Shown piece after piece: positions 1-64,000 of a stretch of 64,000 bases of DNA. Location of the stretch: contig JAHLLD010000006.1 of assembly GCA_020444325.1 (NCBI GenBank), forward strand, positions 62,001 through 126,000. Reading direction: 5' to 3'. Within the stretch, counting starts at the first letter, position 1; each line of letters starts with the position of its first letter. The position numbers and the translations under genes are program-made. Origin of the DNA: a bacterium. Lineage in GTDB: Bacteria; Bacteroidota; Ignavibacteria; SZUA-365. The notes under the pieces are model-generated. The model was not told where the DNA came from. It was given only the letters and a program-made list of their open reading frames with translations, and did not search any database.

Positions 1-1
1 G

Positions 2-1462
2 AGCAATAAGATCCGCAAGACGGCGACATCCGACTTCATGGAAATCGAGAAGCAGCGCGGGATCTCCGTGGCGACTTCCGTGATGGGATTCGAGTACGAC
101 GGGTATCGCATCACGATTCTGGACACGCCCGGACATAAGGACTTTGCGGAGGATACCTACCGCACGCTCACTGCGGTGGACAGTGTCATTCTGGTCGTGG
201 ATGCCGCCAAGGGCGTCGAGGAACAGACACGCAAGCTGATGGAAGTCTGCCGCATGCGCAGCACTCCCGTCATGGTGTTCATCAACAAGCTCGACCGCGA
301 GGGACGTGAGCCGTTCGCGCTGCTCGATGAACTGGAAAACGAACTCGGAATTCACACGCGTCCCCTCACCTGGCCTATCGGTATGGGACGCGACTTCAAA
401 GGCGTGTACAACATCTTCCACAACCGCCTCGAGCTGTTCTCCCCCAGCAAAACGGAAATTGCCGACGACAGCGTGCTCATCGAGGACCTGGCCTCGCCGC
501 TGCTCGACGAACATGTCGGCGACAGGGCAGCGGAAAAGCTCCGTGAAGAGTTGGAACTGATCGAGGCCATGTATGAGCCGTTCGATATTGAACACTACCG
601 CGACGCCTACCTCGCCCCGGTGTTCTTCGGCTCTGCGCTGAACAATTTTGGCGTGAAGGATTTGCTGCAGACCTTCGTGCGCATCGCTCCCTCTCCGCAG
701 CCCAGGGAAACCTCGAGCCGTGTTGTAAAAGCGGAGGAAAACACGTTCACGGGCTTCGTATTCAAGATTCATGCGAACCTTGACCCGAACCATCGCGCGC
801 GCATCGCTTTCTGCCGCGTCTGCTCCGGCGTATTCGAACGCGGGAAGTTTTACCGGCACACCCGGCTCGGCAAGGAATTGCGCTTCACCTCCCCCACCGC
901 ATTTATGGCAAACGAACGCTCGGTGGTGGATGAAGCGTATCCGGGCGATGTTGTCGGACTGCATGACACCGGAAACTTCAAGATCGGGGATACGCTGACT
1001 GAGGGAGAGGATCTCGCCTTCAAGGGCATCCCGAGCTTCTCACCGGAACGTTTCAAACTCGTGGTCAACCGTGATCCGTTCAAGAGCAAGCAGCTCGAGA
1101 AGGGGATTCAGCAGCTGACGGATGAGGGCGTGGCGCAGCTGTTCGTGCGCCAGCAGGGCAATGAAAAGATCGTCGGTACCGTGGGCGAACTGCAGTACGA
1201 AGTGATACAGTTCCGTTTGCGGGAGGAGTACGGCGCGACGGCGGACTTTCGTCCCCTCAACATCTACAAGGCCTTCTGGTTCACCGGCGAAAACAAAGAG
1301 GAACTCGACCGCTTCATGCAATTGCAGCAGCGGAATATTGCATGGGATAAAGATGAGCATCCGGTATACCTCCCCGAGGGCAGCTGGTCGTTTGACGTCG
1401 TCAGAGAGAACTATAAAAGCATCATCTTCCACGACACGTCCGAGTTCAAGACCGAGGAATAG
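2..1462 (+). CDS. prfC: Peptide chain release factor 3 (5' end outside window)
   Basis: Translational GTPase that recycles RF1/RF2 from the ribosome after peptide release. The open frame enters from the left edge (codon 1 at base 2), so the first roughly 40-50 residues, including the P-loop, lie outside the window. Visible are the RF3 signature EIEKQRGIS, the G3 motif DTPGH and the G4 motif NKLD. The ITWPIG-like stretch, here [15 protein letters not shown], and the domain II/III region with EAYPGD and GELQYEV are also present. Length and order match RF3 throughout, with no frameshift. It ends at 1460-1462 and faces the VWA gene remnant convergently. No terminator with a T tract follows it. 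Confidence 0.96.
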
Positions 1463-1474
1463 CCAGTGGGAAAC

Positions 1475-1673
1475 TCAGCGAATGAGAAGCATCCTCGTCA
1501 GCGTCCCTCCCACCGTCCATAGACGCAGCATATACAATCCCGCAGGAAACCGTGAAATACAGCTCCACGTACGGGAAGTGCGGCACCGCACGCCGGAAGT
1601 CAAGTACCGGCTGCGCCACGGTGCATTGCACCGTGGCGAGCAGGTAGATGAGAAATGTGAATGCTGTCCGCAT
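1475..1673 (-). pseudogene. Remnant of an exported VWA/T9SS protein (signal peptide joined to sorting tail)
   Basis: From the ATG at 1673 the frame encodes a signal peptide and then AQPVLDFRRAVPHFPYVELYF. The two full VWA genes next door start the same way (AQPNLNFKR...WPTIELYFSV). About 40 residues in, the sequence jumps to a typical type IX sorting tail, PAGLYMLRLW...TRMLLIR, ending in TGA at 1475-1477. That tail lies in a different frame from the signal peptide. Both ends of the gene are therefore present while some 900 codons are missing and the join is out of frame. The frame left open from the signal peptide runs on to 1446. Recombination between paralogues or simple deletion would explain this. 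A functional peptide is unlikely. Confidence 0.75.
1614..1638. repeat. Perfect 11-bp palindrome with 3-base loop
   Basis: Arms CGCCACGGTGC and GCACCGTGGCG flank the loop ATT. It lies inside the signal-peptide region of the VWA remnant. Its shape (11-bp perfect arms, 3-base loop) equals that of the palindromes at 51.6 kb, although the arm sequence differs. No T tract follows on either strand, so it is not an obvious terminator. Confidence 0.6.
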
Positions 1674-1707
1674 GACTGTCGTGATTGGGAGACAGCGTCA
1701 AAGGTCT

Positions 1708-4587
1708 TTACCGGCGGATAATCCGCTTTGTCCAGCTCTCCGCTCCGGCCTGGACGCGGAGGATGTAGAGTCCCGGCGGGGCGGATTGAATATCAATCGT
1801 CTGGCGCAGACTCTGCAGGGGACGCGCCTCATGGCTCGTGTAATACCGCTGCCCGAGGACGTTGGTGACGGTGATATCCCACTGGACAGGATTATCCGCG
1901 CTGGCAACAAGCTGAAGGATGCCGTCGTTCGGATCGGGATATGCGTGGAATGCTGCCTGACGACTGGGACGCCTGACGTCAAGAACGTTGACGTCATAGG
2001 GATCGGACTGCGTCGAACAACCGAAGGCATTGGTGGCTACGACGCGGTAGCTGCCTGTATTGACTGCAGTGTAGGACTGCGACGTTGCTCCCGCGATCGC
2101 GTTGCCGTCGAGGAACCACTGATAGCCGGTCGCACTTTCGCTGCTGGTCAACTCGTCATCGCTTCTCGAAATAACGGGCTTATTCGGACGCGGATGCACG
2201 ATGACATCCACGGTATCCGAGCGTCCCTCACATCCCGCCGCCAGGGCGACATCCACGAAGTAGCTGCCCGCCTGATGTACGGTGATGCGTCGCGTCGTTG
2301 CGCCGGTGGACCACAGATACGTTTCGTAGCCTGTTCCTGCATCGAGCGTCACGGAATCACCCTCACAGATCTGGGCTTGTCCCATCACGATGATCGAAGG
2401 CTTCGGATGATCGACCACTGAAACCTGGACCGGGCGCGAAACTCCTTCACAGCCGCTGGCATTGGTCACGCGCACGGTGAAGGTCCCGAGATTGCTGACG
2501 GTGATGGTCTGCGTCTCCTCACCGGTATTCCATTTGTAGCTGCTGTAACCCGCACCTGCGTCGAGGGTGATGGAATCGCCCCTGCAAACGACGGTGGAGC
2601 CGGCTGGTGTGATCTGTGGTTCCGGAGCAGGATTCACGGTGACATGCGCCGTGTCGGACACGCCCGTACATCCCGCAGCGTTGACGACGGAAACGAAGTA
2701 GCTTCCAGACTCGTGAACCACGATGCTCCGCGAACTCTCTCCGTTCGACCAGTTGTATGTCGCGTATTCGCCGGCATCGAGCACAAGCGTATCACCTTCA
2801 CAGAATTCAAACGTTCCGGGCTGGTTCAGGCGTACATCGAGGTCTTCTGACAATACGACCAGGGTGTCGGACGTGCCCTGGCAACCAGTGAGTCCAGTCA
2901 CCGTGACATAGTAATTCCCGGGAGTGGTAACGACCGTACTGCTCAGACTGCCGCCGTTGGACCATGAATAGTCAGTAAACCTCGTCGTATCCTGCAATCC
3001 GAGTGTAAAGCTGCCACCGGTGCAGAGACGCAGTGTGTCGCTGACGTTCAACATTGGCGTAGGCAGCGGGTATACCGTAATCGTAACGCCGGAAGAAGGC
3101 AGGGCATGTCCCGTGGCATCCTTCACGGTTACGGAGTAGTTCCCTTCCTTGAAGACGGTGATGACACGCGTGGTATCACCGGTCGACCAGAGGTAGGAAC
3201 TGAAGCCCGTAGGTGCTTCGAGCCACACACTGTCACCTTCACAGATGGTGGTCGGTCCATGCACCGTAATGGGGGGACCATTGTAAATTTTCACATTGCC
3301 GTCTTCGATCTGGGGAAGCAGGCATCCCTGATCAAAACCTGCATGCACGGCGCGAACAAACGCATCGGCGCTGTCCTGCACACTTGCGGTCGTGAATTCC
3401 AGCTCCGCCATGATACCCTGTCCGCTGTATGTCTTGCGTCCGGTCCAGCTGAACAGCACTCCTGTTCCGGTGGGCGACTGCATAAATGGATTTACCTCCA
3501 GCGGCGAACCCGCAGGGAAGCTGATTCCCTGGTAGGTCAGCAGCTGCATATCGTATTCAATTTCCAGCTCGAAGGGATAAAACAACTGATTATTCATCGG
3601 CGTCAGCAGCGTGATGGGAACCTTGACTGTCGCATTCGATCCCCCGATCACATCATCGATCCGCATATGCAGATTCGAAAACGTCGTCGTATCGAGCGGG
3701 GCGCGATATGATTTGGTTTTCACATCAGTCCCACCACAGAAATTTGTCAGTTGCAGCTCAACCGTGCGCATTCCCCCGTCCGCACAGCTGCGGTCATACG
3801 TGATCACGCACTCCTGGAAGCCCTGGTAAATAATCGTCGTGATCTCATTGTAGATCGCTGTCATCTGCGCCGGCGTCGGCGTCTGATAATATCGTCCACC
3901 TGTCAGCAGCGCGATCATCTCAAGCTCCGATGCACTGACATTCGGACCGAGTCCGATAGTAAAGACACGAATTCTTTCCCGGTTGGCGAGGGAAATGATT
4001 TCCGCCGGCGTATGGGAGGAAGCATTATCCTGTCCATCCGCCATCACGATGACCGCCCGGCACTGGTTCACGCCGTTATTGACGAGTTCAGTCAAACCCC
4101 TGTATGTACCATCCCATACAGCAGTACCGCCGCCTGCCGGGAGTCCGTCGACCGCCGAGTACAGCAGCGGCTTCAGTGTGGTCATTTGCTGCGCGACAAC
4201 AACACTGGTATTGAAATAAATGATGGTCGCCTCATCAGAAACGCCATCCATCTGATCGATGAACGAATGCCCCGCTGCCTTTGCACTCGTATTCGCTGCA
4301 CCCGACATCGAGCCGGAGGCGTCGAATACCAGGGCTACGGAAATTGCACAGCGGACCTGGGGATCCGGGCACCAGAGCGTGAAATCCGGGACCTCCTTCC
4401 CATTCTCAAAAATCCTGAAATCCTGCTTCGCCATGTTGTACGCAGGATTGCCGTTGCAGCCAACGGAAAAATAAAGCTCAATGGTTGGCCAGTTGACCAC
4501 CACCCGTTTGAAATTCAAATTCGGCTGTGCCTGCACCCCCTGCAGGGCCATGGCAAACACGAACAGCGTGAGAGCAATGCGTTTCAT
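1708..4587 (-). CDS. Exported VWA-domain protein with six Ig-like repeats and T9SS sorting tail
   Basis: 959 aa, probably secreted and anchored through the type IX system. The start is the ATG at 4587, preceded by GGAGGAAATC; an upstream ATG at 4605 has no such site. A signal peptide ends near VQA/QPN. A VWA domain follows with an intact MIDAS: DASGS near residue 90, GGGTAVWDG, then the ADGQDN aspartate. A beta-rich domain comes next. After it come six repeats of about 70 residues with the pattern C-x-GDS-x-TLDAG, Y-x-WS-x-G, ITV, G-x-Y, GC. The C-terminus has PPGLYILRV and ends KRIIRR, a T9SS type A tail. The N-terminal 430 residues closely match the gene at 5123-8092. Target and ligand are unknown; adhesion or surface display is an inference. 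Confidence 0.88.
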   Translation of the reverse strand: MKRIALTLFVFAMALQGVQAQPNLNFKRVVVNWPTIELYFSVGCNGNPAYNMAKQDFRIFENGKEVPDFTLWCPDPQVRCAISVALVFDASGSMSGAANTSAKAAGHSFIDQMDGVSDEATIIYFNTSVVVAQQMTTLKPLLYSAVDGLPAGGGTAVWDGTYRGLTELVNNGVNQCRAVIVMADGQDNASSHTPAEIISLANRERIRVFTIGLGPNVSASELEMIALLTGGRYYQTPTPAQMTAIYNEITTIIYQGFQECVITYDRSCADGGMRTVELQLTNFCGGTDVKTKSYRAPLDTTTFSNLHMRIDDVIGGSNATVKVPITLLTPMNNQLFYPFELEIEYDMQLLTYQGISFPAGSPLEVNPFMQSPTGTGVLFSWTGRKTYSGQGIMAELEFTTASVQDSADAFVRAVHAGFDQGCLLPQIEDGNVKIYNGPPITVHGPTTICEGDSVWLEAPTGFSSYLWSTGDTTRVITVFKEGNYSVTVKDATGHALPSSGVTITVYPLPTPMLNVSDTLRLCTGGSFTLGLQDTTRFTDYSWSNGGSLSSTVVTTPGNYYVTVTGLTGCQGTSDTLVVLSEDLDVRLNQPGTFEFCEGDTLVLDAGEYATYNWSNGESSRSIVVHESGSYFVSVVNAAGCTGVSDTAHVTVNPAPEPQITPAGSTVVCRGDSITLDAGAGYSSYKWNTGEETQTITVSNLGTFTVRVTNASGCEGVSRPVQVSVVDHPKPSIIVMGQAQICEGDSVTLDAGTGYETYLWSTGATTRRITVHQAGSYFVDVALAAGCEGRSDTVDVIVHPRPNKPVISRSDDELTSSESATGYQWFLDGNAIAGATSQSYTAVNTGSYRVVATNAFGCSTQSDPYDVNVLDVRRPSRQAAFHAYPDPNDGILQLVASADNPVQWDITVTNVLGQRYYTSHEARPLQSLRQTIDIQSAPPGLYILRVQAGAESWTKRIIRR

Positions 4588-4635
4588 GATTTCCTCCATC
4601 CTCAAAAAAAACGTGGTGAATGCATGTGACTCGAC

Positions 4636-4884
4636 TTATAGGACAGTAATGGGGTCCCATCGCGGACATATCCGCCGAAACGGCAGACCGACGTTTGCAT
4701 ATGAAATAAACACCTGACCCGGCAGGTTTGTGACATGCAGGGATAAGCCCGTACGCGCTGCGTCGAAATACAGGTACACATTCGGAAAATCCCCGGCGAT
4801 GATGCGGGCGATCCGAAGCTGTGGTTGCGCCCAGGCTCCCTGCAGCGCAATAAATAACATGATAATGAATGTCAGACGATACAC
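4636..4884 (-). pseudogene. Short N-terminal fragment of a VWA-family exported protein
   Basis: 82 codons. The preferred start is the GTG at 4884, which has TTGGAG upstream and aligns with the starts of the paralogues. The frame gives a hydrophobic signal peptide (LTFIIMLFIALQGAWAQ), then PQLRIARIIAGDFPNVYLYFDA, the same plan as the first 45 residues of the two full VWA proteins. After that all family similarity stops. A weak sorting-tail-like stretch (PAGSGVYFI) occurs in another frame, too poor to rely on. It may be decayed, or it may be a small exported protein that reused the signal peptide. No VWA domain is left. Confidence 0.55.
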
Positions 4885-5076
4885 GCGTTTCTCCAATCCG
4901 AAGTTCTCTGTCCGCGAAATGCGGTGGACCAATGACCTCGTGTCGTGATCAGGAGAAAGCCTGCACTATGATAGGAATTGGGGAAATCAAAATCAAACCT
5001 CGCGCTCTTGATTCCTGCCGATCGGCGGGAACACGGATATCACAGATCACAACGGATTTACACGGAGACTAATAAA

Positions 5077-5100
5077 AGGCGCCCCGTATTCGGGGCGCCT
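5077..5100 (-). terminator. Rho-independent terminator of the 5123-8092 gene
   Basis: Perfect 10-bp stem (arm AGGCGCCCCG) with loop TATT. On the minus strand it is followed by TTTTATT. It lies 23 bases past the stop codon of the large VWA gene. The rest of the interval 4885-5122 shows no gene. Confidence 0.9.
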
Positions 5101-5122
5101 GGATGAAGATTCGAGTGATGTG

Positions 5123-8092
5123 TTATTTCTTCAGGAATTTTTTCGTGTATACTCCGTCAGGAGTGCGGAGCATGATATGGTACATGCCCTTGGCGCGGCC
5201 GGAAAGATCGAGTGTGGTCTTAATGCGTTGGCCGGAGCCGACAGCGTCACGAAGCAGTTCGGTTTTCCCGAGAATATCGACGAGGAACACGCTGCCTGTC
5301 ATGCCTGCAGGCATTTCCAGCGAAAGCGTCACGCGGTCGTCCGCGGGATCGGGGTAGACATGCATGACCGGATCCCCCGGCATACGCGTATCATCGACAC
5401 CCAGCACGGAAATCGTGAGCGGGTCGGAGAGGCTGCTGCAACCATGCTCGTTGGTGATTCGCACCCGGTATGTTCCCGTCGCGACCGCAACATGATACTG
5501 ATTCGTGGCACCGGGGATATTCTGTCCATTGAGCATCCACTGGTACATCGGACCCAGATCCGTCATCAGAACATCACCCGTACGGTTGATCCGGGGCTTG
5601 TCCGGTGCAGGCAGAATCTGCACGAACACTGTGTCCGATCTGCCCTCGCAACCGGCGGCATTTCCTACGGTTACAAAATAGGCGCCGGATCGCATGATGA
5701 GGGCCTTCTGTCCCGTCGCCCCGTTGTTCCAGTTATAGTACGTGAAGCCCGCACCCGCATCAAGTATGAGCGTATCGCCGTCGCACAGCGTCTGCGTACC
5801 GCCGGGCTGCAGCTGCGGATGCGGAATGGGATACACTTCGACATGCACGGTATCCGACTGTCCACTCTGTCCGGAGGGCGTTTTCACCGTGCACCAGTAA
5901 TCACCCGTCGTACTTACGGTAAGCGAACGCTGCTCGTAGCCGGTGGACCATTTATAGGAAGCGTATCCTTCCGGCGCATTGAGGGTGACGGTCTCACCTT
6001 CGCAGAGCAGAAGATCGTCGTCATGGGTGAGCTGGACCGTGAACGGGATATCGAGTGCGGGGAGTGTGACATCACCACCTGCGATGCAGGCGAAGGCGCC
6101 GTTTTCGGTGAACTCCACCTGGATGTTTGCGGTCTTACCGAGCGCGACCGGGTCGTGCTCGAGATACCATTCGATGAACGCTTCCTCATCCGGAGCCAGG
6201 GAACCGGGATTGAGCTGCCTTGTGAGCTGTCGTTCGCTGGCGGAGCCGGTGAGCGTAAAGCCGTCGGGGAGAAGAATGCTCGCGATCATCGACCCGGTTT
6301 GCGCAGCCCCGTTATTCTTTATCCCGGCGCGCACGGTAAACGGCATCGGGGTATATCCCTTCTGGTCGGGACGAATTTCGATTTCGGGGATATCGAGACT
6401 GCATTCGAAGGAGGTCGTTGCAGGAGGCACATAGACCTGCACACAGCAATCGATCGACTTGTGATTGTCCATCATGCCAGTGATGCAGATCATTGTGGAA
6501 TCCCCTGTGGGAATGGGCCTGGCTGCAACCTGCCAGCTCACCTCCGCGTAATTGCCGGGTGCAATATTCGGTGGTGAGGCAGACTGCTCATCCATCAACG
6601 GAGAAACCAGCCGGAGTACTGTCGTATCATACGCGATCTTGAAACGGGCATTCAATGCGTCCGCCTCTCCCGTATTGAAAAAGCGACCGGTTACCGTGAA
6701 AGGATTCGGCACATAGTCCGTGATCAATTCCTCCCATGCCAGCTGGCTGGGCCCATCCATGGTGCACGCGACTTCGGGTACCGCGGGCACGATACACACT
6801 TCGCCGGACGCCACCTTCGGAATGAAGCAGCCCTGTTCGAAATTCGGCTGATAGAAACTGACCTGTGTGCAGGTGGTATCCTGTACCATCACCGTGCCGA
6901 AGGTCAAATTCAAAAGCAATCCGTTCCCGCTGACGGGGATGCGGGCGGCTGTTTGAATATACACGCCCCCTGCGGCGGGACTGACGGTGAAGGGCACGCC
7001 GTGGAGCAGATACCCGACGGGTGCCTCAGCCGCCTTGAACTGCAGTTTTGATTCGTCGAAAAGCACGGTAAAGCGGAAGGGATAGAACATCCTGTCATCG
7101 ATGGGTGTGATGAGCTCAAGTGGAACGTCGACATCCGCGCCTCCTTTCGCATAGGTATCACCCAACTCCATGTACAGATCGGAGAACGTTGTTGAATCCA
7201 TCGGTGCGCGATAGGTCTTGGTCTCCACATCCGTTCCACCGCAGAAATCTTTCAGCTGCAACTCGACCGAACGATAGCCGCCATCCGCGCAGTCGCGTTC
7301 GTACGTGATGACACATTCCTGCATTCCCTGCTGGATGATGGTCATGATTTCCAGGTAGATTGCGGCAAGCTGTCCGGCATTCGGCGTCTGGTAGTAGCGT
7401 CCCCCCGTAAGCAGCGCAATCATTTCCAGTTCCGTCGCATTGATGGAAGTACCCAGTCCAATGGTAAACACGGGGATGCGATTCCGGTTCGCGAGGGAGA
7501 TGATTTCTGCCGGTGTGCGCGTCGAGGAATTGTCGCCACCGTCCGTCATCACAATCACCGCACGACACTGATTGACTCCATTGTTGATAAGCTCGATGAT
7601 ACCGGCGTAGCATCCGTCCCACACCGCGGTGCCCCCTCCGGCCGGGATTCCGTCTACCGCCGAGTACAACAGCGGCTTGAGCGTGGTCATCTGCTGGGCG
7701 ATGTTCACCTGCGTGTTGAACCAGATAACCGTCGCCTCATCGATCATGCCGTCCATCCCATCGACGAAGGCACGTCCCGCGGCCTTCGCCCCGGCATTCC
7801 CGGCGCCGGACATCGAACCGGACGCGTCGAACACCAGCGCCACACTCATTCCGCAACGCACGGAAGGATCCGGACACCACAGCGTGAAATCCTTCACCTC
7901 GATATCATTTTCAAAGATTTTGAAATCCTGCTTCGCCATGTTGTACGCGGGATTGCCATTACATCCCACCGAGAAATACAGCTCAATCGTCGGCCAGTTC
8001 ACCGTCACACGTTTGAAATTCAGGTTGGGCTGTGCGTATGTCACCGACAGCGCAAGCAGGGAAAAAACAACAGTGAGAAGAATGCGTCGCAT
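5123..8092 (-). CDS. Exported VWA-domain protein with T9SS sorting tail
   Basis: 989 aa. The ATG at 8092 is chosen because GGAGG lies just upstream and a signal peptide (RRILLTVVFSLLALSVTYA) follows directly; the longer open frame to 8272 has neither. The VWA domain keeps DASGS, GGGTAVWDG and TDGGDN, so the metal site looks intact. The middle differs from its sister at 1708-4587: two repeats of about 120 residues of CARDB/DUF11 appearance (NPFTVTGRFFNTG, MPFTVRAGIKNNG). Three Ig-like repeats follow (CEGETVTLNAPEGY, CDGDTLILDAGAGF, MYQWMLNGQN). The tail GMYHIMLR...KKFLKK is a T9SS type A signal. The pair share an N-terminal half and have exchanged or diverged C-terminal modules. Function is likely surface binding; the ligand is unknown. 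Confidence 0.88.
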   Translation of the reverse strand: MRRILLTVVFSLLALSVTYAQPNLNFKRVTVNWPTIELYFSVGCNGNPAYNMAKQDFKIFENDIEVKDFTLWCPDPSVRCGMSVALVFDASGSMSGAGNAGAKAAGRAFVDGMDGMIDEATVIWFNTQVNIAQQMTTLKPLLYSAVDGIPAGGGTAVWDGCYAGIIELINNGVNQCRAVIVMTDGGDNSSTRTPAEIISLANRNRIPVFTIGLGTSINATELEMIALLTGGRYYQTPNAGQLAAIYLEIMTIIQQGMQECVITYERDCADGGYRSVELQLKDFCGGTDVETKTYRAPMDSTTFSDLYMELGDTYAKGGADVDVPLELITPIDDRMFYPFRFTVLFDESKLQFKAAEAPVGYLLHGVPFTVSPAAGGVYIQTAARIPVSGNGLLLNLTFGTVMVQDTTCTQVSFYQPNFEQGCFIPKVASGEVCIVPAVPEVACTMDGPSQLAWEELITDYVPNPFTVTGRFFNTGEADALNARFKIAYDTTVLRLVSPLMDEQSASPPNIAPGNYAEVSWQVAARPIPTGDSTMICITGMMDNHKSIDCCVQVYVPPATTSFECSLDIPEIEIRPDQKGYTPMPFTVRAGIKNNGAAQTGSMIASILLPDGFTLTGSASERQLTRQLNPGSLAPDEEAFIEWYLEHDPVALGKTANIQVEFTENGAFACIAGGDVTLPALDIPFTVQLTHDDDLLLCEGETVTLNAPEGYASYKWSTGYEQRSLTVSTTGDYWCTVKTPSGQSGQSDTVHVEVYPIPHPQLQPGGTQTLCDGDTLILDAGAGFTYYNWNNGATGQKALIMRSGAYFVTVGNAAGCEGRSDTVFVQILPAPDKPRINRTGDVLMTDLGPMYQWMLNGQNIPGATNQYHVAVATGTYRVRITNEHGCSSLSDPLTISVLGVDDTRMPGDPVMHVYPDPADDRVTLSLEMPAGMTGSVFLVDILGKTELLRDAVGSGQRIKTTLDLSGRAKGMYHIMLRTPDGVYTKKFLKK

Positions 8093-8460
8093 AGCTACCT
8101 CCATAAAAAATGTACCACCGTGCCTGCAGGTTTTATCTGGCACGGCGCATCCACCCGTTAATAATGCAGTCGTGATAAAACCTGTGTTTGTCCTGTATAC
8201 AATAGATATACAATACAGATCAAAACGTTGAGATTCAAGTGGGGATGGCAGCATGATGACCGCTGGACTCATTTCATCGAGGCGGCGTGTATTTGTTCCG
8301 AAAATTTCGGCTTGCTATGTTGGCGAATCACAATCACAGTCTTATTCCATGTACTGATGGGAAACCAATCCGGCATGACACACGGTGTGTGCGCTTCGTG
8401 AGTCTGCCCGGAGAGCCGGAACACATGGAATATTGAGCAGGCGAACACGATCAAAGGAAC
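8093..8460. other. Divergent intergenic region
   Basis: Separates the minus-strand VWA gene from the plus-strand VKOR fusion, so promoters for both should lie here. An inverted repeat CTGTAT...ATACAG with a 14-base AT-rich spacer sits at 8193-8218, about 100 bases ahead of the VWA start, and could be a regulatory site. I see no convincing -35/-10 pair and no gene. Confidence 0.35.
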
Positions 8461-9765
8461 ATGATGACTATAAAGACCACTGCAACACAGCCGCCGGCAA
8501 AATGGCAACAGCGCCTGATATTCTTCCTCATACCTCTCGGATTCATCATCTCGGCATACCTGCTGTACATGCATATCAGTCCGCAGCTCGGGATGGGCGG
8601 AGGAAATCTCTGTTCCATGCTCTTCGGAAATGGCTGCGACGCGGCCTTGATGACGACGTGGTCAGCTTTTCTGGGTGTCCCTCTCGCAGCCTGGGGTATC
8701 ACCTATTATGTCACGCTCTCCCTCATACTTCTATTTTACCGGCTCACACGTTCAGCGGATGCAGTTCCCGTTCCCGGTATCGCGGTGTTCATCGGTGTCA
8801 TGGGAGCGGCAGCCGGGATAGCACTGCTGGTCATCATGCTGGGAGGCTGGAGTCCCTTCTGTGCCTTCTGTGCCATTGAACATGGACTGAATCTTGTGTT
8901 GGCCTGGCTGTTGCTCAGGGCCAACGGTGAGGGTGTGCTTCGACTCCTCGGACGCGGATGGAGTATCATCCGTGATTTCTTTGCAGGCACGGAAAAGCTC
9001 TCAGTATCACAACGACTTTCCGTCGCGGGTGTTTCGATCGCCCTCGTCGTCGCCATTGGCCTCTATCAGTGGGCGTACATCATCGAGCAATCACTGGAGA
9101 TCGGATCGTTGCAGATCAACGAACAGGCGATCGTCAGGGATCTGCAGCTTCAACGACCTGTGGACATCCCCATCGACTCCACAGACGCTATCCTGGGTGA
9201 TCCGACTTCTACGTTGAAGGTGGTGCTCTTCAGTGATTTTGAGTGTCCTTCATGTAGAAAATTGGCAAAAGAACTGATGCGCATGTCCCCTCTCTTCGAC
9301 CAACGTGCCATGCTTGTGTTCAAGAACATGCCACTGGGGAAGGGCTGCAATCCGGCCCTGGAGGAAGACATCCACCCGAAGGCCTGCCTCTATGCACGCG
9401 CCGCGGAGGTCGCGCGTCAACAGGGGAAGTTCTGGGAGTATCACGACGACCTGTTCAATGCGGCGATTGCCGGGCAACAACCGAATCTGATTACCCTTGC
9501 GACCAATCATGGCATCGACTCACTTACCTTCGTCACGCAGCTCGATGCCCCGGAGACCGCCGCGAAGGTGCGACGTGATGTGGAACTGGCGTTGAAGCTC
9601 GGCATCAACGGTACTCCGGCGCTCTATATCAACGGTGCTGCCGTCAATGACATTCGTCCGCGATCCGTGCATTTTCTCCTCGAACACATCATCCGCACCC
9701 GTGAAATGATCAATCGGCTGCCCGTGGAACATGTGGATGAGGAATTTGAACAGACCGGAGACTAA
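8461..9765 (+). CDS. Vitamin K epoxide reductase / DsbA-like thioredoxin fusion
   Basis: 434 aa membrane protein expected to form disulfides in exported proteins. The N-terminal half is a VKOR four-to-five helix domain with the loop cysteines C51 and C59 (CSMLFGNGC) and the redox pair C134-x-x-C137 (FCAFC). A linker and another membrane segment (about 188-205) follow. The C-terminal half is a DsbA/DsbG-type thioredoxin domain with CPSC at 262-265 and a cis-proline loop GINGTPALYING. The two domains together allow quinone-coupled oxidation of substrates in the periplasm. AAAGGA precedes the ATG-ATG start. It is monocistronic here. The neighbouring small exported protein has three cysteines, a possible but unproven substrate. 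Confidence 0.92.
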   Translation: MMTIKTTATQPPAKWQQRLIFFLIPLGFIISAYLLYMHISPQLGMGGGNLCSMLFGNGCDAALMTTWSAFLGVPLAAWGITYYVTLSLILLFYRLTRSADAVPVPGIAVFIGVMGAAAGIALLVIMLGGWSPFCAFCAIEHGLNLVLAWLLLRANGEGVLRLLGRGWSIIRDFFAGTEKLSVSQRLSVAGVSIALVVAIGLYQWAYIIEQSLEIGSLQINEQAIVRDLQLQRPVDIPIDSTDAILGDPTSTLKVVLFSDFECPSCRKLAKELMRMSPLFDQRAMLVFKNMPLGKGCNPALEEDIHPKACLYARAAEVARQQGKFWEYHDDLFNAAIAGQQPNLITLATNHGIDSLTFVTQLDAPETAAKVRRDVELALKLGINGTPALYINGAAVNDIRPRSVHFLLEHIIRTREMINRLPVEHVDEEFEQTGD

Positions 9766-9832
9766 GCAGAAGAATTGACTGTGGCATGGGGAGTCAGGGC
9801 CTGAGGCAGGAGGCAATCCGCGTCAAAAAAAA

Positions 9833-9857
9833 ACCGGTGGAGCGACACTCCACCGGT
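9833..9857 (-). terminator. Terminator of the small exported protein gene
   Basis: Perfect 10-bp stem (arm ACCGGTGGAG) with a 5-base loop. On the minus strand it is followed by eight T residues. On the plus strand the following bases are A, so it serves mainly the minus-strand gene ending at 9884. Confidence 0.88.
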
Positions 9858-9883
9858 AAAAAAAACAAACCTTCGAACATGTC

Positions 9884-10246
9884 TTAATTCGAGTTGGCCT
9901 TGATCGTACAACGGATCATGGCATTTCCTTCCGTGTCAATGACACGCATCGACTCGTTCGTGAGTCCGAGATACGTGTTACAGGTCCATCCTTTTTCGAT
10001 CACTGCCTGCGACGGGATATAAGCTTCGGCGATGGTGAAATGGCAGGTGAGCTTCGTATTTCCACTCGGAGTGGCAACCGAATGTGTGCTTACCCAGGTT
10101 GCACCGGGAGCACCGAGATTGCAACCAGCTTCGGTGATGACGATCGCGCCTTCAGCCTGCGTGATGTTCGGCACAATCATGAAACCGAGCATGAGAACGG
10201 CGACGCCGGAGACGATGGCAAGACGAATGGCATTTATTTTACGCAT
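9884..10246 (-). CDS. Small exported protein of unknown function
   Basis: 120 aa. The ATG at 10246 is supported by AAGGAG seven bases upstream. Residues 1-31 form a signal peptide with a hydrophobic core AIVSGVAVLMLGFMIV and a cleavage region near TQA/EG. The mature part of about 90 residues has three cysteines (AGCNLG, KLTCHF, GWTCNTY) plus one near the end (MIRCTIKA), and beta-strand-like alternation. I do not recognise a family. It has its own terminator and no partner gene, so it is probably expressed singly. Periplasmic or secreted location is inferred from the signal peptide. Confidence 0.75.
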   Translation of the reverse strand: MRKINAIRLAIVSGVAVLMLGFMIVPNITQAEGAIVITEAGCNLGAPGATWVSTHSVATPSGNTKLTCHFTIAEAYIPSQAVIEKGWTCNTYLGLTNESMRVIDTEGNAMIRCTIKANSN

Positions 10247-10563
10247 GAGAAACTCCTTTTTTATCTGCTGCCACGTGGTGTTTGAGACTTGCGCGTAGCG
10301 GCAGCGTGTACGCACAAAATTTTTACAGCGTTCAATCGTACTCTCACCGCGTAAACGAACGCGGCTTCTTCTCGACTGGCTTGATCCTTTCACCAGTGAA
10401 CTCGGTAACAAACCGACAAACGGTGCTTCCTTGCCAGTAGCTTTATTTAGGATAATGACTATCCGAATATAGGCTATGATTTCTTCGAACGCAAGTTTTT
10501 TTGTGTGGAGACTGCTGCACCGCTTCCTGTCCGCATATGCAATGGCCTCATCACCGAATCCCG
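10247..10563. other. Intergenic region upstream of the small exported protein
   Basis: Holds the ribosome site AAGGAG at 10253-10258 and presumably the promoter of the 9884-10246 gene. Short self-complementary stretches (CCACGTGG, and CCGCGT/ACGCGG) are seen, with no T tract or clear -35/-10. No gene is visible. Confidence 0.3.
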
Positions 10564-11793
10564 TTACTCAAAGCCTCGGGAAATTGTGATGATCTCCCTC
10601 ACTGCGCGCCTTGCGCCACCCGCCTCGGCGAATGCGCGTGCGATGCGCTCGGCACCGGCCTTTCGCGTCAACGCCTGCCGGACTGCAGCGCGCAGGTTCT
10701 TCACATTGAGTTTTCGGAGCGGAAGCATGCTGCCAGACTCGCTGACCTCGGCGCGGCGCGCGGTCTCGGACTGATCGCGTCCGCAGGGGATAACGCAGAC
10801 GGGAACGCCAGCAGCGAGCGCGCGCTGGGTGCCGCCCATACCACCGTGCGTCACCACGAGATCGATACTGTTCATGATTGCAGCGTGCGACAGGAAGCGG
10901 GTGATATGCACGTATTCATGGGGAGCGGTAAACTGTGCAGGATCCAGTGCGGCCGTGGTTACAATGAGACTTCCCTCCTCATCGGCCAGTGCCTGCAGCG
11001 CGGTCTCGATGATGGCACCGTCATCCTGTTTCTCGGTGGAAACGCTGACCAGTATCCGGGGTGAAGGAAGCGCGTTGAGCCAGTCCGGCGCCGGGGCAGG
11101 AGGTGCCCAGAGTCCGGGACCGATGGGAAGAATATTCTTCGGCCAATGCTCCCGGGGGTACTCGAAGGGTTCTGCGGTACGATACAGCAGGAGATCTGGC
11201 TGCGTGTACATGTCATCGAGTTTCGTGAAAGGAAGTACTCCCATCTCCTCACGGATAGCATTGAGACCTTCAAGCTGGGGACGCACGGCGCGGCCGACGA
11301 GGGTGTCCACCACGCGATCGCGCAGTCGATGCAATGCGTTCGCGGGGGGAGCAAAACCCGGTCCGAAGGCAGGCGTATCCGCCGAAGCTATGGGCAGGAT
11401 ATACGGCATAAACATCACCCACGGCGCACCCTGCGCTTCCGCGAACGCCGCAGCGCCCCAGGTGTTGACGTCGATGATGAGCAGATCGGGTTGGATGCGC
11501 GTAACGGTGTTGCGCAGATCCTGGATTTCAAGAGGCGCCCGCTGAAGCCAGGTGCTGGTGGCGGACTTGAACTGCGCCATGGGATTGCCTTCACGGTAAT
11601 CTTCGAGAGGCAGGGACTCGATGTCCGGGGAAATGGGGATGTGATAAAGTCCCTCCGCCGATACGACCTCCTTCTCCGCTGCGAGGGTCTGGACGTGGAC
11701 CTCATATCCCTGCGCTTCGAGTTCGATCGCGATGTCCATCATCGGGTACAGGTGTCCGCGTGCCGGGGATGTATAGATAAGAACAGTGTTCAT
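10564..11793 (-). CDS. MGT-family glycosyltransferase
   Basis: 409 aa GT-B enzyme of the UDP-glucuronosyl/macrolide glycosyltransferase type, expected to transfer a sugar from a nucleotide donor to a small hydrophobic acceptor. The start has the usual PARGHLYPMMDIAIEL acceptor-side motif. The donor-binding signature near residue 300 reads FLSHAAIMNSIDLVVTHGG, followed by GVPVCVIPCGRDQSE. Length and both halves are normal. Its ATG overlaps the stop of the TetR gene by four bases (ATGA), with GGAGGCC upstream, so the two are translated together. The pairing suggests inducible glycosylation of a toxic compound. The acceptor cannot be read from the sequence. Confidence 0.88.
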   Translation of the reverse strand: MNTVLIYTSPARGHLYPMMDIAIELEAQGYEVHVQTLAAEKEVVSAEGLYHIPISPDIESLPLEDYREGNPMAQFKSATSTWLQRAPLEIQDLRNTVTRIQPDLLIIDVNTWGAAAFAEAQGAPWVMFMPYILPIASADTPAFGPGFAPPANALHRLRDRVVDTLVGRAVRPQLEGLNAIREEMGVLPFTKLDDMYTQPDLLLYRTAEPFEYPREHWPKNILPIGPGLWAPPAPAPDWLNALPSPRILVSVSTEKQDDGAIIETALQALADEEGSLIVTTAALDPAQFTAPHEYVHITRFLSHAAIMNSIDLVVTHGGMGGTQRALAAGVPVCVIPCGRDQSETARRAEVSESGSMLPLRKLNVKNLRAAVRQALTRKAGAERIARAFAEAGGARRAVREIITISRGFE

Positions 11794-12365
11794 GCGGCCT
11801 CCAGAATATTCCTGACCATGACCGACATCACGCGCTGCACAGCCCGTACGCTGCGACCGAGATCCAGTCGCAATAGCTTCCAGGCGTAAATGTCCGTCGC
11901 GACCACAAGCGCATCAATCGTCGCCGTATCGCTGCGAAACAAATGCCTCGCGAAACAGCGGCGCGCCCATCTCCTGTGAAACTCCCTTCCCCTGCGCATC
12001 ATCTGGGCAACGAACACATCCCCATCCCGCTCCTGTGCCAGGAGGTTGAGGATCAGCCGACCCTCTGCCTCATAGTGCGCGATGAGATCGTCAACGGCCG
12101 CTTCGATGCTGTCGTACGCGAAATTCCCCCGCTGCTTCTGCACCCGCGCCGCCACACGCTGCGCGACGGCATTGAAGCAGCCATCCCGCGACTCCATATG
12201 CCGCAGCACCGTCTGCACCGTCGTCCCTGCCCCCTCCGCAATCGCCTCAAGCGTGATTTCGGAAATCAACCTGCTCGCAAGCAGTCCCTCCGTGGCGACA
12301 AGGATACTCTCCCGCGTCTCCGCGGCCTGCTTTGACCGCCGGGACATATCGTAACGTCGTGTCAT
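11790..12365 (-). CDS. TetR-family transcriptional regulator
   Basis: 191 aa (185 if the ATG at 12347 is used; neither start has a strong ribosome site). The N-terminal helix-turn-helix is clear: TRESILVATEGLLAS...ITLEAIAEGAGTTVQTVLRHM. The C-terminal ligand domain is divergent, as is usual. It is the first gene of a two-gene unit with the glycosyltransferase. A palindrome 13 bases upstream is a good candidate for its own operator. Autorepression lifted by a compound that the glycosyltransferase modifies would fit, but this is inference. Confidence 0.87.
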   Translation of the reverse strand: MTRRYDMSRRSKQAAETRESILVATEGLLASRLISEITLEAIAEGAGTTVQTVLRHMESRDGCFNAVAQRVAARVQKQRGNFAYDSIEAAVDDLIAHYEAEGRLILNLLAQERDGDVFVAQMMRRGREFHRRWARRCFARHLFRSDTATIDALVVATDIYAWKLLRLDLGRSVRAVQRVMSVMVRNILEAA

Positions 12366-12377
12366 CGTCGTTTCTAT

Positions 12378-12402
12378 TTCATGTTAATAAGACTAACATG
12401 AA
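12378..12402. promoter_or_regulatory. Probable TetR operator
   Basis: Perfect inverted repeat with 9-base arms TTCATGTTA and TAACATGAA separated by 7 bases (ATAAGAC). It lies just ahead of the tetR start, where a repressor would block the promoter. Size and symmetry fit TetR-type sites. Confidence 0.7.
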
Positions 12403-12513
12403 TATATGGCGCACAAAATGGAATGTCAAATGACGCGCACGCATCCACTGCGATAACAGCGCGTCCCCCCCCAACACCATCCTGTGCGCGCTGGATACTT
12501 CAATTTTACCCCA

Positions 12514-12540
12514 CAGGGTATAAATTGTGAATATACCCTG
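12514..12540. repeat. Inverted repeat, possible regulator site
   Basis: Arms CAGGGTATA and TATACCCTG with a 9-base AT-rich spacer. It sits 36 bases beyond the stop of the UvrD-type gene and about 150 bases upstream of tetR. It lacks a T tract, so a protein-binding site is more likely than a terminator. Confidence 0.4.
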
Positions 12541-12575
12541 CAGGGATGTTCGATGAATTGAGGACGAGCGACTAT

Positions 12576-14687
12576 TCAGGTCAGGTTGACAAGAAGTGGA
12601 CTTCTCTCACCCCAGCCGGTGACGAAAGCGCGACGGCGGGCGCGGGTGACGGCGACGTGCAGCAGCGATCGCTCCATGGTTTCGATCTGCGCGCGGGCAG
12701 CGGCGTCTGCAGCAGAATCCATCGCATAGTGCAGAGGCATTGTCGCGGCATCCATACCAGCGACGAAGACGGCCCCGAATTCGAGACCTTTCACACGATG
12801 CATGGTGGCGAGGCGAATGCCGGACACACTGCGGTCGTCATGCATGCTGTTGTCGATGATCTTCACTTGCAGGCCTTTGACTTCAAGCGCACCGCTGTAG
12901 CGGTTGACCTGCTCATTGGTACGGGAGGTGAGACAGATGTTTCTGTCGTCCACCCCTTCCTCGCGCAGCTCGGCGATGCGGGCGCAGATGAAATCCACCT
13001 CTTCCCCGAAGCTCGGGAAATGCTGCACGACAGGAGCGCTGCCGTGGACGAGAGAACGGTAACCATCCAGACTGTCCGCTTCTCCGTCGAGATCGTCAAA
13101 CTGCCTGCCCTCAAGCAATGCCACGGCCCAGCGGCGGGTTTCCTCCGTCGTACGATAGTTGACGCGCAGGCGGCGCGCACGACCACGAATTTCAATACCG
13201 CAGCGACCCAGCACCACGGGCTGACCGTAAATGCGCTGATGCGCGTCACCGACGATGAACATATCATTCGGCTGGGGAGGAACGATAGCGCGCAGCAGGC
13301 GATATGTTTCAACACGCATATCCTGCGCTTCGTCCACCACTACCGCACGATACGGGAGTTCGCTCCCGGCACGTTCGATCAGCCCGCGGCATTCACGCGC
13401 AACGTCCATCGGTTCCATCAGTCCCTTCTCATCCAGCATGCGGCGGTATTCCTCGAAGAGGGGCCAGATTTCCATGCGCTGCCGAAGTGTGAGCGAGGTA
13501 CCGCGTCCCGAGCGCTGCGCACGCAAGTATTCCTGCTGCGTAATGATTCCCTGCTCCTGCACCACCCACTCCCACTCATCCCGCAGGAAGGCTGCGGGGT
13601 AGTCAAGGGGACGACCACCAAGCACCTGCTCCCAGATGGATTTATTCCCCGAATGAAAATGCAATCCAAACTCATACCCGTTGTGCCGTAGCATCACATC
13701 GGCCCAGCGGTCGATGTTGACGACGTCGACGCGCTTCATCTGTTCGTCACTGAGCAGCTGTCTCAGGTTCTCCTGGATATCTGTCGCAAGGTTGCGTGTG
13801 AAGGTGGTGAACAAAATGCGCTGTCCATCCTCCACCACATGTTCGAGCAGCCATTTCACCCGGTGCATCGCAGCGACGGTCTTTCCGGTACCGGCACCGC
13901 CAAGGACGCGGATGGGACCGTTCGCTTGCATTTCCACGACCTTTCGCTGCGTGGGATGCAGGAATACGCGCCAGTGTTCCAGTGGCGCCTGCAGCATTTC
14001 ATCCAGCTCCGCGTCATCAGAAAGCAGCCGGAAACGCCGCTGCGAATCGGGATGCGCGAGCGCCGAGGCATAGTCCTCAGCATCAATCTTCGCCTGACGC
14101 GCCGTCTCGAGTTCCGCCCACGCTTCCTCCACACTGCAGCCCGCTGCGAGAAGAAGCAATGCCTCCGCCGCTTCCTCGGGGAAGATGGATTCGAGTTCAT
14201 CGAAATGCGCTTCGTCCTTCACAATGCGCACCAGGGGAAGGAAGGGCTCGGGGATGCCGAGACGAAGGAGGTCTTTGTCCTTCACATGCGCAAACAGGAC
14301 CTCCTCCCTTTCATCACCGTCACCATTCTCCGCCAGTCGTCCTTCAAGTATCACTTCGTCATACAGCTGCAGTGCGCCGATGGCGGGATTGAGATGCATG
14401 CGCTTGCTGCGTCCCCAGTCGTAGGCATCGTCATGATGATCGACCCAGAGGAGGATGAACACATTGCCTTTCGGTTCCTTGAAGACGATGCCACGGTAAT
14501 CCCTGTCGATGCGAACGGAGCGGAGATTCTCATCGACACTGTCGAATTTCTCAAGGTTGATTCCCGTGGAATCGGGATTGGACTGAAATTTTTTGATGAA
14601 ATCTTCCGTCTTCTTCTGTTGCGCTTTCGGAAGCCTGCTGTAGGAGGAGAAGAAATCCTTCCCCACTGCCAGTTTTACTTCATGCAT
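12576..14687 (-). CDS. UvrD-type helicase with RelE/ParE-like N-terminal domain
   Basis: 703 aa. Residues 1-95 look like a RelE/ParE toxin fold: SVRIDRDYRGIVF and VFILLWVDHHDDAYDW are its typical strands. A linker of about 160 residues follows, then an SF1 UvrD/Rep helicase core. This has Walker A GGAGTGKT at 263-270, DEAQD at 452-456, NYRTTEETR, TMHRVKGLEF and the end motif VAVTRAR. The start has AGAGGG upstream. It follows the 2111-aa helicase gene by 15 bases, so the two form one unit. Whether the RelE-like part cuts RNA or is only a binding domain is not visible. The 1A/2A core seems complete; no nuclease domain is evident. Confidence 0.88.
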   Translation of the reverse strand: MHEVKLAVGKDFFSSYSRLPKAQQKKTEDFIKKFQSNPDSTGINLEKFDSVDENLRSVRIDRDYRGIVFKEPKGNVFILLWVDHHDDAYDWGRSKRMHLNPAIGALQLYDEVILEGRLAENGDGDEREEVLFAHVKDKDLLRLGIPEPFLPLVRIVKDEAHFDELESIFPEEAAEALLLLAAGCSVEEAWAELETARQAKIDAEDYASALAHPDSQRRFRLLSDDAELDEMLQAPLEHWRVFLHPTQRKVVEMQANGPIRVLGGAGTGKTVAAMHRVKWLLEHVVEDGQRILFTTFTRNLATDIQENLRQLLSDEQMKRVDVVNIDRWADVMLRHNGYEFGLHFHSGNKSIWEQVLGGRPLDYPAAFLRDEWEWVVQEQGIITQQEYLRAQRSGRGTSLTLRQRMEIWPLFEEYRRMLDEKGLMEPMDVARECRGLIERAGSELPYRAVVVDEAQDMRVETYRLLRAIVPPQPNDMFIVGDAHQRIYGQPVVLGRCGIEIRGRARRLRVNYRTTEETRRWAVALLEGRQFDDLDGEADSLDGYRSLVHGSAPVVQHFPSFGEEVDFICARIAELREEGVDDRNICLTSRTNEQVNRYSGALEVKGLQVKIIDNSMHDDRSVSGIRLATMHRVKGLEFGAVFVAGMDAATMPLHYAMDSAADAAARAQIETMERSLLHVAVTRARRRAFVTGWGERSPLLVNLT

Positions 14688-14702
14688 GTGTTATCCCTCT
14701 CT

Positions 14703-17700
14703 TCATTTCGTTTCTTTCAGGTGTTCTTTCCAGATTGCCGCGGTCAGGGATTTCCACCCGGAAGACGCGTACTGCTTCGCTGCCGCATCGTCGGCAACAA
14801 GAGCGACGAGTGCGTCAGGCCACGCGGCGATGGACTGCGCGACGACTTTGCCGTCGGACGCCAACTCATGCATCAACACGCCCACGCCGAGTCCGGAGGC
14901 TTCGAGTCCGCGTACGGCCTGCGCTTCTTCTTCGGTCAGAATTTCCTCAGGCGGGATTTCCCACTCGGCGTCCGGCATGGACTCTTCAGGTATGACATCA
15001 GACAGCCACTCCTCCTTCGCATCCTTCATGCCACTGTCGGCAATCATGGCGAAGTTCGGGAGGAATTGCCACAGGTTGACCGCGTGCAGCATACTGTTCC
15101 ACATTTGCCTGTAAGGCGGATCATCACTGTAGTCAGGAGCATCTCCGAAGCGCAGAAGCAGCTGCAGCTTCTCGTAATCGCCGGACTGCGTCGCCTGCAT
15201 GGGTATGCTGCGCGAAATGACACCGGCACGGTGTCCGAGAAGTGGAATGTCCATTTCGGAAAAGAGTACATCTCCTGAGGGCAAAACGGCAGGAACGGTC
15301 AAGGTGTCGGTGCTCTCCGCAAGCCAGAGTTCCTTCCTGCGCAATTGCACACCGGGAGCACTCCGGAAATCCCTGCCCTTGATACCTGCCAACGCGAATC
15401 GCAGCATGTACGCGCGGTAATCGGCCTCGGTCCCGCTGGCCAGGAATTCGAGAAGCATGACGAGGGAATTTTTATTCTCGCTGCCCCTCAACTTCGTCTG
15501 CGCCTCGGGCACGGAAGACTGGCCGAGGAGACGCCCCAACATGTCATCCTCCGTTGTGAGGAAGGGACACGCGGGCGTCTCTTCCTGCTTTTCGTAGCGC
15601 TCAAGATCGTCCCAGGTGATGGACCATACATGATAGCGTCCCGAACGCAGCAGGGCCATGCGCTGATTGAGGTCGGTACCGACGCGTCCGGGACCGTTGG
15701 ACTTCATTGCGTGATACTCGAATCCATCGGTAAACACGACGACCGGCTTGATCGGTGCATTTTCGTCGAGCGGATAAATGACGAAATCCGCACGAGAAGG
15801 AATGGCCACCTGCTCAGCTGCCCCGAGGGACTGCTGGAACACCAGCCCATACTCCCGTGTGCCGATGCGCATGCGGTAGCCATCCATGCCGTGAATGAAT
15901 CGGCGCGTTCTGCTCACGGGCTTGCCTGCGGGACGAGCGGCAAAAAGCATGTTGACGAAGTAGCGTTCCAGCTCGCTCTCCAGCAGGGGAAATACGCTGA
16001 TCTCATCAATACTCTTGACCTCGTGCAGCGATTCCCAGGCACCGAGAATGCTCTCAAGAATATCCTCAGCCGCTTCGCGGGAAATGTCTGCCATATGATA
16101 GCTCAGGCGATAGGCGTACAGGCAGCTGTAACAGCCGTCCTTTCCCTCCTTCCGGCAGCTGCATTCGCGCAGATGATTGAGTGCGCGTGTGAATACATCA
16201 CGAAGGACGTCCGTGTTCTGCAGCAGTTCCTTCAGGTAGCCGGTGCCGCCCGGGACCACGTCATAAAGGACGAGGTACTTCTTCATCACCGCCGTCTGTG
16301 GCATGGGCTCCTGCATGACCGTGGTCTGCAGATGATCGATGTTGCCCTGGAATCTGCTGCGCAGTCCGAGTAGCAGCGCGGCGACGAAAGAGTGTTCGAG
16401 TTTGCTCGAAGCAAGCAGCGAAGTGGCGGGCAGCAACATGCGTATCGCTTCGGTGGAGAACTCGCGGTACAGGTACAGCATTTCCGCGAACTTCGACGCA
16501 TCGTCTTTGTCCCTGTACCTGCAGCTGCGCGTATGCTTGCGACGGTTGCGCTCATTCTGCACGCGTCCGCACTCGCGGCAAACGAGGAAACCCGGACGCG
16601 CGACCTCACGTCCCGCGATGCGCACATGCTCCCCTTCCTGGTTCTCCTCGCCAAAATTGATGTCCACGAATCGTGCGCTGCCAACGTACTCGAAGCCGAA
16701 GGGCACTTCCTCGTTTTCAATTGCCCAGGCGCTCGAGATGGATGCCGGGTCGGGCTGCACAAGCGTATCGCGTTCGTAAAACGTGGGCGAACGATCATCA
16801 TGCTCATCCCACGAACGGCTTTCACGATCTGACGTTGTGGCGAGCACCTGCCGCAGCCGTAGCAGACGGCGTTTTTGCTTCGCGTCTTTCCAGCCATGCG
16901 TGCCGCAGTGGGGACACCCACCCGTTGCGTTTCCCTGCTCTTCGCGCTCTGCGTAGGTGCAGGCGGGACAAAAACGCCAATCCTCAGGCTCCGAAAGCCG
17001 CAGGTTCACCTGGTCCACCACAACACGCCGTCCCCCGGCATAGAAACTGCTGCTCGGAGCCAGTTCCTTGATCGCGGCGGCGGCGGGACGCTCATACTCG
17101 TAATGCCAGGTGCTCATTTTCTGTCCCTCAACGCTCCCGCTCATCGCGTGCCGGTAAATCACCGAACGCAGCATGATGCCGGCTTCCGGAAAAGCATAGT
17201 TCGGAAGAAAACCTTCGTCTGTAAGGAACTCGAGTATGTGCTTGGATCGAATATCCTTGAGAATTGCCAGCAGACCCTGCTTCTCCGTCAGCAGTTCATG
17301 CATGAGTACATCCCGCTGCTCCCCTGCGGCGGGATCGTCGGCCAGTTCCTTGAGTTGTTTCTCGAGTCCCTTCACCCTGTTATCCATGTCCCGCACTTCC
17401 TTCTGCTGCAGGTGCAGACTGTGCTCGATACGATAGCGCATGTCCCCTAACTCCGCACCGTCACCATATACATAGCGCCGCAGGTACTGCTCGGTGGACG
17501 AGTCGAGTTCACGCGCAAACATGGCGCGGAAATCTGCAAACAGCATGTCACGCTTTTCCTCAGCGAAGTGGAAAAACGACCACGGGAAGCGTGCTTCGTC
17601 TTTTTTGTTGAGCGAAGTGAGAACGGGTCCAAGCGTCGAGGGTATGTCATGCTCATCGGCTCCGTCAAGCACCCAGCGGTCAAAGCAGTACGCGGTGAAC

Positions 17701-20700
17701 TGCCGTTCGAGTACTGCGGGTGCGCCCAGAAAACATCCCGGGGGCTGAATCGCACCTGAAATCATCGCATCGGGTTCGGCGAAGAAATACTGATCATGCG
17801 GTTTGGCCGCAGCCACGGTGATATTGAGCGCATTGCCGTCACGTCTGCCCGCGCGTCCTATTCGCTGCACGTAACTCGATTGCGAGGGAGGGACCGAACA
17901 GAGAACAACGGTGGAAAGGTCACCGATATCCACGCCCATTTCCAGCGTTGGCGTACAGCTCAGGAGGTTGGGATCCCAGGGTTTCGTGCCCTGCATGAAG
18001 CGCTCTTCCACCAGCTTGCGTTCCCCGCTTTCCAGCAGTCCGGTATGTTCGCGCGACACCAGCCGGCGCACGTCGCCTTCGCCATATAGCGATGCGTAGT
18101 ACCCGCCGCCACGATGATCTTCCGCATAGCGTCCGCGGCAGGAATAGCGCATGCAGGGACTCTCTATCCACGTATCCCGCTGCGCATCAGGAACAGATTG
18201 TGCGTGTCCGCAGCTCGCGCAGCGCAGCTGCAGTACTCCGGTCCCGACCCGAAACGCGGTGGGTTGCAGCGCCCAGGCGTTTCCGCCTTTTGTATCGAAG
18301 GGAAGCAGAAGCTCGTATTTCTCCAGCAATGCGACCGTATCGCGCAGCATGTCGGGGAGCCAGGATTCGAAGAGTTCGTCCGTTCCTGCAAAGCATTTGA
18401 TCGCCCAGTCCTCATACCAGCTCTTGCGTCCCGTGCGCGCGACGAGCACATCAAAGCGGTCATTTTTCCCATCGATGAGAAAAGCGGGGGCGCGGCTTGA
18501 AGGACCGAAGTTCGGCAGATGATGTGCGTCGTTGAGCAGCCAGGTGTTCCCACCCTGGGAGATATAGTGCGCGAGATCCTGCTGATACAGCGCACCCCGA
18601 ATCTTCATCTGCGTCAGCATGCCGAGCAGGAAACGCACGACGTCTGCGCGTTGCACCTCGCGCAGCACCCCGTATTGTTCTCGAAGCTGCGTGTGCAGGG
18701 TGTCCAGCGTCCTTGTGAGCGCCTCCAGATCAGGCCCGGCAACTGAGGAAGCGCTTTTCTCCAGCGTGCGTCCAATGCGCGACGAAAAACCGTATTCCGC
18801 AAAGATCTCCCACTGAATGCGCTGTTCGATCATGTTCAACAGCGCACTTCCTTCGGGGAGCCTGCCTTCATTGCGATAGTATTCCCAGTCCTCCATCCAC
18901 TCCATATCGGGTGGAATAAAGGTTGCAAGGAATTCGTCCATCGAATGACTCTGCCGCCACGAGCGGATGAACGCGCGGGGAAATTCCTCGAGCGTAAGAG
19001 GACGCTCGAGGGATTGCACGAATTGCTGCAGCGCGGTGCGCATGTTGAAACGATACGTGCGAGCGGTGAAGAAGCCAGCCCGATGTGAAGCGTCCTGCAC
19101 CGAATCCGAAAACGCGAGCAGTTTCTTGTCCTCATTGAACGGCGAGGCGAAAAGCTGCGCGTTGACAACGGATATAAGGCTCGCAGCGCGGGAACCGACA
19201 ATGGTCATGCTGTCAGTACCTTCGCAGTAGGGACAGTCATGCACGCCTATCGTGCGATTGCGCAGCGTGCGCGCCTTTCGCCAGATGAGGACGGGAATGG
19301 GATCCGTATCACTGCCGCAGTTGCGGCACTCCTGCGCAGGCTGTTTGTCCACCGCCAGGCAGTCGGGACACAGGTGCCACTGCTCGTGCCGCAACGCCCG
19401 CGCATTGCTTTCGGGGAAAAGAAAGGCCACGTCGAGCGACTGCGCGAAGTAGCGTGAATAGAACTCCTGCAAGCCCTTTCGCACTTTGCGCTCCACATCC
19501 GGCAGTACCGCACCCCATGCCGTGGCGCCACATTCACGACAGTGCAGCAGCGGCAGCGCCTGGTCGAGATGTTCTTTTGTCAGTTCATCGGAGAGGCGGA
19601 GTTCAGGACGTTCGCCCACGGTGCAGACCAGGCGGCGCAGTTCACGGAACCACAGCTGCTGACGGACGTGCAGCCATGGACCGCCATCGCCATCGCGGGC
19701 GGCGGAGACGCAGGCCGCAAGGCTTTCCACTGCGGCAGCCAAATGTTCAAACTCCGGCACACGTACATCATGCAGTTTCTGCATATCCTCACCTACAGGA
19801 TTATGCAGTTTCTGCATATTTTCTCCGCCGTGAGTATGCAGTTTCTGCATATCCGCGGCAAAGGTGGAGTACAACGCATGCATATCACGCGGCCTGCCGT
19901 CAAGGCGGGAGAGCAGATACTGGAACAACGGGACCTTCCGGAGTTCTTCAGCGAGACGCGTGCGCCAGGACGCATCATCAGAGCGCCATTCCGAACCCGG
20001 TGTTGATGTCCACACCGCTGCCTGGCGCAGCAGATACGCTACCGGCGGCTCATTATCCTGCAGAAGCAAATCCGCCTTTTCCGGTAACTCGGGTGCCGAA
20101 GGAAGCTGCTTCAGCCCGAGAAAGTCCAGCGCAGGGACAGTGGATTCCGTAATCACCGCATCCGTGTCGAACTCTTCACCGAACACGCGGGCGGCATAGT
20201 CCCGCAACGCATCGCTGTTCTGTTCCGAACCCAGCGTGGCGGAAGTACCGACGCAGCAGAGATGCCGTTCTGGCGTTCCGAGGCGTGACTTCATGCGGCG
20301 GAGCAGGCAGGCGAGATCCGTCCCCTGCGCGCCATCGAAGGTATGGAGTTCATCGACGACCAGGAAGCGCAACGTCTCCGGTCCATTGAGTGTCCACAGC
20401 CGTGCGTCCCTGGGACGCAGCAACAGGTAGTCAAGCATCTTGTAATTCGTGAGGAGGATATCGGGCGGATCCCCGCGCAGCACCTCACGATCCGTCACGA
20501 CCGAATCGGGGGTCATCACTCCGACCGGTGTCTCTCCCTGCTGTCCCACATACAGTCCCGCCCGCAAATGCTGGCGAAGTTTGTCATTTCCATGAATGAT
20601 GCGTGCGATACGGCGGGACTGATCCGTCGCCAGCGCATTCATCGGATAGATCAGTATGGCCTTGATGCCGGGCACGCCCTGTCGCCGCATCTGCAGGCAA

Positions 20701-21038
20701 TAATCCAGCACCGGGAAGAGGAAGGACTCCGTTTTCCCTGATCCCGTCCCTGTCGCTATCAGTGTTGACCGCGGATGCAATCCCCCCAGCCTCTCGAACG
20801 CTCTCTGCTGATGTCGGTACGGCGGGAAACCCATGGGGATGTCGGGGAAATACGTGCGCGCATCCCCCTGTTCAAACGGGAGGCGAATGGAGAGGAAGGG
20901 TCCGCGGAAGATTTCCTCGTCGCGATGCACGAAGTCCGAGATCACATGCGCGAAATGCGCCGTGGTCACCGGGAAGGTGGTTTCGAGGAAGTCTCCTATC
21001 CCCTGACGAATCTGCCTGCTGAGAATGGTTGGGAGCAT
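14703..21038 (-). CDS. Giant DEAD-box helicase with DUF1998 region (DruE-like)
   Basis: 2111 aa from the ATG at 21038, where family-like sequence LPTILSRQIRQGIGDFL begins; the frame is open to 21098. SF2 core: GTGSGKT near residue 100, VDELHTFDGAQGTD, TSATLGS, and motif VI QRIGRAGRRDG near 1080. Several zinc-like CxxC pairs lie between and after (CRECG, CPDC, CPYC, CASC, CPAC/CPHC). The DUF1998 block is VVPGGTGYLKELL...CSCRKEGKDGCYSCLYAYR. After it comes a segment SRADFVIYPL...VVFTDGFEYHA...VWSITWDDL resembling a Vsr/PD-(D/E)XK fold. Size and domain order match DruE of Druantia, but no other Druantia gene is here. The partner is the RelE-UvrD gene downstream. DNA-translocating defence is inferred. 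Confidence 0.88.
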   Translation of the reverse strand: MLPTILSRQIRQGIGDFLETTFPVTTAHFAHVISDFVHRDEEIFRGPFLSIRLPFEQGDARTYFPDIPMGFPPYRHQQRAFERLGGLHPRSTLIATGTGSGKTESFLFPVLDYCLQMRRQGVPGIKAILIYPMNALATDQSRRIARIIHGNDKLRQHLRAGLYVGQQGETPVGVMTPDSVVTDREVLRGDPPDILLTNYKMLDYLLLRPRDARLWTLNGPETLRFLVVDELHTFDGAQGTDLACLLRRMKSRLGTPERHLCCVGTSATLGSEQNSDALRDYAARVFGEEFDTDAVITESTVPALDFLGLKQLPSAPELPEKADLLLQDNEPPVAYLLRQAAVWTSTPGSEWRSDDASWRTRLAEELRKVPLFQYLLSRLDGRPRDMHALYSTFAADMQKLHTHGGENMQKLHNPVGEDMQKLHDVRVPEFEHLAAAVESLAACVSAARDGDGGPWLHVRQQLWFRELRRLVCTVGERPELRLSDELTKEHLDQALPLLHCRECGATAWGAVLPDVERKVRKGLQEFYSRYFAQSLDVAFLFPESNARALRHEQWHLCPDCLAVDKQPAQECRNCGSDTDPIPVLIWRKARTLRNRTIGVHDCPYCEGTDSMTIVGSRAASLISVVNAQLFASPFNEDKKLLAFSDSVQDASHRAGFFTARTYRFNMRTALQQFVQSLERPLTLEEFPRAFIRSWRQSHSMDEFLATFIPPDMEWMEDWEYYRNEGRLPEGSALLNMIEQRIQWEIFAEYGFSSRIGRTLEKSASSVAGPDLEALTRTLDTLHTQLREQYGVLREVQRADVVRFLLGMLTQMKIRGALYQQDLAHYISQGGNTWLLNDAHHLPNFGPSSRAPAFLIDGKNDRFDVLVARTGRKSWYEDWAIKCFAGTDELFESWLPDMLRDTVALLEKYELLLPFDTKGGNAWALQPTAFRVGTGVLQLRCASCGHAQSVPDAQRDTWIESPCMRYSCRGRYAEDHRGGGYYASLYGEGDVRRLVSREHTGLLESGERKLVEERFMQGTKPWDPNLLSCTPTLEMGVDIGDLSTVVLCSVPPSQSSYVQRIGRAGRRDGNALNITVAAAKPHDQYFFAEPDAMISGAIQPPGCFLGAPAVLERQFTAYCFDRWVLDGADEHDIPSTLGPVLTSLNKKDEARFPWSFFHFAEEKRDMLFADFRAMFARELDSSTEQYLRRYVYGDGAELGDMRYRIEHSLHLQQKEVRDMDNRVKGLEKQLKELADDPAAGEQRDVLMHELLTEKQGLLAILKDIRSKHILEFLTDEGFLPNYAFPEAGIMLRSVIYRHAMSGSVEGQKMSTWHYEYERPAAAAIKELAPSSSFYAGGRRVVVDQVNLRLSEPEDWRFCPACTYAEREEQGNATGGCPHCGTHGWKDAKQKRRLLRLRQVLATTSDRESRSWDEHDDRSPTFYERDTLVQPDPASISSAWAIENEEVPFGFEYVGSARFVDINFGEENQEGEHVRIAGREVARPGFLVCRECGRVQNERNRRKHTRSCRYRDKDDASKFAEMLYLYREFSTEAIRMLLPATSLLASSKLEHSFVAALLLGLRSRFQGNIDHLQTTVMQEPMPQTAVMKKYLVLYDVVPGGTGYLKELLQNTDVLRDVFTRALNHLRECSCRKEGKDGCYSCLYAYRLSYHMADISREAAEDILESILGAWESLHEVKSIDEISVFPLLESELERYFVNMLFAARPAGKPVSRTRRFIHGMDGYRMRIGTREYGLVFQQSLGAAEQVAIPSRADFVIYPLDENAPIKPVVVFTDGFEYHAMKSNGPGRVGTDLNQRMALLRSGRYHVWSITWDDLERYEKQEETPACPFLTTEDDMLGRLLGQSSVPEAQTKLRGSENKNSLVMLLEFLASGTEADYRAYMLRFALAGIKGRDFRSAPGVQLRRKELWLAESTDTLTVPAVLPSGDVLFSEMDIPLLGHRAGVISRSIPMQATQSGDYEKLQLLLRFGDAPDYSDDPPYRQMWNSMLHAVNLWQFLPNFAMIADSGMKDAKEEWLSDVIPEESMPDAEWEIPPEEILTEEEAQAVRGLEASGLGVGVLMHELASDGKVVAQSIAAWPDALVALVADDAAAKQYASSGWKSLTAAIWKEHLKETK
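19770..19850. repeat. Three 33-bp tandem repeats with palindromic core inside the helicase gene
   Basis: The 15-mer ATGCAGTTTCTGCAT recurs exactly at 19770, 19803 and 19836, a period of 33 bases. The core is self-complementary (arms ATGCAG/CTGCAT). In the protein it encodes three in-frame 11-residue units that begin MQKLH (MQKLHTHGGEN, MQKLHNPVGED, MQKLHDVRVPE), near residues 397-423. Confidence 0.9.
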
Positions 21039-21131
21039 TAAAGCCGTAACCTGTTCCTTTATTGGTAATATACGGGGAAGGGGAACACGGATGCACACAT
21101 ATCCTACAGATTTTCACCCGTCTTCGTTCTC

Positions 21132-21199
21132 GTCCCGTTTCACGGGACAGAACTACGCCGTGGCAGGCTGGAAATCAGATGGGCGCCGCTACGCGGCGC
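21132..21199. repeat. Pair of short perfect palindromes, REP-like
   Basis: Two 7-bp hairpins with 3-base loops: arm GTCCCGT with loop TTC at 21132-21148, and arm GCGCCGC with loop TAC at 21183-21199. They are 34 bases apart and lie between the divergent helicase and antitoxin genes. No T tract follows, so they look like a two-hairpin intergenic element rather than a terminator. Confidence 0.5.
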
Positions 21200-21292
21200 G
21201 GGGAGGACTGGCAATGCTGTGGTTCGCACAATGATTTCTTGGTAAATCCGAATGCGAGATCAACAGCACTTCTATAACCGTTGGTATTGGTC

Positions 21293-21321
21293 TTGACAAA
21301 CTGTAGCCTGCTGGCTACATT
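21293..21321 (+). promoter_or_regulatory. Promoter of the antitoxin locus
   Basis: TTGACA at 21293-21298, spacer of 17, TACATT at 21316-21321. It sits 5 bases before the ATG of the toxin vestige, so the transcript has a very short leader. It matches the sigma-70 consensus well. Confidence 0.75.
21302..21319. promoter_or_regulatory. Probable antitoxin operator
   Basis: Perfect palindrome with arms TGTAGCC and GGCTACA around TGCT, lying between and partly over the -35 and -10 boxes. This is the usual place for autoregulation by a HigA-type antitoxin. Confidence 0.7.
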
Positions 21322-21326
21322 CGTTC

Positions 21327-21365
21327 ATGATCGAAGTTCAGAAAACGGACGCTTTTGCGAAGTGA
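21327..21365 (+). pseudogene. Vestige of a HigB-type toxin gene (12 codons)
   Basis: ATG at 21327, translated MIEVQKTDAFAK then TGA. These residues match the usual first residues of RelE/HigB family toxins (MIEVQKTDxFAKWL...). The normal length is about 100 residues, so nearly all of the toxin, including the catalytic part, is missing. The TGA overlaps the antitoxin GTG (GTGA), as expected for a toxin-antitoxin pair, so the deletion kept the coupling. The peptide could be coincidental, but promoter, operator and order all fit. Confidence 0.6.
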
Positions 21366-21661
21366 AAAAACACACAACGACCCCGTACGACGTCGCTGAA
21401 CACCTCCGTACCCCTGAAGAAATGGCTGCCTACCTTGAAGCCTGTTTTGAGGAAGCCAATGGAGATACAGCATTCATTGCAAAGGCACTTGGGGACATCG
21501 CCCGTGCACGCGGCATGTCGCTTGTTGCGAAGGAAAGCGGGCTCTCGCGTGAAAGTCTCTACAAGGCGCTGTCCGGCAAGCGAAGTCCCAGTTTCGATAC
21601 GATTCTCAAGGTTATGACGGCCCTGGGTCTCAAACTCCACGCGGTGCCCGCGCAAAGCTGA
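21362..21661 (+). CDS. HigA-type addiction module antitoxin
   Basis: 99 aa from the GTG at 21362. Family features are strong: TTPYDVAEHLRTPEEMAAYL, then FEEANGDTAFIAKALGDIARARGM. The helix-turn-helix SLVAKESGLSRESLYKALSGK and the tail SPSFDTILKVMTALGLKLHA follow. An ATG at 21281 in the same frame would add 27 residues, but it lies upstream of the promoter. The partner toxin is reduced to 12 codons just upstream, so the antitoxin is solitary. It may still repress its own promoter or buffer related toxins elsewhere. It faces a UDG pseudogene starting two bases beyond its stop. Confidence 0.88.
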   Translation: MKKHTTTPYDVAEHLRTPEEMAAYLEACFEEANGDTAFIAKALGDIARARGMSLVAKESGLSRESLYKALSGKRSPSFDTILKVMTALGLKLHAVPAQS

Positions 21662-21662
21662 G

Positions 21663-21875
21663 ACGAGGGTGACCGTCGAACATCTGCTTCGCGGCGGTGC
21701 TGCCGACGTTACGCAGCAGTTTCGTGACTTCTTCGCCAAGAAGGATGACGGCTTTCGGCCGGGCCAGTTCAAGTTCGATTTTCAAGAATGAAAATATTTA
21801 TCGGCGACAGGAACAGCCCGTTTCTTCCCGATGGTGGCGAACTTCGCCGTTGGGTACGCGCTGATTATTCTGCCA
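21663..21875 (-). pseudogene. Internally deleted copy of the UDG-family gene
   Basis: On the minus strand it translates to AYPTAKFATIGKKRAVPVAD. After a break comes KIELELARPKAVILLGEEVT, followed by KLLRNVGSTAAKQMFDGHPR. Both blocks match the intact gene at 31832-32572 (GAYPTAKFATIGRERDVPVAD; KIELEVARPKAVILLGEEVT). Roughly 80 codons between them are missing, as are both ends. It overlaps the 3' end of the barrel gene at 21865. Confidence 0.85.
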
Positions 21876-22803
21876 GAAAGCCGACCTGGAACACAATGCA
21901 GTTTTGAAAGAAATCGCTGCCATTGTTGTCAAGCGGCAGACGCACCTGTATCCCGGGATAGACATCCCCGAGATCCAAGCTCATTCCAAAGACAAGGTGA
22001 TGGGCCAACCCATCCTTGATTCCAAAATTTTCCGCAGTTATTGCTGCGAGGCCCGAGTAGCCTACCAGAAAAAATAACCGTCCCAGCTGATAGCTGGCTT
22101 GAGCAGTTACGGACAATCCAACTTCAAGATTGCCATGTGCTGTCGGAATGAAAAACTGAGGACCACCACGGAAACGCGCAGTTATCCCCCATTCTGTCGA
22201 AGGTGGTCGATAGTTCACCAGCGCTTGCGCTGTGACATATCGCGCGTCCCCGCTGACGCCAAGGGGGCGAAAAGCCCCATAGCGTTCAATATCCGACCAG
22301 AGCCCGATCATTATCGCATTGAGGTAGCTCAGATACTCCCAGTATCCATCCTGTTCAGCATTGTCCTGTTCTGGTGGAATCATACTTCCGGTCGTGGGGA
22401 GACGTGTTCCTACTTCGAAATAGAATTCACGCTCTTCTGAACCGATTTCAAGGCCGGCGTATATATTCCCCACAAGTGTTTGTGTGTACTCACGTGATTG
22501 CTCAAGTACTGTAGTTTCCCCAGTATACTCCGGGGTCACCTTCCATGTCCCACTTGTATAGACAAAAGGAACTTCACTCACAATTTTCATTCCCTGGTCG
22601 AGCTCGAAGATCATGTCTATAAAATAGGTACCTGACATGAAATTATTCTCGCTACCGGATGGTGCGATCGGCTTGAACCACTCGACGGAAATTTGGTTGT
22701 CATGTCGCGGCTGCATCCATACAGGCTGCGCATCAAGATGCACGGGCAGAACCGCTAACAGCAACGCGACTGTTGCCACCCACGCAAAATCTCGCTTTGT
22801 CAT
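21865..22803 (-). CDS. Predicted outer-membrane barrel protein
   Basis: 312 aa. A signal peptide covers about residues 1-25 (WVATVALLLAVLPVHLDA). The remainder alternates polar and hydrophobic residues with many aromatic strand ends (YWEYLSYLNAIMIGLW, GRLFFLVGYSGLAAITA), as in a transmembrane beta barrel. The last residues QVGFLAE lack the classic terminal F. It is the last gene of a four-gene minus-strand unit; its ATG overlaps the stop of the fibronectin protein gene by four bases. Function is not recognised. It may be a small porin or an anchor for the large exported proteins upstream. Confidence 0.7.
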   Translation of the reverse strand: MTKRDFAWVATVALLLAVLPVHLDAQPVWMQPRHDNQISVEWFKPIAPSGSENNFMSGTYFIDMIFELDQGMKIVSEVPFVYTSGTWKVTPEYTGETTVLEQSREYTQTLVGNIYAGLEIGSEEREFYFEVGTRLPTTGSMIPPEQDNAEQDGYWEYLSYLNAIMIGLWSDIERYGAFRPLGVSGDARYVTAQALVNYRPPSTEWGITARFRGGPQFFIPTAHGNLEVGLSVTAQASYQLGRLFFLVGYSGLAAITAENFGIKDGLAHHLVFGMSLDLGDVYPGIQVRLPLDNNGSDFFQNCIVFQVGFLAE

Positions 22804-25064
22804 TCGAGGTCTCCAGAAGAGTTCGTTGCCTTGATCGGAACCGGGACAATGACCTGTCTGCTCAGTGCAGATTCGGTGCCGCCCTCAGCTGAAACTTTGA
22901 CTGTATACGTATATTCGTGAGCATCCACGAATGAAACATCAATGTATTCACGCTTCGAGGCAGGAACAGAGCGATACTCCGTAAGCCCGCTCCCGTCGGC
23001 ATCCCTGTACAGAACAAACCAGAATTTCTCATCCCGATTTGGTTCGTATTTCCATGTCACTCGCACCGCGTGATGGACGGAGTCATACACAGCTGAGAAC
23101 GCTGTAACACCGCGGCATATCCCGGATGTGTACGGAAATGCAATTGTGTAGGCTGTATCTGAAACATTCCCACTGGAATCGAGAGCGATCAGTTGATATG
23201 AATAGCGCACTCCCTGCGCAACCTGACGATCCGTAAACACTGCCGTGTCCGCTGGCAACTTCGCCAAAAGGACGGGTTCCCGGACCATATCGCTGCTTCT
23301 GTACAGATACTGGCTTGCGACATCCTCCGCTTCACTTGGGAGCCACTCCAATATCACACTGCTATCAGCCACGTCTACATTCGTGAAGATCGCCATTTCC
23401 GGGGAAAGACGATCCGGCAATTGGATCTGAATTGTCCCTGCGGGAGACGAAATATTTCCATGGTAATCAAGCGCAACGATATCATAGTATTTACTGCGGG
23501 TAATAAAACTCAGGTCCAGGGTATCCTTGTAGCACTCCCCGGCTACCAGTTCCGGTGTAAGGGCGGCTTGTTCATGCGTTGGAGCATTCGACCATAGAAT
23601 TCGGTACCCCGCCACGTCAGGCTCCGGGGAACGCGTCCACTGGAGTTCCAGCAGACCTGTGGAATCTATGCTTCCTCTGAAATCGGTGGGGGGCGAAGGT
23701 GGAATGGAATCAGCAACGACGAGTAACGCGGGATCCGAATAGCTGGTGTTGCCGGATGAGTCGCGGGCCGCGATCCTGTAGTACGGTTTCGCGATGTCAG
23801 GATGCAAGTCGATATAGAGCGTATCAGTGCGAGGCAGGTCCTGTTCGGTGATGAGCTGAAATACGGTATCACGGAGCCCACTGCGCTCGATGCTCCACGC
23901 CCGTGCATCCCTAGCAGAGTCAGCTGATGCATCCCACACAATACGGACCGCTCCATCCTCCTGTTTCTCAAGCCGCAATATGGTCGGAGGAACAGGTGGA
24001 GTGCAATCACGTGGACGCAATTCAACGACTGATGCCTCTCCATACATACCGAGCCGCGTCAGACCGCGAATCCGGTAAAAGTATGTCTGCCCGTTTCTGA
24101 GGTTCATGTCCTCGAACTGCAGTTTCGATCCCGGCCCTGTTTCAGTCTCAGGCACAAGCAAAGGACTCATCTCGAGCAGGGCATATGTCGAACCGCTGTC
24201 GTCAGATCTTGCGATCTCGTAGTATGGATACGGGTGATCGGTAGGTTGCACCCAGCTGAACACGCCAGATTGTTCTCCTCCCTCGGCCGCGAGGCCAACT
24301 GGAGCTGGTCCGGGCGAACAGTCATCAATCGTAATCCCGATACTGGCCGTGTCAAGACTTTCCCCGCCAGTTGCTGTGAGTGCCATAACACGATAGAGAT
24401 ACTTCCTTCCCCTCACAACGTGATGGTCTACGAAACGCATACCTACGGCTTCCGCGGTGAGAGGATCAACATTCGCAGCGAGGAGAAGAAATTTGTAATC
24501 CTCAAGGGGGGATCGGTCAACGTCATCGTCTTTCTCTGCCGCTTTCACTTCATTGTACAGTTTCAGTGAATCGTCATAGAGCCTGAGAAACGCGATCGTA
24601 GACCATGAACCGAGTTTAGAAAGTTGTATCGCCCACTGCCTGTAGCTCCACGGCTTGATGGGAACTGCGCTGAGCTTCAGCCAATCGGAGGAAGCTGCTG
24701 CTCGAGCAGGAGAAATATCTTTCCTCTCGAGAAGGTAGCCGCTCACGGATGCGCGTTTCCATAGTTCCAACGTGAGGGGCGCCCATCGGATGACTACAGA
24801 GTCGGATGAACAGGCAGCAAAAATACTCAGGATTGGCAGGGAATCAGGGACAATTCTGTTAGGCGAGCTTTTTGAATTTGCTACGGTTCCCTGTGAGCTT
24901 TCAGGAAATCCGGAGCTCGATGCTGTATCCACAGATAGCATGGTCATGATAACAGCAAAGAAAAACAGCAATCTGTGAGCAGAAAAACACCAGCATTGGT
25001 TCCACTCAGGGCTATCGGAAGGTGTGGCCGAGTATGGACGAACGAGAAGTGCTTTATCCTTCAT
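22800..25064 (-). CDS. Exported fibronectin type III repeat protein
   Basis: 754 aa. The N-terminus is long before its hydrophobic core (HRLLFFFAVIMTMLSVDTA at about 30-48), so it may be an uncleaved or long signal; the true start is uncertain. From about residue 75 the protein is a chain of fibronectin III-like domains, with repeated YYEIARSDDSG, YFYRIRGLTRLG, PYYRIAARDSSGN, YDIVALDYHGN and YSYQLIALDSSGN motifs. No enzyme domain and no T9SS tail are visible. It lies 58 bases after the 1530-aa gene and overlaps the barrel gene. It probably works as a surface or periplasmic scaffold with them. Confidence 0.75.
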   Translation of the reverse strand: MKDKALLVRPYSATPSDSPEWNQCWCFSAHRLLFFFAVIMTMLSVDTASSSGFPESSQGTVANSKSSPNRIVPDSLPILSIFAACSSDSVVIRWAPLTLELWKRASVSGYLLERKDISPARAAASSDWLKLSAVPIKPWSYRQWAIQLSKLGSWSTIAFLRLYDDSLKLYNEVKAAEKDDDVDRSPLEDYKFLLLAANVDPLTAEAVGMRFVDHHVVRGRKYLYRVMALTATGGESLDTASIGITIDDCSPGPAPVGLAAEGGEQSGVFSWVQPTDHPYPYYEIARSDDSGSTYALLEMSPLLVPETETGPGSKLQFEDMNLRNGQTYFYRIRGLTRLGMYGEASVVELRPRDCTPPVPPTILRLEKQEDGAVRIVWDASADSARDARAWSIERSGLRDTVFQLITEQDLPRTDTLYIDLHPDIAKPYYRIAARDSSGNTSYSDPALLVVADSIPPSPPTDFRGSIDSTGLLELQWTRSPEPDVAGYRILWSNAPTHEQAALTPELVAGECYKDTLDLSFITRSKYYDIVALDYHGNISSPAGTIQIQLPDRLSPEMAIFTNVDVADSSVILEWLPSEAEDVASQYLYRSSDMVREPVLLAKLPADTAVFTDRQVAQGVRYSYQLIALDSSGNVSDTAYTIAFPYTSGICRGVTAFSAVYDSVHHAVRVTWKYEPNRDEKFWFVLYRDADGSGLTEYRSVPASKREYIDVSFVDAHEYTYTVKVSAEGGTESALSRQVIVPVPIKATNSSGDLE

Positions 25065-25122
25065 TGCAGTAGCCTATAATTCAGCAGGATGAGTTCGATA
25101 TCTAGAGATGAATACCATGAAT

Positions 25123-28100
25123 TCACTTCGGATTGCACCTGTTGCCAAGCGTGAGATTCAATCCCTGTTTTATCTTGATATGAGGAATCACCGTGCAGTC
25201 AATGTTAATATGTGTCGCTGCCCAGAGCGGCTTCGGTCCGCCAAAGCTGAAAGTCCTTTCCAGGCGCCCCAGACTCAGCCGCTTCGACCCACCGGGAATT
25301 TCCACAGCGCACGTCGTCACTCCACACGGATAAGGGATTCCATACGCATAGCATATCTTGGGACATGGAATGCGAATCCCAGTGTCAAATCCATCCCACT
25401 CCACTTTTAGCCAGGGCGTTACGCTCGATTTCAGCGAGCCATTCATGTACCAGCCATAGAAACCAACGGGCTTGTATCCGCCACACTGCATTCCCTTATA
25501 GTGTAAAAGTTCAGCATCGCAAAAAGCTGCAAAATCCAGGCCAGCACACATCTCAAGGTATGAATATGGAATGCACCTGGAGATCGTCCACTCAAGCTTC
25601 AATCCCGCGTACAGTCCATCCGACCGTCCGCTTCCGAGATCATTTCCCACGAGGAAATACGCCTTGATTCTACCAAAAGGGTCCAACCGGACTTCCGCGC
25701 GCTTCGGCGGTGACCCAAGCTTGAAAAACCATTTCTTTTCTGGTATATCTATTTTCAGTCTGGCTGTGGGATTGTTTGACTCGAGACGTGGAGTTCTTGT
25801 CAGGTTCTGAACCGCCCTACCGAAAATCCCTCCCCCGGATTGCCGAGGTTCAGGAGGGGGGGTGATGAGCTGTAAACGTCCATCGATAATCTGATCATCC
25901 AGGTCGTAGTCGATGCGTAATTTGAGTTTTGCGACGTATTTTTCTCTTTTATCGATCGGTGCGAGCAGATACCCTTGCCCGTTCAGCGAAAGCGTTGACA
26001 TCCCGCCGTGACGGTTGAACTGCGCAATAACGTCCACATCACAATTGAAACGATTCGCACCCGCCTCTGGCATGGGAGCGAATGTGCCCATCATTTTCAA
26101 TCCGAGTGAAGCATCCGCATCCGGCAGATATGTATACCCCGACATGCTCGTTCCTATCGATGTCTTATGTAACTCACCCGATGTCACAGGAAATTTTGGA
26201 TCCTTCCCGGTCCTGGACATATGATACCATGCGCCACCTCCGAGACCGTACCATCCGATGCTCTGTGTAATGGGATAAGGATCTTTGAAAAGCGTACGGG
26301 TGTCGAAAAACCAGTACCGCAGGCGGTCGTTTGCCACGCCCTTCGCTTTCACATTCCCTGCCTGGAAAATCCCATCCACGTGCGAGATGAGTCCGCGTTT
26401 TAACGAAGCCACTGCTGTCCCGCGGAAGCCATGACCGTAGTTATCATCCCCGTGGTAGAAGTGAATCTCTCCGTCCAGGTGCATGTAACTCGAAACATCC
26501 ACATCGATAGATATGTCCTCAACCTGATGTCTCTTGAATTCTGGCTGAGGGACGCCATTTTGCTCCGAGATCTCCCCAAGTGCGGAAAATCCCCCCTCGC
26601 ACGACCACGCAGAGGTCCCATTTGCAAAGGTGTAGCTCAGTGGAAGTGTCAATGAGTATGTCCTGTCTGCGCTTGATGCATTCGTTGGTGATTGGTCTCG
26701 GTTGGAGGAAGATGAGGGCTTTTGAGCTCCACGTTTCCGTATTCGGGGACTCCCCACCACCGCGACCGGGAATCCCGCTACCGTGATCTGATTCGCGTCC
26801 TCCTTCGCATCCACCCACCAGTCTCCAGAAATGAACCGCAGTCCAGTATCGTTCTGTATGATCTCGAAATCCTGAAACCGAAGCCCAGGGATTCTGATCA
26901 AGGGAATACTTGATTCTCCGCTTCGTAAATCCATTGTTCCATGAATCAATAATGTCGCGGAGAAATTTCCAGACGCCTGTTTCCGAAAATTGATGGACGC
27001 ATTTTTCTGTACAGTCATGCGAGCATGCCAAAGTGACGCCGGAATGTCCCTGCTTGTCAACCTCCCTTGATAGGAGGTTTTATGTGAGGCCTTATACAGC
27101 GATTGTAGTGAACAACTATAGGGTATCGGTTCTGTTGATATTGGTACACGTAAGGATCCATTAAACGTGCTTTTGACAACGGAGTTATTTCGAATCTTCA
27201 GATGCGCATCCTCGATCGTCGTCAGCCAGCCTCCAATCTGTGCACCAGTGACTTTCCCTACTACAGCCTCCTGATCGATTTCCGCAGACAATCCGTTTTT
27301 CGAGATGAACAGACCATTTACCGGGATCATTACGCCTTTTCCATTCGGCCTGCGAATCAGCTCATGTGTTGCTTTACAGAATGTCGAGACAAATCCTCTT
27401 CTTCCCGCTTTGCCTCCTGAGGAGGAGATCCAGGATGGATACATGGCGTTCTCGGGATCATTTGTCGACGAAGCATCGAAAACAATCTTATCCGCGGAAA
27501 ATTTCATTCCCGGCAGATCGGTGGCGACAATGTCGCAGGGAAACTCTGCTTTCGCTATCCAATCAGAAAGATTCTCAACTGTCGTCTGAATGCGAGCGGT
27601 GACCCTCGATTGCGCTTTTGCATCGATTTCGCCTGTGGATGAAACTGGAAGCAGCCATGAACGGGGGAAACGTGCATGAATATCTACATGGTACCCCTGA
27701 AGACCATTGCAGTTCAGGACAACAGAATTTTCTTCCTTATTCAAGGTGTATCCGATTGTGCTATTGGAGCTGAACTCCTTCGTCTCAATAAGTGGAGCGG
27801 AGACATTTCCATTGTCAAAGCCATCGGTATGCATGCAGCAGGTTCCTGCGTATACCAGTTTCGCGTCAGCATACGGCAGCCACGTCGAAATATCCTCGAC
27901 ATACGACATACGTAATTCAGCACGAGTGACATCAAAGGTCATTCCTGTGACAGCGATAATATTTCTTTTGCCATAAGTGACATTATCGAAGCCGATGGGG
28001 AATTCTACTTCTTTGCCGTACAACTGGCTCGTCCATCGTGTTGGTGTCGCGCACAGCTCCTGCATTCGCTGGGCGAAATCTGCTGTAGATTCAGTCGAAG

Positions 28101-29715
28101 AAGTTTCCGGCGGAACAGACTCCGCCTTGCCCTGAATAACCTGTCCACTGCTGTTCACCGTCAGTCCAGTGAAGGTGACCGGTACCCTGATCTCGTTGAG
28201 AAATGGGACACTTACGAAACCGCGTCCCTGGAGTCCTCCATTTATGTGGGACATCTCGCTTAGGAGGAGCTGAAATTTCCCTATCGTGATTGTATCACCA
28301 GTCGAAAATTGCGGTGAGGCATCAATACGATTATCCGGTATTTCAGCGATACAGGAACTTTCGCAGCTCGCTATCAGCGTTCCCTCTTTCGTTTTATTCG
28401 TGAACCTGCCGCGCATGCTGGTCACGCTGGGTGAGATGCACCCGGTACCATCGTTCCGAACAGTTGTGGCATCGTAGGCCAAGGTGCATTCCCAAGAGTA
28501 TCGTCCCCAGAAATCAGGCGCAAACGTTACTTCTGATCCAGGGTAATTGACAAATCGAAGCTCACAGAGGTGTCTGTCACGCCATTCCCTCATCAGTACT
28601 TGACTCGTGCCATTCCCTGTGAATGCTACATCCAACACGGCCTCCGCCTGTATCGATTGCCAGTTCGCTTTCGATAATCTCTGCGCGATTTTCCATATTC
28701 GAAGCCGACCGCCAGTAATTGCTTCCTGGTGGATACCATGATCAAGCTCCAAGGTGAAGCGGGGGAGCCCTCCACTGATACTGGCCCCATCCGCCGGTGA
28801 AAATGGGGCCATTGTAAAACAGTCTGCATCAAGCGTCTGACAAAGAAATGAGCAGACCTCGCTTTCCCCTTCATTTCGAAATGCAAGTCGGTTGTTGAGA
28901 TCATAGGCACGAACACGCCAGGCGTACCACCTACCGGGTTCGAGAGCGGGATCTGCAGCTGTGTACTGATACACGGTTGAAGTCAGGTCGCGTTGAATGA
29001 AAAAGGGAAATTCTCCCGGACTTTCGATGGCTGTCTCAGGCGTCTTCCCGTTCAGCACGGGAACAATGATGAGTTCATAGCGCAGGCTGGCCATTGCCTC
29101 TGGTGGAATCCCTGCAACTGGTGTAGACCACTGGAATTGCACAATCTGTGGCTGCGGCAGTTGAACGGGATCACCGCATGGAGGTGTGATCAGCTGAGGG
29201 ACCTCCCCGTACTGGATTTGAATTGTCTGGCAGCCGGCAGGTGCAGGCGAAGAAAGAGGAGCTTTCGTGTCATAATCCAACGCCTGTGCACAGATTGTGT
29301 AATTGCCTTCCGGCAGTCGGCCCGTCCGTGCGACCTCGTCACGAAGCGCCCCGTGTCCCTCAACCTGATCCTGGTTGAATATGGTGTAGTCGTATCCATT
29401 CAGCATCATGATTCCACCGGCCTCGATGGTGAACATCCGCATAGACTGATCCTGCCTGGTGCGAATCTGAAGTCCTCCGGCGTCATTTTCAAGTGTGCCT
29501 GAGAGCCGAAACTCGTACCGCTGATTCAAGTCTGTATTGCGCACGGTCACTTGAATCCGTTCAGGGTGCGCCTCCCAGTCTGCCAGGAGCGGGCTCCACG
29601 GCGTAAGAACCTGTGTTGTAACCTCCAGGGGATACTGCTGTGCCAGGCCTGTTTCTGTGCACATCAGGACTGGCAAGAAAACAAGCAGAGCGAAAGACGT
29701 GGCGAAGCGTTTCAT
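25123..29715 (-). CDS. Very large exported protein, family not recognised
   Basis: 1530 aa with a clear signal peptide (RFATSFALLVFLPVLMCTETGLAQ). The first 150 residues (TTQVLTPWSPLLADW...PEGNYTICAQALDYD) resemble N-terminal regions of large Tannerella-type surface proteins (TANFOR-like), a guess from memory. An Ig/fibronectin-like section follows (QFQWSTPVAGIPPEAM...RWYAWRVRAYDLNN). The long middle and C-terminal part is beta-rich and without known motifs. The C-terminus is cysteine-rich (CPKICYAYGIPYPCGVTTC) with no T9SS tail. It is the second gene of the four-gene unit. It could be a large adhesin or a component of an export complex with the two barrels. Confidence 0.7.
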   Translation of the reverse strand: MKRFATSFALLVFLPVLMCTETGLAQQYPLEVTTQVLTPWSPLLADWEAHPERIQVTVRNTDLNQRYEFRLSGTLENDAGGLQIRTRQDQSMRMFTIEAGGIMMLNGYDYTIFNQDQVEGHGALRDEVARTGRLPEGNYTICAQALDYDTKAPLSSPAPAGCQTIQIQYGEVPQLITPPCGDPVQLPQPQIVQFQWSTPVAGIPPEAMASLRYELIIVPVLNGKTPETAIESPGEFPFFIQRDLTSTVYQYTAADPALEPGRWYAWRVRAYDLNNRLAFRNEGESEVCSFLCQTLDADCFTMAPFSPADGASISGGLPRFTLELDHGIHQEAITGGRLRIWKIAQRLSKANWQSIQAEAVLDVAFTGNGTSQVLMREWRDRHLCELRFVNYPGSEVTFAPDFWGRYSWECTLAYDATTVRNDGTGCISPSVTSMRGRFTNKTKEGTLIASCESSCIAEIPDNRIDASPQFSTGDTITIGKFQLLLSEMSHINGGLQGRGFVSVPFLNEIRVPVTFTGLTVNSSGQVIQGKAESVPPETSSTESTADFAQRMQELCATPTRWTSQLYGKEVEFPIGFDNVTYGKRNIIAVTGMTFDVTRAELRMSYVEDISTWLPYADAKLVYAGTCCMHTDGFDNGNVSAPLIETKEFSSNSTIGYTLNKEENSVVLNCNGLQGYHVDIHARFPRSWLLPVSSTGEIDAKAQSRVTARIQTTVENLSDWIAKAEFPCDIVATDLPGMKFSADKIVFDASSTNDPENAMYPSWISSSGGKAGRRGFVSTFCKATHELIRRPNGKGVMIPVNGLFISKNGLSAEIDQEAVVGKVTGAQIGGWLTTIEDAHLKIRNNSVVKSTFNGSLRVPISTEPIPYSCSLQSLYKASHKTSYQGRLTSRDIPASLWHARMTVQKNASINFRKQASGNFSATLLIHGTMDLRSGESSIPLIRIPGLRFQDFEIIQNDTGLRFISGDWWVDAKEDANQITVAGFPVAVVGSPRIRKRGAQKPSSSSNRDQSPTNASSADRTYSLTLPLSYTFANGTSAWSCEGGFSALGEISEQNGVPQPEFKRHQVEDISIDVDVSSYMHLDGEIHFYHGDDNYGHGFRGTAVASLKRGLISHVDGIFQAGNVKAKGVANDRLRYWFFDTRTLFKDPYPITQSIGWYGLGGGAWYHMSRTGKDPKFPVTSGELHKTSIGTSMSGYTYLPDADASLGLKMMGTFAPMPEAGANRFNCDVDVIAQFNRHGGMSTLSLNGQGYLLAPIDKREKYVAKLKLRIDYDLDDQIIDGRLQLITPPPEPRQSGGGIFGRAVQNLTRTPRLESNNPTARLKIDIPEKKWFFKLGSPPKRAEVRLDPFGRIKAYFLVGNDLGSGRSDGLYAGLKLEWTISRCIPYSYLEMCAGLDFAAFCDAELLHYKGMQCGGYKPVGFYGWYMNGSLKSSVTPWLKVEWDGFDTGIRIPCPKICYAYGIPYPCGVTTCAVEIPGGSKRLSLGRLERTFSFGGPKPLWAATHINIDCTVIPHIKIKQGLNLTLGNRCNPK

Positions 29716-29754
29716 GGGTAGTTCACATTTATGATTATCGTACCAGCGTTACTG

Positions 29755-31482
29755 TTAAAGAGGGGGCACACCCCTGGCACCTGCGCCCATAGTCCAATCC
29801 AGTGAATGTGAGTAATCGAGTGTCGCTGTCATTTCTCTGAAACTCGGATGCAGCTGCGTTTCCCCGTCATTCTGACTGGCATAAAGCGCCAGGCCAATTC
29901 GATCGATACGAGATAGTGCGTAGCTTAATCTCGCTGTCTCGGTTAATGTGCGTGCGATACCGAAGGTCCCGTTGTGCATGTGCGAATAGCCAACGCTCAG
30001 GCTCAATTGCAGTGCGTCGTTGAACACGCGTGAAGATGCAGAAATATTGATCCCGAGGATGCGAGTATCACCGATCGCATTTTGCGTGTTCGAATACGTC
30101 AGAAACGTGCTGCCGCTCAACGGAGATTTTTTAGTGGCCAGTGTATATGAAAAGGATGTCATAAGGGTAGTTGATTCCGTGAATTGGCTGGTAAAAGCAT
30201 TCAGATCATCATACTGCATGAACGAAGCAGTCAGCAGGAACATGTGTCGAAGTATGTCAGATTCAAGCACGGCGCGAGGTGTGATTGAGATCATGGAATT
30301 CACATTGCGCACTCGAATGGAATCGTTGATCAAACCGCGCTCTGCCACCTGGCTCGTGGAGAAGTTGGATACCCTTGCATCGATCCCCCAGGCCACGTCC
30401 GATGTCCAGCCGACGTTCGCGGAAGTAATCATGCGTGAGGTCGTTGCAGTCTTGTTCCCTCCAACATTATCACTTTGTACCCCGAGAGAACCCGACACAC
30501 GCATCTTACCGGAGAATAGCCGAAAGCTCGGTGCGACCGTAAAGTTTCTCACATCGGTATTGAAAAAATATGCACCGAGGGATGTATAATCTGGCTCGAT
30601 AACCTCATACCCGAGCCTCAGGCCCATATGAGGAAGGGTAAACGTCAGACCACCTCGACCCGCAAACGCGAGCGAACTCGACGTACGCAGATTGAAGTAT
30701 GGTTCAAGTTCCTTCAGATACTCATACTGGACATCAGAGGAAAATCCACCAGCATGGATTGAGGGAGAGCGAAGGTCGCGTGTCAGGAGACTTCCGGCTA
30801 TCTCAACATCCATAGTCATCTTCTCGTTGGCACCGATGACGAGATTCAAACCGACTGTCGCATTCTCCATGGGCAGGACGCCAGGAGGCGCGTGTGACAG
30901 TGACGTCGTATCATCCTGTGCATAGAACAAACTGATTCCGCCACGCAACCATCCCGCGGATAGCTCACACTTTGCTCCCCCACCCATTCGACGATATGCG
31001 GGAATAGCATACCGATTTGTGGGATCTTCATCAACGGCTCGCTGCAGTCGACCATAAAGAGCCGAGATATAGAGGAAATCAGGTTGAATCTCGATCCCTG
31101 CACCGAGGAACCGCACACCGGCATTTGTGTACCGCGACCAGGGAATAGATGAATACCCGGCATGCAGCGTGATGGATTTCCATCGAGGCCTGATACCGAA
31201 TTCATTAAACGGCTGCTGAAATGCACGCTCCCTTTCCGAGATAGTGACGCTCACCGGAATTTCCACGTCATAGATGCTCACAACGGCCGATCCCGACAAG
31301 AGCCATGAAAAGGGCTCATGTCGGCGTTGCATACCCGTCATCGAATTCCCTGTCATCGAAGCATTGACGGAGCCTCGAAGTCGGAAGGGATTCGTCTGAT
31401 CAATCTGCGTAAGATCCTGTCCATTTGAACTTGAGCAGGCGAGAATCAAACTTAGATACAATAGAAATAGCCAATGCTTCAT
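29755..31482 (-). CDS. Large outer-membrane barrel protein, possible lipoprotein
   Basis: 575 aa from the ATG at 31482, which has GGAAGAAAT upstream and begins a signal sequence (KHWLFLLYLSLILACSS). The LILAC stretch could be a lipobox. The rest is dense in amphipathic strands (RMRVSGSLGVQSDNVGG, LQLSLSVGYSHMHNG, RIGLALYASQNDGE), typical of a barrel of 20 or more strands. The ORF ends GARGVPPL. It is the first gene of the four-gene unit (gaps 39 and 58 bases, then a 4-base overlap). No family is recognised. Secretion or anchoring of the two big exported proteins is a plausible role. Confidence 0.7.
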   Translation of the reverse strand: MKHWLFLLYLSLILACSSSNGQDLTQIDQTNPFRLRGSVNASMTGNSMTGMQRRHEPFSWLLSGSAVVSIYDVEIPVSVTISERERAFQQPFNEFGIRPRWKSITLHAGYSSIPWSRYTNAGVRFLGAGIEIQPDFLYISALYGRLQRAVDEDPTNRYAIPAYRRMGGGAKCELSAGWLRGGISLFYAQDDTTSLSHAPPGVLPMENATVGLNLVIGANEKMTMDVEIAGSLLTRDLRSPSIHAGGFSSDVQYEYLKELEPYFNLRTSSSLAFAGRGGLTFTLPHMGLRLGYEVIEPDYTSLGAYFFNTDVRNFTVAPSFRLFSGKMRVSGSLGVQSDNVGGNKTATTSRMITSANVGWTSDVAWGIDARVSNFSTSQVAERGLINDSIRVRNVNSMISITPRAVLESDILRHMFLLTASFMQYDDLNAFTSQFTESTTLMTSFSYTLATKKSPLSGSTFLTYSNTQNAIGDTRILGINISASSRVFNDALQLSLSVGYSHMHNGTFGIARTLTETARLSYALSRIDRIGLALYASQNDGETQLHPSFREMTATLDYSHSLDWTMGAGARGVPPL

Positions 31483-31527
31483 GGGCATTTCTTCCCACAA
31501 AAGGAGGCCGGGAGTAGAGTCCGCCAC

Positions 31528-31770
31528 CCTCTAAAGATAAAATCATCTTAATCGACGGCTTACCTTATTAAATATTCCCTACAAATCCAAGAGCGACGCA
31601 GAAAATTAAACATCGAATTTTTTCAACGCATTGATTATCTGCGTTTTACTCCCTAAAAAAAAATGCACGCGTTCATTCGTGATCGGGCTCCGCAAGATTA
31701 GGCATTCACCATTTGGCCTGATGAACTCAAGCAAGCGTCCGTATCATGGTGCTTATTGAGGGGGCTGGTG
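31528..31770. other. AT-rich intergenic region
   Basis: Promoter-side region of the surface operon. Contains runs of A/T and a nine-A tract at 31656-31664, which is a T tract on the minus strand with only a weak hairpin ahead of it. I see no gene here. Confidence 0.3.
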
Positions 31771-31831
31771 ATTGGCTCCAACCTTGAAGCAGGCTTCAAA
31801 GAAACCGATGGAACTGTGACAGTGGCCAGTC
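31771..31831 (+). pseudogene. Fragment of a HigA-type antitoxin gene
   Basis: Translates NLEAGFKETDGTVTVAS and aligns with YLEACFEEANGDTAFIA of the intact antitoxin at 21362-21661. Matching DNA includes ACCTTGAAGC and ATGGA in register. It stands immediately beside the intact UDG gene, the same arrangement and orientation as at 21.4-21.9 kb, where the antitoxin is intact and the UDG is broken. Confidence 0.6.
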
Positions 31832-32572
31832 TCAACCCAGCTTCTTCAGCCGCATCTTCATTCCTGGCAACAGCTCTGCGAGTACCGCAGCCCATTTATT
31901 CTTCCGGCCGCTTTTCTGTTTGGAGCTCGCTCGCATAACGATGCCTGGATGCGGCAGACAGAAAACCGTCTGCTTGGTCCCTTCGATGTCAATCTCGCGA
32001 GGGTGACCGTCGAACATCTGCTTCGCGGCGGTGCTGCCGACGCCACACAGCAGTTTCGTGACTTCTTCGCCGAGGAGGATGACTGCTTTTGGCCGGGCAA
32101 CTTCCAGTTCGATTTTCAAAAGGGGATGAGATTTTTCGGCGAAGGATGCGAATTTGCTGCGACTCTCTTCGACCTTCTTCCCGAGCGCTTTGTATTTCGC
32201 GACATGCCCTGGCTTGAAGAGAAACACCTTCACAAGATTCGTCAGCCAGAGATCCTTCAGCCCCAATCCGAGCCGATTCAAGTAGTGTTCCTGAAGCTCC
32301 GTTCCAGCTCGGACATCACGAACTTGTGCACCATCGAAGTATTTCTGTGTGGAAAATGGTGCGTCAATGTCGGCGACGGGCACATCGCGCTCCCTGCCGA
32401 TCGTGGCGAACTTGGCTGTCGGATATGCGCCGATAATCATGACACCATCTGTTGCGGTCTGTACTGGCACCACCGGTTGCAGCGGATTGCCATGCAAATA
32501 AGTGGGATGGTAGTCAAGCTGGTCGAGATACCCGGTCGCGAGTTTTTTCTGGAATGCTTGGATGGTTGGCAT
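31832..32572 (-). CDS. Uracil-DNA glycosylase family protein
   Basis: 246 aa. The ATG at 32572 follows AGAGGATTG; a TTG at 32578 would overlap the previous stop. The order of blocks fits the UDG superfamily: MIIGAYPTAKFATIG for the water-activating/base-stacking motif, LWLTNLVKVFLF for the asparagine strand, and VFCLPHPGIVMR for the histidine-proline leucine-loop motif. The canonical catalytic Asp of family 1 is not obvious, so substrate choice is open; a modified rather than plain uracil base is possible. It is the last gene of the McrBC unit, two bases after the PD-(D/E)XK gene. A broken copy lies at 21.7 kb. Confidence 0.78.
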   Translation of the reverse strand: MPTIQAFQKKLATGYLDQLDYHPTYLHGNPLQPVVPVQTATDGVMIIGAYPTAKFATIGRERDVPVADIDAPFSTQKYFDGAQVRDVRAGTELQEHYLNRLGLGLKDLWLTNLVKVFLFKPGHVAKYKALGKKVEESRSKFASFAEKSHPLLKIELEVARPKAVILLGEEVTKLLCGVGSTAAKQMFDGHPREIDIEGTKQTVFCLPHPGIVMRASSKQKSGRKNKWAAVLAELLPGMKMRLKKLG

Positions 32573-32574
32573 GG

Positions 32575-33750
32575 TCAATCCTCTGATTGAGCGGAAGAAT
32601 TGAAAAGATCGGTCATTGCTTGAAACAGTGTGTCAAGTGATTCACCGCTTACGTCTTCCAGGTTTACGTACCTCTTTCGATTTTCCAGTATCCTGTTGGC
32701 TGCACTGATGTGGGAAATCTTTTCCCGGTAGGACTGGAATCGCTCAATGCCCATACCGTACAGGTCCATATCATCTTCCCTGATGATGCTGATCGCCCAG
32801 TCTGGAAATGCATACATGACGCTCTGTGTATCCTCGCCAATTTTGATACGGAGACTGAATCCCTTCACTCCCCAGTTCATGGACCAGCCGATCCCCTCCC
32901 ACGCATCCAGCCACTTTTCAAAGACCGGACGCAGGTCAAGCCGGACCTGGTTAAGAAACAGCATCCGGTTCGTCTTTCCGCGTGGACTGCTCTTGTCATC
33001 GTCCTCGACCGCGATCTCGACTTTGGGTCGCTCTCCTTTGTACTGAATCTGAACGACACCACGGACCTTCTCGACTGTCTTACCCACGACATCAGGAATC
33101 ACGAGGAGCGGCCATTCTGACCCCTCCTCGACCCGATGGAGGTGGAGTTCAACGAGTCCGAGTCGAAAATTCAATCCCGGGACCCCGGATATGGATGAGC
33201 TGAGCAACGCAAGGTTTGGCGAAATTCGATCACCAACAATCAGCAACAGGAACTCTCCTGCAAGGAGCGACGAAATGAGCTGCTCCTGGAAGCTTTCAAA
33301 CTTCACGCCTGCTTCGAGAAGCGGAGCTTCAACCAGAGCAGCGAAAGTACTCGTCTCACCAGGATTCGAACGCAGAGACTTGTTCACTTTCGTCTCAAAA
33401 TCATCATAACTCCACCTGGACAACTCTTTCGCGTAATCTATGATTTGAGCTACGACAGTGCGGTGTTTCTCGGGATTCTTCCAGAGTTTTGTCTCGACGA
33501 TGATGAGCTTGCCGTGTGGACTCACCAGAAGAAGATCAATGTATCCCGCTGGCGTCTCCACCTCACGACCAATGGGTATTGCCGGGAAGAAGCTTTCATC
33601 GAATTCAGCCACCGGAAGCACCTGAGGTTTCTCAAAGAGCAGCGCCTGCACCCAGGCTTCGTCGATATCGCCGCCTGAATTCACCTCCTGCCGCGGCAGC
33701 AGTCGTCCAGGATCAGATTTCTCCCTGAAAAATACTGGCTGCATTTCCAT
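32575..33750 (-). CDS. PD-(D/E)XK nuclease-like protein
   Basis: 391 aa. The N-terminal part holds a nuclease core: GYIDLLLVSPHGKLIIVETK gives D72 followed by E86-x-K88, the PD-(D/E)XK pattern. A helix (RTVVAQIIDYAKELS) with the usual downstream Q follows. The C-terminal 200 residues are of mixed fold, with DUF4268-like features near its end; I do not recognise a target-binding domain. Genes of this type often accompany restriction systems. Here it follows the 126-aa gene by 38 bases and precedes the UDG-family gene, so it belongs to the McrBC unit. Cleavage activity is inferred from the motif only. Confidence 0.75.
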   Translation of the reverse strand: MEMQPVFFREKSDPGRLLPRQEVNSGGDIDEAWVQALLFEKPQVLPVAEFDESFFPAIPIGREVETPAGYIDLLLVSPHGKLIIVETKLWKNPEKHRTVVAQIIDYAKELSRWSYDDFETKVNKSLRSNPGETSTFAALVEAPLLEAGVKFESFQEQLISSLLAGEFLLLIVGDRISPNLALLSSSISGVPGLNFRLGLVELHLHRVEEGSEWPLLVIPDVVGKTVEKVRGVVQIQYKGERPKVEIAVEDDDKSSPRGKTNRMLFLNQVRLDLRPVFEKWLDAWEGIGWSMNWGVKGFSLRIKIGEDTQSVMYAFPDWAISIIREDDMDLYGMGIERFQSYREKISHISAANRILENRKRYVNLEDVSGESLDTLFQAMTDLFNSSAQSED

Positions 33751-33788
33751 ATTAACTCCTCATGAGAATTCTGATTACTAACATTCCA

Positions 33789-34169
33789 CTACCAGTATCC
33801 CCGCGTTTCATTCTCCATCGCCGCCTGCAAGTCTGCATCATTGTCCACCGTAATATTGAAATGGATCTTCAGCCACCTCGCAGAAAGGGCGTGCAACAAT
33901 ACCGTCATCCGCCTTTCAGGTTCATCAAGGTGCTCCGCGATCATGAAGGATTGCGTACGAAACAGTGTTCTCAAGGGATACACTTTATTCTGCACTCCGG
34001 CTGGATAAGCTGCGTGGAAGAAAGCAAGATCAAACTCCCGACCACCGGATTGACGCGGTGAGAACCGTTGGACCTTTACCGGAGAATACCAGCGTTGGAC
34101 CTCATCGGTGCTGTCCATGATAAACTCCATGGCATACCAGTTTCCAGGAACAATTGTAAACCGCTTCAT
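33789..34169 (-). CDS. Unknown protein in the McrBC unit
   Basis: 126 aa. The ATG at 34169 overlaps the McrC stop (ATGA), which supports it as real and co-translated. No signal peptide, membrane segment or motif is recognised. The sequence is mixed alpha/beta with aromatic residues (GNWYAMEF, VQRWYSPVKVQRF, ARWLKIHFNIT) and a short acidic region. It could be a small specificity or inhibitor subunit. That rests only on its position between mcrC and the nuclease gene. Confidence 0.65.
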   Translation of the reverse strand: MKRFTIVPGNWYAMEFIMDSTDEVQRWYSPVKVQRFSPRQSGGREFDLAFFHAAYPAGVQNKVYPLRTLFRTQSFMIAEHLDEPERRMTVLLHALSARWLKIHFNITVDNDADLQAAMENETRGYW

Positions 34170-35521
34170 GTGTGTTTCTGAACTGCTGTGTCAGAGAGAG
34201 CGTCATCATTTAAAATCTTCAGTAGCCGGTTGCGGCAATCAGTGATCGCTGTGTCACCAGCAAGATGTGCGGTATGCCGCAGAATATGTGATACGGGCAG
34301 ACCGATGATCCAGATTCGTGCGCCCATCCTGCCCCGCGCGTCCTGGATTCGCAAGCTGCGGTATTCAAACTGCTCGGTCTCGGATGGGTAAAAGAGGCAT
34401 GCCCGCCGAATGTCTTTATCGTAGGCGTAGGAGTACAGGAAAAGCTGATAGAGGTCAGAGTTAGAGACGTCGTATGTGTCCAGTCGCTTGTACTTTGAGT
34501 CAGCAACGAGCCAGCGACTGGGTACCGCCGTATCGCGCAATACAATATCAGGTCGAATTCGCTTGCGTCCTTTCCCTTCATCCCAGACGATGTGCATGGC
34601 CCTGCTCTCCTGCGTCCGGACACGGACGGTGCTCCCGAAGAACATCTGCTGGAGAAACCTCTCTACAAATCCCTGGAAAATGGCGTTCATGTCGAGGAGG
34701 AAAGAGTAGCTCCGCAGCGATGCCCTCGTGAAGACATCCTCAACGCCGATGCCACGAAGCAGCATGCGCGCATAGCCATGCGCAGAACGGTAATGTCTGT
34801 TCTGCCGGTGATATTGAAACTCCTCATCCGCGATTGAAGGATCCACCCACCGGATATCGCAGAGTTCTGAAAATATGGCATGAAGACGGCGATGGCGCGG
34901 TTGAATCGCCCTGGGGGGAATAAGCTTCGCACAGAGTTCGAGTCCTGCAAGAACGAGTAAATTATCGGCGATCAGAGGCGAATACTCATCGTATCGGCAA
35001 TGGAGTAGATCAAGAGCACCGAAGCGCTTCCGGTACTGCTTCTGCATATCTAGACTCCCACGTAGAACGGGCAGAGCATCTTCTTCCAGAAGGTAGTCCC
35101 GTATGATACCCCGCCTCACCAAATGCAGGGTCGAGAAAACGAACATCGTCATGACCAGGTCCAGCAGATTATCCTCACCGGAAGTCATCCACTCTTCCTC
35201 TTTCAGGATCGACAGTCCTTCGCTCCCATACACGTAGGCGATCAGTCTTACCAGATCGAGATGCCCTCCGCTGAACTTGGGCCGAATCTGAAAGGAGAGT
35301 TCCGGTGTTCGTACAACACCGACCCACTGCGTGGTGCGAATGTGCAATCCCTCCACCCCGTCGATTACCGATAGAGCGTTTCGTTTCTGCGCAGCAAGCT
35401 GCTCAAGTGCTGCGCGGTCCGCTGCCGAAAGGTGCTGCCCGTGGATAACTTTCCCGGCTTCCCATTCCCGCAGTTCCAGAACAGGAGTCGCACGCAGTTT
35501 TTGTGCCGGAGCGTCAATCAT
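34166..35521 (-). CDS. mcrC: McrC-like nuclease subunit
   Basis: 451 aa. The ATG at 35521 overlaps the end of mcrB by eight bases and begins a normal McrC (IDAPAQKLRATPVLELREWE); the longer open frame reads through mcrB. The N-terminal half has the DNA-binding/interaction region (FQIRPKFSGGHLDLVRLIAY). The C-terminal PD-(D/E)XK site is IRPDIVLRDTAVPSRWLVAD followed by SKYK, so the catalytic D, D and K are kept. It acts with the McrB motor to cut DNA carrying modified cytosine. It is followed by an overlapping small gene. Confidence 0.88.
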   Translation of the reverse strand: MIDAPAQKLRATPVLELREWEAGKVIHGQHLSAADRAALEQLAAQKRNALSVIDGVEGLHIRTTQWVGVVRTPELSFQIRPKFSGGHLDLVRLIAYVYGSEGLSILKEEEWMTSGEDNLLDLVMTMFVFSTLHLVRRGIIRDYLLEEDALPVLRGSLDMQKQYRKRFGALDLLHCRYDEYSPLIADNLLVLAGLELCAKLIPPRAIQPRHRRLHAIFSELCDIRWVDPSIADEEFQYHRQNRHYRSAHGYARMLLRGIGVEDVFTRASLRSYSFLLDMNAIFQGFVERFLQQMFFGSTVRVRTQESRAMHIVWDEGKGRKRIRPDIVLRDTAVPSRWLVADSKYKRLDTYDVSNSDLYQLFLYSYAYDKDIRRACLFYPSETEQFEYRSLRIQDARGRMGARIWIIGLPVSHILRHTAHLAGDTAITDCRNRLLKILNDDALSDTAVQKHT

Positions 35522-38054
35522 GGTTGGAAAAGCCTTCCAGGATTGCGCTGAAGAACTGTTCCTCGTCTTCAATGACATTTTCGGCGATGGTGTTCGCATC
35601 CGCATCGATAATACCACTGCCGAGCAGTTCAGCGAGCGCCTCGATGTCATCATAGCAATATTCCTCGAGGAGCGGCAGAATGTCGTGACGCACCCGGTCA
35701 CAGAATTCCGATTTCGATGTGATGGCGGTCCCGTCTTTGAGGAAATACGAATGACCTATCAGTTTTTCCCGTCCCTCGCGCTTCGCGATACGAACATTGA
35801 GTTCCGCCAGAAAATCCTGAAGCACCATTCCGTCAATCTCCACACCCTCGAGCAGATCCAGGTCAGGCATCACCTCGAGAAAAGAAAAACGCCGGCGCAC
35901 AGCAGCATCCAGCAGTTTGATGCTGCGATCCGCGGTGTTCATGGTGCAGACCAGGTAGACATTCGGAGGTATGGTAAACCGCTCCTTGCTCTGGGGCAGC
36001 ACGACTTCCATCCCGCGCTTGTCCTTCTCGAGCAGAGTCACCAGCTCGCCGAGCACCTTCGCGATGTTTGAACGGTTCACTTCATCGATGCACACGAGAT
36101 AGGGTTTTGATGGATTGGCGAGCGCTTCGCGGCAGATCCGCTTGAACACGCCATCTTCGAGCCGGAGCTGCATGCCGCCTGATGCAGAAGGAACCGGACG
36201 ATAGCCTTCGATAAAATCTTCGTACGAGTATGATGGATGAAATGTCAACCAGGTCAGCTGCGCCACGTCTTCCTCGCCGGTCATCACATTTTGCATCTCG
36301 GGATTTCGCTCGAGCAGCGTTGCGAGGAGATATTCCGCTTCGTCGGATGTGAGGCTGAACAATGTGCCCTGGTTACGGAAACGCATAGGCTCAGAATCTT
36401 TCAAAACAGCGTCCTGAAGCAACTCCTCGTATGTGAATCCATTATGAAGCTGCGCAATCGGTTCGAGTGTGATGCCCTGTTCCTCTGAAGTCTCCGCAGA
36501 CAGTCCCGAAGTAACACGTGAAATCGCAACGATTTTCTTCACGGGTGTGGATTCATAACCGATAACGAGGTCACCCATCTGTACCATGGGGAAATTCCGC
36601 TTGAGTCGACCGACTGTAAACAGCACGGAGCCCTGTTTGAAGAAATCATCCCATGAGCCATTTGCGGGGCTGGCAACCATCCACCACACTCGTCCGGCCG
36701 AGGAGGACTTGAGCCTTTTCTCCAGCGCAGTAAGCCGGTCGCCGTCGAGATCCTGTACGCCTACATCTTTTCCTGCACGCTTGGACAGCCACCACGCGGC
36801 AAAACGGCGGGCGACATAGGTTTTCCCTGTTCCCGGGGGACCGTACAGTACAATCTGTCCCGTACGCTCAAGCTCCCGCAGCATACGGAGATACATCGGA
36901 CCGGTAGGCAGTGGTGTTGGTGCCGGGGTCGTGGTGGGAGTGGCCGTTTGAATACGGATAAGTTCTTCCGGCGACAATTCAAGAACAGTGGTGACTCCCC
37001 AACGCTTTTGCGGTTCGATATCCTGCTGTTTCGAAACATCCCAGCTGACGTTTACTGTGTGTTTGTATTCCTGGCGCTCAGGACGCCACTGATACGCGGG
37101 CTCCTGTACAACGCCAATCGCAAGAATTTTGGATATTCCCTGGTTGGCGACAACAATATCACCGGGCTGCAATTCCATCAAACGCCAGAGTTCATTGCCC
37201 TTGCGCACAACGGCATTCTTCTTCTTGTTGTAGGTCTCAAGGAAATAATGCTCAAAGCGCTCTCTGAACTCCTCTTTGGAGGCGTACTCTGCGAGGTCAC
37301 CCATCTCATCCCAACCGACACAGATGTATCCACCAGAAAGGCAAGCATTCCAGTATTTTGCCTTCTCGCCCGGAGCGATTTTCATGATACGTTCGGCTTC
37401 GCGGGGATCAGACCATTCGTAAAGCATTTTCACCACCTCCCAGGTTTCCCAGTCCTTCAACGGGTCGATCTCACGAATCTGACGGAGAAGCTCGCGATTG
37501 AGCGTCACGACATCATAATTACGCTTCAATCGTGTCTGTGGATCGAGCTTGAGGAGAAAATGGTATATCGCATCCCGGGCATACACTGGTAGAATGTGGT
37601 TCGGGTAATAGATATGCAGCGTCTTAAGCGAAACCATCGGAAGATTGGATAACGCCTGAATCTCATCGATTTCGTTCCAGTTGCCGGCATCGGCCAACTC
37701 AAACATTTGAAGATAGGCTGCACGCAGTGTCTCCCAGGCCTTGTCTGCAGTCATCCCGAGCGACGAGTCAAACCATATCTCACCACCGCTCATCCTGTAG
37801 ATGCCGAACTTCCGGGCACTCGCTCCGCGTATGCCACCCAGTTCATTGAAGCCAAACTCCAGATCATAACAGTACCCCGAACGATCACCACCGCCTACCA
37901 CGTAATCCCCGAGGGCCATCCTTCCCCAGGCATCCCTTGGATGGAGCTGTTTGAACTCGCTGAGCTGTGATCGAATCCGTTCAGTGAACGTGGTATCGCG
38001 TTGGTAGGATTTGACGAACGACAGTATATCCTGTTTCGAATCGGCGATTGTCAT
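35514..38054 (-). CDS. mcrB: McrB-like AAA+ motor with two EVE-like domains
   Basis: 846 aa. Residues 1-220 are an N-terminal domain I cannot name. About 225-345 resemble an EVE/PUA-like base-reader (GEKAKYWNACLSGGYICVGW...MELQPGDIVVANQGISKI). A TP-rich linker follows. The AAA+ core has Walker A GPPGTGKT at 405-412, FHPSYSYEDFIEG at 605, Walker B LVCIDEVNRSN at 653 and MNTADRS at 705. Between Walker A and the FHPSYSYEDF motif lies a roughly 190-residue insert. Its part GRVWWMVASPANGSWDDF...MGDLVIGY looks like a second EVE domain. McrB normally uses GTP. The two readers suggest recognition of modified bases. McrC is the overlapping partner. Confidence 0.87.
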   Translation of the reverse strand: MTIADSKQDILSFVKSYQRDTTFTERIRSQLSEFKQLHPRDAWGRMALGDYVVGGGDRSGYCYDLEFGFNELGGIRGASARKFGIYRMSGGEIWFDSSLGMTADKAWETLRAAYLQMFELADAGNWNEIDEIQALSNLPMVSLKTLHIYYPNHILPVYARDAIYHFLLKLDPQTRLKRNYDVVTLNRELLRQIREIDPLKDWETWEVVKMLYEWSDPREAERIMKIAPGEKAKYWNACLSGGYICVGWDEMGDLAEYASKEEFRERFEHYFLETYNKKKNAVVRKGNELWRLMELQPGDIVVANQGISKILAIGVVQEPAYQWRPERQEYKHTVNVSWDVSKQQDIEPQKRWGVTTVLELSPEELIRIQTATPTTTPAPTPLPTGPMYLRMLRELERTGQIVLYGPPGTGKTYVARRFAAWWLSKRAGKDVGVQDLDGDRLTALEKRLKSSSAGRVWWMVASPANGSWDDFFKQGSVLFTVGRLKRNFPMVQMGDLVIGYESTPVKKIVAISRVTSGLSAETSEEQGITLEPIAQLHNGFTYEELLQDAVLKDSEPMRFRNQGTLFSLTSDEAEYLLATLLERNPEMQNVMTGEEDVAQLTWLTFHPSYSYEDFIEGYRPVPSASGGMQLRLEDGVFKRICREALANPSKPYLVCIDEVNRSNIAKVLGELVTLLEKDKRGMEVVLPQSKERFTIPPNVYLVCTMNTADRSIKLLDAAVRRRFSFLEVMPDLDLLEGVEIDGMVLQDFLAELNVRIAKREGREKLIGHSYFLKDGTAITSKSEFCDRVRHDILPLLEEYCYDDIEALAELLGSGIIDADANTIAENVIEDEEQFFSAILEGFSNHD

Positions 38055-38103
38055 AGCGGACTGCCCTGTGTGTGAAGTGATTGGTGAAAGGAGGTTTTGC
38101 GGT

Positions 38104-40716
38104 TCAGCTTAATTCAACCGGTTTATCTTCTGGCGCCATGATCGTAATCGTGTCAATCTGTGGGACATTCTGCTCGTACCTGGCGACGTTTATCGTACGA
38201 AGCAACGCTTTACCGGGCCTTTTGAGCCATTTTGTGGGATTCCCGGCATAAAGTGTGACCACCCAGTTGTAATAGGGTTCACCTCGACCACCTATTTTCA
38301 CAGATTCGACCGCACCACAGCGATAGAAGGTGTTGATACAGCGACGGAGATATTTCTCCCATTCGATTGCGCTGCGACAATCCTCTGGTGTCGCGAAAAA
38401 GGGAAACTCCTTCGGTGCAGACAACAGGTCCGTTTTATGATTGGAAAAATTCAGGACGTTGATCGATTTCTGCTGATTGCATGGAGCACACAGTGTTTGG
38501 AGATTCTCGATGCTGTTGTCGCCACCATAGTATGCCGGGGCAATGTGGTCAATCTGCAGGAGGCGCTTCTTATCCTCTCCGCAGCAAAGACAGGTGTTGT
38601 TGTCTCTGCGTTTGACCTGTTCCTTGACCTCGTCCGACGGTTCTCGGTTGGCCACGCGCCCCGTGGTTTTGATTACCTTGGACACCACGCTCGACTCCCC
38701 GCCGCTTCGATTCCGCTGCAAAAGCCGGTTCACGCATGCATCGTACTGTGTTTTAAAAAGGTCATAGTTGTAGTAAAAAACGTTCCAGAAACGGCTCTTT
38801 CGGTTGTATTCGGCCTGAAGTGATTCGTCCAGTTCGAACACATTCATGCGCCTGTTCATGCTGAACTCCTCCGCAAGCGCATCCAGATTGTGCAGCTCTC
38901 TATCTTCGAAGCGGAAGAATTGCGGCGGCTGTCCATGCTGCCCGATATGTCGCAGAATATGGAAGAGATCATCCTGCACGGTACCGCCAAGGCGGTCCGT
39001 ATCAGCCTGGAAATGCTTCTTCTCAAAAGCAGTAAGACGGCTCACAACAGTTTCGATGCTCAGTTCCTCCGAAGCGTCTGCATCCTTCCGTTTCTTCAGC
39101 ATATCCTCGATACAGGAGACAAACGACTGCTCGTCCCCTTCCATCACCATGACCATCTGCCGCGCCGAAGTCATGTCATCACCCCCATTCATGGTTGTCA
39201 GGTATTCGCATCGATACCAACCAACTGGCATCATGCTCTGGAAAGCGACGGGGGAAACTGTTAGTCCTTCATCCAGCATTCGTGCAAGCTTCCGTACAAG
39301 CTCGATCGAGATGAGTTGCATGGGTGGACGATGATTCTGCGATCGCTCCTCGTCCTCAATGAGTCCCTCTTCAATCTGATCATAGCCCGCCCAGGTGATG
39401 GATTGCTTCCAGTTATCGATAAAGGACACGATGAACGCACGATCCGTACCCCCGAATCTTGGTCCTCGAAGCGCACGTCCTATCATTTGTGTAAGCAGTA
39501 TCTTGCTCGTGGTCTGACGAGTCAGGAACACCGTCTGTACGTTCGGAACATCTGTGCCTTCCGTTAGCATCCGCACATTGATGAGAACGTCAAGCTTATC
39601 CTTGCGAAAATCAGAAAGTACCTTCGCATTCTCGCTTTTATCCCTGGCATTTCTCTGCTCTGCTGTCCCGCCACCACGATCGACCTGTGAATACACCACA
39701 TCTGCACGCACTCCCCTGTTGCGCAGCATTTCACGCAGCTGATCACACTGGTACCAGCGATCGGCAAACATCAGTGTTTTTCCGTACAGTTCACGTTTGT
39801 TTACATAGGTATCCGCGATCATGGCATTGCGCTCGCGGCTCTGTGCGAGTTGATCAATGATGTTCTCGGGTAAATCCCGGTATGTATTCATCCACATCTG
39901 ATATTCGCGCTCGTCAAATTCAGGAGTGTACAGCGTCGATGGCTGTTCCAGCACCGGCCGGGAAAGTACCCCTGCTGCCATCAGATCCGATGCCAGTACC
40001 TGATGCACGATCCCCTGCGGGAACACCTTCTTCAGCCAGCCTATTCTGCGTTCATCCGAATAGGTTGGTGTCGCCGTGAGACCGAGATGTACCGAAGCCG
40101 GATACTTTTGGTGGATGGCTAGCATGAGTTTACGGTATGTCGGGGCCGGAGCGTGATGCGCCTCATCGAAAACGACAACCAGGTTGCCACGAGCAGACTT
40201 GAGGAAGGCATGGAGTCCTTTCTGCTTATTGTCCTCAAACGCTCGCGCCACAGTCTGGAGCGTTCCGATGACAATATCATCGTCTTTCGTGATCTGGTGG
40301 ACTCGATAGAATCCGACAGAATTCGAAACCACCCGGACCTGCACGTTTGTCCTCGGCTCCCTCACATGACCGAGCTCGTAGCCATGCTCAACAGCCTCCA
40401 GATCGCTGGGTGGACCGAAGCCGAAAAACGCCTGTTCGAGCAGATGATGCGTATGTGCAAGCCAGAGCACCTTGTAACCATCCGACAACGGACCACTCGT
40501 CAGGAAGCGAATGGCGGTAAATGTCTTTCCTGCGCCAGTCGGGAGTGCAAGAATCCCTCCCTTCGGCGCCTGCTCCGACCTGTACCATTTCGCCAGCGCC
40601 CGCAGAGCATCTTGCTGATGCGGTGCTGGCTGCTTCACAGATGGATGTTTCCTGGCCAGAGGCAGATCAAATGATCGACAGAAATCGTGCTTGGAGAAAG
40701 TGCTATTACCGCTCAT
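38104..40716 (-). CDS. SF2 helicase fused to an HNH nuclease
   Basis: 870 aa. The N-terminal DEAD/DEAH core: LALPTGAGKTFTAI near residue 60, VVVFDEAHHAPA, LGLTATPTYSDE. The second RecA domain holds motif VI MIGRALRGPRFGG. The C-terminal third carries an HNH fold with zinc cysteines: CLCCGEDKK...LLQIDHIAPAYYGG...NLQTLCAPCNQQKS. The shape is that of a restriction-type translocase with its own nuclease. The stop lies 49 bases before mcrB and the GIY-YIG gene ends 88 bases upstream, so it probably belongs to the same transcript. No methylase partner is present in this unit. Confidence 0.88.
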   Translation of the reverse strand: MSGNSTFSKHDFCRSFDLPLARKHPSVKQPAPHQQDALRALAKWYRSEQAPKGGILALPTGAGKTFTAIRFLTSGPLSDGYKVLWLAHTHHLLEQAFFGFGPPSDLEAVEHGYELGHVREPRTNVQVRVVSNSVGFYRVHQITKDDDIVIGTLQTVARAFEDNKQKGLHAFLKSARGNLVVVFDEAHHAPAPTYRKLMLAIHQKYPASVHLGLTATPTYSDERRIGWLKKVFPQGIVHQVLASDLMAAGVLSRPVLEQPSTLYTPEFDEREYQMWMNTYRDLPENIIDQLAQSRERNAMIADTYVNKRELYGKTLMFADRWYQCDQLREMLRNRGVRADVVYSQVDRGGGTAEQRNARDKSENAKVLSDFRKDKLDVLINVRMLTEGTDVPNVQTVFLTRQTTSKILLTQMIGRALRGPRFGGTDRAFIVSFIDNWKQSITWAGYDQIEEGLIEDEERSQNHRPPMQLISIELVRKLARMLDEGLTVSPVAFQSMMPVGWYRCEYLTTMNGGDDMTSARQMVMVMEGDEQSFVSCIEDMLKKRKDADASEELSIETVVSRLTAFEKKHFQADTDRLGGTVQDDLFHILRHIGQHGQPPQFFRFEDRELHNLDALAEEFSMNRRMNVFELDESLQAEYNRKSRFWNVFYYNYDLFKTQYDACVNRLLQRNRSGGESSVVSKVIKTTGRVANREPSDEVKEQVKRRDNNTCLCCGEDKKRLLQIDHIAPAYYGGDNSIENLQTLCAPCNQQKSINVLNFSNHKTDLLSAPKEFPFFATPEDCRSAIEWEKYLRRCINTFYRCGAVESVKIGGRGEPYYNWVVTLYAGNPTKWLKRPGKALLRTINVARYEQNVPQIDTITIMAPEDKPVELS

Positions 40717-40804
40717 TTAGATTATCCCAATTTGTTTCGAACTTCTCTTTCGTATTCATCCAGCATTACAACTCGCGTTTCAGTAGCATCTGTCTGCATA
40801 CTAC

Positions 40805-41353
40805 TCACTCCACTCCAGAGACCGATTCCTGTGACTCACCAGGATCTTCTGATTCAACCCAATATGTATTTGTCATTTCGAGTGGGAGTACCCCTTTATC
40901 CCCGTGGTTGTGCAGCAATACATACTTTTGTTTTTCAGTCACACTCATCAAGCAATTAGCGTTTCTGCTCGGTTTGCAGTGAGCAATAAGGATAGATTCA
41001 ATAGTATATCGATCGCTTTTATCACATATTGCCGCTCTGATACGGATGTTTTGAATGTGATACGCCTGGGTGATTCCCTCGATGTGTTGCCGGATTCGAC
41101 TGCGAAGATGCTCTGACTGCCCAATGTACAACAAGACATCTGGTCCATAGATTTCAGAATCTCCGTACAACTGATACACACCGACACCATCCGGCAATGA
41201 ATCATAATCCATTCCCACATTGTGCCAGTGAATGGCCATCACATGGTAAGACCTCGTGGGTACGCTCGCTTGCTCTGGAAATGAAAATGTGGTCTGCTCT
41301 TTCGTCTTATCTTCGCACATCCAAGTGTTCCTTGTAGTTTGTTGATACTTCAT
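40805..41353 (-). CDS. GIY-YIG nuclease domain protein
   Basis: 182 aa. The motif is GVYQLYG...VLLYIGQSEHLRSRI, i.e. GVY followed by YIG and the arginine helix. A glutamate (TIESILIAHCKPSRNANCL) and an asparagine follow at the usual distance, so the active site looks complete. The first 50 residues form an extra N-terminal segment of unknown role, and the tail is acidic. It could be the first gene of the minus-strand unit with helicase-HNH, McrB and McrC. Target preference is not visible. Confidence 0.78.
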   Translation of the reverse strand: MKYQQTTRNTWMCEDKTKEQTTFSFPEQASVPTRSYHVMAIHWHNVGMDYDSLPDGVGVYQLYGDSEIYGPDVLLYIGQSEHLRSRIRQHIEGITQAYHIQNIRIRAAICDKSDRYTIESILIAHCKPSRNANCLMSVTEKQKYVLLHNHGDKGVLPLEMTNTYWVESEDPGESQESVSGVE

Positions 41354-41403
41354 AGGGTGTGGTTGTATTGATCATATTTGTACAGCTTCAAGGCCACCAG
41401 TGT

Positions 41404-41673
41404 TCAGACCAGGTCTGCCATTGGTTGGCCACCTTGTCTGTGGTATCGTTGAAGGCACCAGAAAGCGGGCCCATGTGAAGCGTTGCCATTTTGAGGGATC
41501 TCATGGTGCAGTTGTTCACTGACGTCGGATTGATGTACGACAACGGTCTGCTGAGATGGGATATCTTCTGCTGGAGACAAGATAGCAGGCCCCCTGCATG
41601 GCTTAACAATCATCTCCTCATCAAGGTTCGTTTTGCCACGTGCGCCCTCTGACAGAGATAATATTTTTTGCAA
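41404..41673 (-). other. Unidentified open frame downstream of the DUF6361 fragment
   Basis: The frame is open for about 110 codons and reads TIPIIFNADEFVAYLQKILS followed by a polar, repeat-poor tail to a TGA at 41404. It overlaps the 3' part of the DUF6361 fragment in another frame. There is no obvious start with a ribosome site and no recognised family. It is either a gene fragment or chance; the helical start is the only protein-like sign. Confidence 0.25.
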
Positions 41674-42107
41674 ATACGCAACGAATTCATCTGCGTTGAA
41701 GATAATCGGTATAGTCCCAAGGTTTCCCGTCTCTGCCGATAGATTTTACTCGGCAGCAGCGGCAGCTTCCGCCGTGTCACGCGACCGATCACCCCTTCCG
41801 TCACCCCCTTATCCAGCAGCATCTCAACCAGGTGCAGCTCTTCATTCCGCGCCTTGTCCGCAATCTTCGCTGACGACACCCGCTTCTCCTCAAGCGCCAT
41901 GTACATCCATGAGATGAAGAACAGGTAGCGAGCCCGCGTCTGCACTGTCCCCGTCCCGGGTAAGAAACGATCCGCTATCGCATCCCGTATGGAACCGAGT
42001 CCATGCTCATCGATCGTATCCTTCTCATCGAGCGCATGGAAGATATCGAGCATCTTGCGACGCTCTTTTTCACTGTAGTCGAGCCAGAATATATGAGAAT
42101 GAACCAT
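41610..42107 (-). pseudogene. Truncated DUF6361 gene
   Basis: 165 codons. The N-terminal 140 residues match DUF6361 well: FWLDYSEKERRKMLDIF, KDTIDEHGLGSIRDAIADRF, PGTGTVQTRARYLFFISWMY, GVIGR and LPSKIY. Full members are about 400 residues. The similarity ends near residue 140, after which the reading becomes an unrelated basic tail. The gene therefore lost its C-terminal two thirds, probably by deletion. DUF6361 members are of unknown function and, as I recall, are common in defence islands. The base composition shift to AT-rich begins just upstream, so this is near an insertion boundary. Confidence 0.7.
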
Positions 42108-42213
42108 TACCTACATAATGACAACTGGTATTTTTATCAATCATTTGTATAAAACGACATGGCAGTTCTATCATCTTATTATAATAAGCACGTAGCAAAA
42201 GAGCACTGACTAT

Positions 42214-42699
42214 TTATTCTATAATTGGTTCGGACATATTGATAGATGACATGCAGCCACCTAACTGCTTGTCTACGTTAAAAAGCGTTCTCCTAGTATC
42301 GCTATCCAGGTATATAATACTCTGTGGCGCATAGAGGTTATACCTATTCTGCATGTCCTCCAATGCTAGCGGATTACTGAACGTCCATGTTGGCCCAATG
42401 GCAATAGCCACCGCCTTATCCTTCCCGCAATAGTACCTATAATATTCAGGCTCAGTCAAACACGATTCTTCACCTACTTGACGCCATATCTCGTCTAGGT
42501 TCCCATACAACAGTCTCTCTATCCTAAATGCGCCCACAATCGCCTGTATTGGCGATGTTGCATAGATAAACGCAAGGGACCCTTCTCTTGCTCGCCTGGG
42601 CATTACCCTTCTCATCTCAACAGTCTTACATCCAGAAAGAATCATCGATACCCATTTTTGCTTTATTGGTATCAACAATCCATGGTCATTCATACACAT
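42214..42699 (-). CDS. ASCH-domain (PUA-like) protein
   Basis: 161 aa. The ASCH signature is at the start: LLIPIKQKWVSMILSGCKTV followed by EMRRVMPR, then a strand with AFIYATSPIQAIVGAFRIE. ASCH domains bind RNA or modified nucleobases. The tail of about 70 residues is not recognised. It begins 8 bases after the stop of the GNAT-PIN-ASCH gene, whose C-terminus carries a related domain, so the two proteins probably act together. AT-rich compared with flanking genes. Confidence 0.8.
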   Translation of the reverse strand: MCMNDHGLLIPIKQKWVSMILSGCKTVEMRRVMPRRAREGSLAFIYATSPIQAIVGAFRIERLLYGNLDEIWRQVGEESCLTEPEYYRYYCGKDKAVAIAIGPTWTFSNPLALEDMQNRYNLYAPQSIIYLDSDTRRTLFNVDKQLGGCMSSINMSEPIIE

Positions 42700-42706
42700 G
42701 CTAGAA

Positions 42707-44800
42707 TCACATTATTTCTTGGTTGATTATTTCATACATTTTTTCAGTAATCCTCATTGGACCTTGAACACATAGACCATGCTTAAAGTTGTGTTTCCAT
42801 ATATCGCGCATCTTTGATATGCCAAGTGGTTTCTTACATATTTCTGTATTACTAAATCGTAGCGCCATAATATTGTTGTCATAATCACCTTTAGCAGTCT
42901 CAACTAACTCATTCCATCGATACACCCCTAATGTTCTGTATTTAGAATATAGCTCCTTGGGCTTACCGACTGACACTTCATCCAAATATGATACGGCACG
43001 AATGGCTCCTTCTAAGACGCCACGTTTCGGATCCTGACTTACATACCACAATATTCTCGCAGGCGCCTGAATTTCCACACCAATAGCGGATCGGTAATAT
43101 ACGTTCTCATAGTTAAACATGAGCCTGGGGTCCGACCCGAACAAATCACCAGAAGCAATTCGACTCTCAAACATTTTCATAGCCCATATTGGCTTTATCG
43201 GGATTATGTACAATTGTAAACCAACATCCGACAGCTTACATGGCCATAATTTCCTTTCATAATATAATAGCTGACGCGCTTGATTATGCAGTAGCCCTCT
43301 GACCATACGCCCTATTACAAACATTACATCAGAATGCGCTCGGTATCGTTCACTTAGCGCCTCCAACTCATTTGCCGCGCTTCTTGAATCACCATAGTGT
43401 CGTAACGCGATCTTTATAAAGATACCATTAGTATAAACGAAACCGTTTTCCTCAAATGCCCTCTTCATAACGGTTGCTAATACCTTTTCGCGAGCCATCA
43501 CTATGGCAGTGCCACTATCTACAAGTCGTTCAACCAGTCCTGAAATAACAAAACGAGCCATGGTATCTTCATAATCTGCACCTGCAGTTTTAAACAAGCT
43601 GACCTCATGCCACCCAGCGCGAAGTGTCTTAACATAATAAATAAATAGAGGCTCCCTGCGCTCAGACCATACGATCTCCACATGTTGACCTCCTCCGTCC
43701 ATCAGAGCCTCTTTGAGCTCAGCCTCAAATCGACGACGCTTAACTCCTTCCGTTCTATGGAATACATCTAATATTCTATTATACTCCGTAGCTCTTACGT
43801 TACCTACTGAATAGGTCGATCCAGCAAACCTTACTGGTTGATAATCGGCCTTACTAATCAATTCGTCTATCCGTAAGACCAGCTCAGTCGGAGTCATCAC
43901 ATCTACAGATAGCTGTGATGACAATTCTACCGAAGATCGAAGCAACAACCGATCCTGCGTCACAAAAACCTCTGCACGCGAGAGCGCTGCGATAGCGAGA
44001 TGCCTGGAATCCGATCTGGCGCTCTCTGTATCTTTGTCACCAACGATTAATGCAATATCGTGGGCAAGGCGCTCCACATTTAGGCCATCTTGTGATAGGA
44101 TTTTATATTTTCTTGCTGCTTTTCTGTTTTTGTATCTTGCGCTCTCATCAGGATTTCTATTGATCTCATTATAAATCTCATTCGTCAAAGATAACTGTAC
44201 TCTGCTATCAATCCAATCTGCCTTCAGATAATCTACATCCTTACTTACGTGTTCACACAACCGCTCGATTTGGAAAAATATATTTGCATCAAGCGTCACG
44301 CACACTTTCGTTGCAGAGTCGACTTCCTCCGTATCAGTAAATAAGTCAGGGTGCCCATAGTCGTACCACCATACAGTAAGTCGTGAACCCCATTTACTTC
44401 TCCCATCCATTTCTGCTACAGGCTTAAACCCAAGTCGTGGCCACAACTTATTGGCAGCATAGTCTCTCCGACAACGCACCCTGACACCTGTATATAGCTC
44501 CTTCGTTTTGCTTTCAAAGTGCTCGAAAAGCGAACGCGATACACCTTTCCTTCTATGGCCCTGCTCAACGCACAGATGAACAATGTAGGCCTGCCTTCTT
44601 CGTCGCACCTCTGAATAGAGAAGATATCCTACAATCACCTCATCGTGCTTTGCAACAATAATTTTCTCCTGTTCACAATATGTATTGTAAGCACCTGCCG
44701 GAAGGAATCCTAAGGTTTTTGAGTTCCTATTCCCAAGTTCGATTACATACGTCAGCTCATCACAGTCGCATATGCTGCAGGTAATCACGCTCATTTTCAA
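42707..44800 (-). CDS. GNAT acetyltransferase-PIN-ASCH multidomain protein
   Basis: 697 aa. Residues 1-150 are a GNAT fold (VGYLLYSEV...VHLCVEQGHRRKGVSRSLFE gives the acetyl-CoA loop). About 165-310 are a PIN nuclease: VTLDANIFFQIE, EIYNEINRN, SDSRHLAIAAL and VTQDRLLL supply the acidic residues. A middle region (about 340-480) again looks GNAT-like but lacks the acetyl-CoA loop (FVISGLVERLVDSGTAIVMA). The C-terminus from about 530 is ASCH/PUA-like (LQLYIIPIKPIWAMKMFE). PIN plus GNAT in one chain resembles toxin-antitoxin effectors acting on RNA. The ASCH protein follows directly. AT-rich composition, like its neighbours. Confidence 0.8.
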   Translation of the reverse strand: MKMSVITCSICDCDELTYVIELGNRNSKTLGFLPAGAYNTYCEQEKIIVAKHDEVIVGYLLYSEVRRRRQAYIVHLCVEQGHRRKGVSRSLFEHFESKTKELYTGVRVRCRRDYAANKLWPRLGFKPVAEMDGRSKWGSRLTVWWYDYGHPDLFTDTEEVDSATKVCVTLDANIFFQIERLCEHVSKDVDYLKADWIDSRVQLSLTNEIYNEINRNPDESARYKNRKAARKYKILSQDGLNVERLAHDIALIVGDKDTESARSDSRHLAIAALSRAEVFVTQDRLLLRSSVELSSQLSVDVMTPTELVLRIDELISKADYQPVRFAGSTYSVGNVRATEYNRILDVFHRTEGVKRRRFEAELKEALMDGGGQHVEIVWSERREPLFIYYVKTLRAGWHEVSLFKTAGADYEDTMARFVISGLVERLVDSGTAIVMAREKVLATVMKRAFEENGFVYTNGIFIKIALRHYGDSRSAANELEALSERYRAHSDVMFVIGRMVRGLLHNQARQLLYYERKLWPCKLSDVGLQLYIIPIKPIWAMKMFESRIASGDLFGSDPRLMFNYENVYYRSAIGVEIQAPARILWYVSQDPKRGVLEGAIRAVSYLDEVSVGKPKELYSKYRTLGVYRWNELVETAKGDYDNNIMALRFSNTEICKKPLGISKMRDIWKHNFKHGLCVQGPMRITEKMYEIINQEIM

Positions 44801-44874
44801 TATACCATATTATTGTACATTATTAGCACAATATATACTATTCACCGTTCATAGTTGAATACTTCCGTTAACAT

Positions 44875-46806
44875 TTATGATATTAATACTACGTCCATCG
44901 CTATATCTTTATCTAGGCTTCTCGATCGCACGTACTTTACTCTCTTACCTTTCGCTGCGACCGCATAATCATAGTTGGCAAACCAATCGTACTTGACAAA
45001 CAATGATCTACCATCTAGATCTGATATCACAACCCCATACCCCTTTTCAAGACTAAACCAATCAATTGTTCCACATTCATCAATTAATTGTATCTTATCA
45101 TTGCTACCATCTACGTATGAGATAATCTCCGCTGTAAACGCCTTATACCTCCAAGGACGAGCCGATTCATCATAACTATCAAGTTCCCGCTGAATGATAC
45201 GTATCGAGTCATTTATTGCTTTATTCAGTATGTCATCATTCATAATTTTATCTTCTAGTACCTTGCAGTATTCAGCTATTTTCCTAGAGTTGAACGGCGG
45301 CACCCTGCCGTCACCTAGCATCATACGTACAAGCATCATTATCTGCGGACGGTATTTTGTTAATTGCTTATCACTATTATACATATATTTACTGACTTTC
45401 AATATTAACAGCCCACAGATGAAATACGGATCGCTTTTGTGACTATCAAGAAACAGCTTTCTACGCTTTTCCTTTAATATTGCACCGTAGTACTGATGAT
45501 CACTATGTGGCTCGTTGTCAAAGATTGCGACTGCCGCCTTAGCTAGTTGCGGCATCGTTATGATGTTCAGACGAGAGATATCACTGTAAGCATATTGCTT
45601 AGAGCGTCTTTCATAATACAACTCTACACCTTTTTCCATCCTCTTAATTTCATAATATGACTCTAATTTTTTGTGAAACCTCGATAGCGACTCAAATGCT
45701 TCAACCTTCACTTCAGTTTGCCTATTCGCCGCTCTTATCACAGATCCTATAATATCAGAGTCGTCCGAAGCAATTATCTTAACGGGGACTAAAAAATCAC
45801 CCTTATTAGATACATCTCGATTTTGATATAGTATATTCGATGTTTGACAGCCGTTTACTATTTGATAACCCTCCAAGTGCGCCACTCTTCCAATTATCCT
45901 AAGCGTTTTAGCCACGAGAGTGATACCATTGTTCATCAGGGGGAACCACCTTCTCGTAACATCATTAACTACGGTCTCGTTGATCTCGAGGTTTACTTCG
46001 TTCATGCCTTGGAAATCTCTGACGTTCTCATAGAACACATCTCTATTGAGGACACCATTCTTTTCAAGGAGCTTGATAAACTCTGAGGACTTAACAGTAC
46101 CTACAACTGCGTCACTTACACCATTGATCTGAGGAAACGCGATCTCTCCATCCATTTCGATGGATGCCTGGTTATCTCTCAGCATATCCTCGTAGGTGCT
46201 TCGGAGCTCCTCAGAACCAATGAAATGGTGCTCTATCTTAGAGAATAACTTCATATTATTAAGTAACACCTCCGAATCAGCTTGGGCTGCAATCTGATCC
46301 GCTTGTGGGCCCCTCTCGGATGTTGTCGCATAAACAACATGCACTTCAGGGTATTCCTTAAAGATGAAAGCATTCCTGAATATATGATTTTTGATATTAT
46401 AATACTCTTCCAATGCTTCATTAAAGGGATACTTATGCTCGTCGCTGAAATAATCTTTCACTCCAGCGTAAAACCGTAAGAGGGTAGCGACTTCAATACT
46501 ATCTGATGTTTTTGCCTGTACAAAGACAAATTTCACTTCGATTGCCTTTCCAGTTCCGACGAAATGCTCTACATCCGATACATCCGTTACTAGATGATCA
46601 TTTATGAATATTGCTATCATGTCGATGCCTGCATCGTTTTGCCCATCAACATCCATTTCCGTATAGTCTTGCCTATCTGCTAGTTGCAATTTATGGAGAA
46701 ACATCGCAGTTGAGAAGTATTGAAAGCTCCTTTCAATCTGTCCACCTCCAAGCCCATTGTCCACATCAAATTTTTCAACGTAGGATTTCAGGATAATATC
46801 TTTCAT
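44875..46806 (-). CDS. AIPR family protein with cold-shock-like C-terminal domain
   Basis: 643 aa. AIPR (abortive infection phage resistance) core: FYENVRDFQGMNEVNLEI, FPLMNNGITLVAKTL, YQIVNGCQTSNILYQN. N-terminally there is a nuclease-like stretch, QNDAGIDMIAIF and VKFVFVQAKTSDS, the D...QxK pattern of Mrr/PD-(D/E)XK enzymes. The last 70 residues read GTIDWFSLEKGYGVVISDLD followed by GRSLFVKYDW, a cold-shock/S1-like nucleic-acid-binding fold. It follows the DrmMI gene by 126 bases in the same direction. AT-rich. Phage-induced growth arrest is known for AIPR members; the fused RNA-binding domain is unusual. Confidence 0.85.
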   Translation of the reverse strand: MKDIILKSYVEKFDVDNGLGGGQIERSFQYFSTAMFLHKLQLADRQDYTEMDVDGQNDAGIDMIAIFINDHLVTDVSDVEHFVGTGKAIEVKFVFVQAKTSDSIEVATLLRFYAGVKDYFSDEHKYPFNEALEEYYNIKNHIFRNAFIFKEYPEVHVVYATTSERGPQADQIAAQADSEVLLNNMKLFSKIEHHFIGSEELRSTYEDMLRDNQASIEMDGEIAFPQINGVSDAVVGTVKSSEFIKLLEKNGVLNRDVFYENVRDFQGMNEVNLEINETVVNDVTRRWFPLMNNGITLVAKTLRIIGRVAHLEGYQIVNGCQTSNILYQNRDVSNKGDFLVPVKIIASDDSDIIGSVIRAANRQTEVKVEAFESLSRFHKKLESYYEIKRMEKGVELYYERRSKQYAYSDISRLNIITMPQLAKAAVAIFDNEPHSDHQYYGAILKEKRRKLFLDSHKSDPYFICGLLILKVSKYMYNSDKQLTKYRPQIMMLVRMMLGDGRVPPFNSRKIAEYCKVLEDKIMNDDILNKAINDSIRIIQRELDSYDESARPWRYKAFTAEIISYVDGSNDKIQLIDECGTIDWFSLEKGYGVVISDLDGRSLFVKYDWFANYDYAVAAKGKRVKYVRSRSLDKDIAMDVVLIS

Positions 46807-46932
46807 AATATGAACCTCTACTAATACTGCTTACACGTGATACATTGATTATCTGCAAAGAACCCAGCTCTGCTATACTTACAAACATTTGCGACGTAAC
46901 CTATTGAGCTAAAGACCCCTAGTAATTTAATT

Positions 46933-49900
46933 TCATGGATCGCAAGAAGTCCATATGTTTTGGTAGTCTTTTTCTCTATTACATCTAGTGAATGGCGCGA
47001 AATAGTCAATAGTCCTAATCTTTGGGCCACTCGCCACTGTTTCGTCTTTGATTGTCTTGCTAACTATACCAATTGACTTCATCTTTACCTCTTCCCATCT
47101 GCTCCGATCTAAACCAACCCCTCCAAGCCCTCTGCTCGCAGTATATATGATTTTCCCTTTGCTGTCGTACCACGTTTCATTGTCATTGTAGTAAAGCACG
47201 GGGAATTGTATTTTGTACATAGCTATAAGTTCGTTATACGTTAGACCTAGCGATTTTGCTACCAAAACATCTAGTTCTAGCTGAATCCATCGCCGTGCAT
47301 AGTCTGATAAACCGACATAGCTATCATACCAATCATCATTCATCTTACTATATTCAATTCCACTTAACCTGCTATCTGTGCAATACCACCCATCATTCGT
47401 AAAGCTGGGCATCCATACAGCGTTCCACAAGTCAGAATATTTTTCAGTAATGCTATTTGCGTATAGCGCGCGCAGCATCACTTTATTTCTATATTCTGTA
47501 AGGAATGGTAGCGTGCCTAAAACATCGACTCCTACATTGGTTTTTCCAGATGTTTTAATCAGAAAGTCAAACACAATAGTGCTACACAAGCCTGCAAACA
47601 GCACCATATCACGAACATCCTTAAACACAACACTTAGCACACTATGTATATGCCCGGCGCCAGGATGCAAGATTGCACTAATCATTGTTCTCTCGTTTGC
47701 CGGTCCCATCATTTTGCGAAAAATCAATCTGTAGTGATCAGTAACTTTTGATCTGCTATCCCATGGCACTGTTGGGACCTTATCGTCATAGTCCGCAATA
47801 GAAACATTTGGTAAATAATTGGTTCGTGGGCTATACGCATTATCAATTGCATCATGATCAATAATATCATAGTGGCTTTTCTCGGTGCATACAGGCTTAG
47901 GTGTTTTATATAACGGGTTATTTATATAGAAGTGTGGACCAGAATAGATTAGCTCCTTCTCTGTCTCCGGAAAATCAGTCCTTCGTATAATTAAATTGTC
48001 CTCTTGCGCATATGTTTCATGCCACATCTCGCTGGCGTACCATACCTCTGAATCTTGATATAGTCTATGGTTGTGCGATCCAAATTTGAGTAGGGCAGCT
48101 AATAGTTCCTTAGAATGTATTGATGGTAGTTTTGTCTCTTTACAATCTCCTATTCCGCCTGAAAGCCGAGCTATTGCCTGAAGCTCATCCTCAGATATTT
48201 CGAGAACACGCATCCTGTGCCCTCTCAAGTCCCATTCATCAAATTCATTTTTCATCCTCGGTACTGCGCCCTTCCCGTCGTGTTGGATACATTGGTCAAT
48301 GATCTTCGGATGAAAGACATTTGCTATTGTTATGAACTTAACGTCGCGAGGCCTTGAGTGGATATTTAGACTATATTTTTCTCGATGAGCTATAGGGAAT
48401 AGCATTAATGCATTTTGAAACTGAAAATGCGCCCTAAGTCTCGGATAAAGCGCCGCGCGCAGTTTTCCTCCCTTCGGATCGTCGTACACTCCCTCCGGAT
48501 GCAGGAATCCCGACGCACTCTGTTCATTCCCCACCATCCAGGCTGTAGGCAGAAAGCATTTGTACAGATTGCTCTGCATCCCCTGCAGCAGTGGGTAGTT
48601 CTGCTTGCCGTTGAGGAAGTTCTGCGTGCCTTCGGAGACGGTGAAGGCGTCGAGGTAGGTGCGCTGAAGGTCTAGACGGTCGAGGGTGTCTTCGCGGAGG
48701 TCGGCGAGCTGCTTGGAGGAGTGCTTGCGGACGACGAAGCGGGGGTCGGCGTCACCGAGGACGCTGCCTTCGTTCCATTCGATCTTGATCCAGGGGGGAT
48801 TTCCAAGTATAAGGTCGAAACCGCCGCGGTCGGCGAAGATTTCAGCGAATTCCAGCTCCCAGTGCAGGAAGGTGTTCTCCGCGGCGATGCGGCGGACGAT
48901 GCCGAGGCGGGGATTGGCGTCACAAAGCTCGTCGACGTCGATGATACCGTAGCGCTCGAGCAGTTCGAGCTGCTGCTTTTCGTCCACGCTCTCGGGGAAG
49001 AGCTCGGACTGCGGTTTGTCAGGAACGGCTTCCTGCCTGCCTTCCAGAATCAGTGTCAGGTCTTCAAGGTACTGAGTGCGGGACGGTAGGACATCGGCTT
49101 CCTGTATGGGCCAGAACCACAGGGCGCACCAGTAGTCCATCACCAGTTTCAGCCTGCGGTAAGCACTGCTGTTCTCCAATCCCTCTCCATACAGCTCCCT
49201 AGCCAGCAACCGGTCTTTCTGCGCCAGGTTCAGCTTCTCATGATGTCCGCCGTCCTTCTCATGACCGAAGATGTCGATTTCATCCTCGGTCTCTTCCTCG
49301 ATGCGCCTGCGAGTTTCGATATGGTGGGACCATAATCCGTCTATGGCTGTGGACAGCCTTTGGAGGATTTTGATTTCCTCGGTATTGGGCGGATCCATGA
49401 ATCCGCCTCTTCCCGACCATTTGCGGATTTTAGCTATTTCATCCGGGACCATGGCCTTGACAACCTTGTCATTATAATTTGCCATCCCGTTGTCCGGCAG
49501 GAGGAAATGGTAGATGGTGTCGGCAGGACGATCCTGGCCGGGCATGATGCGGTCAGGGACAAGGTTCAGCCACAGATCGTCTTTCTTCTTCGCCTTCAGG
49601 CTGGAAATGGGAAAGACCTGCCTGCGGGCACCTATGAGAGAATTGCCGACGACGAGCTGATTGCCGAACCAGGGGACGAGACTTTCGCGGTGGATGGTGT
49701 TGAGCCAGAGTGAAACTTCAGCCAGTTCCACGGCTACAGGATTGAGATCCACTCCGTATGCACAGTTGTCGGCAAGCCAGGCTTTGACTTTTTGCTTCTC
49801 GCGGACGTAGCTGTCGTGCGGGATGACGCGTCCCGTTTCCTTTTGCTTGCGCTGCAGGTAGGCCTCGGATGCCTGGTTGACGTACTCGTTGAGGAAGGCC

Positions 49901-51591
49901 GCGCTGCCCATGGCGGGCTCGCAGACCTTGAGGTGCAGGATGTCGTCGGCGCTTTTCTCCTTGAACAGCTCCTTCAGCGCATACTTCACCAGACATTGCG
50001 TCAGCACTTCGGGCGTGTAATAGGACGCAGACGTTTCCCTGCTGCGTCCCGTCAGCCGGTAAATGAAACGGCCCTTCTCATATTTCTTCACCCTGCCGTC
50101 CTCATCCAGCACCTTCTCCTCTTCCTCGTAATCCCGCAGCTCGGCTTCGGTCACGAAGAACGCGCGCTCGAGGGGCGAAGGATCCTTCCCCTTCTTCTTC
50201 ACCTCGTACATGTCCTCTTCCGCGAAGAAGCCCGTGTAGGAAAGGAGTCCTTCATACACCGCGCCCAGCTGATTGATGCCGAGGCGGGCGTAGCTGATGC
50301 GTCCCGGACGCTTACCGCGTTTGGGACGTGAGAGGGACATCAGGCGGATAATCCTCTGTAGCACGTGGTTGCGGAAGCGGACGCGGGAGAGGATGGGCGT
50401 GCGGTCGGGATCGAAGAGGTGGCTTTTCAGCGGCTGCATGGAGAAGCTGTCGTGAAGGACGTCTGTCTGCAGCTGCTCCACGAGATTATAGCCGTTGTAG
50501 ATGAGATGGAAGAGATGGGTGAGGGACTGGTGGATGAAACTGCCGTCCCTTGCCTCCTCGCTTTCCAGTTCCAGCATCTCCAGGTCGCGGAGGGATTCGA
50601 GGGAATAGCCACCCAGGTATTCGCGACTGGACATCGGGGCGTAGCCGAGTTCGGGACGCGCTTCGATGAAGAACAGGAAAAGCAGGCGGTAGATATACCG
50701 CAGGCACTCGCCGCTGAGTTGCTCGGGCGAAATGGAGCCGTCGTACACCTTCTCCTTGCTGACATAGCGCAGATACCACACCGCCTCGTTTCCCAGCAAT
50801 TCCACCGCCTCGCGCATGCTGAACTTGAGATCCTCCGACACCGCGTAGGCATGCTTGTGCGCGCTTTCATCCAGCGTATCCAGCATCGGCGTACCTTCGC
50901 CCGGTGCCACACAGTCGCGGTGGAGGAGGATCGCCATCGCGCGCAGCGTCTGCGATTCCCTCCGATCGAGAATTTCCCGAAGGTCGAAGCTCAGCAAACG
51001 CTTCTCATTCCACTTGCTGCGATCCACCAGCACCAGCATGTCCCCGCTACAGAGCAGCAGCCAGCGCGGCGGTTCGTCCATTCGATAGATCACATCGTCA
51101 ATCACCTCTTCCAACGGCTTCCCCAGCAGCCGCTGCTCTTCCGGTACCTCTTCCGTATACTGCGACGAATGCAGCTCCAGGTCCAACGGATTCGATCCCC
51201 CGTCCCCGTTCACCCCCGCAACCTCAATCGCCCACAACAATGCACTGCCCGACGAGCGCTGCTCCGCAGCGATCGTTGTCACGGCGTAGTCCCCCGCCTG
51301 GAAAACCTGCGGGTGGTAGCTGTAACCGAGAGCGGTGAGCAGGTCTCGGACGAAGCCGGACTGAATACTCAACACATCTCCCCCATCCTTCACCCCCTCC
51401 AGCTCCTTTTGCAGCGCGAAGAAATCCCTACGCAGCGCACCGATCGCATCGAACGGCGCCCGGAAGTTCTCATCCTCCTTTGCCCTCTGCGTCCACTCCG
51501 CCAGCGTATCCTTCACATCCCCCTCGAACACATCCGAGAGATAATGCGCGGAGTAGAATTCGTTCTGGTTATGTATGCCGGTGAGGGTCAT
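46933..51591 (-). CDS. drmMI: DrmMI-like DNA methyltransferase
   Basis: 1552 aa class I SAM-dependent adenine methylase of the PglX/DrmMI/type IIG shape. Motifs: SYYTPEVLTQCLVKYAL, then EPAMGSAAF near 557, and the catalytic LILGNPPWIKIEW near 930. The N-terminal 350 residues are the usual leader region. The C-terminal part from about residue 1054 holds the target-recognition region. That part is AT-rich, with a change close to base 48430. The DrmD-like gene precedes it by 155 bases that hold a palindromic element. In DISARM this enzyme marks the host DNA. A PglX-like role cannot be excluded. Confidence 0.82.
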   Translation of the reverse strand: MTLTGIHNQNEFYSAHYLSDVFEGDVKDTLAEWTQRAKEDENFRAPFDAIGALRRDFFALQKELEGVKDGGDVLSIQSGFVRDLLTALGYSYHPQVFQAGDYAVTTIAAEQRSSGSALLWAIEVAGVNGDGGSNPLDLELHSSQYTEEVPEEQRLLGKPLEEVIDDVIYRMDEPPRWLLLCSGDMLVLVDRSKWNEKRLLSFDLREILDRRESQTLRAMAILLHRDCVAPGEGTPMLDTLDESAHKHAYAVSEDLKFSMREAVELLGNEAVWYLRYVSKEKVYDGSISPEQLSGECLRYIYRLLFLFFIEARPELGYAPMSSREYLGGYSLESLRDLEMLELESEEARDGSFIHQSLTHLFHLIYNGYNLVEQLQTDVLHDSFSMQPLKSHLFDPDRTPILSRVRFRNHVLQRIIRLMSLSRPKRGKRPGRISYARLGINQLGAVYEGLLSYTGFFAEEDMYEVKKKGKDPSPLERAFFVTEAELRDYEEEEKVLDEDGRVKKYEKGRFIYRLTGRSRETSASYYTPEVLTQCLVKYALKELFKEKSADDILHLKVCEPAMGSAAFLNEYVNQASEAYLQRKQKETGRVIPHDSYVREKQKVKAWLADNCAYGVDLNPVAVELAEVSLWLNTIHRESLVPWFGNQLVVGNSLIGARRQVFPISSLKAKKKDDLWLNLVPDRIMPGQDRPADTIYHFLLPDNGMANYNDKVVKAMVPDEIAKIRKWSGRGGFMDPPNTEEIKILQRLSTAIDGLWSHHIETRRRIEEETEDEIDIFGHEKDGGHHEKLNLAQKDRLLARELYGEGLENSSAYRRLKLVMDYWCALWFWPIQEADVLPSRTQYLEDLTLILEGRQEAVPDKPQSELFPESVDEKQQLELLERYGIIDVDELCDANPRLGIVRRIAAENTFLHWELEFAEIFADRGGFDLILGNPPWIKIEWNEGSVLGDADPRFVVRKHSSKQLADLREDTLDRLDLQRTYLDAFTVSEGTQNFLNGKQNYPLLQGMQSNLYKCFLPTAWMVGNEQSASGFLHPEGVYDDPKGGKLRAALYPRLRAHFQFQNALMLFPIAHREKYSLNIHSRPRDVKFITIANVFHPKIIDQCIQHDGKGAVPRMKNEFDEWDLRGHRMRVLEISEDELQAIARLSGGIGDCKETKLPSIHSKELLAALLKFGSHNHRLYQDSEVWYASEMWHETYAQEDNLIIRRTDFPETEKELIYSGPHFYINNPLYKTPKPVCTEKSHYDIIDHDAIDNAYSPRTNYLPNVSIADYDDKVPTVPWDSRSKVTDHYRLIFRKMMGPANERTMISAILHPGAGHIHSVLSVVFKDVRDMVLFAGLCSTIVFDFLIKTSGKTNVGVDVLGTLPFLTEYRNKVMLRALYANSITEKYSDLWNAVWMPSFTNDGWYCTDSRLSGIEYSKMNDDWYDSYVGLSDYARRWIQLELDVLVAKSLGLTYNELIAMYKIQFPVLYYNDNETWYDSKGKIIYTASRGLGGVGLDRSRWEEVKMKSIGIVSKTIKDETVASGPKIRTIDYFAPFTRCNREKDYQNIWTSCDP

Positions 51592-51631
51592 GATTACTCT
51601 TTCATCTTCATCGTCACTACTGGGAGTTCAT

Positions 51632-51741
51632 CGTCCCCACGCTCTGCGTGGGGACGTTCTTCTCGACCGCTCTGCGGTCATTCCTGATTCAATGGACGCG
51701 GAGCGTCCTGGATTGCCGTCCCCACGCTGAGCGTGGGGACG
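51632..51741. repeat. Composite element of four palindromes
   Basis: Two long hairpins with the same 11-base arm CGTCCCCACGC (51632-51656, loop TCT; 51717-51741, loop TGA) enclose two 6-bp hairpins (arm GACCGC, loop TCT, 51665-51679; arm GGACGC, loop GGA, 51694-51708). All loops are 3 bases. It fills the gap between drmD and drmMI. It looks like a mobile REP/MITE-type unit; no transposase is adjacent. Confidence 0.8.
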
Positions 51742-51746
51742 ATGGT

Positions 51747-54614
51747 TCATTGTTTCAAAACAGCCGCAACTTTGATATACGGCCTGTTCTCCCCGGTCAT
51801 CGAATCTTCTATCCACTCCTGGTATTCGGAGAAGATGCGTTCGATGTCGCGGAGCTGTTTTTCGCGGCGCTGCTGCTGGAGCGAGGCGACGCGGGTGTCG
51901 TCGGAGCGGAAGCGCTGCTCGACCTGGTCGCGCTGGCGCTGGCGCAGGTGACGGAGACGCGTGAGTTGCGTTTCGAGTTCGCCCTTGATGCCGACTTCGA
52001 ATTCTTCGAACTGGAGGCCCATCCATACCCGCGCACGGTCGACGGCTTCAGGGAGCAGCTTTTCGAGCGCCGTGGTGTCCACTTCCTCGCCTGCATTCGG
52101 ATGCTCCCCGCTGCCGAGCTTGGTGCGCTGCATGAGGACAGCGAATTCTTCCACGCGGGTGTGCTTTCCCGCTTCGAAGCATACGCCGCACCAGTGCTGC
52201 AGCAGAGGCTGTCCCTTTCGGTTCGGGATGAGGCAGCTCATGACGACGACCACTTCGCCGGGCGCGAGTCCTTCTTCAACAGTCATCACCGGCGCTTCAT
52301 GGCGGCCGAACTGCGAGAGAATGCCGTCGCCCAGCCAGTCGAACACCGGGTGCAGCGGCCAGAGATACTGCAGCTTGGGCCACGCCTCTTCATCCTGCCG
52401 GCAGCGACGGACCTCATCCTGTACCCGTGCGGCATCCGGTGTCAGTATCAGCCGGTGATCGTCGGGAAGCACTTCGCGGGGATAATTACGGAAGCGGCGA
52501 CGCAGTTCTTCAGGTGCGGTAATGGTTGCGGTGCGGCTGTTGTCATCGAATTCCGTCTGCAGGGATTTGTTCGATTTCAGAAATTCCACCGCCTCACGAC
52601 AATATTGGTAGTCGCTGCCGAAGAGCGAGAGCATGGAGCGTACACGCGTGTAGGGGGAAGGTGCCTTTTCTACTCCGGCGTCTTCCATCAGGAGGTCGAA
52701 GAAGGATTTATCCTTCTGCTCGATCTCTTCCGAGAACTGGTCGCGGGACTTCCCTTCTTCAATGGCAGCGGCCGTGCGGCGCTCATCCTCATCCACATCC
52801 GCGATGCCGGTGAATTCCACAGGGTCGCCGATGTTCTCGTGTACGTGCTGATCCTTTTCAATGAGCAGATCAAGGATGCGCTGATCTCCGTGAATCCGCT
52901 CATTCCTGCTGTCCGTCTGCAGGTAGAGAATCTGCGGATCTTTCTGCTGTCCGTACCTGTCGATGCGTCCGTTACGCTGCTGGAAGCGGATGAGCGACCA
53001 CGGAATGTCGAAATGAATCATCCGGTGCGAGAGGTAGTGCAGGTTGATTCCTTCCGACGCCACATCCGAGGCCAGGAGCAGACGGATGAGAGCATTGTCT
53101 TTCCCGAAATTCTCCACCACTTCCATCTGATCGACATCCGGCATGCCACCATGCAGCACGCCTACGGCATCGTCCTTCAATCCCAGTGCCGCGGGGAGAT
53201 GCTCGCGGAGGAAGTCCAGCGTCTTGATGCGCTCGGTAAAAATCACCAGGCGGTCGGTGGCATCGCTGCCGTCCCATTTCCATGCGCCCTCGCCGGTGAG
53301 GAGTTCGACGAGTTTGCGGTACTTCGTGAATTCCTCGAGGGAAATCTCCTCCACCCTGCCGCGCAGTTCCTGCAGCGCGATAATGTCCGCTTCGAACTCC
53401 TCCGCATCCTCTTTTTTCTCGAGCGTGCGGATGCGATTGTCGAGCGTTTCCAGGCAGGCGGCGGGAGAAGAAAACAGCGCCTTCTCCAGGGTGGTACGGA
53501 ACAGCTGTCCCGCCCCGCGCCTCTGATCCAGCCGCGTAAAGTTCATTTCCGTCAGCACATCAAACGCCGCCTCTTCCGGTGCGGAGGCCGGGACATGAGC
53601 GGTGGCGATACTGCGCTCGCGGAAGGACTCCCGCACCTGGTCGTGCACATCCTTCTTATGCCTGCGGATGAACAGACCGCGAATATCCTCACGCGTGTAA
53701 TTGTCCTGATCCGCAATGGCCGTGGGATCGAGCATGTTCATGATGCTGGCGAAGGAGCGCGGCTTGCCGTCATGCGGCGTGGCGGTGAGCATGATCAGGG
53801 CGTCCGATCGTTCTGCCAGCAGCTTCGCCAGGCGGTGCCGAAGGTTGCGCGTACCGCGATGCGCCACGCTGTGCGCCTCGTCGATCACGATCACATCCCA
53901 CCGGCTCTGCTCGAGCCAGGTGCGGTATTCGTGATCCTGCTTGAGCGTGTCAATGGAGATGATGGATTTGTCGTAGTAATAGAACGGATTGTGATTGGCT
54001 GGGACCCGGGCGCGCACGCGCTGAATCCCCTGCGAATCCAGTCGCACGAGGGGAATGGTAAAGCGGCTCCACATTTCCTTCTGGAACTGCGCGAGCATGG
54101 ATTTCATGGTGATGACAAGAATGCGGCGTCCCCTGCCGCGCCGGATCAATTCACTGAGCAGGATGCCCGCTTCGAGCGTCTTGCCGAGTCCCACCGCATC
54201 CGCTATCAGCATGCGCTGCCGGGGCTGCGCGAGCGCCATGGCCGCGGGTTCGAGCTGATACTCCACCGCATCCATCGCCCCGCGGTGTCCAACATAAATC
54301 CCATCCCCCGTCGGCGGCGTCTGCCGCAGCAGCGCTTCGAGATACAAGCGTGTATTGCGATAGAACCCGGAATCGTCCCGCACCAGCTTCGTCTCGGCCG
54401 GATCCAGCACCCGCACCTCATCCTCAATCTCCGTCAGGAACACCGCCTCGCGGTCGCGCACGATCTCTGACACGCCTGTCACCGTGAGCGCGAAGCCACC
54501 ACCCGATGCCCGATCCACCCGCTTGCAGATCCACTCCGCGTCGCGTATTTCCACACGCGCACCGGGTGCGAGGGGTAGACTGTTCGGCTTTGTGATTGGA
54601 TTAGACAACGACAC
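51747..54614 (-). CDS. drmD: DrmD-like SNF2 helicase
   Basis: 955 aa SNF2-family translocase. Order: N-terminal region VEIRDAEWICKRVDRA, Walker A ADAVGLGKTLEAG near residue 140, VIVIDEAHSVAH, MLTATPHDGK. The C-terminal core holds VASEGINLHYL and QQRNGRIDRYGQ. Sequence and length resemble the DrmD helicase of class 1 DISARM. Its ATG lies 14 bases inside the end of the zorE-like gene, and the methylase gene follows, so it is bracketed by two defence modules. The canonical drmA, drmB and drmC are not found in the window. A related SNF2 outside DISARM would look similar. Confidence 0.82.
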   Translation of the reverse strand: MSLSNPITKPNSLPLAPGARVEIRDAEWICKRVDRASGGGFALTVTGVSEIVRDREAVFLTEIEDEVRVLDPAETKLVRDDSGFYRNTRLYLEALLRQTPPTGDGIYVGHRGAMDAVEYQLEPAAMALAQPRQRMLIADAVGLGKTLEAGILLSELIRRGRGRRILVITMKSMLAQFQKEMWSRFTIPLVRLDSQGIQRVRARVPANHNPFYYYDKSIISIDTLKQDHEYRTWLEQSRWDVIVIDEAHSVAHRGTRNLRHRLAKLLAERSDALIMLTATPHDGKPRSFASIMNMLDPTAIADQDNYTREDIRGLFIRRHKKDVHDQVRESFRERSIATAHVPASAPEEAAFDVLTEMNFTRLDQRRGAGQLFRTTLEKALFSSPAACLETLDNRIRTLEKKEDAEEFEADIIALQELRGRVEEISLEEFTKYRKLVELLTGEGAWKWDGSDATDRLVIFTERIKTLDFLREHLPAALGLKDDAVGVLHGGMPDVDQMEVVENFGKDNALIRLLLASDVASEGINLHYLSHRMIHFDIPWSLIRFQQRNGRIDRYGQQKDPQILYLQTDSRNERIHGDQRILDLLIEKDQHVHENIGDPVEFTGIADVDEDERRTAAAIEEGKSRDQFSEEIEQKDKSFFDLLMEDAGVEKAPSPYTRVRSMLSLFGSDYQYCREAVEFLKSNKSLQTEFDDNSRTATITAPEELRRRFRNYPREVLPDDHRLILTPDAARVQDEVRRCRQDEEAWPKLQYLWPLHPVFDWLGDGILSQFGRHEAPVMTVEEGLAPGEVVVVMSCLIPNRKGQPLLQHWCGVCFEAGKHTRVEEFAVLMQRTKLGSGEHPNAGEEVDTTALEKLLPEAVDRARVWMGLQFEEFEVGIKGELETQLTRLRHLRQRQRDQVEQRFRSDDTRVASLQQQRREKQLRDIERIFSEYQEWIEDSMTGENRPYIKVAAVLKQ

Positions 54615-55440
54615 CTACCTGCTTGAGCATGTCAGCTCCGCGATCGATATAAGGATTTTTGTTCTGTTCCAATTCGTCGCGATAAATCCTGTAATAATCC
54701 TGCAAATGAACACGAAAAGCACCGCGGATCATGCGTCTTGAATGATGATCGTCAGCAAAAGCATGGCATAGTACACAGAGGCACCTGAGATTGGCAGGAT
54801 CGTTATTCAGCTTGTCCCCATTCAAGTGATGAACATGCATGAATCGTCTGTCAATTCCTCGCTTGATCTTGACACCGCAGGACTCACAACGGTACTCAAT
54901 ACCCTTCCGATACTGTTCACTGATCCGATGCCAGTCGAGTGGATATCCATTTGCATCTGTCTTCGTATCTACGGGAATTGTGCATTCATCCCCATATGCT
55001 TCGACGAAAGCTCCCGAACTCTTCGCACCTCTGGCATCTCCCCCTGCGATACAGTTCTTACATAGCTGTAACTCGACTGGGCCAACCTCCTGTAGTGTAC
55101 TCCGATCGATCAACAATACCTTCTTACCATTGCTCCAAAAGTACTGGTGGTCGAACTTCCCAGCCGCTTTCTTATCCTGGATGGTGATACAATCAATGAA
55201 ATGAGCTTTCGGGTATCCAAATCTTCCAATATTCGCTTCTTTGATATAGAGGAAACCCCTTACCCGTTTCCCCTTCACCTTGAAGAACACACCACTCTGG
55301 TCAATCTCCGCAGTTCCAGCTTCCTGGTCGACAGAAAAATCCCGACGCAACACTTCGGCGTGATAATCCGACTCCACGATGTTCACACCACGGCCTTCGA
55401 GGAACTTTCGTAGCGCACGGAATGCATGAAGAGCAGTCAT
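54601..55440 (-). CDS. zorE: HNH nuclease, ZorE-like effector of type II Zorya
   Basis: 279 aa. The C-terminal half has an HNH fold with zinc cysteines: EYRCESCGVKI...HVHHLNGDKLNNDPANLRCLC...CVLCHAF. The N-terminal half (about 1-150) has a mixed fold with an SVDQEAGTAEID region I do not recognise. Starting one base after zorB and ending inside drmD, it is clearly co-expressed. The order zorA-zorB-HNH is that of type II Zorya, in which ZorE nicks phage DNA. The call rests on this order and the HNH site; sequence similarity to ZorE itself was not tested. Confidence 0.78.
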   Translation of the reverse strand: MTALHAFRALRKFLEGRGVNIVESDYHAEVLRRDFSVDQEAGTAEIDQSGVFFKVKGKRVRGFLYIKEANIGRFGYPKAHFIDCITIQDKKAAGKFDHQYFWSNGKKVLLIDRSTLQEVGPVELQLCKNCIAGGDARGAKSSGAFVEAYGDECTIPVDTKTDANGYPLDWHRISEQYRKGIEYRCESCGVKIKRGIDRRFMHVHHLNGDKLNNDPANLRCLCVLCHAFADDHHSRRMIRGAFRVHLQDYYRIYRDELEQNKNPYIDRGADMLKQVGVVV

Positions 55441-55441
55441 A

Positions 55442-56152
55442 CTACAAGCTCCTCAAGAATTCTTCGACCACTTCATCACTCGTGGTCACAATTCTGAATT
55501 CCACGCGCCTCGAATACTCATTGTTTACCGGTCGGTTCGAGTAGGCGGTCAGTTCTTTGTTGTCGTCCAGTGTTCGACCGTATGAGAGTCCGTTCGAAGT
55601 GAGCCAAAACTGGAGCTGCTTCTCCTCCTCTCCTGTCAGCTGCCGGTATCGCGGCATGGCCCGAAGATATCGAAGTACCTCGGAGGAGCGGAGCTGAGAA
55701 AGAACCGTGTTGCTGATGTAGGAATCACCATAGAACCGTAACGCTGTCGTGTCCGTATGTCCTTCTATACGCACTTCTGAAATTCTGTCGGCATACTTGG
55801 GCTTCATGATGATGTCGAGATACCGGGGGAAAAAGTCATCGAGGATCGCTTTGAAACGCGGTGTCAGATCCGATCTGCCCGAGGCGAACAGCACTTCGGG
55901 ATTCGTAAACTTGATAGAGAGGTCTCTATCCAGCTCTACGCCCCATTGCTTGAAATCGTCAGAAAACTCCTCGCGCAGAACGTCAAACAGTTCTGCTTTC
56001 ACATCGCGGAATTCTTCAATGATTTTATTCCTCTCTTTCTGTTCCTGGTCGATCTCAACGATGTAGGAGATGGCAATGAACATGAACACGACCATAAGCG
56101 CAGTCATGATGTCTGAGAAGGATATCCATGGATTATGCGAGCCTGACATCAT
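55442..56152 (-). CDS. zorB: ZorB, MotB/OmpA-like subunit
   Basis: 236 aa. One N-terminal membrane segment (SFSDIMTALMVVFMFIAISYIV) is preceded by a short cytosolic end and followed by a coiled region. The OmpA-like peptidoglycan-binding domain has EVRIEGHTDTTALRFY, LSQLRSSEVLRYLRAM and YSRRVEFRI. In the membrane segment the aspartate of SFSDIM is placed like the MotB proton-channel residue. It overlaps zorA by four bases. The pair forms a proton-driven stator-like complex that spans the inner membrane and reaches the cell wall. Confidence 0.88.
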   Translation of the reverse strand: MMSGSHNPWISFSDIMTALMVVFMFIAISYIVEIDQEQKERNKIIEEFRDVKAELFDVLREEFSDDFKQWGVELDRDLSIKFTNPEVLFASGRSDLTPRFKAILDDFFPRYLDIIMKPKYADRISEVRIEGHTDTTALRFYGDSYISNTVLSQLRSSEVLRYLRAMPRYRQLTGEEEKQLQFWLTSNGLSYGRTLDDNKELTAYSNRPVNNEYSRRVEFRIVTTSDEVVEEFLRSL

Positions 56153-57696
56153 GCTTTCCCATTACCTTCATAATGCTTGACCATACTCTGAATACATGAA
56201 TCGAGTTCTACGAGTGTATTATTCAGCATTTCATAGAAGCTCGTCCTCAATTCTTCCAGTTGCGTGTTGAGTGCGCCTGCGCCGTTTTTAATAATGGATA
56301 CACCTTCCTGCATCTGTTCGCGCGTTTTCGACCAGAACTCCTGGTTGTAATCGCGTATCGCTTCGATTTCCTTGAGTCGATCAATGATCCTCTGAACCTG
56401 CTGCTTGAATGACTCTTCTCTCTGAATCCATTCAACAAGCTTGTCTGTTGCACCGTCGTACTTGATATTCGCCTGCTCCAGCCGCTTCACAACCTGTGAC
56501 AGGTTGTGCGTGGTCGTCTTGAGACCGGTGTCTTCCGCCATCACTGCATGGATTTCCTTGAGTATATCACTAAGGTATCCGTCATTTTTCACAAGTCTTT
56601 CGGTACCGGTAGCAATCCCATCTATTTTACCACTGGCGGTTTCGAGCAGTGTACCGGCACTCTTCATGCTCGTCGTGAGCTGTTCCATCGCCTGCATGTT
56701 CTTCTGCTGCCAGTCGTTCATGTTCTTGACGCTCTGGTTCAATTCCTCGAAATTCTCTTTCACGAGGCGATCGATCAGTTCGGACATATGCTCATTGAAC
56801 TGGCGGGTCGCAGCTTCCATGACATGCACCAAAGCTTCGGTGTTGTTCTTCGCAAGCAACTCACCAAGAGAGTTCATCTGCTCCGCGATATCCTTCTTTG
56901 TCTCGACAACCTGCTGCTTCAGCTCTTCGAGAGCTGCATTTGAACCATCCAATCGGCTGGCGAGATCGGAACCAACCTTTTCCGATTGCGCACGCAATGT
57001 CTCATTTGATTCGATGATCTTCTCGAGACTCGACTGCTGTTTTTTTACAGCATTCTGTCCCTCGATGCGTAGCTTTTTCAACTGAGTGATCAGGCTTGAA
57101 TCCGTGTCACTGCCCAGTGTTTTGTTGAGTTCGTCGAGCTTCTGCGACTGTTCCCTGGAGCTGGCAACCAGATCTCCACTCATATCACTGAACTTCAGAT
57201 TCAGATTCACCATCTGAGTGGAGAGACTGTCCTCAGAATCGCCAATGAGCGCTTTCTGAATGGCATCGAGGCGCCTGGACTGGTTAGTGTCGATATCGCG
57301 CAGAGTCCCGAGAATCCCACTAAGCGCATCAAGCTCATCGGAAACCTGTTCCCCTGAAGCTTCTTCCACACTTCGGTGAATCTGTGAAATGATAATGGAG
57401 AATATGACGGAGAGAAAGATACCAACCAGCGAAGTCATGAAAGCAGTTTTCAGTCCCTCGAGCAGCGTTGGTATACTCCCTGTTATATCGGCTACATTGA
57501 ATTTCTGGAGTCCAAAGTAAATCCCCAGAAATGTACCAAAGACGCCAATAGTGGTAAAAATCGGAGGGATCGCATCGAGGAGTCTCTTGTTCGTCAGAGT
57601 CCCTGTACGGTATGTTTTTACGCAGTAATAGAAACTGAAAATGAACCAGACTACAAGAAGTGGATACGCAATAGACATCGAAGTAGAAAAACTCAT
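56149..57696 (-). CDS. zorA: ZorA, MotA/ExbB-like subunit with long coiled tail
   Basis: 515 aa. Three membrane segments: AYPLLVVWFIFSFYYCV at 10-26, IPPIFTTIGVFGTFLGIYFG near 45-64, and TAFMTSLVGIFLSVIFSIII at about 85-105. This is the MotA/TolQ/ExbB pattern. From about 110 to 515 it is almost purely helical and coiled (repeats of leucine, lysine and glutamate; many Q/E/K), the long tail typical of ZorA. It is the first gene of the minus-strand unit with zorB and the HNH gene. Upstream there is about 340 bases without a gene on this strand. Confidence 0.88.
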   Translation of the reverse strand: MSFSTSMSIAYPLLVVWFIFSFYYCVKTYRTGTLTNKRLLDAIPPIFTTIGVFGTFLGIYFGLQKFNVADITGSIPTLLEGLKTAFMTSLVGIFLSVIFSIIISQIHRSVEEASGEQVSDELDALSGILGTLRDIDTNQSRRLDAIQKALIGDSEDSLSTQMVNLNLKFSDMSGDLVASSREQSQKLDELNKTLGSDTDSSLITQLKKLRIEGQNAVKKQQSSLEKIIESNETLRAQSEKVGSDLASRLDGSNAALEELKQQVVETKKDIAEQMNSLGELLAKNNTEALVHVMEAATRQFNEHMSELIDRLVKENFEELNQSVKNMNDWQQKNMQAMEQLTTSMKSAGTLLETASGKIDGIATGTERLVKNDGYLSDILKEIHAVMAEDTGLKTTTHNLSQVVKRLEQANIKYDGATDKLVEWIQREESFKQQVQRIIDRLKEIEAIRDYNQEFWSKTREQMQEGVSIIKNGAGALNTQLEELRTSFYEMLNNTLVELDSCIQSMVKHYEGNGKA

Positions 57697-58039
57697 TCAA
57701 AACCCATGATTGATTCACGACAACCGCGTAATGAGCTGCACGTCCCTTCAGAAATAAAACTGGCAAACGCTCTCACCACATAGTTTTTAATTGGAATTTC
57801 CCTCTTCATCCTTATCCCCGCATGGACCGCCACGTGACACCACAAAGCCCGCTCCGCATGCCGCGGCAGTCGCTTCAGGCACTGATCCGTCAAACAGAAA
57901 TACAATAAGGCTCTCACCACGTACCCACCCAGGCGCTGGATCAAGTATTATAGTTATGGTCAAGAATATCTGAATCTGTTGGAATAGATGCAAGCACGCA
58001 GGCATTTTTTCGGGAAAGGAAGCATCGAAAAGCGGGAGA
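57697..58039. other. Divergent intergenic region
   Basis: Lies between zorA (minus) and the HipA-like gene (plus) and should hold the Zorya promoter. A short plus-strand frame at about 57823-57909 (MDRHVTPQSPLRMPRQSLQA...) might be the lost N-terminus of the HipA-like gene, but I cannot confirm this. No hairpin or clear promoter box was seen. Confidence 0.3.
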
Positions 58040-59158
58040 TTGCTACATTTTTTCTCAGGATTGACGGGTTGCAGCGGCGACTCGGCAGGAACCGCCTCCC
58101 CGCAGATACTTTCTGCAATTTCACTCGTATGGCAGGTGTTTTTTGTAAAAAGAGCGTTTTCGCAGGCGTTATTTGTGGACTGCAGGTACTTTCGGCATCC
58201 CTGGTTTCTGCAGGACCTTCGTCCATCAGGCTTCCTGGGACGCGAGATCGGCCGACGTATGGCACAGGCGCTGCAACTGCCTCCGAGGCCGCAGGACTGG
58301 AACAATGCCCAGCTCATCACCTTTCTTCTCCAGTCCGGTGAAATCATGCCGGGGAACCTGCTTCTCGGATGCGGAAGCGCCGCACGGGCCCTCAGAACGT
58401 CCGAACAGGTCGTGGTTTATGCAGAAACTGCATATCCTGCCCTGGCGGAACTGGTTGTTCGTGGCGAAACGCCGGGTTCGGCGCACACCGGACAGCAGCC
58501 GAAGTTCACGGCGTGGAGACCGGATGTGGGACATGTTCTCGTAAAATTCTCCCCTGCTGACGAGAATGTGGTCGCACAGCGGTGGCGGGACTTGCTGATC
58601 GCTGAGCATCATGCGCTCGGAACTTTGCGGCATGAAGGACTCCCAGCCGCAGAGACGCGGCTCGTGTTTTCCGAGGGACGCGTTTTCCTGGAATCCAGAC
58701 GCTTCGATCGCGCGGGGTGGAACGGACGCTGCCCGATGTTCTCGCTGGGAGTCGTGGATGCGGAATTTGCTGCCAGTGGCGGGAGTTGGTATCAGTCCGC
58801 CCGCACAATGCATGAGGCCGGACTGCTATCACGTGAGGACCTTGACACCATCGCCCTCCTGCAGTCCTTCGGCGATGCCATCGGCAATACCGATATGCAC
58901 TTCGGCAACCTGAGTCTGGCTCCCGAACCTGCGGGTTTCCGGCTCCTCCCCGTCTACGACATGGTGCCCATGGCGCTGGCACCCCGGCAGGGCGAACTTC
59001 CTCCCCTCAACCGATTCCACCCACAGCTGCGGGAAAATCTACCCGTGGATACCGATCGCATATCGCGGCTGGCCGCTCGGTTCTGGGAAGCCATTGCCGC
59101 GGATGCGCATTGCTCGGAGGGGTTCAGGGAGATGGCGGCCCTGCTCGTTAGGTCCTGA
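58040..59158 (+). CDS. HipA-like protein, N-terminus degraded
   Basis: 372 codons from the ATG at 58040. From about residue 43 it matches a HipA-like kinase family: ALFVDCRYFRHPWFLQDLRP, GQQPKFTAWRPDVGHVLVKF, RVFLESRRFDR, and FGDAIGNTDMHFGNL, which carries catalytic-loop residues (N, D) of the kinase fold. The first 43 residues do not look like the family, which usually starts with a winged helix-turn-helix of 60-90 residues. The beginning is therefore probably decayed or wrongly fused. No HipB antitoxin is next to it. Whether it is active is doubtful. Confidence 0.7.
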   Translation: MLHFFSGLTGCSGDSAGTASPQILSAISLVWQVFFVKRAFSQALFVDCRYFRHPWFLQDLRPSGFLGREIGRRMAQALQLPPRPQDWNNAQLITFLLQSGEIMPGNLLLGCGSAARALRTSEQVVVYAETAYPALAELVVRGETPGSAHTGQQPKFTAWRPDVGHVLVKFSPADENVVAQRWRDLLIAEHHALGTLRHEGLPAAETRLVFSEGRVFLESRRFDRAGWNGRCPMFSLGVVDAEFAASGGSWYQSARTMHEAGLLSREDLDTIALLQSFGDAIGNTDMHFGNLSLAPEPAGFRLLPVYDMVPMALAPRQGELPPLNRFHPQLRENLPVDTDRISRLAARFWEAIAADAHCSEGFREMAALLVRS

Positions 59159-59459
59159 ATAATCCGGAATCCCCAAGGCTCAAAATGAGCGAGATGAGTA
59201 TCACTCCCCACACTCCCAGGAAAACGATCACGGTGTGATTGCCTTCAATGTCCAGGCTGCTGACGGCGTGGAGCGGGAGACGTGCTGCGCTTTCTCCTTC
59301 GGCGCTTCCGTTTGAAGCGGGCAGACGCACGATCGCGGTGGGACGGCCTTCCTCATACGCGATGCGATACTCCCCGGCGCGGAAAACTTGCTCTCCAAAA
59401 CTGCCGTATGCGGTGATGTCGCGATCATATGCGACAGCGATGATAGCGCTGGTCCGTGA
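59148..59459 (-). other. Open frame continuing directly after the barrel gene stop
   Basis: In the same frame as the barrel gene, after its TGA at 59460-59462, 103 codons stay open (DRDITAYGSFGEQVFRAGEY...) and end with a hydrophobic helix (NHTVIVFLGVWGVILISLIL). The first possible start in frame is a GTG at 59330. A small membrane protein or a fragment of one is possible; TGA readthrough is conceivable but weak. It overlaps the HipA-like gene end by 11 bases. Confidence 0.3.
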
Positions 59460-60353
59460 TCAGAACCGGTGTGCGAAGCGCACACCGAGTGAAAACACGT
59501 TGTTCTCGTGAAGGATGTCGTCGCCGAAAAGCAGTGACGGTGAAACGTACAGCAGGTCGCGGGGATTCAGATGCCAGCGCACTGCTGCACCCACGATGAC
59601 CTGCATGTGACTGAGCAGGTCGATATCCTCATTCGCCAGCACCTGCAGGATACCAGCGTATGTATATTCAGCATCGCCGCCGAATTCATATTCGTTGAAG
59701 AAGGAAAGGGCTTCGAAGCCACCGCGGCGGACCTCGAAGGAAATGGCATGCCGGTAACCATCCTTTCCGAACAGAATGTCTGCGGAGTGCTCGACAAATA
59801 CGATATTCTGTTCGTAGTTCTGTTCAATGGAGGGACGCAGGGACTCATGCCTGTCCCAGTCGAATTTCCGATCCCCGATCGCGATGATCTCGCGCACATG
59901 CGCGGTGGGAGAGATGTAGAGATCCAATCCGAGTCCGAACAGATCCATGTTTGTTTCCACACTCCGGTACGCACTGAGTTCACTGTTCGAGAACTCACGG
60001 ATTTCGTGTACGTAAACGAACCCCAATCCGAGGTTCTCATTCAGCAAACCGCTCCCGTAACTGCGGAAACGGTACGCAGAATGATCCAGCACTTCATCGT
60101 CGGTGAAGGCACCGGCCGTCATGGTAAATGCGACGCGGCTCCGCGGCTCAAGCCGTTTCGCAACAATGGTACTGTGCGCGGCATCATGCTGCAGACCCTC
60201 GAGAATATACTCTCCGTCGAGATTGAGGGTATATGTCGAGAAAGGAGAAACGTCCGTCCCCAGCCCCAGTTCGAAATGATACGGGTCCTGCTGCGCATAC
60301 CCCGTAGCGGTCAAGAGAACAATAGTGATCAGCGTTAATGTGTGCTTCAACAT
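59460..60353 (-). CDS. Predicted outer-membrane barrel protein
   Basis: 297 aa. Signal peptide at 1-20 (KHTLTLITIVLLTATGYAQQ). The rest is strand-rich with alternating residues (NLGLGFVYVHEIREFS, LFGLGLDLYISPTAHV, VIVGAAVRWHLNPRDLLYVS) and closes with SLGVRFAHRF. The terminal phenylalanine is the BAM-type ending of outer-membrane barrels. No family is recognised. It stands 110 bases after the winged-helix gene, with an imperfect inverted repeat between. Confidence 0.72.
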   Translation of the reverse strand: MLKHTLTLITIVLLTATGYAQQDPYHFELGLGTDVSPFSTYTLNLDGEYILEGLQHDAAHSTIVAKRLEPRSRVAFTMTAGAFTDDEVLDHSAYRFRSYGSGLLNENLGLGFVYVHEIREFSNSELSAYRSVETNMDLFGLGLDLYISPTAHVREIIAIGDRKFDWDRHESLRPSIEQNYEQNIVFVEHSADILFGKDGYRHAISFEVRRGGFEALSFFNEYEFGGDAEYTYAGILQVLANEDIDLLSHMQVIVGAAVRWHLNPRDLLYVSPSLLFGDDILHENNVFSLGVRFAHRF

Positions 60354-60382
60354 TTCCCTCCTTGTGGTTAGTGCGCAGCATG

Positions 60383-60456
60383 GAAAGATTGAAGGATGGA
60401 ATCATGGAAATATGGCATCGGTGTCATATTTCCATTTTCCATCATTCCATTTTTCT
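60383..60456. repeat. Imperfect long inverted repeat
   Basis: Inner perfect arms of 11 bp (ATGGAAATATG at 60404-60414 and its complement at 60425-60435) with a 10-base loop. The flanks continue complementary for about 20 more bases with a few mismatches, giving arms near 31 bases. It lies just upstream of the barrel gene start. No T tract follows on the minus strand. Confidence 0.6.
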
Positions 60457-60463
60457 ATCCCCG

Positions 60464-60760
60464 TCAGGGGTGGTATGCATCATGCAGGTGCTCGGTGCCG
60501 AATTTCTGATCGTCGAGGATGTAGCGGGTGGCGGTGGAACGTCCCTGGCGACGCAGCCAGCCGGCCAGCACCAGCTCGCCCAGCTCACGCGTGGCAACCG
60601 AAGGAGTCACGTCGAAGCGCTCCGCGTATTCCCTCCGCGCAATATCCCCGTGCTTGAGTACATGCCGCACGGCATTCTTCTGCCGCGTATTCATGATCGG
60701 ATCATGCGCCAACCGCTGCCGCAGCGTGAGCGGCGGTCCGTCTATGTCAATCTTTTTCAT
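60464..60760 (-). CDS. Small winged-helix DNA-binding protein
   Basis: 98 aa from the ATG at 60760. The second half is a winged helix typical of the C-terminal part of Fic or Schlafen/RecG-like proteins: MNTRQKNAVRHVLKHGDIAR, EYAERFDVTPSVATRELGEL and a GRSTATRYIL wing. The first 25 residues (DGPPLTLRQRLAHDP) are a short leader. It stands alone, so it may be a stand-alone regulator or the surviving end of a larger gene. Target unknown. Confidence 0.65.
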   Translation of the reverse strand: MKKIDIDGPPLTLRQRLAHDPIMNTRQKNAVRHVLKHGDIARREYAERFDVTPSVATRELGELVLAGWLRRQGRSTATRYILDDQKFGTEHLHDAYHP

Positions 60761-60860
60761 ACGGTTCCGGATAGTTCTGCAGTTTCTTCTCCGATTATAG
60801 GACTTCCCCGCCATGTATGCAAGAGAGAAAACGTGCCTCGTCCCCGATGCAATCAGGACC

Positions 60861-60966
60861 GAGGCTCCCGCCCCCGCGAAGCGGGGTCCCGCGCCGAACG
60901 AAGTGAGGCTCCCGCGTGCCGTCAGGCGCTCCCGCGCTGAGGTCCCGATGAAATCGGGAACGAGGC
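60861..60966. repeat. Cluster of short palindromes and GAGGCT units
   Basis: Hairpins with 3-base GAA loops: arm CCCCGC at 60872-60886 and arm TCCCGAT at 60943-60959. The hexamer GAGGCT followed by C recurs at 60861, 60905 and 60962, dividing the segment into units of about 45-55 bases. It lies in the gene-free stretch 60761-61183. It is reminiscent of intergenic palindromic elements at 21.1 and 51.6 kb. Confidence 0.45.
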
Positions 60967-61035
60967 TCAAGCGTGCCGCGCCTCTGTCCGCCATAGCTTG
61001 AGCAAAGCGAAAGCGAAGGTGGAAGCGGCACATAC

Positions 61036-61064
61036 TTGACATCGGGTGTTAAAATGACTATGTT
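61036..61064 (+). promoter_or_regulatory. Promoter of the Rieske-cytochrome b operon
   Basis: TTGACA at 61036-61041, 17-base spacer, TATGTT at 61059-61064. It lies about 120 bases before the Rieske start, leaving an untranslated leader. The gap between has no hairpin that I can point to. Confidence 0.65.
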
Positions 61065-61183
61065 CGCCAGTAACCCTTCCAATCGCTCTATAAGTGCCGA
61101 AAAAACTTATCTTTACGTCCGCATAATCGGATAATCCGCACCTATTATCTTCCTAATTCGGGTATTGTCCAGGAGGCACGGAC

Positions 61184-61624
61184 ATGAGCGATTCTGTATC
61201 CCCTACGAGAAGACGTACACTCATCTGGCTGCTGCGTACCAGCGGCACCGCGCTGTTTGCTGCGCTGGTATACCCGGTGATGGCGTATCTGAAACCGCCG
61301 AAAGTCACCGGCGATGCCGTATCCAGCGTCAGGGTGGGCGCAATCGATGATTTCACACCGGCGAGCGGTACGCTGTTCCGCTTCGGTAACAGGCCGGGTA
61401 TCCTCATACGGTATGAGGACGGCAGTTTCCGCGCGTTTTCCGCGACATGTACGCACCTCGACTGCACGGTGCAGTTCAAGAAGGACGCTGGCATCATCTG
61501 GTGTGCATGCCACAACGGAAAGTACGATCTCAACGGCAGAAACATAGATGGTCCCCCGCCGCGTCCGCTCGATGAATTCGACGTCATCGAGAAAGGCGGC
61601 GAGGTGTTTGTCACGGAAGCTTGA
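61184..61624 (+). CDS. Rieske iron-sulfur protein
   Basis: 146 aa. The N-terminal membrane anchor (SGTALFAALVYPVMAYL) is preceded by a twin-arginine-like RRRTL, consistent with Tat export. The 2Fe-2S ligands are CTHLDC (Cys, His) and CACHNGKYD (Cys, His), so the cluster site is complete. AGGAGG precedes the ATG. With cytochrome b downstream it forms the core of a bc-type quinol oxidoreductase that passes electrons to a c-type cytochrome. Confidence 0.95.
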   Translation: MSDSVSPTRRRTLIWLLRTSGTALFAALVYPVMAYLKPPKVTGDAVSSVRVGAIDDFTPASGTLFRFGNRPGILIRYEDGSFRAFSATCTHLDCTVQFKKDAGIIWCACHNGKYDLNGRNIDGPPPRPLDEFDVIEKGGEVFVTEA

Positions 61625-61644
61625 TCATAAATCCGGAGTACGGC

Positions 61645-62721
61645 ATGAGCACGAGACGAGAGGCAATGCGGCAATGGCTGAATGACCGGATGGACCTGGA
61701 CGCCGTCGTGTCCTTTGCAAAAAAGAAGACGGTACCGGCGCATCGGCATTCTGTCTGGTATTACTTCGGAGGTGTGACGCTGTTCCTCTTCATCATCCAG
61801 GTGGTTTCTGGCATCCTGCTGCTGTTCTACTACCGTCCGGGAGAGGACACTGCCTTTGAAAGCATACGCTTCCTCATGAGCAAGGTGCATTTCGGGTGGC
61901 TGATACGTTCCGTGCACAGCTGGTCGGCCAACCTCATGGTGCTCGCGGCCGCGGTTCATATGTTCAGCGTCTACCTCACCCGCGCCTACCGGCGTCCCAG
62001 GGAAATCACCTGGGTTACCGGTGTCCTCCTCTTCTACCTCTCCCTCGCATTCGGCTTCAGTGGTTATCTGCTGCCCTGGAATGAGCTGGCATACTTTGCG
62101 ACGAAGGTGGGAACGGACATCGCGGGGAGTGTGCCGTTCGTCGGCGGACCCATCATGGAACTGCTGCGGGGCGGCGAACAGGTGTCAGGCGCCACGCTCT
62201 CGCGCTTCTTCGGCTTTCACGTCGCACTTTTCCCGGCAATCTTTACCGTTCTGCTCGCCATTCACTTGCTCATGGTGCAGCGACAGGGCATGAGCTCTCC
62301 GATTGGGGAAGAAAAAAATCCCAAGGCCCGCAGCATCCCGTTTTTCCCCAACTTCTTCCTTCGTGATGTACTGCTCTGGCTCATCGTCCTCAACATCCTC
62401 GCCATTCTCGCCGTGTTCTTCCCCTGGGAACTGGGCGTCAAAGCGGATCCCTTCGCGGCCGCCCCGGCGGGCATCGTCCCCGAATGGTATTTCCTGTTCA
62501 TGTTTCAGGTGCTGAAGCTGCTTCCCGCACATGTGCTTTTCCTGGAAGGAGAAGTGTTTGGTGTGCTGCTGTTCGGTACGGCGATGACGCTGTGGATTTT
62601 CATTCCTTTCTTCGACCGCCAATCGCAGAAGGGACAGCGAGGCCGCCTGTTCACGATCATCGGATTGGCCGTGATCATCTTCATCCTGTTTTTCACCATT
62701 CTCGGATGGGTGATGCTATGA
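61645..62721 (+). CDS. Cytochrome b of a bc-type complex
   Basis: 358 aa from the ATG at 61645, which has GGAG upstream; a TTG at 61621 would overlap the Rieske stop. Eight membrane helices are evident. Haem ligand histidines are in helices II and IV (GWLIRSVHSWSANLMVLAAA and FGFHVALFPAIFTVLLAIHL). The quinol-site motif PEWY is in PAGIVPEWYFLFMFQVLKLL. The single chain covers both cytochrome b6 and subunit IV halves. It overlaps the multihaem gene by four bases (ATGA), showing one operon. Confidence 0.95.
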   Translation: MSTRREAMRQWLNDRMDLDAVVSFAKKKTVPAHRHSVWYYFGGVTLFLFIIQVVSGILLLFYYRPGEDTAFESIRFLMSKVHFGWLIRSVHSWSANLMVLAAAVHMFSVYLTRAYRRPREITWVTGVLLFYLSLAFGFSGYLLPWNELAYFATKVGTDIAGSVPFVGGPIMELLRGGEQVSGATLSRFFGFHVALFPAIFTVLLAIHLLMVQRQGMSSPIGEEKNPKARSIPFFPNFFLRDVLLWLIVLNILAILAVFFPWELGVKADPFAAAPAGIVPEWYFLFMFQVLKLLPAHVLFLEGEVFGVLLFGTAMTLWIFIPFFDRQSQKGQRGRLFTIIGLAVIIFILFFTILGWVML

Positions 62722-64000
62722 GATACTTCCAGCAAAGACTCCTTCGTATCCTGCTCGCACTCTCCATCCCCATGGCGGCACTTGTCGTCCCGACGATGCT
62801 GCCTGCGCAGCAGGACGAATGCTTCACCTGTCACCAGATGATGGACGGCGATGCCGCCACAGCTTTCGTTTCCGATGTCCACAGGTCCGCAGGACTCACC
62901 TGCGCGTCATGTCACGGCGGCGATGCCACAACCGATGACATGGAAGAGGGGATGAGCAAGGCAAGGGGCTTTATCGGCGTCCCCACCGGGGAAAGCATCT
63001 CCGCCCTCTGTGGGAAATGCCACGATGATGCGGAAACCATGGAACGCTACGGGTATGAGGGTCCGACGGGACAGCTGACGTCGCTTCGCGGGAGTGCACA
63101 CAGTCAGCAGGCGGGCACGACAGTCACGCTGCTGCTGCAGTGCACCGACTGCCATGGCGCGCACGGCATCCGTCATCCCGAAGATGCCGCTTCCCCCGTC
63201 TCTGCGTTGCGCGTTACCTCGCTCTGTGCCTCCTGTCATGCGGATCCCTCCTACATGCGCCGCTACAATCCTTCCCTGCCGACGGATCAGCTCGCCAAAT
63301 ACCGTACAAGCGTCCATGGCGAGCAGAACCTGCAGGGAAATACCAGGACGGCGACATGCAACGATTGCCATAGTGCACACGACATTCGTCCCGCGGAGGA
63401 AAGTACATCCAGCACGAACGCCTTGAACCTCCCGCAGACCTGCGGGCGATGTCATGCCAGTGCTGAGTACATGCGGGGTACGGGACTGCCGACGACACAG
63501 GTCGCGGAATTCCGCAGCAGTGTGCACGGCAAGGCATTGCTCGAGAAACGGGATATGAGTGCGCCTTCATGTAATGACTGTCACGGAAACCATGGCGCCG
63601 CGCCACCGAGCGTGCAGTCGATTTCCAACGTCTGCGGGACATGTCACGCGATGAACGCCGAGCTGTTCCGCGAAAGTCGGCACAACACCGAGTTTGCGCG
63701 GCTGGACAAACCGGAATGCGAAACCTGTCATGGCAATCACGCTGTGCAGCCGGCAACCGAAAAGCTGCTTGCACTCGATGCCGGCTCTCCGTGTGCATCC
63801 TGCCACGGAAAAGACCGCGCGCCCGAAGGATACCGCGCAGCGAAGCGTATGCGTTTGCTGCTCGACAGCCTGATGCTGACCATGCATGAAGCGGAAGTGC
63901 AGCTGGATGCCGCCGAACAGAAGGGGATGGAAATTGACGACATCCGTTTCGCACTGAGAGACGCGCGGCAGGCACGCCTGCAATCCCGCACTGCCATACA
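62718..64000 (+). CDS. Multihaem cytochrome c (3' end outside window)
   Basis: Translated directly from the sequence: the frame starts with ATG at 62718 and stays open to the right edge (427 codons). A signal peptide (LLRILLALSIPMAALVVPTM) precedes eleven CXXCH haem motifs: CFTCH, CASCH, CGKCH, CTDCH, CASCH, CNDCH, CGRCH, CNDCH, CGTCH, CETCH, CASCH. The last 60 residues visible are helical, without haem sites. It takes the place of the c1/f cytochrome downstream of Rieske and cytochrome b, so it is the probable electron acceptor of that complex. The C-terminus and any membrane anchor are not seen. Confidence 0.93.
   Translation, partial: MRYFQQRLLRILLALSIPMAALVVPTMLPAQQDECFTCHQMMDGDAATAFVSDVHRSAGLTCASCHGGDATTDDMEEGMSKARGFIGVPTGESISALCGKCHDDAETMERYGYEGPTGQLTSLRGSAHSQQAGTTVTLLLQCTDCHGAHGIRHPEDAASPVSALRVTSLCASCHADPSYMRRYNPSLPTDQLAKYRTSVHGEQNLQGNTRTATCNDCHSAHDIRPAEESTSSTNALNLPQTCGRCHASAEYMRGTGLPTTQVAEFRSSVHGKALLEKRDMSAPSCNDCHGNHGAAPPSVQSISNVCGTCHAMNAELFRESRHNTEFARLDKPECETCHGNHAVQPATEKLLALDAGSPCASCHGKDRAPEGYRAAKRMRLLLDSLMLTMHEAEVQLDAAEQKGMEIDDIRFALRDARQARLQSRTAI

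Follow-up and report, generated by a model that had tools for sequence, protein, structure and literature searches.

A probable complete ARMADA type II system in the window

Two adjoining helicase genes in the window, the stretch of 64,000 nucleotides of contig JAHLLD010000006.1 analysed here, are in all probability armC and armD of a complete ARMADA type II system, given the protein homologies and the presence of all four genes in order on one strand. ARMADA type II (armABCD) shields Escherichia coli from phages and encodes a BrxHII-like helicase (ArmA), a PglX-like methyltransferase (ArmB), a YprA-like helicase (ArmC) and a GajB-like helicase with a RelE-like head (ArmD) (Bell et al. 2025, PMC12458937). 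The order in the window is armA-armB-[block]-armC-armD, all on the minus strand, with gaps of 155, 25894 and 15 bp; armA and armB thus lie upstream of armC with matching strand and order, at a distance of 25.9 kb. The armA gene (51747..54614, minus strand) codes for a BrxHII/DrmD-like SNF2 helicase of 955 residues, 49% identical to E. coli ArmA, and its true start may be near position 54584. The product of armB (46933..51591, minus strand) is a PglX/DrmMI-like N6-adenine DNA methyltransferase of 1552 residues with intact GxG and NPPW motifs, 44% identical to E. coli ArmB. ArmC shares 37% identity with its E. coli counterpart over ~2100-2159 columns, nearly its full length, and ArmD shares 45% over 703 columns, so that each of the four has a nearly end-to-end match to its counterpart among E. 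coli ArmA-D, with identities of 37-49%.

In the E. coli system, protection is direct and non-abortive and depends, in some cases only partly, on the motor or methyltransferase motif of each of the four proteins (Bell et al. 2025, PMC12458937). The residues reported there as mutated are K136 and D236 of ArmA, G605 and N971 of ArmB, K110 and D234 of ArmC, and K266 and D454 of ArmD; eight of these eight are identical at the aligned positions of the window proteins. Among conserved window residues are K145 and D245 of ArmA, and the Walker A K269 and Walker B D452 of ArmD. In a tree whose references include no ARMADA I sequences, ArmC groups with E. coli ArmC, apart from DruE3 (SH-aLRT 93), the fork being drawn open and the branches being long.

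The pair had been taken in the preliminary description for an undescribed, two-gene defence unit. It corresponds instead to half of a four-gene system published in 2025 (PMC12458937), the other half of which, armA and armB, is present in the same window. What replaces the apparent new system is a divergent, complete ARMADA type II.

Architecture of ArmC and ArmD

The armC gene (14703..21038, minus strand) codes for a protein of 2111 residues with a YprA/DruE-like SF2 helicase, an MZB/DUF1998 region and a predicted C-terminal Vsr/EDxHD-type nuclease. Its longest open reading frame starts at 21098 and spans 2131 codons, the Met at 21038 being residue 21 of it. The latter start is favoured, as homologues align from that Met and residue 1 of E. 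coli ArmC aligns exactly there. Pfam signatures for DEAD, Helicase_C and MZB (MrfA Zn-binding, within the DUF1998 region) were detected, in agreement with the giant DEAD/DUF1998 helicase of 2111 residues initially proposed. A repeat with a 33-bp period is inserted in frame inside armC. The armD gene (12576..14687, minus strand) encodes a 703-residue protein composed of a RelE-fold head (residues ~1-100), a helical linker and a GajB/UvrD-type SF1 helicase, for which Pfam detects UvrD_N and UvrD_C but not the RelE/ParE-like head. Both reading frames are intact, and the spacing between them is 15 bp exactly, as first noted; armC and armD therefore likely share one transcript.

The top PADLOC models are DruE3 and DruE1 for ArmC (E ~1e-100, best 3e-100) and GajB for ArmD. 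PADLOC-DB 2.0 dates from 2023 and predates the naming of ARMADA, which probably explains why ArmC is labelled as DruE.

Four residues of the C-terminal region of ArmC (E1691, D1751, H1776 and D1789) never vary in the 60 relatives compared. With VIA-align, this region is most similar to the catalytic nuclease domain of I-Bth0305I (Z 8.5, 97 of 98 residues); a Foldseek search with the 474-residue C-terminus returned no match at E <0.001. We predict a Vsr/EDxHD-type nuclease that should be active. Among studied helicases the nearest is DruE, which loads onto 3'-ssDNA and cleaves long DNA (PMC13192584).

Searches with the ArmD head against solved structures by sequence gave weak matches, the relevant one being the archaeal RelE 1wmi (E 0.37); the fold was settled by structural comparison. 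An AlphaFold2 model (pLDDT 92.7, pTM 0.88) matches RelE, YoeB, YafQ and HigB structures over residues 1-97 (Foldseek probability 1.00; VIA-align Z up to 9.8). This model, together with the UvrD signatures, bears out the suggested UvrD helicase with a RelE/ParE-like head, and two different motors are indeed found together with an RNase-like fold. Conserved residues of the head are R59, D61, R65, H85, D86, Y89 and W91; R59, R65, H85, Y89 and others are at least 90% conserved, their correspondence with RelE catalytic residues being a rough sequence alignment. This pattern would be compatible with an RNase site that works or once worked. We found no RelE-head mutant in the parts of Bell et al. 2025 (PMC12458937) consulted.

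Distribution of the pair and its partners

A scan of contigs for the giant helicase yielded 80 loci, which span Bacteroidota, Thermodesulfobacteriota, Cyanobacteriota, Bacillota, Pseudomonadota, Acidobacteriota, Myxococcota and others. Far from being peculiar to this window, or made of helicases that mostly occur apart, the pair is a conserved unit in many phyla: ArmD comes immediately after ArmC in 59 of the 62 loci where 2.3 kb or more could be inspected, and the pair sits among defence genes. ArmB homologues were identified in 46 of 48 ArmC-carrying genomes searched whole.

The complete set armA-armD is present in a genome of the same genus (G001), where armB is split by a contig break, armB and armC are ~12.3 kb apart, and armD lies 2.2 kb from armC. 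In a member of another genus (G009), armA and armB are on one contig and armC is on a different one.

The block between armB and armC

The 25.9-kb block that separates armB from armC (21039..46932) contains 16 open reading frames of at least 120 codons, every one of them on the minus strand like the arm genes, and encodes in part defence proteins and in part secreted-type proteins. On the defence side, it encompasses genes for an AbiU/AIPR protein (44875..46806; PADLOC AbiU E 9e-114, Pfam AIPR), a PDC-M11A/B candidate defence pair (42214..44800) whose PDC-M11A member (42707-44800) carries an N-terminal GNAT domain, a ResIII helicase with an HNH nuclease (38104..40716) and a McrBC-like pair (34166..38054) made of an EVE-AAA McrB-like protein (35514-38054) and McrC (34166-35701). 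Relatives of the McrBC-like pair are present downstream of armB in G009, with 65% and ~55% identity. A ZacA/DUF6361 fragment, a GIY-YIG protein and a UDG-fold protein are also encoded in the block. The region 21865..29715 codes for a TANFOR protein of 1530 residues, an fn3 protein of 754 residues and a 312-residue protein, none of them obviously defence-related; the TANFOR and fn3 proteins look secreted rather than defensive.

The GC content is 0.59 in armC and drops to 0.40 in the AbiU gene, a difference suggestive of mixed origins. Part of the UDG gene occurs a second time at 21664-21812, with 87% identity to 31998-32146, and some of the block may thus stem from duplication or from insertion at a UDG copy. 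No direct repeats of at least 10 bp were found at the two ends of the block.

A possible recurrent cargo slot at the armB-armC junction

We collected intergenic distances in loci where both genes of a given junction could be placed. Gaps larger than 0.9 kb were found in 0 of 42 armA-armB junctions, 25 of 56 armB-armC junctions and 0 of 65 armC-armD junctions, a sample that excludes G001 and its 2.2-kb armC-armD gap. The median armC-armD gap is 4 bp. When ArmC sequences are clustered at 70% identity and each cluster is represented by its largest gap, the corresponding counts are 0 of 27, 18 of 38 and 0 of 47, with Fisher p values of 9e-6 and 3e-8 that serve as a guide only, since the choice of the largest gap favours the effect, the clusters still share descent and the threshold was set post hoc.

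The cargo in these gaps differs between lineages. It includes matches to AbiL, Gabija GajA, GmrSD, OLD, Mokosh, DrmD and PDC candidate families, which we report as occurrences and not as enrichment, along with some proteins without a defence match. In the small gaps, most cargo genes share the strand of armC. There is about an even chance, in our estimation, that the junction is a recurrent slot in which lineages independently insert different defence systems, mostly on the same strand, making ARMADA a scaffold for nested islands. Cargo in such a slot might perhaps be favoured by sharing ARMADA expression and by spreading with ARMADA. We found no description of this slot in the parts of Bell et al. 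2025 (PMC12458937) consulted. The armB-armC gap, which holds extra DNA in 25 of 56 loci, is a well-defined spot in which unknown defence genes may be sought.

The Zorya type II neighbour

A Zorya type II operon (54601..57696, minus strand) adjoins armA, with ZorA at 56149-57696, ZorB at 55442-56152 and ZorE at 54601-55440 (PADLOC ZorA2 E 2e-122, ZorB2 2e-79 and ZorE 2e-61). ZorA matches were obtained in 3 of the 48 ARMADA genomes searched, one of them near ARMADA (G123), which indicates that the association of Zorya with ARMADA is not general at the search sensitivity used. No Zorya genes were found upstream of armA in the relatives G001 and G009. This direct neighbour and the putative recurrent slot are the surprises of the locus; Zorya II directly beside ARMADA II without Druantia III should help to establish the required components of the Zorya-Druantia-ARMADA array.

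Alternative explanations

The tight linkage of armC and armD, set against an armB-armC distance that often exceeds 0.9 kb (25 of 56 loci), could be read as the mark of an independent two-gene defence system with armA-armB as a separate neighbour, all the more so as ArmB was not seen in 2 of 48 genomes (G125 and G138), and two genomes of the window's family (G006 and G011) have the pair while neither ArmA nor ArmB was seen in them. However, the genomes with the pair but without ArmB are draft assemblies, the pair of G006 sits on a small contig, and ArmB is found in all the named isolate genomes (NZ_ records) among the 48. Furthermore, protection by the E. coli system is lost or weakened when ArmA or ArmB is mutated (Bell et al. 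2025, PMC12458937). With ArmB in 46 of 48 genomes and armA-armB in the window itself, we rejected this highly unlikely reading. The probability that the locus is a Druantia variant that has lost accessory genes is close to nil, even though PADLOC scores the giant helicase best with its DruE3 and DruE1 models (E ~1e-100): ArmC is 37% identical to E. coli ArmC but 29% and 22% identical, over partial stretches, to E. coli DruE of Druantia III, and its predicted C-terminal domain is Vsr/EDxHD-like whereas Druantia III has PLD nucleases. A tblastn search of the window with E. coli DruH found nothing, and Druantia membership was rejected on the absence of DruH and the greater closeness to ArmC. The preliminary description had remarked on the lack of other Druantia genes, which holds true for DruH, but the comparison was made with the wrong family, the true partners ArmA and ArmB being encoded 26 kb upstream.

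It is also very unlikely that we are looking at a decaying remnant, in which the block broke the operon and the two halves are no longer used together. The block is large and comprises partly non-defence, secreted-type genes, and the in-frame repeat in armC might be taken in the same sense; nevertheless, none of the four reading frames is interrupted in ~16 kb of coding sequence, every catalytic motif is kept, and many lineages whose genes are intact have similar blocks at the armB-armC junction.

Proposed mechanism

For the complete ARMADA type II system that we favour, we propose the following scheme. The ArmB methyltransferase would mark or sense self DNA, and the ArmA SNF2 and ArmC YprA motors would load onto phage replication intermediates that are unmarked or carry ssDNA, which the Vsr/EDxHD nuclease of ArmC might then nick or cut. 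The SF1 helicase of ArmD may open or clear ends, and its RelE-fold head could either be an RNase in latent form or serve for docking. Because the 25.9-kb block intervenes, armC and armD in the window are probably under their own promoter. The position of the block between the two halves, with its bearing on coordinated expression, is a point against the best explanation, as are the weakness of the ArmC nuclease match by Foldseek and the open, long-branched fork that joins the ArmC sequences in the tree.

Comparison with known systems

The window shares with ARMADA II of E. coli NCTC 12900 / ATCC 8739 the four genes, their order and strand, full-length homology, the Walker, NPPW and GxG motifs, the RelE-GajB fusion in ArmD, the predicted Vsr-type C-terminus of ArmC and a nearby Zorya type II system. 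It differs by the 25.9 kb between armB and armC, which overlap by 1 bp in E. coli, where the arm genes overlap or nearly touch, and in that Zorya II and armA have no intervening Druantia III, the E. coli locus being arranged as Zorya II - Druantia III - armA-B-C-D. It also comes from a lineage distant from E. coli, in a family that includes a Bacteroidetes MAG. DruE of Druantia type III (DruH-DruE) is likewise a YprA-family helicase of similar size with helicase and MZB regions in common with ArmC; low partial identity, a different C-terminal nuclease and the absence of DruH set the window apart. The UvrD-type helicase core of ArmD is similar to GajB of Gabija, the RelE-fold head being a feature of ArmD, and no GajA model matched among the window proteins scanned with PADLOC. 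ArmD residues 1-97 have the fold of the RelE/YoeB/YafQ toxin superfamily, but the head is fused to a helicase and no adjacent RelB-like antitoxin gene was identified. Lastly, BREX loci with auxiliary nuclease effectors nested in their core operon (PMC12839542) are similar to ARMADA II in that other defence genes are placed in a multi-gene defence operon, whereas in our ARMADA II sample nearly all insertions are at one junction, armB-armC, and the cargo is broader than nucleases.

Repeats within and between the arm genes

A 15-bp palindrome, ATGCAGAAASTGCAT, recurs with a period of 33 bp, or 32 bp in a few instances, its copies being separated by variable spacers of approximately 18 bp. A ATGCAGAAASTGCAT triplet lies in frame within armC (19770-19852) and appears to be missing from armC of the same-genus relative G001. 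A pattern search for dimers of the repeat yielded 41 matches at many places in the genome harbouring the window and none in the 16 relatives searched, four of which belong to the same genus; the reversed control pattern gave no matches. Between armB and armC, part of the gene for the UDG-fold protein is directly duplicated (149 bp, 21664-21812 and 31998-32146, 87% identity), and the two copies bracket the group of TANFOR/fn3 genes.

Gene content around the arm genes

In loci L075, L076 and L105 of the compared genomes, armA, armB and armC are present, and armD was not found in the next 9.7 kb at least. At the start of the window (1708-8272) are encoded two large VWA-domain proteins, which are likely type IX secretion cargo because they harbour Por_Secre_tail sorting domains. 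Upstream of armA, a gene coding for a HipA_C-domain protein (58040-59158) has a 54% match at a similar position in G009, a relative from another genus (L161, 5247-6170). A Zorya type II operon (ZorA, ZorB and ZorE; 54601-57696) adjoins armA on the same strand; in E. coli, Druantia III sits between Zorya II and armA, whereas no Druantia III is found there in the window.

Follow-up and report, generated by a model that had tools for sequence, protein, structure and literature searches.

The seven genes that run from 41353 to 31832 on the minus strand of the window (the whole 64-kb stretch of DNA analysed here) raise the question of whether they form a single defence system, and of what part a UDG-superfamily protein would play beside McrBC. 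In the open reading frame list of the window the genes follow one another, in transcription order, with gaps of 88, 49, -8, -4, 38 and -4 bp, the largest being 88 bp and three being overlaps; this bears out the preliminary description of a one-directional set with gaps of at most 88 bp. Domain searches of the window proteins with Pfam, PADLOC and NCBIfam gave the order, 5' to 3', GIY-YIG, helicase-HNH, McrB with an EVE domain, McrC, a 126-aa protein, a NucS-like PD-(D/E)XK nuclease and a UDG-superfamily protein, and the four nucleases counted previously (GIY-YIG, HNH, McrC and NucS-like) were right by domain. Catalytic motifs appeared intact by eye in the helicase, HNH, AAA+, McrC and GIY-YIG proteins. 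A scan for sigma-70 promoters found 12 against 9.9 expected, a chance-level result from a scan unsuited to the host phylum.

The McrB-like AAA+ motor (846 aa; 35514..38054, minus strand as for all seven genes) matched AAA_5 (4.2e-17), EVE (1.8e-6, over the Pfam cut-off) and NCBIfam McrB (4.5e-48), and the motifs GPPGTGKT, IDEVNRS and NTADRS are present on direct reading. It is laid out as a PD-T4-1-like N-terminus (residues 6–222), a PDC-S02-like reader (225–339) and an AAA region carrying EVE (456–574), with the EVE domain inserted after Walker A and before the rest of the AAA domain. McrC, the PD-(D/E)XK nuclease subunit (34166..35521; Pfam McrBC PF10117, 1.4e-48), contains the motif D..ADSKYK by direct reading; the ATG at 35521 is a better start than the mechanical ORF start at 35701 and leaves an 8-bp overlap with mcrB. 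The pair carries three features of the McrBC class, an AAA+ motor with Walker A and B, an adjoining mcrC and a modified-base reader domain on McrB. It resembles described EVE-McrBC systems and E. coli McrBC (PMC7641849) in its GTPase-type AAA+ McrB with an EVE reader, its McrC PD-(D/E)XK partner and its adjacent, overlapping genes, but differs in having EVE inside the AAA domain after Walker A, a PD-T4-1-like N-terminus and extra genes packed around it.

The closest McrBC was that of G009, a genome of the same family but another genus (McrB profile E 6e-257). Its locus pairs McrC with an McrB that shares the EVE insertion, and also holds a DUF6361 remnant, a gene for a 212-aa YbjQ-like protein and a counterpart of the 126-aa gene. 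In the window the 126-aa protein (33789..34169) overlaps mcrC by 4 bp; it had no family match in Pfam, PADLOC, NCBIfam or PHROGs and none in plasmids, its single-sequence model had a pLDDT of 41, and among 129 genomes of the class a homologue (51% identical, also 126 aa) was found in G009 only, downstream of mcrC. The G009 mcrBC locus has no GIY-YIG, helicase-HNH, NucS-like or UDG gene. Because G009 is without these four of the seven, we regard the set not as a conserved unit but as a mosaic around an EVE-McrBC core, and the earlier picture of seven genes as one conserved system gives way here, as it does on the helicase-HNH relatives, which stand without the rest.

The helicase itself belongs to superfamily 2 and has a C-terminal HNH domain (870 aa; 38104..40716; Pfam ResIII 5.1e-23, Helicase_C 1e-12, HNH 4.7e-10). 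Relatives of 44–46% identity were found in two Deinococcus plasmid records, and around these and a relative in G390 the other six genes were absent by an ORF-based neighbour listing, a method that can hide genes under overlapping frames; two genes masked in this way, the G009 homologue of the 126-aa gene and UDG2 in L124 (see below), were recovered by profile search. The GIY-YIG protein (182 aa; 40805..41353; Pfam GIY-YIG 1.2e-4, just at the cut-off; NCBIfam Cho 1.3e-5) resembles the excinuclease Cho/UvrC type and has the GVY/YIG/R/E/N motif residues on direct reading. CMoRE (PMC12923530) likewise has a GIY-YIG nuclease, which acts in defence against modified cytosine, but at 182 aa the window protein is small and yielded no recognisable sensing domain. 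The NucS_C-like PD-(D/E)XK protein (391 aa; 32575..33750) gave a partial match to PADLOC PDC-S11 (3.1e-10) and a sub-threshold one to NucS_C (0.0065; 16.9 bits against a cut-off of 24, and for NucS 17.1 against 216), and a D...ETK nuclease motif was read directly. Its relatives occur in six other of 395 genomes; by the ORF-based listing one of them adjoins mcrBC (in L037) and most lie elsewhere, so the proposed tie of this gene to mcrBC is upheld by one further linkage but not by the majority of its relatives.

Upstream of the seven genes stands an N-terminal fragment of a DUF6361/ZacA protein (41610..42107, minus strand; Pfam DUF6361 1e-26, PADLOC ZacA 1.3e-42), with a counterpart upstream of mcrB in G009 (1.7e-6). 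Its DUF6361 match covers just positions 2–136 of 388, and an assignment of the locus to ZacABC was rejected because full-length ZacA/DUF6361 is not present. A low-GC block with PDC-M11B-like, GNAT and AbiU/AIPR-like proteins lies further upstream. Within it, a PDC-M11B/ASCH-like protein adjoins a protein of 697 aa that begins with a GNAT domain (42214–44800; block about 41% GC), forming a separate candidate defence pair, and an AbiU/AIPR-like protein (44875–46806; PADLOC AbiU 9e-114) has at its C-terminus a match to cold-shock proteins (CspE 2e-6), which makes it an unusual fusion. The sister genome G001 keeps genes matching window 14703–21098 and 46933–51591, the latter counterpart being at a contig end, and its sequence upstream of the 14703–21098 counterpart differs. 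Since G001 thus differs between conserved flanks, the window block lies in a variable region.

The UDG-superfamily protein (248 aa; 31832..32578, with a start at TTG 32578 or ATG 32572) matched Pfam UDG (PF03167, 1.3e-8; 35.5 bits against a cut-off of 24.3), and its predicted structure (pLDDT 93.8) aligned with the family-4 UDG of T. thermophilus (Z 19.3, rmsd 2.4, 184 residues) and with UdgX (Z 18). With these enzymes it shares the fold (Z 18–19), the stacking Phe75, the base-reading Asn114 and the His-Pro of motif B, but it has neither the GEAPG motif A nor the Fe-S cysteines (only C178 and C207 are present) nor the UdgX KRRIH loop, and restriction genes flank it; the invariant His125 aligns elsewhere than the covalent His109 of UdgX. 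Membership of the UDG superfamily and a defence setting are also common to Brig1 and Brig3 (PMC11078745, PMC13160076), to which the family is likened here by published description; no Brig protein was among the PDB matches listed, which has no bearing on kinship. Partners differ, Brig1 homologues being most often near BREX/Pgl (PMC11078745) and the window family near restriction systems. Restriction by base excision is known from R.PabI-type glycosylases (PMC10273834), which excise a normal base in their recognition sequence; the window protein was dropped as an enzyme of that type on account of the different fold.

When the single window protein was used as query against the genome contigs no match was obtained, whereas a seven-sequence alignment searched over the contigs of named genomes recovered 28 loci, mostly from Bacteroidota and including Ignavibacteria and Chlorobiota MAGs. 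The gene has a sparse, patchy distribution (8 of 395 genomes), and relatives were absent from the plasmids, phages and viral contigs searched, which makes a phage gene unlikely. Restriction neighbours, named by locus from Pfam matches, are of several types. L045 has the order McrB-McrC-133aa-UDG with gaps of 11 and 65 bp and L052 HsdR..UDG-101aa-McrB-McrC; in L046 HsdR and UDG are 23 bp apart and HsdM and HsdS-like genes are more distant, and in L051 (HsdM-HsdS-UDG..HsdR) UDG stands between HsdS and HsdR. One ORF of L060 (8915–10663) combines Helicase_C, the type I R-subunit C-terminus EcoEI_R_C and a UDG domain, the R gene being split upstream of this HsdR-UDG fusion by a frame change. UDG pairs with GmrSD in L055 and with a Schlafen/AlbA_2 protein in L050 and L068, and in L062 a GIY-YIG-DUF4357-like protein lies two genes away. 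Roughly half or more of the 28 loci have no recognised restriction neighbour, short contigs being among this remainder, and several relatives sit amid housekeeping genes.

A sister family, UDG2, was found in 11 of 385 genomes (8 of 8 aligned members match Pfam UDG). Linkage of a glycosylase gene with mcrBC was one of the points on which the preliminary description had been made to depend, and it recurs: in L045 and L052 for the window family, and in L037 and L124 for UDG2. L037, from another family, unites NucS-like, GIY-YIG-DUF4357, McrB, McrC, GIY-YIG and UDG2 genes, and L124 (G000:C14:122501-142500) is a second mcrBC locus of the window host, where UDG2 precedes mcrB by 1.5 kb and mcrC is followed by an HNH_2 gene. 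UDG2 also stands between GmrSD and HNH genes in G008 and near type III Mod and Res genes in L144. A conserved HNH-UDG2 gene pair was seen in Chlorobiaceae-like genomes (L141:4301-5125, L142 and L143). Two alike proteins without a Pfam match (L059:967-1887 and L144:985-1794), each directly beside a UDG-family gene, contain a GIY-YIG-like motif (FVVDGDVKYIGKT in L144).

Matches to restriction-gene profiles numbered 11.9 per 100 kb at distances of up to 2.5 kb from UDG but 2.2 at 5–10 kb, although these neighbour profiles were partly built from the same loci. For the first UDG family, with the window left out, two mcrC neighbours were seen against 0.0055 expected from a density of 21 mcrC in 197 genomes; this test treats genes as independent and so overstates significance, and the clustering of defence genes weakens the estimate. 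Restriction labels are scattered over the UDG tree, indicating that UDG-restriction partnerships arose repeatedly.

Given the domains, the operon-like spacing, the EVE insertion common to the window and G009, the UDG fold and the repeated restriction linkage, we see an even chance that the locus is a composite restriction system of the modification-dependent type IV, in which an EVE-McrBC core has been joined by a Brig-like UDG partner that is swappable among restriction systems. By analogy with what is established for the McrBC family, the McrB reader domains would bind DNA with a modified base, the AAA+ ring would translocate and McrC would cut. Accessory genes would have been added around this core; the UDG would most likely act in the manner of Brig, flipping a modified pyrimidine out of the invading DNA and removing it, and the abasic sites might then block replication or be cut by the neighbouring nucleases, a division of labour in which the glycosylase would cooperate with McrBC in defence. 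Base-modified DNA, put forward earlier as the target, is plausible in the light of the EVE-McrBC core and of a UDG family found repeatedly beside restriction systems. Against this reading, if the G009 McrBC is functional, it has no need of a UDG; chance neighbours in defence islands are commoner than the simple density estimate allows; and both motif A and three changed positions of the window UDG, considered below, depart from what an active Brig-like enzyme would lead one to expect.

A somewhat less probable reading, though one with a substantial claim, is that EVE-McrBC lies in a defence island beside independent single-gene defences, the UDG being a passenger or a stand-alone Brig-like gene unlinked to McrBC. 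The four genes missing beside McrBC in G009, the helicase-HNH relatives that stand alone, the UDG relatives amid housekeeping genes and the divergence of G001 between conserved flanks would all fit such an arrangement, but it leaves unaccounted for the overlapping genes, the HsdR-UDG fusion and the recurrence of UDG beside McrBC, HsdR and GmrSD in different clades.

Motif A of the UDG family is GAYPS (GAYPT in the family-4 comparison), in place of the N50-P51-S52 of Brig3, where the polar N50 is catalytic (PMC13160076). The family has no polar residue of the Brig3 N50 or UdgX E52 type. Family-5 UDGs too are without a polar residue in motif A and are nevertheless active, so that the window family may still be catalytic. 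At the base-reading position, the family motif W-x-T-D-x-V-K aligns by profile to T-N82-V-V-K of the S. tokodaii UDG, whose uracil-reading N82 has been equated with Brig1 E147 (PMC11078745), and we infer that Brig3 D127 occupies the same place as window residue 114. The family Asp, present in 22 of 22 relatives, corresponds to these acidic Brig residues, but the window protein alone has Asn114, and it alone carries E78Q and S91A at two further positions invariant in the 22 relatives. In human UNG, N204D converts a uracil glycosylase into a cytosine glycosylase (PMC11289083), and D127N inactivates Brig3 on 5hmC (PMC13160076). From Asn114, E78Q and S91A together, the window protein may read a uracil/thymine-type base instead of the target of its family, or may have lost activity.

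That it no longer excises bases, and persists as a reader that merely binds or as a copy in decay, we consider less likely than not, though about as probable as the defence-island reading. Two of the three changes replace an acid by an amide (E78Q and D114N), the branch is long in the UDG-family tree (1.01 against a median of 0.45), and 10 kb from the gene there is a dead second copy (21664..21868, minus strand), two pieces of which, 150 and 68 bp long, match the intact gene at 87% and 76% respectively. The frame is open, however, the predicted fold is intact, Phe75 and the motif-B His210-Pro211 are kept, and active family-4 UDGs normally have Asn where the window protein has Asn114. The last ~60 bases of the remnant are identical to the intact gene, after which identity ends abruptly, which looks like recombination or gene conversion.

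It is improbable that the gene serves DNA repair, removing uracil from host DNA with its proximity to restriction genes regulatory or due to chance: the nearest folds are those of family-4 repair UDGs, Asn114 is a uracil-type residue and some relatives sit amid housekeeping genes, but the rare, patchy distribution is unlike that of a repair gene, the family has Asp at the base-reading position and the four-Cys Fe-S set is absent. That the seven genes together encode a single dedicated machine is very improbable, for despite the tight one-directional packing and the grouping of NucS-like, two GIY-YIG, McrB, McrC and UDG-like genes in L037, G009 is without four of the seven, and in L037 the GIY-YIG and UDG proteins are of other subfamilies and helicase-HNH is missing.

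The linkages suggest that the UDG family and its sister serve bacterial immunity as an interchangeable 'base-removal' module, of which we found no prior description. Tentatively, and with less confidence than for the composite locus itself, we propose that this module serves types I, III and IV (McrBC and GmrSD) restriction and is sometimes fused to the motor, that base excision coupled to nuclease attack would hit cleavage-escaping phages at the modified base, and that the acid-to-amide change in the window turned an enzyme for cytosine-type modified bases into one for uracil- or thymine-type modified bases. If so, base excision would play a wider part in bacterial immunity than the few known Brig cases show, and the Asp/Asn position would predict directly which base each UDG reads. 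The HsdR-UDG fusion and the McrBC-UDG and GmrSD-UDG2 operons would then be a source of enzymes with new modified-base specificities, of use in phage defence studies and in DNA-modification mapping.

Elsewhere in the window, two direct repeats of ~940 bp (3664–4599 and 7169–8104), 73% identical, lie inside neighbouring large genes.
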